64,000 nucleotides of DNA, from contig NC_091975.1 in assembly GCF_036711975.1 (NCBI RefSeq), positions 9,736,501 to 9,800,500 on the forward strand, in the 5' to 3' direction. Positions within the stretch are counted from its first letter, which is position 1, and each line of letters opens with the position of its first letter. A model generated the notes under the pieces. The model was not told the origin of the DNA. It worked only from the letters and a program-made list of their open reading frames with translations, and did not search any database. This stretch comes from Onthophagus taurus (taxonomy: Eukaryota; Arthropoda; Insecta; Coleoptera; Scarabaeidae). Made by a program: the position numbers and the translations under genes. Positions 1-64,000 of this stretch are shown in pieces.

Positions 1-1955
1 CACAAAACACTACAGTTTTCCGCTACCTCCATTTATTATCAGACTCATCAAAGAGAAAAGACGCCTATATCGAGACTTCAGGGTATATGAAGTGCCTGAG
101 TTGAAAAAGAAGTTTAATGAGTTCAACAAAAAGATACAGAAACTAATTCACCAATACAGAACGGAAAAGTACATGGAAGCCTGCGACAAAATAAAACTGT
201 GTAAAGGAAGAAACTATTGGTACGAAATTCGCTTATTGATCCTACCGATGGCGGTGTGCACTCCATCCCTGAAGAGATTGTCAACATACACGCTGACTAC
301 CTAGAAGTTGTATTCACCTTTACCGAGGATGTTTCGTTTTGTTCCCACAATAAAAGCATTATAGATAATTGGTACGAATCCGCATTTTTGACACCGTTCG
401 AGACACCCGAAGATGCTCTCTTGTTGGAAGATGAATATTTTACTCTTCTTGGACAGGGAAAAGATACCGCTCCCGGTTATGATAACATCACAAGGAAACT
501 GCTTAGAAGTCTAGATCTTAACATCCATGGCTTTATCAGAAAAATAATTAACTTTTGCCTTACGACTCAGCATTTCTGGAAGACGTCAATTATTACTTGT
601 ATTCCCAAGAAGGATTCTTCTCTATCTGATCCAGCTAACTATCGCCCCATCTCACTGCTCCCCGTAATTGGAAAACTCTTCGAGACGCACTTGAAGAACA
701 AGCTCCTGGCTGCGGTATCAAAGAAAATTCCGCCTTACCAATTTGGCTTCCAATCCGGCAAATCAACGTCCCAGCCACTAACTATTCTGGTTTCCAACTT
801 CCAGGCGGCACGTTTTGTAAAACTGAAATCTGCAGCAGTGTTTCTGGACGTCCGAAAGGCCTTTGACTCCGTGTGGCACAAAGGATTGCTATTTAAACTG
901 GATAAGCTAAAAACGCCATACTACCTTCTAACCCTGATAAACCAATCACTCCTCCCACAGCTTCTCCGCTCAGCAAGGCCTTCCTCGGGGTTCGCCTATC
1001 TCTCCCGCTCTATACAATCTATTCTGCCACGATCTTTACAACGACAACCCAGACGCCTTTAACCTCACTGCATACGCACTTCTTTACGCCGACGACACAG
1101 CATTGGTCTCGCACAGTAGGGATATCACTTCCTCGGTCCGTAAGCTGCAGACGCTCATAAACGAAACGGAAAATTGGTACCGAAAATGGCGCATCCTACT
1201 CAATCCCACAAAAACACAATTTTTTGTCCCATTCCTCTCACCCCGCGCTCCCTCTCCCACAATTACAATCCAATCAACGGCAATCTCCGTCTCACCAACC
1301 TGCAAGTATCTTGGCATAATACTTGACAGAACGCTTAAGTTTTCCACTCATGCAACCAAGGTGAAGATGAAAGTAAAGACACGCGCCAAACACTTTAAAT
1401 CTCTCTCGTTCAGCGGTCGCGGAATCTCTACCTCATGTGCCTCGCACATCTACAAGACCATATGCAGGCCCATCATAGAATATGGATCAATACTGCTAAG
1501 CCACGCACCAAGAAGAACGAAGTACCACCTGGAAGTAGCGGAAAGATCTGCACTGAGATCCATCACCCGAATTAGGAACCCCCGTAATCCCCTCTTTAAC
1601 CCTAGCAATGATCTGCTATACCAACTTACCGATATACCCCCTATCTATACCCGTCTTCAATCTTTGTCCGATAAATCCATTCTAAATTTTCCTACCAACG
1701 CCTTGCAACACACGCTTATATCGCCTCGATTACTCCACCCTCGCAACAACCCACCTCTTCTCTTCCAAAAACTCCTGACCGTCAGAGAAGACTGAAACAA
1801 GCCGCCGACTACAAAAATCACGGGCAGAAAGACCTTGGTCGTTAGCCCTATTCTCACCCTTTAACTTTTTTATTTTTGTTGTATATACATATAGATATTT
1901 TTATTGTTATTTTTATTTTTTTTATGTAGTGGGTACAGAATAACATTTGTTTTCT
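1..1955 (+). mobile_element. Jockey-like LINE, 3' part, degenerate
   Basis: Reverse transcriptase remnant of a non-LTR retrotransposon, cut by the left window edge. A first reading frame carries the RT fingers ([16 protein letters not shown] near 637-682, then FLDVRKAFDSVWHKGLL near 841-890). It breaks near 950, where the part preceding the palm is deleted and the frame changes. The second frame resumes with GLPRGSPISPALYN near 975-1015 and the catalytic YADD near 1087-1098, then runs to a stop near 1794. Another frame change lies near 215-235. The 3' tail is T-rich and ends where satellite A begins. Clade assignment to Jockey rests on motif style only. It cannot make an active protein. Confidence 0.85.
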
Positions 1956-1959
1956 TCTT

Positions 1960-4937
1960 GATCATTTCAAAAATTTATTTCTCAAAAACTAAAAGCGATT
2001 TTTCAAAACGGCTTTTTGCATTAAAAAGAGGATACTTTAATTAATAATTGGTCATATTTCCACAAGAATCCTTCAAGAAACGAATGTAATAGCGAATTTT
2101 GAAAATTATCGATGAAAATTGCAACATCGAAAATTTTATCAAAACTTCAAATATTGTTTTCTCAAAAACTAAAAGTTATTTTTCAAAACGGGTTGGTTCG
2201 TTGGAAAGAAGACACTCTTATTAACACTTTAGGTAATTTTCAAACTGATATTCCAAGAAATTGATTTTATACGAATTTTTAAAACTTAATCGACAAAAAT
2301 TTCAAAATTCGAAAAAATTGTTCATTTCAAAAATTTATTTCTCAAAAACTAAAAGCGATTTTTCAAAACGGCTTTTTGTATTAAAAAGAGGATACTTTAA
2401 TTAATAATTGGTGATATTTCCACAAGAATATTTCAAGAAACGAATTTAATAGCGAATTTTGAAAATTGTTGATGAAAATTGCTACATCAAAAATTTTATG
2501 AAAACTTCAAATATTGTTTTCTCAAAAACTAAAAGTTATTTTTCAAAACGGGTTGGGTCATTGGAAAGAAGACACTTTTATTAACACTTTAGGAAATTTT
2601 CATACTCATATTCTAAGAAATGGATTTTATACGAATTTTTAAAACTTAATCGACAAAAATTTCAAAATTCGAAAAAATTGATCATTTCAAAAATTTATTT
2701 CTCAAAAACTAAAAGCGATTGTTCAATACGGCTTTTTGCATTAAAAAGAGGATACTTTAATTAATAATTGGTCATATTTCCACAAGAATATTTCAAGAAA
2801 GGAATTTAATAGCGAATTTTGAAAATTGTTGATGAAAATTGCTACATCAAAAATTTTATGAAAACTTCAAATATTGTTTTCTCAAAAACTAAAAGTTATT
2901 TTTCAAAACGGGTAGGTTCATTGGAAAGAAGACACTCTGATTAACACTTTAGGAAATTTTCATACTCTTATTCCAAGAAATGGATTTTATACGAATTTTT
3001 AAAACTTAATCGACAAAAATTTCAAAATTCGAAAAAATTGATCATTTCAAAAATTTATTTCTCAAAAACTAAAAGCGATTTTTCAAAACGGCTTTTTGTA
3101 TTAAAAAGAGGATACTTTAATTAATAATTGGTGATATTTCCACAAGAATATTTCAAGAAACGAATTTAATAGCGAATTTTGAAAATTGTTGATGAAAATT
3201 GCTACATCAAAAATTTTATGAAAACTTCAAATATTGTTTTCTCAAAAACTAAAAGTTATTTTTCAAAACGGGTTGGTTCGTTGGAAAGAAGACACTCTTA
3301 TTAACACTTTAGGGAATTTTCAAACTCATATTCCAAGAAACGGATTTTATACGAATTTTTAAAACTTAATCAGCGAAAATTGCAAAATTCGAAAAAATTG
3401 ATCATTTTAAAAATTTATTTCTCAAGAACTAAAAGCGATTTTTCAAAACGGCTTGTTGCATTAAAAAGAGGATACTTTAATTAATAATTGGTCATATTTC
3501 CACAAGAATCCTTCAAGAAACGAATTTAATAGCGAATTTTGAAAATTATCGATGAAAATTGCTACATCGAAAATTTTATCAAAACTTCAAATATTGTTTT
3601 CTCAAAAACTAAAAGTTATTTTTCAAAACGGGTTGGTTCATTGGAAAGAAGACACTCTTATTAACACTTTAGGTAATTTTCAAACTCATATTCCAAGAAA
3701 TGGATTTTATACGAATTTTTAAAACTTAATCGACAAAAATTTCAAAATGCGAAAAAATTTATCATTTCAAAAATTTATTTCTCAAAAACTAAAAGCGATT
3801 TTTCAAAACGGCTTTTTGCATTAAAAAGAGGATACTTTAATTAATAATTGGTGATATTTCCACAAGAATGATTCAAGAAACGAATTTAATAGCGAATTTT
3901 GAAAATTATCGATGAAAATTGCTACATCAATAATTTTATGAAAACTTCAAATATTGTTTTCTCAAAAACTAAAAGTTATTTTTCAAAACGGGTTGGTTCG
4001 TTGGAAAGAAGACACTCTTACTAACACTTTAGGAAATTTTCATACTCATATTCCATGAAATGGATTTTATACGAATTTTTAAACTTAATCGGCGAAAATT
4101 GTAAAATTCGAAAAATTTATCGATCATTTTAAAAATTTATTTCTCAAAAACTAAAAGCGATTGTTCAAAACGGCTTTTTGCATTAAAAAGAGGATACATT
4201 AATTAATAATTAGTAATATTTCCACAAGAATCCTTCAAGAAACGAATTTAATAGCAAATTTTGAAAATTATCGATGAAAATTGCTACATCAAAATTTTAT
4301 CAAAACTTCAAATATTGTTTTCTCAAAAACTAAAAGTTATTTTTCAAAACGGGTTGGGTCATTGGAAAGAAGACACTCTTATTAACACTTTAGGAAATTT
4401 TCAAACTCATATTCCAAGAAACGGATTTTATACGAATTTTTAAAACTTAATCGACGAAAATTGTAAAATTCGAAAAATTTTTCGATCATTTCAAAAATTT
4501 ATTTCTCAAAAACTAAAAGCTATTTTTCAAAACGGCTTTTTGCATTAAAAAGAGGATACTTTAATTAATAATTGGTGATATTTCCACAAGAATGATTCAA
4601 GAAACGAATTTAATAGCGAATTTTGAAAATTATCGATGAAAATTGCTACATCGAAAATTTTATCAAAACTTCAAATATTGTTTTCTCAAAAACTAAAAGT
4701 TATTTTTCAAAACGGGTTGGTTCATTGGAAAGAAGACACTTTTATTAACACTTTAGGAAATGTTCATACTCATATTCCAAGAAATGGATGTTATACGAAT
4801 TTTTAAAACTTAATCGGCGAAAATTGTAAAATTCGAAAAATTTTTCGATCATTTTAAAAATTTATTTCTCAAAAACTAAAAGCGATTTTTCAAAACGGCT
4901 TTTTGCTTTAAAAAGAAGATACTTTAATTAATAATTG
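1960..4937. repeat. Satellite A: 360-bp dimeric tandem array
   Basis: About 8.3 copies of a 360-bp unit, each made of two related 180-bp monomers. Both start CTCAAAAACTAAAAG; monomer A continues CGATTTTTCAAAACGGC and monomer B TTATTTTTCAAAACGGG. The first six dimers keep an exact 360-bp register with no net indel; small indels appear only after about 4080. Short reading frames inside are chance. The monomer length is in the nucleosomal range usual for centromeric or heterochromatic satellites; that role is inference. Confidence 0.95.
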
Positions 4938-5013
4938 AAAGTGATAACTGCTAGTAATGAATGTGATGATGAATTACAAGCGAAGAGAAAAAAACTAGAA
5001 TTACAATGAGGTT

Positions 5014-5148
5014 GTTAATGACAAACCTGATATAAATAAAGTTGTATTCAATGAAAAAAGTTCTATTGGAGATGAACTTGATTATTATCTGCAGTGTCCA
5101 ATACCTAAAAGAGATACTAATTGCTGGGAATGGTGGAGTATTAAGTAA
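5014..5148 (+). pseudogene. hAT transposase C-terminal relic
   Basis: One frame reads DELDYYLQCPIPKRDTNCWE followed by WWSIK and a stop. This is the style of the hAT C-terminal dimerisation region, where a short acidic/Tyr stretch precedes a Trp-Trp motif. The usual downstream part is absent. It abuts the right end of satellite A, so the array may have ended at or been cut by a hAT copy. Identification is by motif memory, not search. Confidence 0.55.
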
Positions 5149-5156
5149 TAGGTTTT

Positions 5157-5180
5157 TAATATCCGGCCAAAGCCGGATAT
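5157..5180. repeat. Short perfect hairpin (ATATCCGGC / GCCGGATAT)
   Basis: A nine-to-ten-base stem of ATATCCGGC separated by CAAA from its complement GCCGGATAT. GC-rich stem in AT-rich surroundings, just after the hAT relic. It may be a leftover element end. No function is assigned. Confidence 0.5.
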
Positions 5181-5217
5181 CTGTTCCACCACTAGTAAAG
5201 ACAAAGCATTCCTGCAA

Positions 5218-5530
5218 TATACAACGTCAATCCAAGAGGAGAACGTTGCTAAAGAATCTCAGTATGCAGCCAGATCTTCAGAAAATGAGTGATCCAGAAG
5301 TGCGACAGTTCAAGATAAGGGCCTTTGATGCTGTGGACGACATTCTGTCAGCCAGATGCACTTGCCCTCTATCCTTATTCCCTTCAACGACGCATTCTTC
5401 ATATTTAGGATTGCTACAAGGGCTTGGCGAGATGTCTTCACCAACTGTTGATGGATTTGCTATACCTTGCAAAAGACTACTAATCATTTTATTTCTGTCA
5501 GCTACATCCATGACTAAACGGAACAAATGA
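5218..5530 (+). pseudogene. BESS-motif-like coding fragment
   Basis: The plus frame contains MQPDLQKMSDPEVRQFKIRA followed by FDAVDDIL. This resembles the BESS motif at the C-terminus of insect MADF-BESS proteins (about 30 residues, hydrophobic and basic, ending in an amphipathic helix). No MADF domain precedes it. The frame continues to a stop at about 5530 without recognisable features. It may be a captured host fragment or part of a transposon accessory ORF. Confidence 0.4.
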
Positions 5531-5537
5531 GTCTAAA

Positions 5538-5569
5538 TGAGTCACTAATGACTCATTAGTAATGAGTCA
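5538..5569. promoter_or_regulatory. Cluster of three AP-1/TRE-like sites
   Basis: TGAGTCA at 5538-5544, TGACTCA at 5549-5555 and TGAGTCA at 5563-5569, with a further TGAGTC at 5528. They match the bZIP (AP-1) consensus TGA(G/C)TCA. No promoter is identified nearby, so a regulatory role is unproven; the cluster could be a decayed short repeat. Confidence 0.35.
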
Positions 5570-7689
5570 GCAACTAGTTAATAGCTCCATATGCAGACAT
5601 TGCAGACCGCCTGACAATCAACGTTGTTACTTTTGGCCTATTTAGTTTAAACTCATTGAGAGCTGTTATTGCTGCATTAAGTTTTCTTGACTCCAATTCT
5701 TTAAAATTATTAAACTGGAATACGTAGTGTTTTCCTCAACCATCATTTTTGATTATTTTTTCATTAAATTGAAAATTATTTAATAATCTAATATAAAAGA
5801 TTGGGTATTTCAGTGTTGGATAGAATTCCGTTTATTCACAGAGTAAACGATACCAAAGTTAAATCGTTCACGAGCTTTAAAGCTCTACCCCAACGATTAC
5901 GCACGCAGTGGTAATAACGAGTGAAAGAACCGCGGGCGCGAAGCCATTTTAACCGATCGTAAAGCACATTTTACGACACCTTCCCTTAATTAATTTCGTC
6001 CATCCTCGTTATTTCTTGTAAGTACACAGACATCGCCCTCGTTTTTATCGATTTCGTGTGTTTGCGAAAAGATCTCCTCGTTTATCGAACCGAATCCAGA
6101 TAACAACAATTAATACGGATACTAAACATATGGCGTTTTTACGATGTCAAATTACATTCGGTTCTAATTAATTTTATTATACATTTTCTGCCAAGCTGGG
6201 AATCGGAAATATTATTATTTAACTTCTTCAGCTGGAAAAATCACAAAGCAATCTCGGCGAGTTAAGTGCTTTGAAATTGAGTTTGGGTTATATATAGAGA
6301 GGTTTCGAGGGAAAATCATCTTAGAAACCCTTCATATGCTTGATCAAGCGTGTATTTAAAAAAACCTTACATCTCTTTTTGAATTCGTTTTTGAGAGCGT
6401 ATTTGGGTCTTTGTCAAATGAAGTTTTGAAATGATTTTAAAGTTATGGACGTTGTTTATGAAAAGCTGGAGTTAAAAAAAGTTATTTATATAGTCAATTA
6501 GTAACTTTAGTTCCAAAAGTTTTTTGATGTAACAAATTTTCCATCAAAAGAAAATGTTTGCATTTTCTTTAGAGTTTTCGAATAATCGATGAATTAACCT
6601 AAGTAAATGCGTTTCTGATGGTGGAACATAAATTTTCATTAGATGACTACGTTTTAGAGGCGAATAAAGGTTTCGTGACCGAACTCAAAAATGGAGAAAC
6701 GTATTTTAACATTATTTGATTTCTAATTTCAAAAACATTCAATGTAGCAAAATTTCTGTCGATAATTACAGTTTCAAAAGCGTTACTATTGAGTGCATGT
6801 ATAAAATGACCTATCGACAGGTCGAGTTTTGGTTTACATTGAATGGAAACAGTATCTATCCCGCTGTAGCTTGGGCTATGGGTGATTGTTCGTCGAAATT
6901 TGAATAGGTCCATGTCGTTGGGACACGTCTATAATTTCCCGATAGCCTTCAAACGGTGCTGGTGAACCGTGCCGCCACTCTTTGTTCAGCACGCGAACAG
7001 GCCTGAACCGTACACGATAGGAAATTCCCGTCTCTCAAAATCGACCTCTCTTTACAACCATAAAACACCACTCATCATCAAGGAAACTCGACTAAGATAT
7101 AACTAGCTCTTTAAGGTTAACCAAACAAACGTAACACATAAGTAACGTGGGTTAGATAATGAACTAGTCTAATATTTATCCAGTGTTTACATGGCCTAAG
7201 TGCTCTGCAAACGTTGATACAACACTTTGAAAGATAATCTTCGACCTGTCATAAATGGTTTAACCGATCGAAATAATTAACTGTGTGAGAAATACGCAGT
7301 AAAGATCTGCGATAATAATTATTAAATTTTGGTTATCGTATTTCTTGTTTTTAAGTTGATTGTGTATTCGAAATCAGGTCACGTTTGGTTTCTCATGGAT
7401 TGCGTGATGAAATCACGTCCTACGGTGATCCATACCCCCTTTTACAATCGCGATTGCGACACTGGGGAAACATGGATTTACTAACGAGAATGCATTGTTG
7501 TTAAATTAATCAATTAATTTAGATACTACATCAACAAGAATGATCCATACCAATCCATTTTCCTGTAAGAAATCGCTTGGGTACTAGGTGCGAATAAGTT
7601 CCACTGTTGCAATTGAAAAGTAACAAGTTCTAATTTGGATTTAGACAACTGCAAATCAAGAGAAATTTTCATTTATTTCAACCAATTCT
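5570..7689. other. Unassigned AT-rich sequence
   Basis: No supported coding region. A moderately GC-richer patch lies at about 5820-6080, ending in a donor-like CTTGTAAGT. A TATATATAG box-like string is near 6290. These could belong to a non-coding first exon or promoter of a gene outside the window, but nothing in the sequence settles this. Confidence 0.4.
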
Positions 7690-10600
7690 TCCTCTACTCG
7701 CATCTGAAAGAAAAGTGAAACAGAGCAATATTGTTAAGAATAAAATTTGCTACCTACAATTTTTGCTAATATGCTCTGTTTTCCGATTGTTACCATTAAT
7801 AACTTGAAAAAGCTACAAATTCATCCAATTTTCATATTTTTCTTGATATCTATGCATTTGAAAGCAAAAGTGCAAGAGAGCAATATTGTTAAGAACAAAA
7901 TTTGCAATAACTATCGTGCCAAAAGTTTTTTTGCAACATGTTCCGTTTCCCCAGTGTTACCATTAACAACTTGAAAAGGCAACAAATTCATCCAATTTTC
8001 ATATTTTCGTATTTTTCAGGATATTGACGCATCTGAAAGCAAAGGTGAAAGAGAGCAATTTTGCTAAGAGTAGAATTAGTTATAACTTTCGTTCTAAAAG
8101 ATTTTTTATAATATGCTCCGTTTCCTGAGTGTTACCATTAATACTTGAAAAAGCAACAATTTTCATATTTTTGTACTTTTCTTGATATCTATGCATTTGA
8201 GAGCAAAAGTGCAAGAGAGCAATATTGTTAAGAACAAAATTTGCAATAACTATTGTGCCAAAAGTTTTTTTGCAACATGTTCCGTTTCCCCAGTGTTACC
8301 ATTAACAACTTGAAAAGGCAACAAATTCATCCAATTTTCATATTTTCGTATTTTTCAGGATATTGACGCATCTGAAAGCAAAGGTGAAAGAGAGCAATTT
8401 TGCTAAGAGTAGAATTAGTTATAACTTTCGTTCTAAAAGATTTTTTATAATATGCTCCGTTTCCTGAGTGTTACCATTAATACTTGAAAAAGCAACAATT
8501 TTCATATTTTTGTACTTTTCTTGATATCTATGCATTTGAGAGCAAAAGTGCAAGAGAGCAATATTGTTAAGAACAAAATTTGCAATAACTATTGTGCCAA
8601 AAGTTTTTTTGCAACATGTTCCGTTTCCCCAGTGTTACCATTAACAACTTGAAAAGGCAACAAATTCATCCAATTTTCATATTTTCGTATTTTTCAGGAT
8701 ATTGACGCATCTGAAAGCAAAGGTGAAAGAGAGCAATTTTGCTAAGAGTAGAATTAGTTATAACTTTCGTTCTAAAAGATTTTTTATAATATGCTCCGTT
8801 TCCTGAGTGTTACCATTAATACTTGAAAAAGCAACAATTTTCATATTTTTGTACTTTTCTTGATATCTATGCATTTGAGAGCAAAAGTGCAAGAGAGCAA
8901 TATTGTTAAGAACAAAATTTGCAATAACTATTGTGCCAAAAGTTTTTTTGCAACATGTTCCGTTTCCCCAGTGTTACCATTAACAACTTGAAAAGGCAAC
9001 AAATTCATCCAATTTTCATATTTTCGTATTTTTCAGGATATTGACGCATCTGAAAGCGAATGTGAAATAGAGCAATATTGCTAAGAGTAGAATTAGTTAT
9101 AACTTTCGTTCTAAAAGATTTTTTATAATATGTTCCGTTTCCCGAGTGTTACCATTAATACTTGAAAAAGTATCAATTTTCATATTTTTGTACTTTTCTT
9201 GATATCTATGCATTTGAGAGCAAAAGTGCAAGAGAGCAATATTGTTAAGAACAAAATTTGCAATAACTATTGTATCAAAAGTTTTTTTGCAACATGTTCC
9301 GTTTCCCCAGTGTTACCATTAACAACTTTAAAAGGCAACAAATTCATTCAATTTTCATATTTTCGTATTTTTCAGGATATTGACGCATCTGCAAACAAAA
9401 GTGAAAGAGAGCAATATTGCTAAGAGTAGAATTAGTTACAACTTTCGTTCTAAAAGATTTTTTATAATATGCTCCGTTTCCTGAGTGTTACCATTAATAC
9501 TTGAAAAAGCATTAATTTTCATATTTTTGTACTTTTCTTGATATCTATGCATTTGAGAGCAAAAGTGCAAGAGAGCAATATTGTTAAGAATAAAATTTGC
9601 AATAACTATTGCGCCAAAAATTTTTTTGTAACATGTTCCGTTTCCCCAGTGTTACCACTAACAACTTGAAAAGGCAACAAATTCATCCAATTTTCATATT
9701 TTCGTATTTTTCAGGATATTGACGCATCTGAAAGCTAAGGTGAAAGAGAGCAATTTTGCTAAGAGTAGAATTAGTCACAACTTTCGTTCTAAAAGATTTT
9801 TTATAATATGCTCGGTTTCCTGAGTGTCACCATTAATACTTGAAAAAGCATCAATTTTCATATTTGTGTGTTTTTCTTGATATCTATGCATTTGAGAGCA
9901 AAAGTGTAAGAGAGCAATATTATTAAGAACAAAATTTGCAATAACTATTGTGCCAAAAGTTTTTTTGCAACATGTTCCGTTTCCCCAGTGTTACCATCAA
10001 CAACTTGAAAAGGTAACAAATTCAACCAATTTTCATATTTTCGCATTTTTCAGGATATTGACGCATCTGAAAGCAAAAGTGAAAGAGAGCAATATTGCTA
10101 AGAGTAGAATTAGTTACAACTTTCGTTCTAAAAGATTTTTTATAATATGCTTCGTTTCCTGAGTGTTACCATTAATACTTGAAAAAGCATCAATTTTCAT
10201 ATTTTTGTACTTTTCTTGATATCTATGCATTTGAGAGCAAAAGTGCAAGAGAGCAATATTGTTAAGAACAAAATTTGCAATAACTATTGTGCCAAAAGTT
10301 TTTTTGCAACATGTTCCGTTTCCCCAGTGTTACCATTAACAACTTGAAAAGACAACAAATTCATCCAATTTTCATATTTTCGTATTTTTCAGGATATTGA
10401 CGCATCTGAAAGCAAAGGTGAAAGAGAGCAATTTTGCTAAGAGTAGAATTAGTTATAACTTTCGTTCTAAAAGATTTTTTATAATATGCTCCGTTTCCTG
10501 AGTGTTACCATTAATACTTGAAAAAGCAACAATTTTCATATTTTTGTACTTTTCTTGATATCTATGCATTTGAGAGCAAAAGTGCAAGAGAGCAATATTG

Positions 10601-11665
10601 TTAACAACAAAATTTGCAATAACTATTGTATCAAAAGTGCTCCGTTTCCCCAGTGTTACCATTAACAACTTGAAAAGGCAACAAATTCATCCAATTTTCA
10701 TATTTTCGTATTTTTCAGGATATTGACGCATCTGAAAGCAAAGGTGAAAGAGAGCAATATTGCTAAGAGTAGAATTAGTTACAACTTTCGTTCTAAAAGA
10801 TTTTTTATAATATGCTCCGTTTCCTGAGTGTTACCATTAATACTTGAAAAAGCATCAATTTTCATATTTCTGTACTTTTCTTGATATCTATGCATTTGAG
10901 AGCAAAAGTGCAAGAGAGAATATTGTTAAGAACAAAATTTGCAATAACTATTGTACCAAAAGTTTTTTTGCAACATGTTCCGTTTCCCCAGTGTTACCAT
11001 TAACAACTTGAAAAGGCAACAAATTCATCCAATTTTCATATTTTTCAGGATATTGACGCATCTGAAAGCAAAGGTGAAAGAGAGCAATATTGCTAAGAGT
11101 AGAATTAGTTACAACTTTCGTTCTAAAAGATTTTTTATAATATGCTCCGTTTCCTGAGTGTTACCATTAATACTTGAAAAAGCATCCATTTTCATATTTT
11201 TGTACTTTTCTTGATATCTATGCATTTGAGAGCAAAAGTGCAAGGGAGCAATATTGTTAAGAACAAAATTTGCAATAACTATTGTGCAAAAAGTTTTTTT
11301 GTAATATGCTCCGTTTCCCCAGTGTTACCATTAACAACTTAAAAAGGCAACAAATTCATCCAATTTTCATATTTTTCAGGATATTGACGCATCTGAAAGC
11401 AAAAGTGAAAGAGAGCAATATTGCTAAGAGTAGAATTAGTTACAACTTTCGTTCCAAAAGTTTTTTTTGTAATATGCTCCGTTTTCCGATTGTTGCCATT
11501 AACAACTTGAAAAAGCTACAAATTCATCCAATTTTGATATTTTTCTTGATATCTATGCATTTGAGAGCAAAAGGGCAATATTATTAAGAAAAAAATTTGC
11601 AATAACTATTGTGCCAAAAGTTTTTTTGCAACATGCCCCATCCAATTGCCGAGTGTTACCATTAA
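7690..11665. repeat. Satellite B: 339-bp dimeric tandem array
   Basis: About 23 monomers of 164-175 bp arranged as alternating A and B types, giving a 339-bp dimer. The anchor CTTGATATCTATGCATTTGA falls at 8181, 8520, 8859, 9198, 9537, 9876, 10215 and 10554, exactly 339 bp apart each time. Later spacings are 326 (a deletion near 10640) and 330. Monomer A has GTTCCGTTTCCCCAGTGTTA and B has GCTCCGTTTCCTGAGTGTTA, so the two share an ancestor. Edge copies are diverged. Reading frames in it are repeats of one another and not genes. Unrelated in sequence to satellite A. Confidence 0.95.
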
Positions 11666-11875
11666 CATCTTGTAAATAAAGTGTTCCATTTAAAACTGCA
11701 AAGTTTGCCCATTTTCAGGAATAACTAAAAAATATATATAAATTCTTTATATTTAAACCAACCGATTTTTTACCATTGTACTACCGATTTTATCATAGGT
11801 TGACAACGCTGGGTACAATTTCTAAATGAAGAATTGGCTTTATGCAATTGGCAATTTAATAATTAACAATTAATG

Positions 11876-12061
11876 TGACGGCTGAGTTTGCAAATCACTG
11901 CAAAATTTTTCAAATCGTGGAATTAAACTGGACCCTTTTATTTCCTTTTCCATGTTGATTTTAGCCCTATATTTGCTTTTTATTACAGCGACCGCCCAAA
12001 ATCCGGCTTCGCACAAATACGACGTCGAAAATGGATTTATCCGCTGAGCGTTATCACTCAT
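11876..12061 (-). pseudogene. hAT (ZBED/FAM200-like) transposase C-terminal relic
   Basis: Minus frame of 62 codons reading LCEAGFWAVAVIKSKYRAKI. It matches the style of the C-terminus of ZBED5/FAM200-type hAT transposases (CEAGFS..IKTKYRNRL). Only the last part of the dimerisation domain remains; no upstream catalytic region is visible. It sits about 200 bp beyond satellite B. Function as a protein is unlikely. Confidence 0.55.
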
Positions 12062-15000
12062 CTTTCATTGAAATCCACATTATCAAATTTAACATCATAT
12101 TTAACCAATATGACCTAATATATTATATAAAACCATAAAATAGAAATAAGAAAATTTAGATTGGATGAAATAGTTTCGAATGCTATACGAGATCGTGTTA
12201 AATAAATCAAGAAGAACCGAATTAATCCCCGCATTTCCAGGTGTATCCGCCACAAGCAAATATTGCACCTGGACGTGACCGAATGAAAAATTCACAAACG
12301 TAGGCCAGAAAAATATGCTCTCGTCTCTCGTTGGTTACCGGGGATGGAGAGAGAGAATCAGGAAATTGAATGGAAAACTTCCATTCGTATTTAATCCGTA
12401 TAAAAATTTAATTGGAACCTGAGTCTCCGTTGTTTTACAAAGCCCAGCGGATTTTTGTTATATATAAACGCCACCCAATTAATTTAATTACTTCGAAATG
12501 GTTTATACTGCGCGCGACCGTTTTTATGTTTATTAACACAAAACGTATTGTTCTTCAATGCGGCTATATCATTTAGTACGTTTTAGAGAACATACAGGAG
12601 CTGTCAGTGTGCCGGTTTAATTATCCCCGAAAATTTTAAAGGCATTGTCTGCAAATGACCAATTTAACTTTGAAACTGTGTTTCTGCGATTCGCGAACTC
12701 CACGTATTAATTGATTTTCAAAATTTAAATTGAATCTGCTGATAAATACATTTTTAATTTTAACATATTAATTTTAGCAAAGCTGTGGTTTATAGCAACA
12801 TGTGGTTTAGCGGCCAACTCAATAATCCTGCAAAATTGTCAATTACGACGGTAGCTTTGTGTTCGACGTGTTTTCATCACTGTCAATCGTAAAATACAAC
12901 GCGAAATCCATGTCAGTGACAAATATCGACTCTATATCGTGATTCAAACTCAATATGAAATTGTTAAAAAATGTAATGATTTGGATTAGGAATAAATTCC
13001 ATGCATAGTCTTGTCCTGTCAGTCATTCGGTTTTCTCCGGTTGAGGGTCGCGCCCGGAGCTCTGTTCTCACACCATCGATCCCGGACGCCCGAGCTCAAC
13101 TGTATTTATAGCTTGGGGAAAGGGGACTCGGGAAAACGGGAAGAGGGACCAACGCAACGTGCGGCCACCTGTTCGCTGACACTTGTTTGGTACCCGGGAA
13201 AAGAATAAAATGAGCTGTGATAACTCATCCAATTAGCATCATTCTCTTATTTAAAAAATAAAAAAATAACCTAAGTCGATTCAACTTGTCCCAAATAAGC
13301 GGTTAATCCATTAATCGGCGTCCCAATTAAGCGGATTCGACTCTATTAGCAAAAATTAAGAAACAAAAAATATAAAGTAAATGTGTTCAAAATGGGAACA
13401 TAAAAATAACGCTTGATGAGTTTCGAACTTGTGCATCGCGTGCTTTAACCCCGTCCGAAGCTTAATCGGCGGTTTTAATTCTCGATATCTCGCCCTTAAA
13501 CGTTGACATGCGATCCGATTATCAAAGGGGTGGTTTCGATTTCTTTGTTTCACTTACACTTTTTGATAAGACATTTTCGTTTTAAAACCGTCATGATTAA
13601 AGTGTCCTTAATATTTCATTTAATGATAAATCAAGTTTTTGTACGAATAACGAATGGTAATAATAAAATTTTCCGATTTTATGGATCATATTACCTGGAA
13701 TTCAGTGACCGAAAACGTAATACTGAGCGATTTTAGTCCAGGGATGAAACTTGTAGCCATGACAACGGCACACAGTTGGTGCCTGGGCTATTTAAGCACT
13801 TCAATTTTATTATTAAAAATTCATTCACAAATATTTCGTAATGTAGATTCTAAATTCTATTTAGAATTGTATTTTCTGTGGCTAATTCTTTGTAACAAGT
13901 TGAACTTGGTTTTTTTGCTTGATTATTTGAGTTACTCCCACAACATGATTCAGATTTACCATAACTTGGTTTAGTTACATCAGAAAGATAGTGACAAATA
14001 AATTACACTCAAATTGTTGCACCAACTCATATACAAAAAGATGCAGCTTTGAGTACCTTGTCATTGAAGACGTTCTTTTAACTCAAGTTGATGCCTCAAG
14101 GGTAACCTCAGAGGACATCTCAAAAACATTGAAGTTACTGAAACGATGGACGAGCTGGCCAAAGAGTTCGACTTAACATTTTCAGATTTAAACTATCATC
14201 TCTGAAGACCAACGTTGTCGACTTTGGAACGACATGGTATATATTCAAAGTCGTAGTTTTGTATTAAGTCGGCATCGATGTAGTGTCTTGCCCATTCTTG
14301 GATGCTTCAATAGTTTCATCCTCTAACTTTCTTAGTTAATTATAGATATCTTCGTAAATATCAACAAATAAACTCTTTTGCTTATCTTAATCTTAAATTT
14401 CATTAAATTTCAATTCAATATCATCGTCGTGAATTCTATTTATCTTTTCACTACGAAAATTGCCCAAAAACGTTCGTTGTTGGGAGATTGTTTGTACGAA
14501 CGTTGAGGGAAATTTACGGGCTACCTGTTGTACGTTGTGTGCGTATATTAAACGAGCCGGGCCAATATTGCCACATTTTGGAGGGTTTCCCCGCCCCGTT
14601 ACACACAATTTCTGGCTGGCAAAGAGAAACGAAGGGCGAAGTTTTTCTATATTATCGACCCTTTTTCCACAGCGCCCTCGGTATTTGTTCTGACGTCAAT
14701 CACTGACAGGGAATTTAAAAAAAAGGTGTTTTTTCTTTATTAAAAGGTGTATTTTCTTTATAACTAAGAAGCCATCACCTTTTGTTTTAAACGTAAACAT
14801 TTCTCAAGTTTCTAACCGAAACGCTCCTTTTACTTTTGGATAGTTTCGTTTCCTGGGAGGAGAGTTTGGGTGCAACTTTGTTGATTTACTATCCAAAGTA
14901 CTATAACTAGTTGGAAGTTTTAGTTTCTATCGCAATGTTTCTCTCAAAATTAAACATTTTGATTATGACGATAAGTTTAAGTCTTAAGGTAGCAATTAAA

Positions 15001-17450
15001 GTTAAAATTTTTTGTTGGGAATCTAATTGGCGGATCTGAAATCATCTTCTCCAAACTTTACTTCATTTCGTTTACTTAATTTTAATTGTTTTAGTTACGA
15101 ATCTTCGATATCTTCACAAACTTAAATAAGAAAAAAAATAGTTAATTAAAAAAGGTTTCATTTTCAATCTAATTTTCGCAGTTGCAGAAATTCTTTTCCT
15201 AATTGGGACAACCCCAGGGTCGATCTTAACTGCGAAAGTCGCTCTTTTTAAACGTTTTTTACTCATCGTCTTCTAGCAATTTAACGAAGAATTTTCTTTT
15301 GGTTGTATTTCATCTCCTACAGATTGCAAGAAAAAGAACACGTAGCTTTAGTACACAGGAGTGGAAAATCAATTCGTGGGCTGTTTATGCCCAGGGTGCA
15401 GTATTGGAAACTATATTTAGCTTTGGAGTCACGCAAAACTTTTCTTAAAAGTTCTCACAAAACTTAAAGTTACAATATCTCAACTATGGTGTTTTTCATT
15501 TTGTATCAATAAGATTTTATAGTGAGAATTTGATCAGTTTTAGTACCAATTTCAGTCCCAATTATCGGCGAGTTTCATTTCCGGTTCGATGAGTTTTCAA
15601 TTTTAGAATTATCCGGACCATTAAACATCCCTTAAGGTAAATAATTTGATTATAAAAAAATCTCGATAAAAAAAGCTAAATATTTTCCATTTCCGTATTG
15701 TTTTCGTTGATCGAGTGTAGGAGACGTGACAAAAGAGACTGTCTTGTTCAAATGGATGCAGAAAATGTCTCGGTATGGAGAGAAATTATTGATGGACCAC
15801 CTGTTGAGCGAGGTCGGAGGCATCTGCGAGGGGGTGAATTTAGCGGTATCGATCGAATCGAAGGAGGAAGACTCTGGTGGTGGGTATCGAATTACCACGA
15901 GTTTCCTATTAGATTCTGGCCCGTCTTTGATTTATGTTAAGTGCGAAGTTCTAGACGGTACTGGTCTCCTCTTCGTATATTTTAATGGAACGAAGATGCA
16001 TCCGAGGTATTGCGTTTGAAACTTAGTAGACGGGAGAAACTAAAAAATTTCTTGCCATGAAAATATGCATGGAATAAGGAATGTTTTTAAAATGGATTTT
16101 AATGTAACAAGAATTTCAAACTCATTTTATACCTTAATCGCACTTCAATCCAATTTGGATTATTAAGATTGTCTGACTTCGTACTTTGGCTTTTTTTTTA
16201 GGCTTTTTTTTTAGGCTTTTTGGCATCCTCTAAATTCTGCTTTGTTTCTTTTTGCCTATCTTCTATGTTATTATCCGAGTTCTTAGTGTGCCTTTTTGAT
16301 TTATTCGTAACTTTCAATTTTGACACAAATAAAAGGTCTTTGAGAGATGCTATATCTTTCAATGCGAAAAAGAGGCTGGTTATAAGTTGCGCAAAATGTT
16401 CGCCGTTGTGCGTGGATGTTGTTCCAAAGAATAAGGATGCTTCAATTAGGCAATGAGTGCATCAAAGCTCATCTCAAACCACTTTCTGGTGGTACATCTT
16501 TTTTAATAAACAAGAACTTTGGCGAACTGGAATTTAGACCAGTAATAATCTTGTTGCAGACTATATTTTTCTGATCAATAGAAATTTATGATAGCTATCT
16601 GAACCTTCGCTTTGTGGGTAAAACATGGTGATGTAGAGTTACCAACCTAAATTCAAATAAAATCATTAGACTCTTCTAATAAAATAAATTCCTCCATAAA
16701 ATCTACAAAATAGCAATATTAATTTTGTTTTAAAAAAAGATGAAACAAAAATAAAAATAGCGGTAATCACAGTAATCGTAAATCATGGCTTCAAGATTAA
16801 TTTCGAAAGATCCCAACTTTCCCATTTCAAGGGATTAAGAAAAGGGACCCACCCGAAGGGGAATAGTTTACGAGGACCTGTTGATAACCAACAACGTTCA
16901 AATCCAAGTACTAGTGCTTCGAGCTTAATTTTAATTTAAATATTAATTCGAAGGGTTAACCAATTAAAGTTTTCAGCCACAGAAACAATACTGAATACAG
17001 GATAGAATTGGTTTAAAAAAAATTTAAATGATTACCTCAAATACATTTCTCCATAAGTTAAATTATCGTTAAATTCTTCTTGGGCGAGAAGAGATTTATT
17101 TTCACCGTCAAAACACTTTGAAAGGAACATGTTTCTGTGTGAATCTAAAACGGAAACTGAGCTTTATTTAAAAATTGCTCGTGTGGTATTAAAATTTAAA
17201 TGCAAAAGGGTTTTAGATACACGAAAATGATTTGCTTTCAGCACACGCACCGCTAATTGATGGATACGGCGGGTTTAGGAAGTTTCAAAACGCAACATCC
17301 TGAGTTTTCAGAGTTTTATTAAATTCCTAACGCGTCGCAACTTTATTTAACTTACTTGATTTTACTTCTTTTTCTTCCAAATTTTTTATCGACTCTTCAA
17401 TTCTTCGTTTTCATTTCCCTTAAGAAACCAACATCTTGAAAGAAAAGAAT
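12062..17450. other. Gene-poor intergenic sequence
   Basis: No coding region I can defend. Several GC-richer patches stand out (about 13000-13210, 14470-14710, 15700-15960), with short frames up to 106 codons that resemble no family I know. They might be conserved non-coding elements or non-coding exons. A TGACGTCA motif is at 14691-14698. Confidence 0.5.
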
Positions 17451-17469
17451 CTCACAACTACACTGCACT

Positions 17470-17720
17470 TTCAAAAATGGAAAAGCACATCACCTTCTTC
17501 ATCTCGATCAACACAAAAAAACACCAACACCGCGTTACGTATTTCCCAACGATGACGAGTCACCGTCAAGCGGCATCTCGCGGACGCGGCCGATTGCCGA
17601 CTGCCTCCGGTTGGAGGTTCCAAAAGCTCCTGAAGCTCCCAAAGCTCCGGCGCCGAAGCTTCGTTACTGGGCTGGCCGGTTTCGCCGGGGACGAAACATG
17701 CCATATGGTGAGCTTTACCT
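17470..17720. other. GC- and CpG-rich block of unknown role
   Basis: A sharply GC- and CpG-rich block inside AT-rich DNA. On the plus strand an ATG in good insect context (CAAAAATGG, about 17474) opens a frame of about 77 codons. It runs to a donor-like ATATGGTGAGC near 17702-17712; the frame then degenerates. On the minus strand a 77-codon frame is also open. It may be a first exon or promoter island of an unidentified transcript. No family is recognised. Confidence 0.3.
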
Positions 17721-19700
17721 ACTACGGTAATTGGAGGTCCTTTCCAATTCCGATTTATCCGTCATTCTCTTGGGTTGGGACAAAAGTTCACATCCCTCAA
17801 AAAGTGGAAAAAAACCTTGTAGTCGAATTTAACACGACACAAAGATTTTTTTATTTATTAAATTTTAAAAGCTTCCATTTTTTAATTAGTTTGAGAAGGG
17901 TTGGGTTTTAATTTTCCCATTTTATAACGGTGATCAATCTTGTGTTTACACTAATTCGGTTTTTGCATTAAAAGTTTCTTGTACTCCCCAAAGATGTATA
18001 TTTTAAGGGAAATATTAAAAAATTTGAAAAAACCAAATGAAATATAAACACAAAAGATTGTAGTGGCAAAAAAAACTTGTGACTGGCTCCCGATTACAAA
18101 ACATCCGGTTGCTCTTTTTCCAAAGCGCTAAAAGTAATTAAAATGAAACGTGGAAATTTGTTCGAGGGAGTGGAAAAAATCCATTTTGACGAATTATTTT
18201 TTTTTATTTCGTTCTCGTCCACAAGAAAAGACTAAAACCTAAAATAAAACTAAATTAGGGATTTAAATGAATAAATGCTAAAACAATTTAATACAAGAGA
18301 GGTTAATAAATTAATTAACAACCTCATCAAAAATGCTGCGCAAACTCGGCTGTACAGAAACAATTTTAAAAGTGTTTAAACATTAAATTCCACATTTGGG
18401 TACAATATTCCATTTTTGGAGTTGAAACCTAATTACTGCACCATGTTAACCGTTAAAATTGATCGTCGACACGCAATTGTATGTACTTTTTGGAACGGTT
18501 AAAAGTACCGCAAAACTACTGCAATACAATAAATTGTATAGTCATAGAAACGACTTAAATAAAAAATTAATAATAATAACGTGAAGGGAAAATAAGGAGA
18601 AAGAAAATAAGGATCTCGAAAAGGTTGAGTTGAATTTGCTCGTTCTGGCGAACAACCGGGATAATTCTAGCGCGTCAAATCCTAATCTCATTATATTAAT
18701 TAAACCTGGATCCCGCCGTCAGAAATACCGGAGAGTCCGGGACGAAAATACTTGAAACTCTACCGATTATACAACGAGTAGTTGCAGTAACTTCTAACAA
18801 GAAGTGTTCTTTGCTTACTACTTCAAGAAGGACGGTTTTATCTGTTAATTATATTTTATCTAAAAAAAAGGATTGAGGAAAAAATTAAGGTTATTACTTA
18901 TTAAGATAAAAAGGTTAGTACAAAAATCAAAAGCGAAAGATTAAAATATTTCAGTGTTTTTCTTAAATCTCGGCAATGACAAGGAAATGAATTACTCATA
19001 GAAGCTAACACAAAACTCAATTGAAGAGACTTCAAAATATCATAATAGATAAAAAAAGAACGAATCCCTAATTATTAATTAGGATTAAGAAAGCAGCATG
19101 GTAAACTTAAAATCCATCTACCTTACCCTGACAAGACCAACTCCCATAAGCAGTCATCTTTGGAGGTTGGTGTCAAAGATATAAGGTCCAAGAGTGGGAA
19201 AGAGTATATTATAGTTGTAACACTACAATTATTTTAATGCGAATATTGCATAAACCTGAAATATAAGCGATATAAGGATATATTGAGTGCTGTAAATAAT
19301 TTTACGGTTAAAACGAGTAAAGCCATCCACCTGCTGCAGCTGATTTTCAAATTAGAATTATACTATCTGTTTTTCAGTGTTGCTAACCGCAATAGTTAAT
19401 TACTACAAATCTGTACTATTTTGTTTGGTATTCTTTTCATGACAAACTTTTATATTAATAACATGAAATATACACCACACTCTAAAGGAAGGGTAAAATG
19501 GGGTATCTAAAGGCTTCCAAGCAGCTTGTTTGAAACAATTATTAACGAAAAGACGATTCAGAGACATACCGAGTTAAATACAAAAAATGTAACTCAATCT
19601 CAAGAAGTTTTTATAACTGAAGAGCCAATATCTATGCTGGCAAAAAGAAAAAATGTAAAATTCAATTCAAAATTAATTTAATAAAATTAATATTCAAATG
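17721..19700. other. Intergenic AT-rich sequence
   Basis: Nothing recognisable apart from a small GC-richer patch near 18600-18770. Confidence 0.5.
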
Positions 19701-19714
19701 TGAAAGTTGGATAA

Positions 19715-19950
19715 AATGTAAGACTGAAAGTACCTGATATTGACAGAGCTAAAACTGACCCAAAAAGCATTATTGCAGTTATGGTAGATGTAAAAGAGAA
19801 TGAGCTTTAAAAACTGGGTACGAAAATTGGAGTACTAAAGCAGCTTTATACTAAGAATCAATTTACCTAATGATCTGAAGACTTTATAAAGATAGAAGAA
19901 AAAAAAACGCTTGCAACTTAGGATGTACCAAACTCTATTGGTAAAAGCCA
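19715..19950 (+). pseudogene. KRBA2/Ginger-like transposase C-terminal relic
   Basis: Plus frame reads VPDIDRAKTDPKSIIAVMVD, then after an internal stop KLGTKIGVLKQLYTKNQF. A frame change follows, with FIKIEEKK. This matches the style of the C-terminal region of KRBA2/SCAND3-type integrase-like proteins (VPDVDRGR.DPRN...LGTK.G.L.QLY....F). Stops and a frameshift show it is dead. Identification is from memory of the family pattern. Confidence 0.4.
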
Positions 19951-20589
19951 GAAAAATTATCTCTTGTTTACATTTACCAAGTCATGTTGGTAAATCTTAA
20001 GATTTACTAGTTAAACCTAAGATTTACCATAGTTCGGGATTTTGCAGTAACACATATAATAAATATTTGTAAAATATTACCTATACATCTCAATTATGGA
20101 GTCTTCAGCGTTAAAATTATAATTTGTGTCGTTTTTATTAACGCTACAATAAATAGGAGAAATCATGGTGAATCTAAACTTCGTAAATGTTGTGTTTTTA
20201 GTCTTAATATTCCAAACGCTTCCGGTTAAATAATACTAAATCTTTTCATAAAATTTCTTCTAAATCACCTAAAATAACAAAATTAAAAAAAAAAGGTAAT
20301 AAAATATGCCAAAATAAATAAAATTTGTTCAAGGATACCAATTAAAACTCACATAAAAAGTTATAATTAAACCATATATTTGAATGAAATCGCATTATTA
20401 TAACTTAAATCTCATCATTGTAATAATTTCGTATTCATTTTCAATATTTTTTTGTTTCGTATTTATTATTTTTTCTTTGAACAAAAAGATGATTTGGATA
20501 TCGGGAGATTATCAGGGAAACAAATTCAATTCGAAACTAGAAAAAATAATTAATAATAAAAAACAATAGAATCGACAAGAACATAATAA

Positions 20590-21279
20590 TTATGGAGAGA
20601 CAAGTTCACACTTTTTCCACCATCTCGATTACGCACAACGTCCATTTTTTTAATTAATTAATTTTAACTTTTATTTGTTTTTTTTTTATAAACACTGAAG
20701 TTTTTTTATTTAAACAGAAGCTCCAGATAAACATGAATTAGTTTTTAATTTTTTTTTGTGAATCGTCGGTCACTTAACTTAGTTTTTTCTTCTTCTCCGT
20801 GTTACGCAGTTTTTCCTAAAAACACTTTCTAAGTAGCTAAGATACATACAAAAAAAATGTATGGTGCCCTCAAAAAAAAAAAAAAGAAACATTTTTTTGT
20901 GCAGATTTTCCTTTTTTCGAGTGAGGGCCCACATCAAGTTTTGTTTTTATCGTGAGTGTTAATTTTTTTTTTGTGATTCGTCTTCTTGATTTTTCTTTCT
21001 TACATTTCTTATTTTTTTTTTGTTTTTTTTTACTATAATATACTCAGACATATCTCTTAGGCAGTATTTTTACTGATTACAAATACTCGAAAAAACATTT
21101 TCATTTTTTTCATCATTATCATCATCAAAAACGGGGAACAATACAATAATAAATTATAACCCATACAGAGTAAATCGATTTTTCAAATAAATTAAACGGA
21201 TGTACAAATTCTTATCATTTTTTTAGTAAATAGTATTTTTAGTACTTAATATAAATTATGTGTACCGCGAAATACATTA
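20590..21279 (-). other. Probable 3' UTR of the PRRC2/nocte gene
   Basis: Very A-rich on the sense (minus) strand, directly after the stop codon. AATAAA-type signals (TTTATT on the plus strand) occur near 20670 and 20706. The true polyadenylation site cannot be chosen from sequence alone. Confidence 0.4.
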
Positions 21280-24200
21280 TTAGTCCTTAATAGCACTAGC
21301 TTCTTCCTTTTCTTTTGCAGCTTCAGACGCTGACGTTTTCGCCACGTTTCCTATTCCCCCAGTTTTACTACCCCCCACGCTGTTCACTGATTGATTCGTA
21401 TTTCCCCCCACGTTTTGATCTCCAAGTTTTGTCTCATCCACTTTATCGCTTTGTGATGATAGTGAACCTAAGAAATTAAAAGAAAAACATTTTTTCCTCT
21501 TTAACAAACTCATTTAGTTTTAGCGATTTAACTCACGATTTATTTATTTTTTTCAATTAGTAAGTTTTTAAGACTTACTTTGAGAGGAATAGTAATTTCT
21601 TTGTGGCCCCTTTGAATTATTATTAGCACGATGCTTTTGATTCGCCGAACCACTATTTTGCACAGGATTCAAATTTGGTTGGAAGTTCATTTGAGGCCTT
21701 TGAATCGGTGTTGGATATCTTTGGGTCTAAATAGTCCTTTTTTTAATTGATTCGTTTTAATTTTTTTTGGGCTCTTACCTGATTAGACTGTTGATTTCCA
21801 ACTCCTTGATACAGATTGTATTTATGTTGCGTAGTCGGACTCGGTTGCGGTGGAGGTTGTTTACAATTTTGTCTCGATTTCGGCGATGGTATTTGGGGTC
21901 CCGAATTAAAAACCGATGACAAATCTTGTTGGTTCCCCGGACTTTTCAACTGTTGAGAGCGCCCGGTTTGATCCCCACCAACCTGTTGCGCACCACCCAT
22001 TCCCTTTAAATACGACGCGTTCTGCATGTTTTGGTTCCGAAATTGCTGTACGTTCATCGCAGCCGCAAACTGCATTTGTGACAAAAAATGCGAACTGATA
22101 TTCGTCATATTCGGACTGCTGTGCGATTGATTGTGTGTGCCAAAAACGTTCCCTTGAAGACCATAACTGGCTTGGTGTTGTTGAAGAGGTCCCGATTGCA
22201 AAGTCGAACTGCCAGGTTGTTGGAAGTATCCGGTTTGGCCACCTAAACAACATTGTTTTACTAAGATAAAAACGTCTTACCTTTAATTTTCTAAAAATTA
22301 AGTTAATCATTAATAAGTACCAAATTAAAAGCATGCAGATAAATAAATAAAAACACCAACAACAAGACAATACATTTTATTGAAAGTTCTACAAAAAAAA
22401 CACTAAAATACGACTACATGAAAAAAAATGTTCAAAATGAACCCAATTTTAATATTCTTTTGAAGCCAAAAGCGAAAGCCTAACCACAAAAATAGCACCA
22501 CACCAATAAATCACCACAAAAAAAGAATGCAACAAAATGATTAACATCTCCATGATGTAGTACAATTAAAACGTTTTGCTCTACCTGTTGATCCTGAATA
22601 ATACGAAGAAGAGGGCTGCAACGCTTGAACGACGTTGTTTTGAACCGGCCCCGTTGGCGCCCTTTGCATCACTCCAGTATTCGGAAGATAATTGGGCTGG
22701 ATTGAAGGGTCGTAAGTCATATACAATTGTTGGCCTTGTTGAGATTGTTGTTGATACGTTTGACCAACAGCTCCCGTTTTAGTACCTTAAATTTTTTTTA
22801 TTTCATTAATAACACCTAAGAAGTAATAAATAAAATAAAGGAGCAATAAATAAAGTGTTATCTTAATATCTAAACATGTTATTTTAGGGTTTGTTTTAGC
22901 AACAGTTGATTAATTCTGCTTCTTAATACAAAGAAATAGGGATGATCAAAATTGTGTTAAAAAGAAGCAAGAAATTAGATTGTTCTACAAATTTCTTAAT
23001 GTTCTATGTTTGGAATAGATTTCTGCAGGCGGAAAATAATGTTTGATGGATTGTGAAATGATGAAATATGAGGATAGAAAGAATACAAGATGTGGAAGAG
23101 ATCCAAGAGATATTAGAAGTGAGTCCTGAGGTTGAGTAGGGAGACTCCGGGATTATAGTGAGAGAGGATATATGTATTGTAGCTATTATATTTTAAAAAT
23201 TGTATACAGAAGTAACAATAAACTATATTATATATACAATTTGCACAAATGGGTTGAAATTAATTATAACCTAGTATTATGTTGTTGATTAGCAGCATCA
23301 CTTTAAATGGGATTTGTTTTAATTGGCCAAACCAGCCCTTAAAAAAGGAACTGAAACAGGTTTTAATTTGGAATCATTAACTGCATTCGCGCCATCATCA
23401 CTGTAGCCTACAGTGAGCCGTCTGGAGCCAGAACTGATGACGTTTGTCTCATATTTGTATCTGATCTTGAAACCAATGGTGAAGTAATCAAACTTGCATT
23501 CAAACATTCGTAGCAAATTTCCAAATCATCCAAATTATGTGCCCTGATTTCCTTTCAAGTATACACTTCCTAACCCAACATCGTCTTTTCTTCCATTTTT
23601 CTTTCAATTTTGACAACTGATTCATTCTTTGTGCTAAAGTAGCACCAAAAATCGAACTCACCATAGCACAAATCTCGATGAGCTAGTTTATGGTCGACTT
23701 TTCGCGATTTCCAGCTGAATTACGTTTTTGTTACTACTTCAGTCCGTGTGAACGGTGAGGTTTTGATAATATTTTCATTCCAAATCTGTTGTGAAGAGTC
23801 TATGCACCTCAACGTATTTAGATCGTAAGGCGCGATTAAAAAGACGCAGCGTTGCCGGATTGCGATTCTGATAACGTTCTAGGTACAGGGTTATTATAAA
23901 TGATGGACCCATTTTTAAAGATGAATATTTATTAAAGTACAGATCCAAAATGAACAACCTTTATACTAATGGAAAGAGGAAGTTTCAAAGTTTTTTTGCA
24001 ATACACTATAAATGTTCAATGTGTCCACCGTCCGCTGCACGGGAAACATCTATGCGGTAGCCGAACTCGTCCCACACACAAGCAAGTGTATCTACTGTTA
24101 CTGAGTGCACAGCAGCTGTGATACGGTTCTGCAGATCGTCCAGAGTTGTTGGTAGAGGTGGGACGTAAACAGCTTCCTTAACATAAACCCATAAGAAGTA

Positions 24201-27200
24201 GTCACATGGAGTGAGATCAGGAGATTTCGGTGGCCAAAAGTGGACTTCATTTCCCCTGCGACCTATCTAGCGTTGAGGAAGGGCTGCATTCAAAAAGCCT
24301 CGTACATGAAGGTGCCAATGGGGCGGAGCTCTGTCCTGTTGGAAAATGAAGTCCTGCGAATCTTCCATAACTTGAGGAAATAGCCATTCTTCCAACATGG
24401 TTGTTCCAATTACAGATCTTTCCGCAAAAAAAATGGTCCATAAACCTTTGCACGAGATACGGCACAGAACACGTTTGTTAAATGTGGATTTTGCAAACCC
24501 CATATGCGAACATTATGTCTTTTCCACTAAGGTGGAAAGTCGCTTCATCACTAAAAATGATACGCTGCAGAAACGCGTCATCCTCCATCATTCCTAGCAC
24601 ATAACTACAAAATTCGAAATGCTTCTCTTTGTCATTATGGTTGAGAGCCTGTACAAGTTGTAATCGGTAAGGCTTGTACAGCAAACGCCGCCTCAGAACT
24701 TTCCAGACCGTGATGACTGGGATATTCCAAGTTCTCTACTACCTCTATTGGTAGACTTTGTTGGACTGCGAACAAAACTTTCTTCAATACGTCTGACATC
24801 ATCCTCTGATACACGTGGTCGACCTGTTATAAACCGACCAATTTATTTTTTAATTAATTTCATTTCATTTTCTATTTTTTACGCTGACAAGCGGTAATAT
24901 GATATCGCCTAGTCGTACGTGATTGTCCGCTTGTTTTCAAATTGTAAAACAGAATGTAAGTTGTTCCCAACGGAAAAACATCAAATAAAAGAAGTTCGTC
25001 AAGGAAGCTTTTGGTTTAACTTGCAACCCCTCTTCTTCTTCCCAGTAAGAACCCTTGGTTCGCAACAGACCTGTGCTTTTCCCTTTACACACACTTCCAG
25101 TTCGTAGAAATTGCGTAAACCAACGCTTAATGCTTTTTCTAATTGGTGGTTCGATACCGAATTTTGTACGAAATGCCCGCTGCACTACAATTTGTGACTC
25201 ACTTCTTGTGAACTCAAGAACGCAGAAAACCTTGTGCTCCACGGTAGCCATCTCACTCACTTTTGACGGAGACGTACATATTTATTGTTATAAGACAAAA
25301 AGATGAATAATAAAATTATGTTTATTTGTCGCTATGGTGCGACATACCGCAATCGCATTCTTTTTTACATAGTGTTTTTACAGAGAGGAAACGCCCATTT
25401 AACATTTATAATGTATTGCAAAAAAACTTTGAAATTTCCTCTTTCCATTGGTATAATAATTGTTCATTTTGGATCTGTACTTTAATAAATATTCATCTTT
25501 AAAAATGGGTCCATCATTTATAATAACCCTGTATATTAATTTTATACACACTCAAATAAATAGAAACCACACAAACAAATCTAGATATTTTTAGCTCCTC
25601 ACATTGTTATATTTTTGTTTAGTTAGAGGTAATATAATACAGTAATTCGCACAATTTGGTAATCACTACATCATAAACCACAACACATGCGCAACTGGTT
25701 CTAAAACACCACACATACTTCTTCAGTTCATTAAAAGTTCCGTTACGAACCTATCGAACTCTAGTAATTTTGAGTTTTTATAAGCTAAAATAACAAAGGG
25801 TTTTTTAACAATGCAAACAAGTAAGTGGCCATTTTTTCTCAACACTTAATAATAATTAATTTATACAGTGCGCGGCAAAATTATGGAACATATTCAATAA
25901 ATTGATAACAAATTTTTTTTTGCAAAAATGCCGAAACGGGTCAATTTTGGTTAATCATAACACACATTATGACACCATATTCACTTCCTGATAATCATTT
26001 TTTTATGAGTTATGACGTCATCGAAATTTTTTTTAAATGGCACCATATGCATTTGTTTACAAAATCTGAAAGTATATATTTCTCTGCGACTAACGATGTA
26101 AATATCGATATGGGTTTTTTATTCTCTATTAAAAAACACTAATAATTTAAGTTTTAATGTGCAAGGTTTTAAGTTTTAATATTTAAAGTTATTTAATGTC
26201 CGTAGAATATGAATTATGTTATAAAAAAGAAATAAATTCTGATTCTAATCATTTAATCAATTGTTCGAAATGCCCTCCACCCACTTCTTGACAATAAGCA
26301 AACCTATTCATACATTCTTTCAAAGTATTATAAATAAATTGCGGACTAATATTACGAATTTCAGCGCTAATACAATTTTTTAATGCGTCTACATTGAGTG
26401 GTTTCTCAGCGTACACTTTTGATTTTAGATAACCCCATAGAAAAAAATCAAGGGGTATAAGATCTGGGGATCTGGGGGGCCATTCTATCGGCCCCCGTCT
26501 GCCAATCCACCGCTCAGGGAAACTATTATTCAGAAATTCACGAACAGGATGTGCAACGTGCGGAAGTGCACCATCCTGCTGAAACCAAATATTGTCGTCC
26601 AGTAAGTTGGGGTTATTATTATTTGGGAATGCTTCTAAAAGGACAGGCATCAGTTCATTCCTCAAAAACTCCAGATATCGTTGACCTGTCAGAATTTGTT
26701 CAAAGAAGAAAGGGCCAATGATTTTATTGTGAATTATGCCTGCCCATACATTCACTTTTTGAGGGTATTGGGTATGTACCTCGCTTATCCAATGAGGATT
26801 TTCGTTACTCCAGTATCTGCAATTTTGTCGCTTTACTGTGCCATTCAGGCAAAATGTAGCTTCATCCGAAAATAAAACGTTGTAAATAAAGAGTGGATTA
26901 CGGTCACATCGATTCTGCATAATTTCACAGAATTCCATGCGGCGATCTGTGTCATCTTCATTGAGTTCTTGCACTAACTGCACTTTGTAGGGATGGTACC
27001 TCTCTGCTCGTAGCACACGTAGTACAGATCGCTGAGAAACTTGATGATCCGCTGCAATTTGTCTCGAATTACTATGGGGATCATCTTCAACAGCTAACAA
27101 AATATTAAGTTTCACATTTTCGTTGATTTTAGGACGTCCAGCATGTGCAATGTGCGTAACATGTCCAGTTTCTCTAAATTTCTTGTCAATTTTGCTAACT

Positions 27201-30200
27201 GTTGATCTACTAATAACTCTGTCAGGGTACTTTGCATTAAACAAATTGTATACCTCTTGTTGTGTTCGGGTTTCATCTCCACATCCAATAAGAATTAAAA
27301 TTTCTATGCGTTGGGTTTCACTTAAATGAGCCATAATTATTTTAAAATAAATACGTAACAACAAATGCTCAAAAATAAAAACAAAACAGTAACAAATATT
27401 GAACAAAACTGGACTAATGAACACAGAACACGGCAAAAAATAACAACAAATAACAATCTCAATCAGAATATAACGCAAAATAACTAATACAAAACTAAAC
27501 AACATAAAACAGAAAAAAAATACAAACAAACAATTACAACACAGAAAACAATGCAAAAATACAAGAATTAATTGCTATAAAAATTGTTTCAATTCAATTA
27601 AACACTCACTAAACTAATTTTGACGTTTTTGAATAGACATTATTAAAACCAAACAAAGCGTTTCCATGGTTACCCATGGGTAATGCTATTTTTACGTTCA
27701 GAAAAAAAATAAAATTTGTACCTTTAAAGCTAATTTTCTCAAAATTTTCCTTATATAACCCATATCGATATTTACATCGTTAGTCGCAGAGAAATATATA
27801 CTTTCAGATTTTGTAAACAAATGCATATGGTGCCATTTAAAAAAAATGTCGATGACGTCATAACTCATAAAAAAATGATTATCAGGAAGTGAATATGGTG
27901 TCATAATGTGTGTTATGATTAACCAAAATTGACCCTTTCGGCATTTTTGCAAAAAAAAATTTGTTATCAATTTATTGAATATGTTCCATAATTTTGCCGC
28001 GCACTGTATAAACAAAAATTAGAAATAACTATCCCTTAAGACTTTTAATTTTACTTGTTTTTTTTAAATCAATTCTTTTACAATTTCTTAAATTTTTATT
28101 TGGCCTTGAAATTCGTAATTAATCTTTATCAAGAAATTGAAATCCGAGCTGTTTCCATGTAATGGTAAATAAACCAAAACATAATATTTGGTTATAATCA
28201 ATTACTCTTTTAGAATACCTTAGGAAGGCAAAAAGTTACATTAAAGGGTACATTAAAAAATAAATAATATAAAAAAGCCCAAGTTTTTTTATTTATTTTT
28301 CGTCTAAAATTAAAAGAACCAAAAATGACTAGCCTTAAGTAAGCTAAATTCACAAAAACGAACCACACCTTTATCTTGGATCATTTATTTTGATGATTTT
28401 ATTGATCAAAATCTAGAAACAACCTTTCTACTTACCAATTGCACTAATTTGTTGATTACTTGGTTTAACTGAAGCAGACATCAATGAATTCGAAGTGGAA
28501 GATATCAAAACTGTCGTGGGATTATTCAATTGTTGATTTTGTCCATAAGGGGTGGTATTTTGCAACCGAAAATTGGTTGCTAAACTTTGATAGAGATCGG
28601 GCGGGGCTTGGGCGGCTTGAGGGGGGTGAGGTTGCGTTTGCAAATAAAGGCTCTGGGCCGAATAGTGACTCGATGCCGCGTTTTGTCCGAGTCCATAAGG
28701 GTATTGGGAGAATTGTGACGTCCGTTGACCGCCCATTTGGTCCATCGGGAACCCGCCGTAAAGGTTAGGTTGAAGTTGTTGGGTGGAATTATATAATACA
28801 TTTGGGGGAGATGGAATTGCGGACATTCCAAATTGGGTACTTCCACCTAAAGAGGCCTATTAAGAAAAATTAAACGATTTTATTTGTATTTAAAATTTAA
28901 AAAAATATTACTAACCTGATAACCAAGATGTTGATTGGTCGTATATTGTTGTGGTGGTTGATTTAACCCAATATTAGGTCCAATAACCGGTTGGATTGGA
29001 GGTGAAGATAAAGGTGGCATCGTAATAATTCCGGAATGCGTTTGATGCCCTCCACCAACGATATTTTGTCCGGTTGTTCCTGGAACCTGCTGCGTGGGTT
29101 TAACCTAAAACATTTCCTTTAAAAACGAACACCACATCACCACGCAACGTTTACCTTGCATACATTTGTCGTGTTATTGGCCGTATTTGGGTTCGGCGAA
29201 GGACTGTAACCTTCGTGCGGATCTTCGACGGCATCTTGGGTTTTGCTGAAAGCGCTTGAAGGATCGAGACTGTTCGGATCAGGACCAAAACTTGTCGAAA
29301 ACGTTTCCTCCTGGCTAACACTACTATGTTCTATCACCGGCGACATCGTATTTATTGTATTATCCCAAACTTTTTTCACCGATGCTATTTTAAAATTTAA
29401 ATCGGCCGTGGAATGGGACATTGTACTATTGCTGCTTGTTATGGTATGCATCGAACGGGGTAAAGAAATATTTTTCGACGCTTTATCGTCGGTTAATTGA
29501 GAAATTTCCGAATCGAAAAAGTCGAGTTTCATATCGGATGTATCCTCTTTATTAAAAAGTTGCATTTGAATATCGGGTTGCTTTTCGGATTTATTTAAAA
29601 GATCCGTTACCGGTTTATTAAACGTTGAGATTACGGGGGGATCCATCGGGGAGGTTTCTTCGATTTTTGTGGTGGCTCGTGATTTCTCATTGTTACGATT
29701 TCGAACACCGGGAGTCGATTTAAAGTTTGTATTTTCGAAGATTATTGTGTTTACTGGGGGTGTACTACCATCTAGCACGGATTTATCTGGTTGAATTTGC
29801 GTTTTACCAATTATCTAAAAACAATTTTTTTTAATTAAATTTTAAAATACATTGTAAAAACCAAGGACAGTAGAATCTATAGTAGAAACCACGAGAGGTG
29901 GCAGTAAATCATCGTTTTCCGCTCTTACAAATGCCATACGTAGTAAATTAAAATTCACAAACCGCTAGAGAGTAATATGTGTTAGAAAGAGATAGCATTA
30001 GTTTAATAGTAAAATAAACTGCCTAAGTCTGACGTCACAGAAAAGGGCGGAGCTTCTTTTAATCGCCATAAAAATGTTATTTAGTTTATTTTATTTTAAG
30101 GGAAGGTTTTCAATGTCGAGTTAAATCTGTTAGGTACACAACTCATGGATAAACTTGCCTAACAGATAACCTCACTGAAGCGTTTATCCAGCAACTTTCT

Positions 30201-33200
30201 ACCCGACAGGCAGCAACCTATAAGATAGAAAATAGATGGTACCCCTGAGTGTTAACATTAAAAACGGAAATGAAACGTGATTGGTCAAATTTGAATAATT
30301 GACTTTAGCTTGTGAAGTTGATATAAACAGCTGATCGTGTTTTGGAGGTTATAATATATTATTTTATAAAAGAAAGACAAAACCACTTTGAGGAGTTGGA
30401 CGACCATGATTTTTTTGTTAAATTTCGGTTAAAAAAGGACAGTTTTGTCAATCTTGTCAATTTTTTTTTAATTATTAGATTATTATTTATTTTCTATAAC
30501 ATTTTTATATTTGTTTGCCAAACCTATCTACTGTACTAAAATTCGATGATCATTTGACTTTCTATTGTTTATCCATCACCACAATTATAAGCTTAATTTA
30601 TTTTTGACGTTATATTTTGATTTTGTTGTCATTTCCTTTCACCAAGCAACCAACTTGCGCGCACATTTTTTTAAATTTCCGACAATATCTAATAGGTAAA
30701 CCCTCAACCAGTACTTCAATCTGGTAGGTATCCAAATGTCATATTTACCTATAAGATAACCCTAAACTACGGGTGGATAAACGATTCATCGACGTTATCT
30801 ATCAGCTACAATTTTAATTGACATAAATCGTCTTAACTAGATATTGATAAACCGGCCCTAAGATTAATTGAAAAATTGCATATGGCAATTTACCATTAGC
30901 AACACAGTTAGCAACGAAATTGTTTGGAGTCGATATAAACTCCGCCCATCTCTGTGACGTCAAGGCTTAGGTTGTAATCCTAACCTCAAATCGAAACGTC
31001 TTGTGAGGGTTGTCGTGAATCTGTTAGTATTTAATTTATGCTGATGTTTATGAACGTTTTAAATTATTATAAATTAATATTAACGCTTTTTCACTGGTTA
31101 ACCTCTCCTATACAGGGTGTATCTGAATGACATGCCCAAACTTCAGGGGGTGATTCTTTAGGCAATTTTAAGGGTACTTTGATATATAAACCATGGGCGA
31201 CTTGGGCTCCCCTAAGGAGCTACACCCCTCCAAAAATGGCGGAAAATTTTGGTTTAATATTTTTTTCTCAAAAACCATAAACGCTAAGACAACGAAATTT
31301 GGGGAATATGTTTAACTGGTAGTAGGGCACGTTTTCACCCTATTTGGATTTTCAACCTATCCTTGTAAACTACTAAACGTAACCACCCCCTTTACATTTT
31401 TGCTAAAATTTTTTTATGCAGAGGGTAAATACATTTAAAAAAAAATTACATAGGTAGATGAAAGTATCCTAAAACTTTTTTGTCTCTCTAAAATTTTTCC
31501 AAAAACGACTAATTTTTGAGAAAAAAAATAATAAAGAAAACACTGTCCGTTCAACAACGGGGTTGTCGATCAAAAGTTGGAATGAATTTTTAATGAAAAA
31601 ATCGTAGTAGGCTTTGCAATCTTTGTCAGAAATATTTTTGACGTTTAAATGTCAGTGGTTTTCTTACTATTATTATTGTTTTTCAAATTAATTTATGAAT
31701 AAAGTTCTACAGCATTTACACTCGTTCACTCGACGTTTCAAAATTTTAAATAAAACAATAATAATAGTAAGAAAACCACTGACATTTAAACGTCAAAAAT
31801 ATTTCTGACAAAGATTGCTAAGCCTGCTAAGATTTTTTCTTTAAAAATTCATTCCAACTTTCGATTAACAACGCTACAGCTTAACAGTTAGTGTTTGCTT
31901 AATTAATTTTTTTCTCAGAAACTATTAACTTTTCGAAGAACATCAGAGAGGCAAAAAAGTTTTAGAATATTTTCGTCTATCTAAATAAAATATTTCCAAT
32001 GTATTTATCATCGTCATAAAAAATATCTAGACAAAAATTGAACGGGGGTGGTTATGTTTAGTAACTTAGAAGGGAAGATTGAAAGTACAAATAGGCTCGA
32101 AACATGCCCTATTAGAAGCTAAACATATTTCTCAAATTTCATTTTCTTGGTGTTAATGGTTTTCGGGAAAAATAAAATAAACCAAAATTTTTCGCCATTT
32201 TTGAAGGGGCGTAGCTCCGCAGGGGAGTCGAAATCGCTGATAGTTTATATGAGAAAGTACCCTTAAAATTGCCTAAAGAATCACCCCCTGAAGTTTGGGC
32301 ACGTCATTCAGATACACCCTGTATATCTTTGACAATGTTTGACATATAACTTAACATAACCTACATTTAAATGTATGTGGTGAAATAATCTATGTCCATT
32401 TCTTGATTCATACCATTTTTAAGCGATGACTTACTGCCAGCTCTCGTGGTTTCTACTACCATAGTAATTTTGTCGCCCACTACGGGTTGGTTGCCTGCAT
32501 TCTACGTCACACTATTTTCCACGCCCTGTTAACTGTCATTATGCGTTTGCTGTATATTTTTAGAGGTTATATGATACAATACGCAAACGCCTAGAGCACA
32601 ACAACAGCTGGGTGTGGTAAATGATGTGACGTAGTTTTGCACATTGTCACAGCAATAGATGTAGCACTTCTGTTAGATTCTACTGTCCTTGGTAAAAACT
32701 TACTTTTTCACTATTAGGACTTGAATTTTGCGCGGGTGAATGAGGTTGATCCATAACTTTGCAATTTTCCAAAACGGGGAGAGCAATTTCCGCCTCAATA
32801 TTACCTCTCAATTGACCTAATGGTTTCTCCCATGCATTACTCATCGTTGCTAAATTCGAGGGGCCATCTTTAATTCCGTACAAATTCATGTTTTGATTTA
32901 CTTTATTTAACTCAATATCGCACATCCCTTGCTGCATCTTTTGTAATCGACTATTTTCCCTTTGCTTAGCAAAACGGGGCGGGAGTTTTTGTCGATTACG
33001 ATCATACTGGGCTTTATTCGATTGGGGAATAACCGACGGGGGATTAATCGGTGTATCCATCAAAGATGGAATATTCGCGATGTGTTGTTGAGAAATCGGA
33101 TGTTGATTTGCGTTATAAGGTTTTGGTTTTCTATCGATTGGTTTCATTTCCGGTTTAGAAGTACACGAAATTGGCTTGGTGAACGGTTTTTCCTCAATTA

Positions 33201-36200
33201 TTTTTGTTGTTTTAACGTTCTTTTTACTTTTAACTTCTTGAAACCCGTCGGAATCGCCTTGATTAATTTTATCTTCCACTTCACCATCGCCAATTTCAAT
33301 AACTTCCTGGGTTTCTTTAATATTAATGTCCGCGATTATCAAGGCGCTATTCGTTTCATTTTTTTCATCCTTCACCTCCGATTTGAACGCTTCCGGTTTG
33401 GTTATTGCTGTTGATCGTAAAGAACCGTTTGAGTTTTGTCTCGGGGGTGGATTTTCGGTTCTAAACGATGCTCTTTTTTCGTTATTTGAGAGTCTTGGGG
33501 GGGCGTTTCTTCGCATTCCTTGGTTTAATCCGCGATTAATTCTAAGTGGGGATTTATTTCTTCTTGATTTATTGACGCTATCGTCTGAATGTTCGGATGT
33601 ATCTCCCCCATTTTCGGTTCGTTTTCCTTTTTTGTTATTATCTCGATCTCTTCTTGATCTATCTCTGTTATCTCGACCCCTATCGTATTTATCTTCGTGT
33701 TTTTTCTCGGATCGCATTAAAGAGGGATCTTTTCGAGAACTTCCAATAACCCCGGGCGTTTTATTTTCGGCGTCAAATATCGTTTCTTGAGACTCTTCCG
33801 TTGATTTTTTATCTTTATCTTCGAAATGACCGAAGGGACTTTTTGGGGGTGGTCCGTAAGTGTCGAATCTTTTACTAACACACGCTCCACCACGTCCGCG
33901 GATGTTAGAAGAACCACCTCTTCCGTGACGTGAAGGTTCCCCACGCGGTTCATAACTTTCTTTTTTGTTATCAATTTTTCTTTCAGGGATAATTTTTTCT
34001 TTATTTTTTTCGTCCTTTTCTATTTTTCGAATTGGTTTGGGACTTTTTTGGGTGTTATCTTCGATGGATTCTTCGGAATCAGTGGCGTGGAAATCCCCCA
34101 TTTTCGAAGAAACGCGTCCAGATCTCGATCCTCTCCCTGATTTTTTATTATTATACGATTGAGAGTCCCAATTTCCTCTTCCAGAACGGTTTCTATTTAA
34201 AAACGGCCGCATTGGGCGTTGTTTATCATCTTTTTCTTTATCATCTTTTCGCATTTCCAGTTTAACCTCTTCTTTATTAGCTTCTAATTTCTCGCTTTTA
34301 TCTTGAAGCGGTTTTAAATCGGGTAAAGTTGCGACGTCATCAGCCCAAGAACATTTATTTTCTTCAATTGGAATCTCAATTTTTTTCTCTGGAATACTTC
34401 CTTTTTTTAATTGAGTTAAATTCCTTTTTTCGCTTATTTTTTCGTCGGCTTCGATTTTTTCTTTAGTTATTGGACCCGGAACCGTTCTCCGATCCTCCTT
34501 TTCTTTTCGTTTTTCATCGTAATTAATATTTTCGGCCCAAGAACCCAAATGTTCTCTTGATTCCGAATCGCGGGAGTGTTTGGAATCGCGTGAGGTTCTC
34601 GAGTCTCGGCTATCAGGTCTTTGAGGTCTGTCAAAACGCTCGGGAGCTTTCTCAAATTGCGGAACTCTTTCGTTACTGTGCCACTCCTCGCTATTTTGAC
34701 GACTAATACTGCTACTATCGAATTTAATCTCATCTTTATTATCTTTTTTCTCGCCCCATTTATCTTCCTTTTCTTTTTTGTAATCGTACTCGTCAAAACG
34801 ACTTTCGGATTGTCGCCTGTTTGACTCTGAATATGGCGGTCTACGACGCATTTCTTTATCGTCTTTATCGATTTCTTCCCATTTTGGTTTTATGTTTTGA
34901 TTCGAATGACTCGACCAATGAGTTGATGATCGATTATCGTAAGGAGTATATGAAGATATTTGCATTGGTGGTTGTGGACTTGGATTGTTCCTCTTTTGAT
35001 GTATCTTTTGTAATCTCGGAGGTAAATTGGGTTGGCGGGAATTCCTATTAAATTCCGATTCCTTAAAATTCGAATTAGATCCGTTTCTCGCTTCCGGTCC
35101 CCCTCTTTGTTGATCTCGCCGAATAAAAGCGCGACCTTCTATTGAAGTTAATTGGCGAAAATCGTTATCGTGCGCTTGTTTAGTTTTTTCTTCATCGGAA
35201 TTAGTTTGAGGGTTAGATAAAACTTCTTCCTGTTCTTTTTCTCTTTTCAATTTCAATTTCACTTCTTCCTCTTTACGCTGTTTGGCTCTTTCCGACACAT
35301 TTACAATCACTTGTTGTTGTTGTCGACGTTTTTGCGCCAAAAGCTCGTCTTCATCGGGAGCTCGACGATTAATCGAAGGTCGATTCCACACTTTTTGCGA
35401 ATCCAAATCCGGTTGTTTCTCGTCTTTATCCAATTTCATTTTATTTCGAATATTTTTCTCCGAAGATTCTTCATCGCTAAAGGCCAATTTTTGATTATAA
35501 TCGATCTCATCTTGTGCGGCCCAACCCATGTCTTTCGTCATATCATCCATTCGATTCAAATCTTCTTCTTTTATAATCGGTCGTCTCGCGGCAACATCAT
35601 CCGACTCGACTGACGATCGTTGCCCAGATTGTTGTTGTTGCTGCTGTTGAGGACGACCATCTCGAATTCTCGATACATTCAACATTGGGGTGGGTAAATT
35701 TGTTATGTTTGTTCCGTGTCCGTTTGGCGGTTGATTACCTCTCAACATCTAAACAATAGAGGTAAGTTTAAGTATTATTGTTTTTAACGTGAGGGTGCAC
35801 GAGAAAACCAACTTAGTTAATTATTTTACTTTTAATAAAAACAGAATAATAATAAGCCACGAAGTTTATTGTAATCGAATTTCTATGTAAATTTGAAATT
35901 TCTTTCAACTCAACCTAACTTTTAGTCATTGAGAGCTAAGAATTCAGATTAAGAAGGCTTTAATCAATCTATGAGAGTCTGTAAGAAACAGGGAGATAAG
36001 GTAAGTCATTACAGAACCATCAGCCTCATGAATAACATGTTAAACGATGTGAAGAAAGAATATCAGGCACGCTGTTTGGGTTTATGAAAGGAGTTCTGCC
36101 TACAAGTATTATTCTAGCACTGCAATGAAGTTTTCTCGCTTGCTTTGTTCGCTACAAGGTGTTCAATTCAACAAGGTACGACACAAAAAGATGATGGAGG

Positions 36201-39200
36201 TTTTTGGAGAACACAGGGATGGACGACAAAGAACATAGGATCACACGGAACATTTACTGGAACTAGTCAGACATCACTAAGATTAATGCTGGGCTACATT
36301 TTTCTCTACTTTTATTCAATTTCCACTCAGAAGAAGTATTCAAGGAAACCCTAGATAATACCAACATTCACTAACAGCAGAGAAAGCTTACCAGAACTAA
36401 TGAACAAAATAAGCAACATCAGTAGCCAATATTATGAAGACTACCAGAGTCAACCGGCTATCATGCAATTGCGCGAAGTGTTACGTTGTCCAAACTATAC
36501 GTAACATCGAGTGCCGCATCAAGAAACATGAGAGGGAATAAGATCCAACAATCAGAGCATTGCCACAAAGGACACATCATTGATTTCGACAAAACCAAAG
36601 TGCTAGATAGAACCAGACAAGAGAACTGGATTATGACGCGATACTGTGAGTGATACTTAATTATATTGTTCAAGTAATTTAATACAAAACATTATTTTGA
36701 AAAATGTTAATTTTATGAACAAGTTTTAAGATTCCAAAATTATTTAGAGTACTTTTACGGAAGATTAAGAATATGCAAATAAATAAGGTGTTGTAAAAAA
36801 AAATGAATAAACAAAAAAACAATTTACAAATAAAAATATCATCATCTTCGTTTCCTCCAAAATAGAGCTGAAATTCGTCGCTAAATTGTACCCAGAAATT
36901 GTATTTGTAGTCGGTCTATATCTTCATAGATTAACATAAAGTTAATATGAAGTTAAGATGAGAGATCTTTATACAGGGTGTGTATCAGGTATGAGTAGAA
37001 AAAATTTGAGGGGTTATAGGTCTTCTCTTTCTGAATAAAAAATTCTTATAACACAATGTCCCATTCTTAAGATATGATAGGTTCGTTCCAACCGCACAAA
37101 TTTGACTCGTCGTGTACGCGTACACGACTAGTACAGGACTTTTTCTGCGCATGTTCGTTCGTGGACACATGTACGCGTACATATTTTCGTCAACGCTGTT
37201 GGAACGGTTTGAAATTTCTATGTACGTTTTATATCCAACCCTACCGATAGTTAGCGCTGCAACCACAATTTACCATTTCAAACGAAATCCATTTACTCAT
37301 TTTTTTAACAATAATGAACTAAAGTAGCATTAATTAGAAATGTAAAAAAAACCTAATAACCCTTACTAGAAAAATGAAATAAAAAGATGCATGTTTTTAC
37401 ACTTTTTTGATTAATTTGTCTATGAAACTTATCATGAAACATGCATATGAAATAAAAGTTTTTAAAAATGTGTTAAATAAAATACCAGAAACATGTAAAA
37501 GAGTAGAGAATAATCCAAATCCAAATGTACAGGGTCTGTCACGAAAAGGAATACTTGAAAAGGAACCCCCAAATTAGGGTTGTAATTTAAAAAAATAAAG
37601 TTTTCGACTTTTCGAGATAGGGAAATTCGGGAAAAATTTCTGACCAATCTGTATAATTTTTTAAAAAACTTTTCAAGGGTTATGTAAACTATGGGTCCTC
37701 TCTGTGCAAACCCTGAGAATATTTGGCCGGACTCGAGTGTAATTTCGAAAAATTACTTTTATTGTGAAGGGTTGCATCTGCCATAATTTTCGAAAAAAAC
37801 TGAAATAATCCATAAATGGTGCACTCTAGATGATGACTTATATCAAATTATATTGAAATTTAGTGGGGATCTCGAAAATTCAATAAAAATTGGTACATTC
37901 CATTTAAAATAACGAAGTTGGGGTTCATTTCCGGTATAACCGGAAGTTGGAGAACACTGAAAATATTTTAGCTGAAACGAGCACTGCGGATTACGCTTGC
38001 CACATAGATATAGACTCAGCTCGTCGTGACAGACCCGCTTGATGGTAAAGATACCCATAAGAGATACAAACAGACCGGCTGCACAATTGGAAATGAGTTA
38101 TGCTCTGTTATGCGCAAGCGCTAAAGAACGTGACAAACCGTACATCGTCGAAACCAGGTACGCATTTGACTTGTCGCGGACGCGTACATGTCCGACGGTC
38201 GTTGGAACTCATGACAACTTGTTGCCGACCAGTCCGCGGCACGTCCACGGGTCGGATGGAACAGCACTTTTCAACTGCGCAGGCTGGTGATTGGCAGTCA
38301 AAAGTGCGGTTGGAACGAACCTGATATGATAAAGTTAAGGGTTTGAAAGTTTAAGTACTGCTGTATAAAGAATTATATTAAGCAGGCTTTCTTTATGTAA
38401 TATAGCTTCAATTTGACACATAAAAGTCATTTTTGAGATTTTTTTTAGAGGTTATTTACTTTATACCAATAAATTTATCACTCTTCTTTAACTTGCTTAT
38501 TGTATTAAAAACAACAAATTACAAATTGCATAGCAGAGCCTGCTTAGTATAATTCATTAACCAGTAGTATTCAAACTTGTGAACCCTTAACTTTATCCTA
38601 TCATATCTTAAGAAGGACAAAGAATGGGGCATTGTGTTATACCAATTTTTTATTCAGAAAATGGAGACCTATAACGCCTCAAATTTTTTCTATTCACACC
38701 TGATACACCCTGTATAAGGATAGTTTTTTATATCAATTCAAAAATCAAAAAAATCGACGAAGATTTGAAGTCGAATTGATTCATTTTTAATAAATCAATT
38801 ATAAAATTGATGATAAAATTTTAAAATGAAGTAATATTATGTTATTACAATATGAATATTTCAATTTCCTCAACTATGTCTTACACAATAAGTAAAATAT
38901 TAACTTCTATTGCATACACATTTTCTACACTAACATTAACAACACTTGATATTGAAGGTTTTTGTAGAGGTTATACTTTATCCAAATGGCTTCTGTTTGG
39001 AGATTATGCTACTTGCATTAGACGCGATTATTCTTCTATTCTAACAATTTTGATTAATTGATCAATATAATCTTCACAGAAAAAATTAAGAGTAATATTT
39101 CTTCTAAACCGATGTGTTTCTTGAGAAATAACAAGAAAAGTAAGAACAACACCTACTGAACACAACAAATAGAAATTTTTTGTTCAACAAGGTGTAAAAA

Positions 39201-40444
39201 ACAACCGTTTATAATGATACTGTTGCCACAAAAAGGGATTGTTTTTGGAACAAACTTGCTTTATTACCATCATTAGCAAGTAACTCTTTCAATTTCTTTC
39301 GAATATATTTTTGATATAAATTGATAATTTAAATACTGTTTGAATGATGGCTTATATCTAAATTTAATTGTGAGTTTATTTCTTGATTTTGATTAATTAT
39401 AGACTCACATAGAAACATTCTATGATTACAATAAACCTTACCATAATTTGTTTAAATTGAAAGATTGTTGGGATTTAACTATGTGAGTTTTCTCATGAAC
39501 AATCAGATATTAAATTCATACAAATCCAGGAAGAATTCCATGAAACTGTGGCGGTAATGGTTGTTGTAGGCCGACCTGGGCCGAGAGCTGCGGTGGGCCC
39601 CCCAGGGGGGCCGAGTTGCTGCGTGGTGGTGGTCCATCTACCGCAGTTCGCGAACCCCCTTGCGTCCAAGAACCTTCTGTCTGTGGCCGTAGACTCGGTC
39701 CAGGTCCATATTGGGTATCGATGCCAGGTCGAGGTGCACCTCCTCCGCCTCCAGAGCCACCTCCCCCATCTCCTGCCAAACTGGGAAACTCGTGCTGGAA
39801 CTGTGGACTCTGATATGGCGGTGGATGAAGCGGATCGCTTCCGGCCATAACAGAACTCCATGATTTGTCCGTTGCGGCGCCTCCGACGATGGGAGGAGCG
39901 GCCGGGGAGGTGTGTTTCGGGGCCAAAATCGGCGACGCCACCAACGGCGGTACTGCGACCGCAACCGCAGAAGGTGTTAAGGCGGCGGCGCTCGTTGAAG
40001 TTGGGCTGCTCACGTTCGAAGAACTGGTGGGTGTTGTTGGGGTCGGCAAAGTGGTTGTGGTTAAAGGAGTCGAAGATTCTTGTTTTTGTCCCCATCCTGG
40101 ACCGCCGGAAGGTACTAAGGAAACGGCGGCGTCGGTACCGCTATGTTCAGATTTTATTGAGGGAAGATTTGCTGGCGGTCTTCTAGCGCTGGGCACTCTT
40201 CCCAGACTTTGCATGCCATGTTTGAAGGTTAGTGTACTTTTTTGTTGCGCTTTTTCCAAAGATTCACCCTAATTCATTCATTAACACTCAATTAATTTGG
40301 AATAATTTACACACATAAAAAAAATTAAGTACAATTCTAAGGAGTACTTACACGACTAACTCTGTAAAGATTATTTATATCTAACGACTGAAACTTCGCT
40401 TTTCCCTTCTCGCCTTTGGAGGCCAGCCCTGGCAAAGTAGACAT
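21280..40444 (-). CDS. nocte: PRRC2 / nocte (BAT2 N-terminal domain protein)
   Basis: Large, mostly disordered RNA-associated protein of the PRRC2 family (insect orthologue nocte). In Drosophila nocte affects temperature entrainment of the clock; mammalian PRRC2 proteins act in translation initiation. Coding exons: 40352-40444, 39522-40268, 32704-35748, 29155-29814, 28916-29104, 28436-28856, 22585-22785, 21779-22242, 21579-21726, 21280-21467. All are GT-AG with compatible phases and sum to 6156 bp, 2051 residues. The BAT2 N-terminal domain spans exons 1-2 (KGEKGKAKFQSLDINNLYR, then KHGMQSLGRVPSARRPPANL). The 1015-codon exon holds charged, Arg/Ser- and RGG-type stretches. The C-terminal part is Gln/Asn/Ser/Pro-rich with YMTYDPS near the start of the sixth-last block. 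The ATG at 40444 fits the family start. Introns 22786-28435, 29815-32703 and 35749-39521 carry transposons. Confidence 0.92.
23886..25531 (-). mobile_element. Tc1/mariner-type element, degenerate, in nocte intron
   Basis: Bounded by TA at 23884-23885 and 25532-25533, with terminal inverted repeats starting CAGGGTTATTATAAATGATG. On the minus strand the transposase remnants run from a helix-turn-helix region near 25250 through GRPRVSEDDV, IIFSDEATFHLSGK, FIFQQDRAPPH and WPPKSPDLTPCDYFLWVYVK to GGHIEHL near 24010. Internal stops (for example after SGK and before IGRRG) and a frame change make it dead. The second to third catalytic Asp spacing counts to about 43 in the damaged copy. A solo LTR interrupts it at 24825-25067. 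Confidence 0.85.
24825..25067 (-). mobile_element. Solo LTR (243 bp) inside the mariner relic
   Basis: The sequence starts TGTTAT and ends GCAACA on the plus strand, so it has the TG...CA ends of an LTR. It is flanked by the 4-bp direct repeat GACC at 24821-24824 and 25068-25071. Removing it plus one repeat rejoins the transposase frame (STG then RPRVSEDD). An AATAAA in the minus-strand 3' half suggests minus orientation. No internal retrotransposon sequence remains, consistent with LTR-LTR recombination. Confidence 0.75.
25866..28006 (-). mobile_element. Complete DD41D Tc1/mariner element in nocte intron
   Basis: Flanked by TA at 25864-25865 and 28007-28008. Ends are CAGTGCGCGGCAAAATTATG and its complement. 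The terminal inverted repeats are about 248 bp (25866-26114 and 27759-28006) and differ at only a few positions by eye, so the insertion is young. Each repeat contains TGACGTCA (26013-26020, 27853-27860). The transposase gene is uninterrupted. The element lies antisense to nothing else and in the same orientation as nocte. Confidence 0.93.
26249..27334 (-). CDS. DD41D Tc1/mariner transposase, intact
   Basis: 361-residue transposase; the start MAHLSETQRIE at 27334 is chosen over an upstream hydrophobic open stretch that is transposon leader sequence. The N-terminal helix-turn-helix part (about residues 1-110) has VYNLFNAKYPDRVISRSTVS and a GRP linker (HAGRPKIN). The DDE catalytic core has VLFSDEATF (first Asp), WFQQDGALPHVAH (second Asp) and WPPRSPDLIPLDFFLWGYLK. 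I count 41 residues between the second and third catalytic Asp. It cuts and pastes DNA at TA sites. No stops or frameshifts, and near-identical terminal repeats flank it, so it may be active. Confidence 0.92.
   Translation of the reverse strand: MAHLSETQRIEILILIGCGDETRTQQEVYNLFNAKYPDRVISRSTVSKIDKKFRETGHVTHIAHAGRPKINENVKLNILLAVEDDPHSNSRQIAADHQVSQRSVLRVLRAERYHPYKVQLVQELNEDDTDRRMEFCEIMQNRCDRNPLFIYNVLFSDEATFCLNGTVKRQNCRYWSNENPHWISEVHTQYPQKVNVWAGIIHNKIIGPFFFEQILTGQRYLEFLRNELMPVLLEAFPNNNNPNLLDDNIWFQQDGALPHVAHPVREFLNNSFPERWIGRRGPIEWPPRSPDLIPLDFFLWGYLKSKVYAEKPLNVDALKNCISAEIRNISPQFIYNTLKECMNRFAYCQEVGGGHFEQLIK
30100..30858 (+). mobile_element. PIF/Harbinger-type element, internally deleted
   Basis: Flanked by TAA at 30097-30099 and 30859-30861, the Harbinger target preference. 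Ends pair imperfectly: GGGAAGGTTTTCAATGTCGA against the complement of the right end, GGGCCGGTTTATCAATATCT. Inside, plus frame near 30345-30465 reads NHFEELDDHDFFVKFRLKKD, the style of the N-terminus of Harbinger nucleases. The catalytic region is missing. Confidence 0.65.
31113..32321. mobile_element. 1.2-kb fold-back (palindromic) TIR element
   Basis: TA-flanked (31111-31112, 32322-32323) with ends CAGGGTGTATCTGAATGACA and the complement. The two arms of about 570 bp are inverted copies throughout, meeting at a loop of about 70 bp near 31685-31752 (TTACTATTATTATTG against CAATAATAATAGTAA). Arms are diverged but clearly alignable. No coding capacity. Transcription of nocte through it would yield a long hairpin. 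Confidence 0.85.
32460..32665. mobile_element. Small inverted-repeat insertion
   Basis: Sequence present only in the right arm of the outer element. It contains CTACGTCACACTATTTTCCA near 32498 and the partly complementary GTGTGGTAAATGATGTGACG near 32610, so it looks like a small MITE. Exact ends and target duplication are not resolved. Confidence 0.35.
35935..36380 (+). mobile_element. RTE-type LINE reverse transcriptase fragment
   Basis: Broken frames read HYRTISLMNNML near 36006 and later ACFVRYKVF, FLENTGMDDKEHRITRNIYW and KINAGLHFSLLLFN, then EEVFKETLDNTNIH. This is the RT region of RTE-like elements (YRTIALMSH...ACFVDYEKAFD...LRII..LYW). Frameshifts and stops are frequent. It lies antisense in nocte intron 3. 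Confidence 0.6.
36425..36660 (+). mobile_element. Penelope-like GIY-YIG endonuclease relic
   Basis: Frames around a frameshift read QTIRNIECRIKKHERE, then HCHKGHIIDFDKTKVLDRTR. This is typical of the region following the GIY-YIG core in Penelope-like elements (IGQT.RNI..RIKEH...H....H.IDFD..KVL). It sits directly after the RTE fragment; the two are probably independent insertions. Confidence 0.45.
37079..38322. mobile_element. Inner TIR element with 8-bp target duplication
   Basis: Terminal inverted repeats AGGTTCGTTCCAACCGCAC and the exact complement. GATATGAT is duplicated at 37071-37078 and 38323-38330. Just inside the left end lies GTGTACGCGTACACGA, a self-complementary string, and both arms have GTACGCGTACAT/GACGCGTACATG motifs. 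An 8-bp duplication suits hAT-like or P-like superfamilies, but the TIR does not settle which. No transposase is recognised. Confidence 0.75.
37532..38036. mobile_element. Possible third-level insertion
   Basis: GGGTCTGTCACGA at 37532 is matched by its complement TCGTGACAGACCC ending at 38036. Thirteen paired bases with no clear flanking duplication. It could be a small element inside the inner one or an internal repeat of that element. Confidence 0.3.
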
Positions 40445-41044
40445 GCTGTCCGCACGCAACCATTTAGATCTCCAGGACCCAGCGAACGAACCCTTCTTCT
40501 AAAAAATAAAAAAAAATCACAATTGAGGTTATGTTATTATTATTAACACAAAATTAACCAGCCAAAAAGAGGTTTTATTAAAAAAACTTTTAAATAAATG
40601 CAGGATGCTGAGAATAATGACTCATACAATAACAATATGAGTAGATAATAAAAAAAATAAACTTTTTTCCCAATCTTAAAATTGGGTGACGAAAAATGTT
40701 GAAAACAAAGTTTTAAAAAAACGGTAGTGAAAGTAAAAGGAGGCAAATAAAAAGGTTAAGTTAAAAGTGGGGCCTCTGTTAGAAAAACGATTACAAAGAG
40801 GATCGAAGAAATCTTCGAACCCAACCCGAAAATGCCAAAAAAACTGACTTTCCGTAACAAATACATAAACGATCGATGATTTTTTCACTAGAAATACCTT
40901 CGTAACGTTGAACTTGTACGAAATAAAGGCAGTTTTCGTTTTCTAACGGTAACAAACGGAATGCGTCCTCGGCGGGTACCCAACGAAAAAACATCGTCGT
41001 ATTATGAAACGGCGAATACGGATGGGGTTGAAATAACGACTTAC

Positions 41045-41220
41045 CTTGGTCCGTCCAGATGGGTAAACCGTAAATAACAATAAATAATCCCCGGCTCGTC
41101 GAAATTAGGACGGATGATCACAGATTTCACAATCACTTTTAGCACTAATGTAACTTTTTTCACTTAAATCAAAATGGCGTACGCCGACTATGGCAGATTT
41201 TGATCAATATGTGACGTCAC
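41045..41220 (-). promoter_or_regulatory. nocte 5' UTR exon 1 and promoter region
   Basis: A minus-strand donor GGACCAAG|GTAAGT ends a likely non-coding first exon at 41045; its partner acceptor precedes the start-codon exon (40352-40498). A TGACGTCA CRE-type palindrome lies at 41212-41219, close to the expected transcription start. The stop codon of the upstream myotubularin gene is only about 200-370 bp away, so the two genes are tightly packed head to tail. Confidence 0.5.
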
Positions 41221-41414
41221 GACGCAAACTAGCGCCATCTCTTCTACGTGAACCGAATTTTTTTATTGGCGGGTAATTCAAATTAACAAATTAAATCGAA
41301 AAACTTTTTGTTGTTAATAATGTATTTCTAATTACTTTTCATCTTTATTAAATAAGGAATATAATCGAATTTTTATTTTTGGTTAAAGTTAATTTATAAT
41401 AATTGATATTTTAA

Positions 41415-44400
41415 TTAAGGTGACGAAGAATTCGCCTTTGTTAATCGTAATTGCTGTTCTTTTCGACATTCTTCAACCTGCTTTTGGAATTGCTCTTTCA
41501 ATCGAAGTAACTCCCTGATTCTTTGATATACGGGGTCCTAAAAAAAATCATTATTTATAATATTGTATGTTATAGTATGTTGTGTATATAATAACCTGAA
41601 TACGCATACTTGGGTTCCACCTACAATAATACGCTTTCCAAAGCCGAATATTCCTTAAACTCGCAATCGGAATCAACACTTCTTGTTGATGGGGATTCGC
41701 CCAATATAGCGGGTTTAAATACAATTCTAATTGGCTATTAGTGTAAGACCAAAGAGAAACGGTCGTTTCTTTAACACCTTTAAGAAATAAGTTGAAATTT
41801 TAGTTGTAATTAGAAAAAAAATGTTTTTTTTGAGTTTATGTTACGTTGTTCAACTCGTTCTCTTTCGCTGTTGTACAAAAACGTTCCAAATCGGCAGGAA
41901 TAAAGATTATCTAAAATCGTTATTAAGAAGTACTCGTTAAATTCGAATGCATTTGGATATTGTTGGGTTATTTGCCAGACGCAATCGATGAATTGAAGGA
42001 AAACGGGGGAACGATCAGCATCGGAATGATGATTATCGCCATGTCCAACCCTCTATAGATTATAAATCAATTAATTATTTATGATTGAAGCGAAATAAAC
42101 CTAACCTGTTGGAATTTATGCCCAAAAGATAACCATTCCTTCTCAATTAGAACTTCAAATCCTTTTATCGTACGATAATATGGATCAAGCATTAACATAG
42201 CTAAAGCTGTAAGTTGAGCTGTTCGATCCCAACCATCAGAACAATGAACTAAAACTGATGTTTTATGATTTTCAACCTATAAAAATAAATATAGATTAAA
42301 TTTTAAAATAAAAAAAAATAAAATTGAACCTTATCAACGATTCTAACAGCACCAGCTAAAATACACTTAATATGTTTCAACCAATACGTTGATTCTAACC
42401 CAGATAACCACTTGGTTTCTTCGATTGTAGGAAAACAAAGTTCTTTAAGTTTCCGTAACGATTCCCTCATAACGTGAATATTATGAATATCCAAAAAAAC
42501 AAGCTCGGCGTTTTTATAAGCATCCTCAGATTCGTATCTAAGAATATAATTGTAATCATTTTTTTAATTGTAAAATAATTTTATTTACCCCCCTCCTTTT
42601 GGTTTATTAGCCATGGCGTTAGCACTGGGTCGAGCATCCAAAATAAACATTTTATCGGATTGAGCGTTAGCATCGATAATTAACGAAATAAATTTCTCAT
42701 CATCACGACATTTTTTTCCACTAACACCAACCAACGGTTGTGAACATCGAGTTATAGTGGCCTGCGATTCGGAATGAATCCAACTCAAAACGGGAACTCG
42801 ACCGCGGCTCCGAAAATTAGCAACATTTTTTATTTCTTCGTCTGTAACTTGAGCTGGAACGGCTAAAACCGCGGGATAGCTGTCGCAAATTTCGTAATTA
42901 TCGTTTATTTTGGTGATTTTCCACATGTCGTTATTAATACCCTAAAAAAGAATGTTTTAATAATTTTTGTTTTTAATAAAAATAAGAGACAAATAAACTT
43001 TTTGCGACTTGTCTCTACAATTTCAAGGTCTTGAAAGCTTTTAGAGCCGTTAACCCTTATTTATTATAATAAAAAATTGTTCCTAAAAATCCTATTCAAT
43101 AGATCTCTGAAAGACTGTGTCTTCCCACTAATCTGGAAGCAAGCCTCTCTTATTTTTAAATCTGGTTGTAGAAGCTTAATCGAAAACTATAGACCAATTT
43201 CTTTATTGCCCATTTTCGGCAAGGTCCTTGAGAGCTTAATATATTTTTTACACTGTAAAAAATGTTTTGGACCCTCGATAACACGGATTTTTTGCTGGTT
43301 GTTCGGTAAAGACTCGAATTACACTTACTTCCTATGTGGTTAATAGGACGCACTCGGTTAGAGTTAAAGATTTTTCCTCGCAGGCGGTATCAGTCTCATC
43401 CGACGTCCCTCTGGGAAACATTCTTAGACCTTTGCTTATCAATATTTATATTAATGACACATTTAAGTGTTTTAGAACCCTAACTGTTTAATGTATGCAG
43501 ATAATCTAAAGATCTTCTGCTGCGTGTCTAATCCTAGAGACTGTTCTGTTCTTCAGCGAGATCTATACGAATTGTTTTATAAACTTTATCACCATAAATT
43601 ATAGCAAATGCTTTACAATCACTTTTATAAAAAAGCCTTGTCTTATACGCTTTGACTACATCATTGGAGGCAAGTTGTTAAACAGGGTTACTTCTATAAG
43701 GGATTTGGGCGTGACGTTTGATAGTAAGCTATTATTCAATGAGCATGTCTATTTGGTGGTTGGCAAGGCTTTTCGTATGCTTGGATTCGTCATGAGATCA
43801 ACTGCTGATTTTGCAGACACTAATTCATTAATGACCCTCTATTATACTGTTGTATGGAATCCACAATATGATATATTCGTGGAACGATTAGAGCGTATCC
43901 AAAAGAGGTTCCTTCGTTTTTTATGCTGAAAATGTCATACTACCTATGTTGACTACGACTCGACTTGCCAATCAACGCCGCGCACTAACGCCTATCAGCA
44001 TTCGCCATTGTTGCACTCTGCTCGCTCTGCTGACCGTCTTTTCACGTGTTGATTGTTAGATATCTCGATTTTTCACTTATTTTTAATCTACTATACTTTA
44101 TTGTTTCATTTTTTAGTTATCTCTTTTATTTTTGTCAAATTATTTACACAACTTAAGATACTGATTTAAATTTTTGGTGTCCTTTTTTTTTCTATCTTGT
44201 TGTATCTTTTTAGTAGCACAGCTTCAATTGGGTTTGTGTTGGCGCTGTGTTCCGTGAGAGTAAATAAATAAAAAAAGTAAAGTTGCCTGAATTAAACTGG
44301 TCACTTGATCTGGATTTCGGTTTAGCCACTGTATGTTCGTTCCCTTTGCTAAATTCTAAATTATTTACTAAATTATCATAAAAATTCTTCTTTAAACACA

Positions 44401-47400
44401 CTTGATCTTGTTATTACTAATTCTACCGATGTATATCAAATTTATCTTTGTAGTGATCCGTTAGTTTCTGACGACAGTGCGCACTCCACTCTTAAGTTTT
44501 CATGGTGCCGCTTTCTGTTTTAGAAAAGCTTGGTTTCCTGAATTAAATTTAACGAAATTAACTGGGAATCCGAACTCGCTGGTCGTGATATCAACGACGC
44601 TGTTCAAATTTTTTCTAACTATGCCAATACTGCTATACGTGAATTTGTCTCTTTAAAACGCAAAACTACCAAGGGTTTTCCTACTTGGGTTTCATATAAT
44701 ACCATTAAAGTAATTCGAGAGAAAACGACTTGAGTATTTCACTTTTTCAATTCTAAGGAGTCGTGCAAAGTATGTTAGAAGAGCTGAAAGTAATATCCAA
44801 TCTGAATTAAAGGTGTTTTGGGCTTTTAGTAAGTCTAAGAAGCGTACGGATGTCATTTCTATTTCCTCATTGTTCGCTGATTTCTTTTATTCGGTTTTTG
44901 TTGATCCTGCTCCAATTCAGCAGAATGTAGATTGTGTGGAAACGGATGCCCTTCCTTTGAATCAGATGCAGTTTGATCAGTGATGGGCGCTGGGTAAATA
45001 CCCGGCGGGTAGGTATTTCTAAATTGCGTGTATAAAAGGCGTATAAAAGTGATACCAGTAAAAATGTATCAGATTCCAAAAAAAATGAAGAGGAAGACTT
45101 TTTTCCAACAAACAATCAACAATCAAAGACGTATTATCATCAGATAAATCTGTTGTAATAATAATAATATGTCACAATAGGGATATTTTACAAATTACAA
45201 AGTTAATAAGGGATATATAGTTTAAGTGGTAACCTCATTATTTGCGTTCCGTGCCATATGTGTCAAAGGTGCCCGCATCAGAACGTTGGTCCTAGCGATC
45301 GGCACCTGGTATGTATTGCTATTCCTGATACCAGGTCTGGGTATAATGAATCCAACTCGAACAAGAAGTGAAGGTGAGTCGACAGTACAATTGACGATGT
45401 TCGATAAAAATTTTCTACTAGCATCTTCTCTACGATTGTTCAAAGATGAAAAATTAAATTCTTCCAATAACGCAACGTAGTCAACACCTCGCTCCGGATA
45501 CTGACCAACTGTTTTAAAATGTAAGTATTTTAAGAACCTCTTCTGCACTCTCTCGAGCATGAGCTGGTGAGAAGTATAATAAGGATACCAAACCATAGAA
45601 CCATATTCCAATTTTGTACGAACAAACGCATAGAAAAGTACTGTTAATGCAGCTACGTTGTTAAATTTTTTACATTGCCTGATGATGAAACTCAATGCAC
45701 CAGAGGCTGACTTTACTATAGCGTTAACATGGTCTTTGAATTGCAACTGGTCATCGAATAAGACACCCAAATCTCGAATAGCGCGTTCTCTGCGTATTGC
45801 TTCAACTCCCACACTATAATTAAACCTTAATGGGTTATTACACCTTGTGTAAGATACGACAACGCATTTTGCTATGTTAAGGTCAATTCCATTCTGTATT
45901 GACCAGGAACTGATAATGTTCAGATTGCGCTGTAAGATAACACAGTCTTCAGGGGATGTTACACGAGCGAATATCTTTAGATCATCGGCGTAAGCAAGCA
46001 CATTACAATCAAGTCGTCGTAATAGATCGTTCAGATAAACATTGAATAGAAGGGGAGCCAGGATGGAACCCTGTGGAACACCAGAGCCAGCAGTGAACGT
46101 ATTAGATTTAAAACCGTTGTAGCTCACATAGCAAAGTCTATTGGAGAGGTAAGATGAAATTAAATCCACGAAATCATTGGTAAATCCAAGACTGCAGAGT
46201 TTAGAAAGAAGTATTCCATGATCTAATCTATCAAATGCCTTTGTAAAATCTGTGTAAATTATGTCAACTTGTTCCCGTTTATCCATGTGCTCGCTGATGA
46301 ACTGCGTTACCTCTGCTAAGTTAGTCATAGTTGAACGACCAGTCATAAATCCGTGCTAATGATCAGATATGTATGGGCGAACATAGTAACTCATTCTGGA
46401 GTATAGCAACATTTCGAAGACTTTCGAGCAATTGTTCAAAATGCTAATAGGTCGGTAATTTTCAATACTAAATCTGTCTCCCTTCTTAAAAACCGGCGTT
46501 ATCCGAGTTTTTTTCCATACTGCAGGAAAAGTTTTAGTTTTTAAGCATAAATCTTTAATAATAAAACTTGGGAGACCGTCGTCGCCAGCGGTAGAGTCAT
46601 TCTTTAGTCGTTTCATACAGATTTCTACCTCCTCGATAGAAAATGGAGTAATGTAGAAGGGTCCAGGCCAGTTGAGTTGCTGGTTACAGTTACCGATAGT
46701 TGTAAGTCCAGGATTGAAGACTTCAGAAAACAAGACAGAGAAGGCCTGCACTATTTCAAGGGGATCAGAGATTTCAGAGCCAGCAAAGGTCATGCAGCCT
46801 GGAATACGCGAATTACCATGTTTCTGATTCACGTAACGCCAGAAATTTTTGGGGTCGGTCAATATACAATTTTCGGTATTCACGAGATAAGCCTGATAAT
46901 CAGAAACTATTGCATCCTTGGATAAACGACGCAACCTAACATATTCATCGTAATATGATAGCTGTTTAGAACTCTTCCACTTCTTAAAGTAGTGCTCCTT
47001 CATATTCAACATACGCTTAGTGCTTCCAGTAAACCATAGAGGAAATTTCGACGGCGATAAGCAGTATTTGGGTACATGTTTTTCAATAACGTTATAGTTA
47101 TTATAGTAAAATTTTTCCACAGCAATATTAATATCCGAGCACATCAATATATCAGACCAGACAACACGACCAATATCGTCATACAATCCACGAAAGTCCG
47201 GAAGTTAAAACGAAGATTGTTATTTGATGGAAACACTAGAGCATCTTCAATATTCTGAGATTTAATGGAGATGTTCAGTGCAGGATGATTAAAGTTTTCA
47301 GTAAGTAAAGGTGCAACGTCACGCTCTGCAGTTACTTCGCAGTTAAAGTTAGTAAATACTAAGTCGAGTATCCTACCTCTAGAGTTGTAGATATGGTTAT

Positions 47401-50382
47401 GTTGAACTACGTTTAAAGTATCAACAAAGATTTAAAATCTCGGACATATCACAGTTGAACAATTTGGTTTGCTGACTGCAGGCAATAAGAACGCCACCGC
47501 CCACTCTTCTATCCACAAGACGGTGATTACGATCATTTCTAATTACATTAAATGTAGTAGGCAGCAACTCAGAGTTGGTGATGTCCGGAGATAGCCATGT
47601 TTCGGTAAGCAAAATAATATCGAAATCGGTAGAATTTGTGGCTGTGTATAATTGGTGAGTTTTTGTTCGTAATTTAGATTAGATCAACTTATTATGATTA
47701 TTATCATCAAGTCCTTTGCGTTCATTATTGGACATAGCTTTGTGCTGTCTGAATCCAATTGTTGGTCATTTTTTTGACGTCTACTTCGTCTGTTCGCTCG
47801 CGGTCTTCACTCAAGCAATCATTTTGTCCACTGCTCTATCTTCATTCGCGCGACATAACCCGCCCAGTTCCACTTAAGCTTTGTCACAATGTTGACCACA
47901 TCATGTATTCTTCATAAGTCTTCATTTCGTGTATAGTCCCTCAGAGTTACACCCAGGATCGACCTCTCCATCTATCTTTGCGTTACTTGGACCCTCCTTG
48001 CAGTGGCTACCGTTAATGTTAAAGTTTTGGAGTCGTATGTCATAACCAGAAACACATTGATTGAAACCCTTTTCTCTTGGTTTCCCGTAGGCTTCTGTTT
48101 AGTTCGCTTGTTTGATTATCTCTCGATACACGAACCTCATAGCCAAGATATACATAGCTGTCAACTCTCTCAATCTCATTCCCAATGTTGATGTTAGAGC
48201 TGGGAAGAAGATTTATCCTAAATTTTGTTGATATTTAGCCCGACTCTTGCACAGACCTCCTTTAAGTCGTTCAGCATTAGTTTAATCTCTCCAAGGCCAT
48301 CCGAAATAAAAACGATATCGGCCGCGTAGCGCAAATTACTTAGGATTTTGCCATCAATGTTTACGACTTTTTGGGTCCAATCCAGTTGTTTAAATGCACT
48401 GTCCAGGACTGTGATGAACAATTTGGGTTCAACAGTGTAAACTACTCAGTGAAAGGGTTCAACTACTCTACTCTCTTCAGTCTTTCATGCAATTTTACCG
48501 TCATTGTAGTATTCTTATAGATATTATAAATAAGTTTAGTATATCGATAATCAACTCTGCTTTCTTGTAATGCTTACAAAACTGCCATCCACTCAATTTT
48601 GAAAATAAACCTTTGAAAATAAATACCTGGGTATTTAACAACACTGACTTTAACAGAATTGAGGTTGAGGAGGCCTTGATGGACATCAGGGTTATAGACA
48701 GTATTAGTATTCCATCAATTTTAATCAAGGAATGTTCACAGTCTCTGTCCCTTCTTTTAACTATTATATTTAATGCTTCATTAATAATAGGTATCTTTCC
48801 TTTATTGTGGAAGTGGGCTTTTATTCTTCCCATTTATAAATCTGGGGAGTCTGGTGTTATATCTAATTACCGCCCCATATCTATTTTGTGTTTGAGAAAG
48901 TGGTTCATCACATCTATTCTTTGCCCTTAAGTCTAAAATCAAGTTGATTCAGTTTACACAGATTTTAGTAAAGCTTTTGACTGGGTGGATCACAACTTAT
49001 TTCTGTTTAAACTAAAAAATTTTGGAATTTAGGGGAAATTTTATCTGAAGGAGAGATTGTTAACCCTTTACTGTTTAATATTTATGTTAACGACATATTT
49101 GACGTCTCTTTCTCTGTATCTCTTCACCTCTTGATTGTTCTAGGCTCCAATCTGACTTAAATAATCTACATGCTTTTTGCTTAAATAATCGTCTATCATT
49201 AAACTTATGAAAGTTTAATGTTATTTCCTGCTGGTGAGAGGTTGCAATGTGTCTCATTTATTAGAGATTTGGGTGTTACATTTGATCATAAATTATTTGA
49301 TAAACATATTGATGCTGTTATCTCCAAAGCCTGGCGTATGTTAGGATTTATTATTAGATCCATGGCAGCTTTTTCTAACATTAATGCAATTAGAAATCTC
49401 TATTTTGCCTATGTCTACAGCATACTTATTTGAAATGATATATGTGATATAAATATAGACTAGACTGAGTTTTAATTTTTTCACATGAGATAAATAAAAT
49501 TAAAAAAATAAATAAATAAATAAAAATAATAACCATTCGTTTTAATTCAGCGATTGGTTCATAAACAGCCCACCCATTTTCTGGGAACATTTCCGAATAC
49601 TCAAAAGCGAAAAGTTTTAATTTATTCGAAAGGGGGAACGCAAATTGTTGAAGTCTTTCAAACATATCTCTACGAGAATGATTTTCTTGTTTATGTGCGA
49701 ACCTTAAATTTCTCATATCTTTACAAAAAACTTCAATTCCGTACGCGTTTTCACCTCGAGATGATAAACCCCCTACTTTTTCTATTCGAGAAACCTTAAA
49801 AAATAAAAATTTAGGGATTGAATCCTTAATTCTTTGATTAAAATCTTACCACACCCAAAGGAACATCGATAATCGTATTTAAATCTTTATCTGTTGATCG
49901 AAAATAAAGTTTATAATTTGTAACGGTTAAAACTCCTCTCGAGGGGCCATTGTAAGGACAAACGTAAGTTACGTCTCTCGCTTGCTCTGAAATCTTCTCA
50001 CCGGGGAATAAAGGGATTTCATCAGCTCGAGAATTCAAAATTGCTTCAGTATTTGCCTAAATGTTGATTAAAAATTAATTAAAAGAAAATCATAACCTCA
50101 ACAAAATTTTACCTTTGTTATTTTTCTTCTTTCCAAAGTCGAAACGACATTTTCTGTTGATGTTGAGCTCGAGGAGCAATAACTTTTACTTGGAGAAGTT
50201 TTTCCCCAACTAGTCTATAAAACATTAATTAAATACAAATAAATTATTAATGATTGTTTACTTACAGTTTCTTGTTTAGAATTTAAAGAGCTTGATTTTG
50301 AATCTCCTATAAACCCCTCAAGACTGATATTTTTGTGGTAATTCCCAGGTTCCATGTTTATAAGTTCGATGGGTTTATCCAT
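41415..50382 (-). CDS. mtm: Myotubularin phosphoinositide 3-phosphatase
   Basis: Active myotubularin (MTM1/MTMR2 type), removing the 3-phosphate from PI3P and PI(3,5)P2 on endosomal membranes. Exons: 50266-50382, 50113-50214, 49850-50056, 49534-49794, 42589-42941, 42330-42537, 42106-42276, 41845-42052, 41596-41777, 41415-41537; 1932 bp, 643 residues, phases consistent. The GRAM/PH domain is in exons 3-4 ([20 protein letters not shown]). The catalytic block follows, with [37 protein letters not shown] and the P-loop HCSDGWDRT (Cys428, Arg434). A short basic coiled-coil-like tail closes the protein ([20 protein letters not shown]). Length equals the family norm. The 6.6-kb intron after exon 4 is LINE-filled. 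The start is an ATG reading [10 protein letters not shown]; short upstream extension is possible. Confidence 0.95.
43015..44280 (+). mobile_element. Degenerate LINE, RT part, in mtm intron
   Basis: Frames include [15 protein letters not shown] followed by [20 protein letters not shown], then after deletion [20 protein letters not shown] and [13 protein letters not shown]. This is a CR1/Jockey-type reverse transcriptase with the palm largely lost. It ends near 44280 in an AAATAAATAAAAAAAG tail. Confidence 0.7.
44281..44990 (+). mobile_element. Degenerate LINE, endonuclease-RT linker part
   Basis: Frames read [15 protein letters not shown]-like sequence, then [20 protein letters not shown] and [19 protein letters not shown]. 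These are typical of the stretch between endonuclease and reverse transcriptase in CR1/Jockey-type elements. Stops and frameshifts are frequent. The RT that should follow resumes at about 48600, beyond two opposite-strand insertions. Confidence 0.55.
44991..45184. other. Short unassigned segment, possible hAT end
   Basis: Begins CAGTGATGGGCGCTGGGTAA and contains two near-identical GCGTATAAAAG strings. The start resembles a hAT-type terminus, but the partner end was not found. Confidence 0.25.
45185..47690 (-). mobile_element. Nearly intact CR1/Jockey-type LINE, 5' truncated
   Basis: Minus-strand ORF2 remnant. An endonuclease piece at 47421-47612 ([20 protein letters not shown]) is out of frame with the following 276-codon block at 46356-47186 (linker, then [20 protein letters not shown] and [11 protein letters not shown]). 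One in-frame TAG separates this from the 374-codon block at 45222-46346. That block has [30 protein letters not shown], the catalytic YADD in [11 protein letters not shown], and [10 protein letters not shown]. The nonsense codon and upstream frameshift inactivate it. Lies in the same direction as mtm. Confidence 0.85.
47691..48600 (-). mobile_element. RTE-type LINE 3' fragment, degenerate
   Basis: Minus frames read [20 protein letters not shown], then [20 protein letters not shown] followed by [10 protein letters not shown] (the catalytic F/YADD has become YAAD). After breaks come [23 protein letters not shown] and [13 protein letters not shown]. This order is the RT palm to C-terminal block of RTE-like elements. 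Many stops. Confidence 0.7.
48601..49530 (+). mobile_element. Degenerate LINE, RT part with TAAA tail at mtm donor
   Basis: Plus frames read [51 protein letters not shown], then after deletion [19 protein letters not shown]. The 3' tail is a TAAA-rich run ending about 49530, within a few bases of the mtm exon 4 donor (49533). Together with 44281-44990 it could be one element split by two later insertions. Confidence 0.65.
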
Positions 50383-50811
50383 CAGAAAACTAAATTATGA
50401 TTAAAAGTTCTTGTTAGTTTGTTACCTGAGTTAACCTGTCATTTATTATTTTTTGACACTTGATGTGACGTTTTCATAGACTTTTAAAACATCGAAAAGT
50501 TACATAAAAAAATAATTCATTATCAACGTATTTCGTTAAAATATTTATTAATTATTCATTATTTCATTATTATTCGATTTTATAACGTGAATTAAAGCGA
50601 AATGTGAAATTGTAATAAATTATTTTATTGTTGAAATCAAAAAAAGATTTGACGTTTTGTACATGTACAAAAAATCGTTGAACACTCGCCATTTCTATGT
50701 TTTTATTTATACTTTTATACAGTGTATTTCACTTAAGAAGCAATACACAAAAAAAGAAAATAAAATTAAAATATAAAGTGAAATATTAACGGTTATAAAT
50801 TTATTACTGTT
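50383..50811. promoter_or_regulatory. Upstream region of mtm
   Basis: AT-rich 5' flank between the mtm start codon and the tandem repeats. No clear TATA box placement. Contains the likely mtm 5' UTR and promoter. Confidence 0.35.
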
Positions 50812-51680
50812 AGGTTATCCAACTTGACTCGGTTACCATGGCGATTAAGATCGAAATATTGCAGGTGCTTGTCAAAATTGAAATTAAATTTAAGTTTATT
50901 TGAAGGAAAAGTCTTATTTAATTGTTTAAAAGGCTGTATTTAACTCAAAATTGGTTTATCTAGGGTATTATAAACAAGGTAAGTGGATTAAATCAAAAAG
51001 AGATATTTTTAATTTATTTCTCTTAATTAGAATCGATTTAAATTAACGAATTTGTTATGAATGCGAGATAATCGTAAAGAATTCGAATTGTTTTAAAATT
51101 AATAAAAATTATGTTAGAATTGATAAAAAAATCGGAAAATTTTATTATTTTAAGGTTATCCAACGTGACTCGGTTACCATGGCGATTAAGATCGAAATAT
51201 TGCAGATGCTTGTCAAAATTGAAATTAAATTTAAGTTTATTTGAAGGAAAAGTCTTATTTAATTGTTTAAAAAACTGTATTTAACTCAAAATTGGTTTAT
51301 CTAGGGTATTATAAACAAGGTAAGTGGATTAAATCAAAAAGAGATATTTTTAATTTATTTCTCTTAATTAGAATCGATTTAAATTAACTACAATTAACGA
51401 ATTTGTCATGAATGCGAGATAATCGTAAAGAATTCGAATTGTTTTATAATTAATAAAAATTATGTTAGAATTGATAAAAAAATCGGAATAAAATTTTATT
51501 ATTTTAAGGTTATCCAACTTGATTTTGGCTCGGTTACCATGGTGATTAAGATCCAAACATTAGTTGCTTGTCAAAATGGACGTCGAATTTAAGTTTTTTT
51601 TTGTGAAAAACACATTAATTGGATTCAAAATGGGTAAATGGATGAAATTATAAGCAAGGTAAGTGGATTAAATCAAAAAA
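50812..51680 (+). repeat. Tandem repeat (341/354 bp, about 2.5 copies) with splice-donor motif
   Basis: Copies begin AGGTTATCCAACTTGACTCG at 50812, 51153 and 51507 (third copy diverged and shorter). Each contains GGTTACCATGG and ends its conserved core with A(A/G)CAAG|GTAAGTGGATTAAATCAAAA, with the donor GT at 50979, 51320 and 51659. An in-frame 21-codon ATG frame in copies 1 and 2 is too short to call. The arrangement suggests an amplified first exon of a plus-strand transcript diverging from mtm, but no downstream exon is identified. Confidence 0.7.
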
Positions 51681-51715
51681 ATATATATTTAGAAGAATTT
51701 AGGGTTAAATAACAA

Positions 51716-51806
51716 TTAAAACTAGAACTAACACTTTAATTAATTCTTTTCTAGTGTTAGTTCTAGTTTTACACTATCACTAGAACTAACACAAGATCTA
51801 GAACGG
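51716..51806. repeat. TAGTGTTAGTTC-type inverted repeat
   Basis: AACTAGAACTAACACT is followed, after about 17 bases, by its complement AGTGTTAGTTCTAGTT. A third copy, CACTAGAACTAACACAAG, follows. The stem of about 16 bp would form a strong hairpin. It reads as a short 12-bp-type motif in both orientations; a small RNA precursor is possible but unsupported. Confidence 0.6.
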
Positions 51807-52207
51807 TTTTGCACTAGTTAGAAGTGATGATTAAGGAAATTAAGGTAATTTTTTAACAATTACATTCTTTATTGATATAAATAATCTCACAGCGTTCATA
51901 TAAAAATGTGTATTTCGTTTTAATTGATTAACCGGAGGAGAAAATTAACTAAAAATAAATAAATATCACTTACCATCTAAGGAAATCAATAACATAAACG
52001 AATAATTAACGTAAATGAAGAAAAAATCAAAAATACATAACCTACAAAAAAAATGACAGATAATTTATTTGAGGTTATGTTTTTTTAAACTGATTTAATA
52101 ACTATTTTTTAATCTATTTAAAGTTGTTAAATGTAGAGATCACTATAAAAAAATTAGTTTTGTTTTTTTTCATAATAATTAAATAAAAAACGTTTTTTTT
52201 AAGTGTG
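51807..52207. other. Intergenic sequence and RMND5 3' UTR
   Basis: AT-rich; TTTATT/AATAAA-type strings near 52170-52190 may serve RMND5 polyadenylation on the minus strand. Nothing else is seen. Confidence 0.4.
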
Positions 52208-53555
52208 TTAAAAGAAGATTAATCTAGCATCGGTTGGACTTTGTTCCATCGGGCAGTAGGGACATTTCATTCTATAACAAATTACGAAAAAACAATCAAT
52301 TTTGTTTATAATTTAATCTTTTACTCACTTATTTCCACTGCAAAGCTTATTTAAAGCATCTCGGGATATAACATGACCACAAATTAACCTCATGGGAGGG
52401 TTATTTTCCGTCGATTGTTGCCTTAAAATCGGGCAAGCAAACATTGAGTGATATCTACTATCATTTCCCAAATCAATTTCAATCTAAAACAAATTCGTAT
52501 AACGCGAGTATTAAATTTTATAACCTCACTCACAGGTAGTTCATCTTTTCCATTCCAAATAGCTGCTACCTGCCTTTCTTTCATGATATGTTTAATATTT
52601 AACAATGCAGGAATTGCTTTACACCCAGCATTAACACAAGTTGATAAAGGACTATTAACGCTAACCCCTAATAAAGAACAAGCATCTTTTGTAAAAATAT
52701 CATAAACATCCATCCACCTATCCGGATCTAACAAACAACTATATGGAGATCTGTTAATATCGTTGCGAACATACAACATCATTCCCATTAAAGTTTGAAT
52801 TTCTTTTTCGTGTTTATAAGCGAACGGTTTAAAAAAAGTCCGGGCATAATTAATCGCTTCGGTTTCATTAGCAGATCCGTTTCTTAAAATTTCAATGTAT
52901 TTTAAACGATGTAATTGGAATTCTAGTGATGAATTTTGTGCCTCTAAGTTTTCGCGGTGAGTCACGGCCCAATCTAAAGCCGGTTGTAAATTTTTCTCTC
53001 GTAAACTTTCTAAAATGTGATTTAACTCCGTGAACGGTTCATTTTCGTTTAATTCCACTTCAACGCTTGATTCTTTCGCGAGCTCTTGCGCCACGTCTTT
53101 CATTCCTTGCCGATAAAAATGTTGGCAAATGATTTTATTTAATAATTCGATTTTTTGCGGAGTGTTAAATGAATCCTCTTTAGTGGCGCCGGCGAAATCT
53201 TGAATGAAATGCTTATCGATGACTTTTCCAACTCTCGAAACTGTCGCGTGGAGATCTTTGTGGTCGGCGGATAACATTGAAATCGTTTCTTTTACTTTTA
53301 TCGTAGCTTGTTTTAACGTGTCTACTTGAATCGGTGTTAATTCGTGATTTGATGGTGCTACGAAGAAAAAAGTCTTTGTTTGAACAATAACAATGACCTC
53401 AAGGTATAAAGAAACTTACCATTGTCAATTTGATGTTTTAAACTCTGTATGTATTGAACTAGCTCTCCCAAAGTTCTGTTGGCGTGTTCCCCGATACTCT
53501 CGAATTTCGACAATATCTTGTCGACTTCTTTTTCGACGGCACAACAAGCTTCCAT
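52208..53555 (-). CDS. Rmnd5: RMND5 (GID2), E3 ligase subunit of the CTLH/GID complex
   Basis: Catalytic RING-type subunit of the CTLH (GID) ubiquitin ligase, which pairs with MAEA/GID9. Exons: 53420-53555, 52534-53357, 52329-52483, 52208-52271; 1179 bp, 392 residues, against about 391 in vertebrate RMND5A. The N-terminus ([18 protein letters not shown]) matches the family start. The CTLH/CRA helices follow ([37 protein letters not shown]). The C-terminal degenerate RING shows [24 protein letters not shown] and [16 protein letters not shown]. The final residues IFF fit the family. Its 5' flank is shared with the divergent aldo-keto reductase and is tandemly amplified. Confidence 0.95.
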
Positions 53556-53951
53556 CGTATTTTTTAACGTTTATTATGTACTTTTCATCAACAACTGTCA
53601 ATCAACTAAACGTTTTTGACGTTTACCTCGAAGAAATCTGTAATTATGTTTTTAATAAATCACACCAAGAGATGGCGCCGTTTTTTTGAGTTATTACGTT
53701 AAGAATTTTTAATAATTCGTTTTTATCGCATTATTTAATAAAGGTTATAAGATAACGAAATTCCATTAAAACGTTTTAAATAAGAAAATGATAACGTTAA
53801 TAAAAAAATTTGTTTTGATTCTTAACCGATTTAAATTTTGACATCTGTCATTTCCTTCGTTTGAGATAAAAACATCACTTGAGATAACGAAAGTATTTAA
53901 TTTAAGGAATTATCTCGTATTAAGCGGTTCTAATCAACATTAACATCAAGA

Positions 53952-54023
53952 ATGTCTTCGGTTCCTTCAGTTTCTCTAAATAACGGGTTTTCAATTCCCG
54001 TTTTTGGGTTAGGAACTTGGAAG
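53952..54023 (+). CDS. Reductase alternative first exon, copy 1
   Basis: 24 codons ending in FGLGTWK with intact ATG and donor (AAG|GTAATT). Adjacent to the RMND5 promoter, so this copy probably keeps the ancestral divergent arrangement. It could splice to the acceptor at 55626 and yield a full protein. Use is unproven. Confidence 0.6.
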
Positions 54024-54472
54024 GTAATTTCTAACCTCACTTTTTTTTAAAATTTAATTTATCTTCCTATTCATCGTATTTTTTAACGTTTATTATGTAC
54101 GTTTCATCAACAACTTCAATCAACTTAACGATTTTAACATTTATTTCGAAGAAATCTGTAATTACATATGTTTTTAATAAATCACACCAAAAGGTGGCGC
54201 CGCTTTTTTTGAGTTATTACGTTAAGAATTTTTAATAATTCGTTTTTATGGCATTATTTAATAAAGGTTATAAGATAAGGAAATTCCATTAAAACGTTTT
54301 AAATAGGAAAGTGATAACGTTAATAAAAATTAAGTTTGATTCTTAACCAATTTAAGTTTTGACATCTGTCATTTCTCTCGTTTAAGATAAAAACATCACT
54401 TGAGATAACGAAAGTATTTAATTTAAAGAATCATCTCGTATTAAGCGGTTTTAATCAACATTAACACGAAGA

Positions 54473-54544
54473 ATGTCTTCGGTTCCTTCAGTTTCTCTAA
54501 ATAACGGGTTTTCAATCCCCGTCTTTGGGTTAGGAACTTGGAAG
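54473..54544 (+). CDS. Reductase alternative first exon, copy 2
   Basis: Same length, ATG and donor as copy 1 and the same encoded residues, with only silent differences (for example ATTCCC to ATCCCC, GTTTTT to GTCTTT). It can splice in frame to 55626. Confidence 0.6.
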
Positions 54545-54990
54545 GTAATTTCTAACCTCCCTTTTTTAAAAAATTTAATTTATCTTCGTATTCATCGTAT
54601 TTTTTAACGTTTATTATGTATGTTTCATCAACAACTTCAATCAATTTAACGTTTTTAACGTTTATTTCGAAGGAATCTGTAATTATGTTTTTAATAAATC
54701 ACACCAAAAGATGGCGCCGCTTTTTTGAGTTATTACGTTAAGAATTTTGAATAATTCGTTTTTATCGCATTATTTAATAAAGGTTATAAGATAAGGAAAT
54801 TCCATTAAAACGTTTTAAATAGGAAAGTGATAACGTTAATAAAAAATTAGTTTTGATTCTTAACCAATTTAAATTTTGACATCTGTCATTTCTCTCGTTT
54901 AAGATAAAAACATCATTGAGGAAAGAAAGTATTTAATTTAAGGAATTATTATTTATTATTAAGCGGTTGTAATCAACATTAACACGAAAA

Positions 54991-55062
54991 ATATCTTCGG
55001 TTACTTCAGTTTCTCTAAATAACGGGTTTTCAATCCCCGTGTTTGGGTTAGGAACTTGGAAG
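54991..55062 (+). pseudogene. Reductase first exon copy 3, start codon lost
   Basis: The start is ATA instead of ATG, and a Pro codon is changed (GTTCCT to GTTACT). The remaining frame and donor AAG|GTAATT are intact. It cannot initiate a normal protein here but could still act as a non-coding leader. Confidence 0.75.
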
Positions 55063-55498
55063 GTAATTTCTAACCTCACTTTTTTTTTAAATTTAATTTA
55101 TCTTCGTATTTTTTAACGTTTATTATGTACGTTTCATCAACAACTTCAATCAACTTAACATTTTTAACGTTTATTTCGAAGAAATCTGTAATTATGTTTT
55201 TAATAAATCACACCAAAAGATGGCGCCGCTTTTTTTGAATTATTACGTTAAGAATTTTTAATAATTCCTTTTTATCGCATTATTTAATAAAGGTTATAAG
55301 ATAAGGAAATTCCATTAAAACGTTTTAAATAGGAAAGTGATAACGTTAATAAAAAATTAGTTTTGATTCTAAACCAATTTAAATTTTGAATCTGTCATTT
55401 CTCTCGTTTAAGATAAAAACATCACTTGAGATAACGAAAGTATTTAATTTAAGGAATTATCTCGTATTAAGCAGTTCTAATCAACATTAACACGAAGA

Positions 55499-56567
55499 AT
55501 GTCTTCGGTTCCTTCAGTTTCTTTAAGTAACGGGTTTTCAATCCCCATTTTTGGGTTAGGAACTTGGAAGGTAATTTCTAACCTCACTTTTTTAAAAAAT
55601 TTAATTTATGTTATTTTAAATTTAGTCGAAGCCGGGCGAAGTGACTCAAGCTGTTAAAGATGCAATCGATATAGGTTATCGCCACATTGATTGTGCCCAT
55701 GTTTATGGTAATGAGAAAGAGGTTGGAGCTGCGATAAAAGATAAAATAGATGAAGGTGTTATTAACCGCGATGATTTATTTGTTACAAGCAAATTATGGA
55801 ACACCTTTCATCGCGTTGATCTAGTTGAAAAAGCGATGAAAGAAACTTTAAATAATTTGGGGTTAGATTACATCGATTTGTATTTAATTCATTGGCCTTT
55901 GGGTTATAAAGAAGATGGGGAATTATTTCCCACCGACGAACAAGGAAAAATCCAATTCAGCAACGTTGATTACGTGGATACATGGAAAGCAATGGAAAAA
56001 TTAGTCGAAAAGGAATACACAAGATCAATTGGGTTATCAAACTTTAATAAACGCCAAATCGAACGTGTTTTAGACTCAAGCACAATTAAGCCGGTTAATT
56101 TACAAATTGAATGCCACCCTTATTTGAATCAAAAAAAATTGATTGAATTTTGTAAGTCAAATGGTATTACGGTCACTGCTTATAGCCCATTGGGAAGCCC
56201 AGATAGGCCGTGGGCCAAACCGGACGATCCACAGCTTTTAGAAGATGAAAAATTAAACTTTTTGTCAGAAAAATATAAAAAAACTACCGCTCAAATTTTG
56301 TTGAAATACCAAGTTCAACGAGGTGTTATTACAATTCCTAAATCGGTGAATAAAGGGAGAATCGCCGAGAATTTTAACATCTTTGATTTTGAATTGGACC
56401 CAAAAGATTTGGAGTATATTAATGGGTTCGATTGCGGTGGGAGGTTTTGTCCAATGACAGCGTAAGTTTTGATTTATTTATTTTTTTTTAATTTAAAATA
56501 AAATTTTTGATATTATTGTAGCGGTGTTGGTCATCCACATCATCCGTTTGAAAATGATGAGTATTGA
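55499..56567 (+). CDS. Aldo-keto reductase 1 (AKR1-like)
   Basis: NADPH-dependent cytosolic carbonyl reductase of the (beta/alpha)8 aldo-keto reductase family. Exons: 55499-55570 (nearest first exon), 55626-56461, 56522-56567; 954 bp, 317 residues. Catalytic tetrad Asp46 and Tyr51 (YRHIDCAHVY), Lys80 (TSKLWN), His113 (LIHWPLG). IGLSNFN and the cofactor-phosphate loop IPKSVNKGRIAEN are present; the C-terminus ends HPFENDEY. Three more first exons lie upstream at 53952, 54473 and 54991. This first exon differs at two residues from copies 1-2 (Asn to Ser, Val to Ile). The substrate is unknown; aldose or aldehyde reductase type. Paralogue of the gene at 61431-62464, and convergent with it. Confidence 0.93.
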
Positions 56568-57220
56568 TGGAAAATTTTCTTAATCGTTTGAGTTTAAAAT
56601 ATATAAATCTCATCCTAAATCCATCGATATTTTTTGTAATTTATGTTCTATGAGCAATCAAATAAGAATTTATATATACATATTTTTTAATGAGGTGGAC
56701 GTTTTTGTAATTTTAGCCTTGTTATGTGTGGAATTCAACGTGATTAACATAAAAGCATTTTAAGGATAAGAAAATGTTATCAATGTTTTTTATTAAAGAG
56801 GTTATTGTTATTAAAATATGGCCTTAATACTGATTTCAGTTGATCCAATCATTTATTACGTGTTAAATAAAAGAGGGTAATGAAAAACTTCTTAGAATTG
56901 ATAAAGAAATCTAAGGCCTTCGAACTGTAACATTTATTTCTAAATTGAAGGTTTATGGGATTTTTTAAAAAATAAATACAAGAAAAGCGTAAATTCCACA
57001 TACAACAAGTATCCACCAGTCCATACACCAATTACCTTAGATTATTCCCCCACCAGTCTTAATTCCCCAGACGCGTATGTTCTCGCAATATACTGTAGTA
57101 CTTTAATGTCGTATTCGTGCCATTCAATTTTTGGATATTTATTAAAAATGAGTACAAAGCATTCGAGATTTGATTTAAAATGGGGTCCACAAAAATACAG
57201 CTTTGTACGGGACGTCCGAG
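56568..57220. other. 3' flank of reductase 1
   Basis: AT-rich, including the likely reductase 3' UTR. No further gene is seen; a small minus-strand frame near 57042-57275 resembles nothing known. Confidence 0.4.
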
Positions 57221-57228
57221 TCCTAGAG

Positions 57229-57338
57229 CAGCGGTTCCCAACCTTTTTGACTTGCAGAGCCCTTTTTACAATCAATTTTTGTGGCGGAACCCCAGAAAAG
57301 CCCCAAGGGCTCCGCGGAGCACAGGTTGAAAACCACTG
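57229..57338. mobile_element. 110-bp hAT-type MITE
   Basis: Begins CAGCGGTTCCCAACCTTTTT and ends AGGTTGAAAACCACTG (complement CAGTGGTTTTCAACCT), an imperfect inverted repeat. An exact 8-bp target duplication TCCTAGAG is at 57221-57228 and 57339-57346. Internal GC-rich hairpin (AAGCCCCAAGGGCTCCGCGG). Non-coding. Confidence 0.9.
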
Positions 57339-57354
57339 TCCTAGAGTATTGAGT

Positions 57355-57596
57355 GTTCGAGCGTACTATTAAACAAAGTGCGTGAAAGTCCTAAGATAAG
57401 TGCTTCAAAAATTGCTAACGAATTAAATTCTGTATCTCAAAGAACAGTAAGTGCACAAACGATTCGAAATGTTCTTCACAAAAATGGATATCATCGCCGC
57501 ATACCTAGGAAGAAGCCTTTTATATCACAAAAGAAACGTATAAATCAAATTATACATACATTCAAACGAGAAAATTTGTTCCCAACAGTAAAATAT
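57355..57596 (+). pseudogene. Tc1 transposase N-terminal relic
   Basis: Plus frame reads ISASKIANELNSVSQRTVSA followed by QTIRNVLHKNGYHRRIPRKK and PFISQKKR. This is the second helix-turn-helix and linker region of Tc1-like transposases. The catalytic domain is absent; the sequence runs directly into the 306-bp repeat family. Confidence 0.75.
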
Positions 57597-57684
57597 GAAG
57601 TATATACTCCTTACCAGGTAATATCTAGTTTTATGGCAACAGTATCTAGTCGTCTGCAAGCAGTGGATAGTCGTCAATAATATA
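57597..57684 (+). repeat. 306-bp repeat family, left fragment
   Basis: Contains CAGTATCTAGTCGTCTGCAA and GCAGTGGATAGTCGTCAA, i.e. the roughly 21-bp subunits of the array that continues at 59365. The DD41D element at 57685-59362 splits it at a TA. Confidence 0.8.
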
Positions 57685-59362
57685 CAGGGTGTTTCATGAA
57701 GTTCTCCCGGCACTAATGGAGCATGTTGTTTAAGTGATTTGTAATAAAAAAGTTCATATGAACATATGTCCGATTCACTTCACGAGTTATATGAATTTGA
57801 AAATAATATTTAAAAATTATGGCGTTACGGCCCAGCGCGGGGCTCAAAGGATAAATGTGCTATGACTGCATTAGTAAAATAAAGTACTTATTCCCATAAT
57901 TGCGTCATGTTTGACCAAAAAAAAAAGCATTGAGCAAGACAATTCACTTTATTTATTGAGCTACACTTATGCATTTAAAAATAAAGTAATTGCGATAATG
58001 TTACTTTTTATTATAATTTGAAAAAATAATTTATTAATTTTAAACATTTTCGAAAATTCCACCTCCTACTTCAATACACTTATCTGCGTTGCATTTTTTA
58101 TCTTTGCACGGTGCTCCTTTATTTGCGTTGCAGCGTCAAAAATTCTTTGGATTAAAGCCTCACGTGTGTCTACTTTTTCTTGATATACTAAATCTTTCAT
58201 CCAACCCCACATGTTATAATCCAGAGGATTGAGATCTGGAGATCTGGCTGGCCAAACGTGCGGTCCACCTCGACCGATCCAGCGGTTAGGATAACGTTCA
58301 TTTAGATGATCGGTGACTCTACGGTAAAAATGAGAAGGAGCTCCGTCGTGTTGTAAATACATTCTTAATCGTCTTGCCAGAGGTACATGCCACAGTAAAC
58401 GCGGAAGTTTTTCTTCCAAAAATTGCAAGTACCTTTGTCCGGTAAGACGATCTTCAAAAATAAACGGTCCTATAAGTTGATCATACAACATTCCGCACCA
58501 CAGATTAATGCTAAATCTGCTTTGAAAATTACTTTCTAGAGTAGCATGAGGGTTAATGTCCGACCATTTATGCAAATTATGGATGTTATTTATGCCATCT
58601 CGAGTAAATTGTGACTCATCCGTAAATAAAATGTAGCGGTATAAGTTCCGATTATTATTTAACCACTGACAAAATGCCAAACGCCTAGGGAAGTCTTCTG
58701 GCTTCAGATGTTGAACACGCTGTAGATGATACGGATGCAGCAGATTTCTTTTTAATGTTCTCCATACCCTGGTATTGGGAATCCCTAAACGTACGGATAT
58801 CCGTCGCGTACTAATGCAGGCATTGCGCTCGACAATGTCAAGGATGTTCTCTTCCTCTGCAACATTCTGTTGTGTTGCTCGTTCATACTGCATATGAACG
58901 CTCGGAAGTAAACCAGTTTCTCGGAGAGCTTGGAAGGTACTACTAAAAGTCTTCGGCGATGGAACACGCCGATTTGGAAAACGTCGTCGATATTCAATTG
59001 AAGCTGCAGTAGCGTTTCCATCACAATTTCCCAGTACAAAAACCATATCAGCATACTCAACAGTCGTAAACTTAAACGGCATTGTACGCAAATAAAACTC
59101 AAATAATTTTAGATTAAACGGCAAGCTTGTCAAATTTGACAGTAAGGTAAATAAGTACTTTATTTTACTAATGCAGTCATAGCACACTTACCCTTTGAGC
59201 ACCGCGCTGGGCCGTAACGCCATAATTTTTAAATATTATTTTCAAATTCAGATAACTCAATAAGTGAAGTGAATCGGACATATGTTCATATGAACTTTTT
59301 TATTACAAATCACCCAAACAACATGCTCCATTAGTGCCGGGAGAACGTCATGAAACACCCTG
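57685..59362 (-). mobile_element. Complete DD41D Tc1/mariner element within the satellite
   Basis: TA at 57683-57684 and 59363-59364. Ends CAGGGTGTTTCATGA(A/C)GTTC and complement. Inverted repeats of about 208-213 bp (57685-57892 and 59150-59362) differ at some positions, more than in the element at 25866-28006, so this copy is older or its arms diverged. The transposase frame is open. Confidence 0.92.
58066..59082 (-). CDS. DD41D Tc1/mariner transposase, open frame
   Basis: 338 residues from MPFKFTTVEYADM (59082); the open frame extends upstream through element leader sequence, which I exclude. The N-terminal DNA-binding part includes EYRRRFPNRRVPSPKTF. The catalytic core has ILFTDESQFTRDG, MYLQHDGAPSHF and WPARSPDLNPLDYNMWGWMK, with 41 residues between the second and third catalytic Asp. 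The helix-turn-helix lacks the usual GRP linker seen in the other copy. It is a different subfamily from the transposase at 26249-27334. It is open and may be functional. Confidence 0.9.
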   Translation of the reverse strand: MPFKFTTVEYADMVFVLGNCDGNATAASIEYRRRFPNRRVPSPKTFSSTFQALRETGLLPSVHMQYERATQQNVAEEENILDIVERNACISTRRISVRLGIPNTRVWRTLKRNLLHPYHLQRVQHLKPEDFPRRLAFCQWLNNNRNLYRYILFTDESQFTRDGINNIHNLHKWSDINPHATLESNFQSRFSINLWCGMLYDQLIGPFIFEDRLTGQRYLQFLEEKLPRLLWHVPLARRLRMYLQHDGAPSHFYRRVTDHLNERYPNRWIGRGGPHVWPARSPDLNPLDYNMWGWMKDLVYQEKVDTREALIQRIFDAATQIKEHRAKIKNATQISVLK

Positions 59363-59364
59363 TA

Positions 59365-61215
59365 TAACCCTCTGCCAATAGTATCTAATCTTGTGGGAGG
59401 AATAGCTAGTCTTCTAGCAGCAGTCTAGTCATTTTAAAGCAGTAAGTAGTGTTCCGCAAGCTGTATCTAGTCTTCTGGTAGCAGTATCTCGTCAGCTGCA
59501 GTAGGTAGTTTCTGTAGACAGTATCTAGTATTCTATTAAAAGTATATATTCCTTTGTCAGTAGTATCTAGTGTTGTAGCAGCGGTAGCTAATTGATTACA
59601 AGCAGTGGATTGTCTTTCTCAAGCAGTATCCAGTCTTCTAAAAGCAGTATCTAGTTGCCAACAGTATATACTTCCTCTTCTAGTAGTATCTACTCTGTGG
59701 TGGCAGCATGTAGTCTTCTGCAAGTAGTATCAAATCGTGTTCAAGCAGTAAGTAGTCTTCTACAAGCTGTATCTCGCTTTATAGTAGCCATATCTCGTCG
59801 CCTGCAGTATTTAGTTTCTGTAGGCAGTATCCAGTATTCTATTAGAAGTGTATATTCCTTTGTCAGTAGTATCTAGTGTTGTAGCAGCGGTAGCTAATTG
59901 ATTACAAGCAGTGGATTGTCTTTCTCAAGCAGTATCCAGTCTTCTAAACGCAGTATCTAGTCGCCAACAGTATATATAGTCCTCTTCCTGTAGTATCTAT
60001 TCTGTGGTAGCAGTACGTAGTCTTCTGCAAGTAGTATCAAATCGTCTTCAAGTAGTAAGTAGTCTTCTGCAAGCTGTATCTAGCTTTATAGTAGACATAT
60101 CTCGTCGTCTGCAGTATGTAGTTTCTGTAGGCAGTATCCAGTATTCTATTAGAAGTGTATATTCCTTTGTAAGTAGTATCTAGTGTTGTAGCAGCGGTAG
60201 CTAATTGATTACAAGCAGTGGATTGTCTTTTTCAAGCAGTATCCAGTCTTCTAAACGCAGTATCTAGTCGCCAACAGTATATATAGTCCTCTTCCTGTAG
60301 TATCTATTCTGTGGTAGCAGTACGTAGTCTTCTGCAAGTAGTATCAAATCGTCTTCAAGCAGTAAGTAGTCTTCTGCAAGCTGTATCTAGCTTTATAGTA
60401 GCCATATCTCGTCGCCTGCAGTATGTAGTTTCTGTAGGCAGTATCCAGTATTCTATTAGAAGTGTATATTCCTTTGTCAGTAGCATCTAGTGTTGTAGCA
60501 GCGGTAGCTAATTGATTACAAGCAGTGGATTGTCTTTCTCAAACAGTATCCAGTCTTCTAAAAGCAGTATCTAGTCGCCAACAGTATATACTCCTCTTCT
60601 AGTAGTATCTACTCTGTGGTGGCAGCACGTAGTCTTCTGCAAGTAGTATCAAATCGTCTTCAAGCAGTAAGTAGTCTTCTGCAAGCTGTATCTAGCTTTA
60701 TAGTAGCCATATCTCGTCGCCTGCAGTATGTAGTTTCTGTAGGCAGTATCCAGTATTCTATTAGAAGTGTATATTCCTTTGTCAGTAGCATCTAGTGTTG
60801 TAGCAGCGGTAGCTAATTGATTACAAGCAGTGGATTGTCTTTTTCAAGCAGTATCCAGTCTTTTAAAAACAGTATCTAGTAGCCAACAGTATATACTCCT
60901 CTTCTAGTAGTATCTTCTCTGTGGTGGCAGCACGAAGTCTTCTGCAAGTAGTATTAAATCGTCTTCAAGCAGTAAGTAGTCTTCTGCAAGCTGTATCTAT
61001 AGCCTTATAGTAGTAATATCTCGTCGCCTGCAGTATGTAGTTTCTGTAGGCAGTATTTAGAAGTATATACTTCTTTGCCAGTAATATCAAGCAGTGGATT
61101 CTTTTTTGCAAGCACCATACAGTCTTCTAGAAGCAGTATCTAGTCGTCAACAGTATATAGTCCTTTACAAGTAAGCATCAAAGTCTTCACCAGTCTTTAA
61201 GCAGTAAGTAATACT
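59365..61215 (+). repeat. 306-bp hierarchical tandem array
   Basis: Marker TGTTGTAGCAGCGGTAGC falls at 59571, 59877, 60184, 60491 and 60796 (spacing 305-307). Each unit divides into about 15 subunits of 18-21 bp of the form GCAGTATCTAGTCTTCTGCAA, each distinct and in fixed order. Edges on both sides are diverged. Non-coding; it is stop-rich because of the TAG in the subunit. Confidence 0.93.
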
Positions 61216-61430
61216 TCCTCCACAGCTTGGTGCATATTTTCTACCTCCCAGGACTGCTTTTGGCTTTTATACTTTTCCATTTTGATTTACACTTGAATGG
61301 GAAAAATATATCTTTTTTGTCGAGTTATATCAATATAAAAATAACGAACGAGATTAATTATAAATAAAACAATTAATTAATGGTTAAACATTTTTATTAT
61401 ATTGATAAGTTTTGTATAATAAATTTCCGT

Positions 61431-62464
61431 TTAATATTTAGCGTTAAACGGATACAATTTAGCATCTTTCGACTCACTAAAAGGGCAAGTTCTCAAATTA
61501 ATATCCATATTATTCAATTCCCCCATATCTTCCTTGCTAATTTCGAAATCCCAAATATTATAGTTCTCGATAATCCTACTTTTCGTAACCGATTTAGGAA
61601 TAACGATATGCCCGCGTTGAACTTGATATTTAATTAAAATTTGGGCCACACTTTTCCCGTATTTCTTAGCCATGCTTTCAAATTTGCTATCTTCCAACAA
61701 CTTTTTGTCCCCGCTTCCCAAGGGGCTATAAGCGGTTATTGTTATATTTTTCGACCGGCAATAATCACTCAAAGGAAGTTGATTCAAAAACGGTGAGCAT
61801 TCGACTTGATTGGTTTGTGGGACCACTTCCGCGGATTCAAGGAGACGTTCAATTTGGTCTTTGTTGAAATTAGAAATTCCTATGTTTTTAACTAAGCCTT
61901 TTTTGTAAAGTGCCTCCATGGCTTTCCAAGTTGGGACAAAATCGTGGTCAGCAAATTCGATTTTTTTATTTGCGTTTAATGGAAATAATACATCTCCATC
62001 CTAAAAATGAAATTTATTTGTGTTGTGGTTAAAACGAGGTTTAAATTTACCTTAAAAGCAAACGGCCAATGAATTAGATATAAATCTAAATAATCCAATC
62101 CTAAATTTTTTAATGTTACTTTTAAAGCCGGCTCAACGGCTTCCGGGTTATGATAAGTATTCCATAATTTGCTCGTAATAAAAAGATCTTCTCTTTTTAC
62201 GACTCCCTCCGATATTTTCGCAGCAATCCCAGCTCCTACTTCCGGTTCATTTTCGTAAACGTGAGCGCAATCAAGATGTCGATAACCGGCATCGATGGCA
62301 TCTTTCACAGCTTGAGTAACTTTTCCTGGTTCGGACTAAAATTAATTAATTAATTAATATTAATAAAAATCGATTTAAATTCGTTCACTTACTTTCCATG
62401 TTCCTAACCCGAACATTGGAAATTTATTTCCATTATTAAAAGTAATCGTTGGAACGTTAGCCAT
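61431..62464 (-). CDS. Aldo-keto reductase 2 (AKR1-like)
   Basis: NADPH-dependent carbonyl reductase, paralogue of the gene ending at 56567. Exons: 62393-62464, 62051-62335, 61431-62000; 927 bp, 308 residues. The first exon is 72 bp and ends FGLGTWK, as in the other gene, and the first intron has the same position; the catalytic region here has one extra intron (after LIHWPFAFK). Tetrad Asp46 and Tyr51 ([10 protein letters not shown]), Lys80 (TSKLWN), His113 (LIHWP). [12 protein letters not shown] and [13 protein letters not shown] are present. The C-terminus ends KLYPFNAKY. It has a single first exon, unlike its paralogue. Confidence 0.93.
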
Positions 62465-63465
62465 GATTTTCTAAAATATGAAGCACGAACTTTAAAAGTG
62501 GATTGACCGTGAACGTTTCGCGTTGACGCGTTTTATATTTTAAGGTCGGTGACGTAACGAAATCGATTTCAAGTGGGGATGATATCAAAATGTTTCACTA
62601 TTTTAGCATTTCCATGGTGAATAATATCAAAATGATTTCGGGTATTGCTCGATTTGAAAATAACTTTGCTTTAAAAGAATTCATATAACGTGATAATTGT
62701 TAAAAAAAATTCTTTATCAATTTTTGCACTTTGAGTAATTTAAATTATTGAGATAAGGAAAGATGGATTCAAGTGAATTACAATCTCAAAACGATCATGT
62801 TTTAATGTGGATTTATCTAAAATAAATCAATAACTTTGTTATATATAATTTCATAAAATTATGTAACGGAAAATTTTTCATTTCATTTAATAAAAGACCC
62901 CCAATTTTAATTCCTAATTCTTTTCGGGTTAAATCTAAATTAATAAGGATGCCGAAGGAGTACTTTTCCATTCGTTTGAACGCCCACAACACAAATTATT
63001 TTGGGCTGGGGATTGAATTATTTAATGTTGAATAAGCTTAAATCAATAACATTTTTATTATTGTATTAATTGAGTTATTTTTTAGGTTTCAAGTTAGAAT
63101 TGATTATTTTACCAAGAAAACCTTGTTATTTCCTATAAAAAGTCTATTTTCTAAGGAAAAACATATTTTTTTAATTATATCTTATCGAATTAGAAAAAGA
63201 AAAACATGTAACAAAATTATAAATAAACCGAAAAAAATTGATAAAGAATATCGCGAATAATCAATATCTGAATGTTGTTATAAGTTATAACAATTAAAAG
63301 ACTGTCTTAAAATTTTCATGGGATTGAAAATGATTAAAAACCTTTTTTGAATGTATTGAGGGGAATAAGTTATGAATGATTCGATTCAATTCGTATCGAT
63401 TCAAACTTTTAAATATATCCGCGACCCAAAGAAACTGTAGTATTTGTTTGACTATCTACAGAAGG
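62465..63465. other. 5' flank of reductase 2
   Basis: Promoter-bearing AT-rich sequence; a GTGACGTAAC motif is near 62550. No coding region is recognised. Confidence 0.4.
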
Positions 63466-63715
63466 ATATGTTGGCGACTAGATATTGCTAGCAGAAAGCT
63501 AGGTACAGCTTGCAGAAGGCTACTTAATGTTTGAAGAGGACCAGATACTACTTGCAGAAGACTACGTACTCCTGCTATAGATTAGATACTACTGGCAGAG
63601 GTCTATATATCGTTGGCAATTAAATACTGCCGTTAGAAGACTGGCTACTGCTTGTAAAAGACAATCCACTTGTTACAGACGATTAGCTACTACTTACATA
63701 ACACCAGATATCGTC
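63466..63715 (-). repeat. Inverted, diverged single copy of the 306-bp repeat
   Basis: Read on the minus strand it runs AGCTAATCGTCTGTAACAAG, TGGATTGTCTTTTACAAGC, CCAGTCTTCTAAC, CGTAGTCTTCTGCAAGTAG, TAAGTAGCCTTCTGCAAGC, CTAGCTTTCTGC. These are subunits 2 to 12 of the array unit in the same order. It lies 2.2 kb beyond the array in opposite orientation, with the reductase between. Confidence 0.85.
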
Positions 63716-64000
63716 GGTATACAAGAGAATGTGACCAAGTCCAAAATTTTAGATTTTTAGGTTTCAATGCTCATGTACCGGAAATTCAATATTATTTTTC
63801 TGGAAAAAATGAACAAGTCCAAAAATGCCATAATAATGCTTATAATTTCAAATTCCATTTTATAAAAACCTGTACAGGAGAAAATGACTAAGTGGACTTA
63901 GTCATGTTTTCTTGTCAATATTTTTATCTCTAGGATTTGACTTAAATTAAGATAGCCATGCATTATGCTTAACGAAAAAAAAACAAGAGAAAAGATACAG
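63716..64000. other. Unassigned sequence to window end
   Basis: A 73-codon plus frame near 63670-63891 overlaps the repeat and resembles no family. Nothing else is seen. Confidence 0.4.

Follow-up and report, generated by a model that had tools for sequence, protein, structure and literature searches.

The window analyzed here, a stretch of 64,000 nucleotides from the beetle Onthophagus taurus, includes a pair of divergent genes and, reaching from the start of one into the first intron of the other, a fourfold tandem partial duplication (53553-55609) at one locus. The upstream gene, on the minus strand, is presumably RMND5, a name with which the CTLH domain detected in its open frame 52423-53415 (Pfam PF10607, E 9.8e-41) is consistent; the first, 46-aa piece of this gene gave no Pfam match. 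The downstream gene is predicted to encode an aldose-reductase-like aldo-keto reductase (AKR). In phmmer comparisons with aldose reductase chains, the AKR protein reached a best E value of 2.7e-118 over residues 7-314 of 317, and 169 distinct chains matched at E 0.001 (the best 60 of these 169 are listed). The locus comprises the following features:

52423..53555, minus strand: RMND5-like gene with a CTLH domain (start codon and the coding pieces after it)
53553..54071, unstranded: repeat unit 1, adjoining RMND5 (alignment; repeat families D1, D2 and D4)
53952..54023, plus strand: AKR exon 1, copy 1, residues MSSVPSVSLNNGFSIPVFGLGTWK; candidate intron of 1602 nt
54072..54592, unstranded: repeat unit 2 (alignment)
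54473..54544, plus strand: AKR exon 1, copy 2, residues as in copy 1; candidate intron of 1081 nt
54593..55103, unstranded: repeat unit 3, ATG of exon 1 lost (alignment)
54991..55062, plus strand: AKR exon 1, copy 3, ATG changed to ATA, and P5T; candidate intron of 563 nt
55104..55609, unstranded: repeat unit 4 (alignment and TRF end)
55499..55570, plus strand: AKR exon 1, copy 4, N10S and V17I; intron of 55 nt
55626..56461, plus strand: AKR exon 2, single (Pfam PF00248, E 1.1e-51)
56522..56567, plus strand: AKR exon 3, single; coding part, including the stop codon (from the exon joins)

Anatomy of the fourfold array

The alignment places the unit starts at 53553, 54072, 54593 and 55104, with start-to-start spacings of 521/518/508, 523/516/510 or 519/521/509 bp for different parts of the unit (516/510 in the case of the three-copy family). 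When run with a longer period limit, TRF lists the array at 53553-55609 as 521 bp x 4.0 with 92% matches, whereas the array is absent from the output at a period limit of 500 bp. The spacing of 508-523 bp bears out the four tandem copies of 508-521 bp each given in the preliminary description. The pairwise identity of the units, 92.9-95.1% over 505-516 aligned columns, is far above chance. An assembly artefact, in which one real unit would appear fourfold, is very unlikely, given that the copies differ by 4.9-7.1%, that each carries private substitutions and gap columns, and that the unit occurs at a single place in the genome. When searched as DNA against the 290.8-Mb assembly, unit 1 matched at four places, all inside this array (the search skips very common words and is not proof of absence). 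A dispersed satellite array was rejected on this ground.

Each unit contains the 5' flank of RMND5, the intergenic region, the 72-bp AKR exon 1 with its donor, and most of intron 1; a promoter would, from its position, be located within each unit. The RMND5 5' leader had been described as part of every unit. The 5' flank is indeed present throughout, but the RMND5 start codon, in position and frame, belongs to unit 1 only, where it forms the first three bases (53553-53555, minus strand). Units 2-4 are devoid of the RMND5 reading frame and include only its 5' flank; the RMND5-side ATG is kept in units 2 and 3, with a stop after 6 codons, and is lost in unit 4. This arrangement admits a reading in which transcription from extra divergent starts in units 2-4 would proceed back through the array, antisense to the first exons, and into RMND5 with long leaders, so that the array would damp or couple both genes instead of raising AKR expression. 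Every unit has both outward-facing sides, and the 6-codon frame at the RMND5-side ATG of units 2 and 3 would sit in a distal RMND5 transcript; however, both the promoter position inside the unit and transcription are hypothetical, and we consider this scenario quite improbable.

On the AKR side, the 72-bp exon 1 and its GT donor are present in all four units, as previously described: GTAATTTCTAACCTC lies directly 3' of exon 1 in every copy, and the GT with the next 13 bases is the same in all four. The remainder of the gene is single, again as previously noted, with exon 2, exon 3 and the AG acceptor (55624-55625) occurring once each. The repeat ends 16 bp short of exon 2, with unit 4 abutting the unique final 16 bases of intron 1 (55610-55625). 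No exon 2 or exon 3 matches were found between the units, and exon 1 is the only part of the AKR protein that matches in the array (E 1e-3). Because the acceptor was not copied, an upstream unit, if transcribed, would have just exon 2 as a splicing partner when copied acceptors are considered. The notion of one gene with four promoter/first-exon modules therefore stands with respect to the anatomy (four GT donors, one uncopied acceptor), but the promoter part of it is assigned from position.

Three of the four modules, those of copies 1, 2 and 4, start with ATG, in agreement with the earlier count, and their joined frames of 317 residues begin with Met. In copy 3, which has ATA instead, the first ATG in the coding sequence after exon joining lies in another frame, which stays open for 4 codons. 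The differences in this copy are densest at about 54890-55005, just 5' of and around the lost start codon. At the protein level, the suggested diversification was not borne out: the residues of copy 2 are those of copy 1, and copy 4 departs from them only by N10S and V17I, both conservative changes, so that the predicted protein diversity arising from the four first exons is minimal.

Searches for other elements added little. Nothing in 52000-57500 reached the Rfam gathering score, and a bacterial-type promoter scan, the model of which is not meaningful for this genome, returned 10 hits against 10.2 expected. Six terminator-like hairpins were detected in the 52000-57500 region against 0.7 expected, of which four are one GCGCC hairpin recurring in the four units and two are located at the exon 1 start; these were given no weight.

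AKR paralogues and the genomic background

A second AKR gene, convergent with the first, occupies 61431-62464 on the minus strand (start at 62464); it has a single 72-bp exon 1 and a first intron of 57 nt. This intron is similar in length to the 55-nt intron of unit 4, so unit 4 probably represents the original exon 1-exon 2 arrangement. In a control that covered about 1.5 kb on either side of each AKR match, the first-exon residues were identified at five other AKR genes, once in each of the five:

Window paralogue, 61431-62464, minus strand
C11:33.0 Mb
C7:39.9 Mb
C11:23.95 Mb
C7:26.589 Mb, where the first-exon residues run on without an intron

An AKR gene on C5 and the fragments L034 and L039 showed no first-exon match, and the match at C1:41.2 Mb was weak (E 0.25); none of these were counted.

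The presence of a second AKR gene about 5 kb downstream, within the window, could suggest that the array once consisted of whole AKR genes, of which exons 2-3 have since been lost. We rejected this origin, which appears hardly credible: inside the array there is no exon 2 or 3 match, exon 1 alone being recovered at E 1e-3; the same joint, 16 bp ahead of exon 2, recurs at all junctions; and the paralogue is in the opposite orientation and only 50-56% identical over the matched pieces.

To what extent such an array is unusual can be gauged from 18 sampled stretches of 10 kb each (nine spaced 1 Mb apart on C10, two next to the window and seven from other contigs, a sample that is not random). Arrays with a period of at least 100 bp were present in 12 of the 18, for a total of 22 arrays after merging in the 180 kb sampled, certain of them with about two copies only. 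Twelve of the 22 match another stretch, 6 match only at another place in their own stretch, and for 4 the sample contains no other match. The window adds four arrays, of which three match other stretches whereas the focal one does not. This genome readily makes long-period arrays, and an array landing on a promoter would not be surprising; the focal array is nevertheless unlike the satellite-like ones in that it is built of single-locus gene sequence.

Several other repetitive or mobile elements were observed in the window. Tandem arrays at 1958-4937, 7759-11635 and 59437-61056, with periods of 360, 339 and 307 bp, respectively, have relatives at other sampled places, and the last of these also displays an inner 21-bp period. 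Between the two AKR genes, on the minus strand, a 373-aa open frame (58066-59187) looks by eye like a mariner/Tc1-type transposase, and its flanks resemble inverted ends. By the same visual criterion, minus-strand open frames at 26249-27574 and 45222-47204 resemble a transposase and a non-LTR reverse transcriptase, respectively.

Origin of the copies and possible constraint upon them

All three junctions of the array share the joint TTTATCTTC[G/C]TATT, which is found at neither array end. In junctions 1/2 and 2/3, the joint is followed by CATCG; 9 bp present in these two are missing from junction 3/4. Given that CTTC and CATCG of the joint are also adjacent at the RMND5 start, the founding duplication may have reached a few bases into the start of the RMND5 coding sequence, with a short insertion added. 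Divergence among the copies, counted up to about 55603 in unit 4 (as in the selection tests below), is star-like: private columns number 17, 10, 17 and 9 in copies 1-4, against two three-state columns and two columns that split the copies two against two and are adjacent within a T/A run. Such a star tree indicates copies that arose close in time or were homogenized once and then drifted. Together, the single common joint and the star tree point to one partial duplication followed by quick expansion. The divergence per copy, about 1.6-3.4% (between 8 and 17 of 496 columns), would correspond to roughly 5-11 million generations, assuming a rate of 3e-9 per site per generation.

Does the variation among the copies betray selection? 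Exon 1 is as variable as the rest of the unit, with 7 variable columns of 72 compared to 49 of 424 ungapped columns elsewhere (Fisher p 0.84; 14 gap columns were set aside), and stronger constraint on exon 1 than on its flanks was therefore rejected. Measured against the majority sequence, exon 1 has accumulated 4 nonsynonymous changes, one of which is the lost start, and 4 synonymous ones (pN 0.019 versus pS 0.055, p 0.12). The longest run invariant in all four copies, 36 bp across the donor, is not significant (p 0.37-0.38), and the changes per 40 positions are slightly more uneven than in shuffled data (p 0.06). A block of 74 bp, a candidate shared regulatory core, is invariant in units 2, 3 and 4:

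54251-54324, unstranded: 74-bp block, unit 2
54767-54840, unstranded: 74-bp block, unit 3
55277..55350, unstranded: 74-bp block, unit 4

For this subset of copies, the permutation p value is 0.024 uncorrected and about 0.1 when corrected for five subsets; the longest invariant runs in the other four subsets gave p 0.33-0.62. Gene conversion could also account for the block, within which we noticed by eye strings that we take to be GATA-like and NF-kappaB-like. In 20000 neutral simulations, at least 3 of the 4 first exons stayed intact in 54% of the cases; therefore, that copies have stayed open does not speak for function, and neither do these figures show the absence of function. Overall, the block, the uneven changes and the excess of pS over pN lean weakly towards some constraint, and the case for selection keeping the extra copies is not convincing.

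These data bear directly on the possibility of functional amplification, whereby several units would be active promoters that raise or broaden AKR expression through promoter copy number and are kept by selection. The intactness of three of the four first exons and of all four donors would fit this possibility, as would the unchanged block in copies 2-4 and the low pN in exon 1. However, neutral copies would be expected to show such intactness, exon 1 is no less variable than its flanks, copy 3 has lost its start, and the p value of the block fails correction for the five subsets; we accordingly view amplification as conceivable but doubtful. A more specific version, in which units 1, 2 and 4 would be active bidirectional promoters kept by selection on the 74-bp core, with copy number setting the dose of the reductase (and perhaps of RMND5) and the start-less transcripts of unit 3 acting as a decoy, strikes us as improbable.

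We favor a mostly neutral reading of the array. Under this explanation, which as a whole we hold to be moderately probable, a partial tandem duplication would have taken in everything between roughly the start codon of RMND5 and a point 16 bp ahead of exon 2: the RMND5/AKR intergenic region, AKR exon 1 and most of intron 1. The array would then have grown to four units in a short time by unequal exchange. Any transcribed unit would splice to the single exon 2, the acceptor not having been copied. The outcome would be a set of alternative promoter/first-exon modules, of which those of units 1, 2 and 4 would be competent and that of unit 3 start-less, all yielding essentially one enzyme. At present, unit 4 would serve AKR and unit 1 would serve RMND5, as the original gene-proximal halves, and most of the array would be neutral or of small effect.

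Known parallels and significance

The arrangement has known parallels, and the locus is real but modest. By anatomy, the closest known system appears to be PEP1 of Arabis alpina, in which a partial tandem duplication encompasses the first exon along with parts of the promoter and of intron 1 (PMC3527215). Both exon 1 copies of PEP1 are spliced to the same exon 2, resulting in two differentially expressed transcripts, and identical proteins are predicted in one accession (PMC3527215). As in PEP1, tandem exon 1 copies with flanking intron and putative promoter sequence precede single downstream exons. The two copies in this plant gene lie 6.3 kb apart, with little homology upstream of both exons (PMC3527215), whereas here there are four adjacent, near-identical copies, with the intergenic region of divergent genes included in the unit, and transcription of the units is hypothetical.

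Other arrays of 5' modules differ more. In the sDscam genes of chelicerates, tandem 5' cassettes, as a rule with a predicted promoter in front of them, are joined to constant exons; the cassettes generally consist of two or four exons and diversify the protein, and promoter activity was demonstrated with reporters for two cassettes of one gene (PMC4835542). The likeness is in the arrayed modules before common exons, but the module described here has one 72-bp exon and brings almost no diversity. The vertebrate UGT1 and protocadherin loci likewise carry arrayed first exons that have individual promoters and are followed by common exons (PMC1885805; PMC3325998), and these first exons have diverged, adding protein diversity (PMC1885805). 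Unlike in UGT1, protocadherin and sDscam, the first exons of the present array are near-identical and lack the diversification that defines those systems. Promoter duplication in the rDNA spacer concerns ribosomal RNA genes, and is not known to include a protein-coding exon. There, duplicates of the core promoter are found upstream of the transcription unit (PMC1215480). The duplicated promoter, putative in our case, is the common element, and the copying of a protein-coding exon sets the present array apart. A literature search, with most subscription journals outside its coverage, found no report of this locus.

Judging from its sequence, the locus has a structure that would allow it to work as a set of alternative promoter/first-exon modules, and the array could provide a single enzyme gene with several starting points. 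Should the extra units be transcribed, this would be a compact natural case of a promoter and first exon multiplied without the gene; the four near-identical modules are distinguishable by their private bases, and the effect of promoter copy number and order on both divergent genes would be measurable. If they are silent, the array would show how a partial duplication persists when neither of the neighboring genes is broken.
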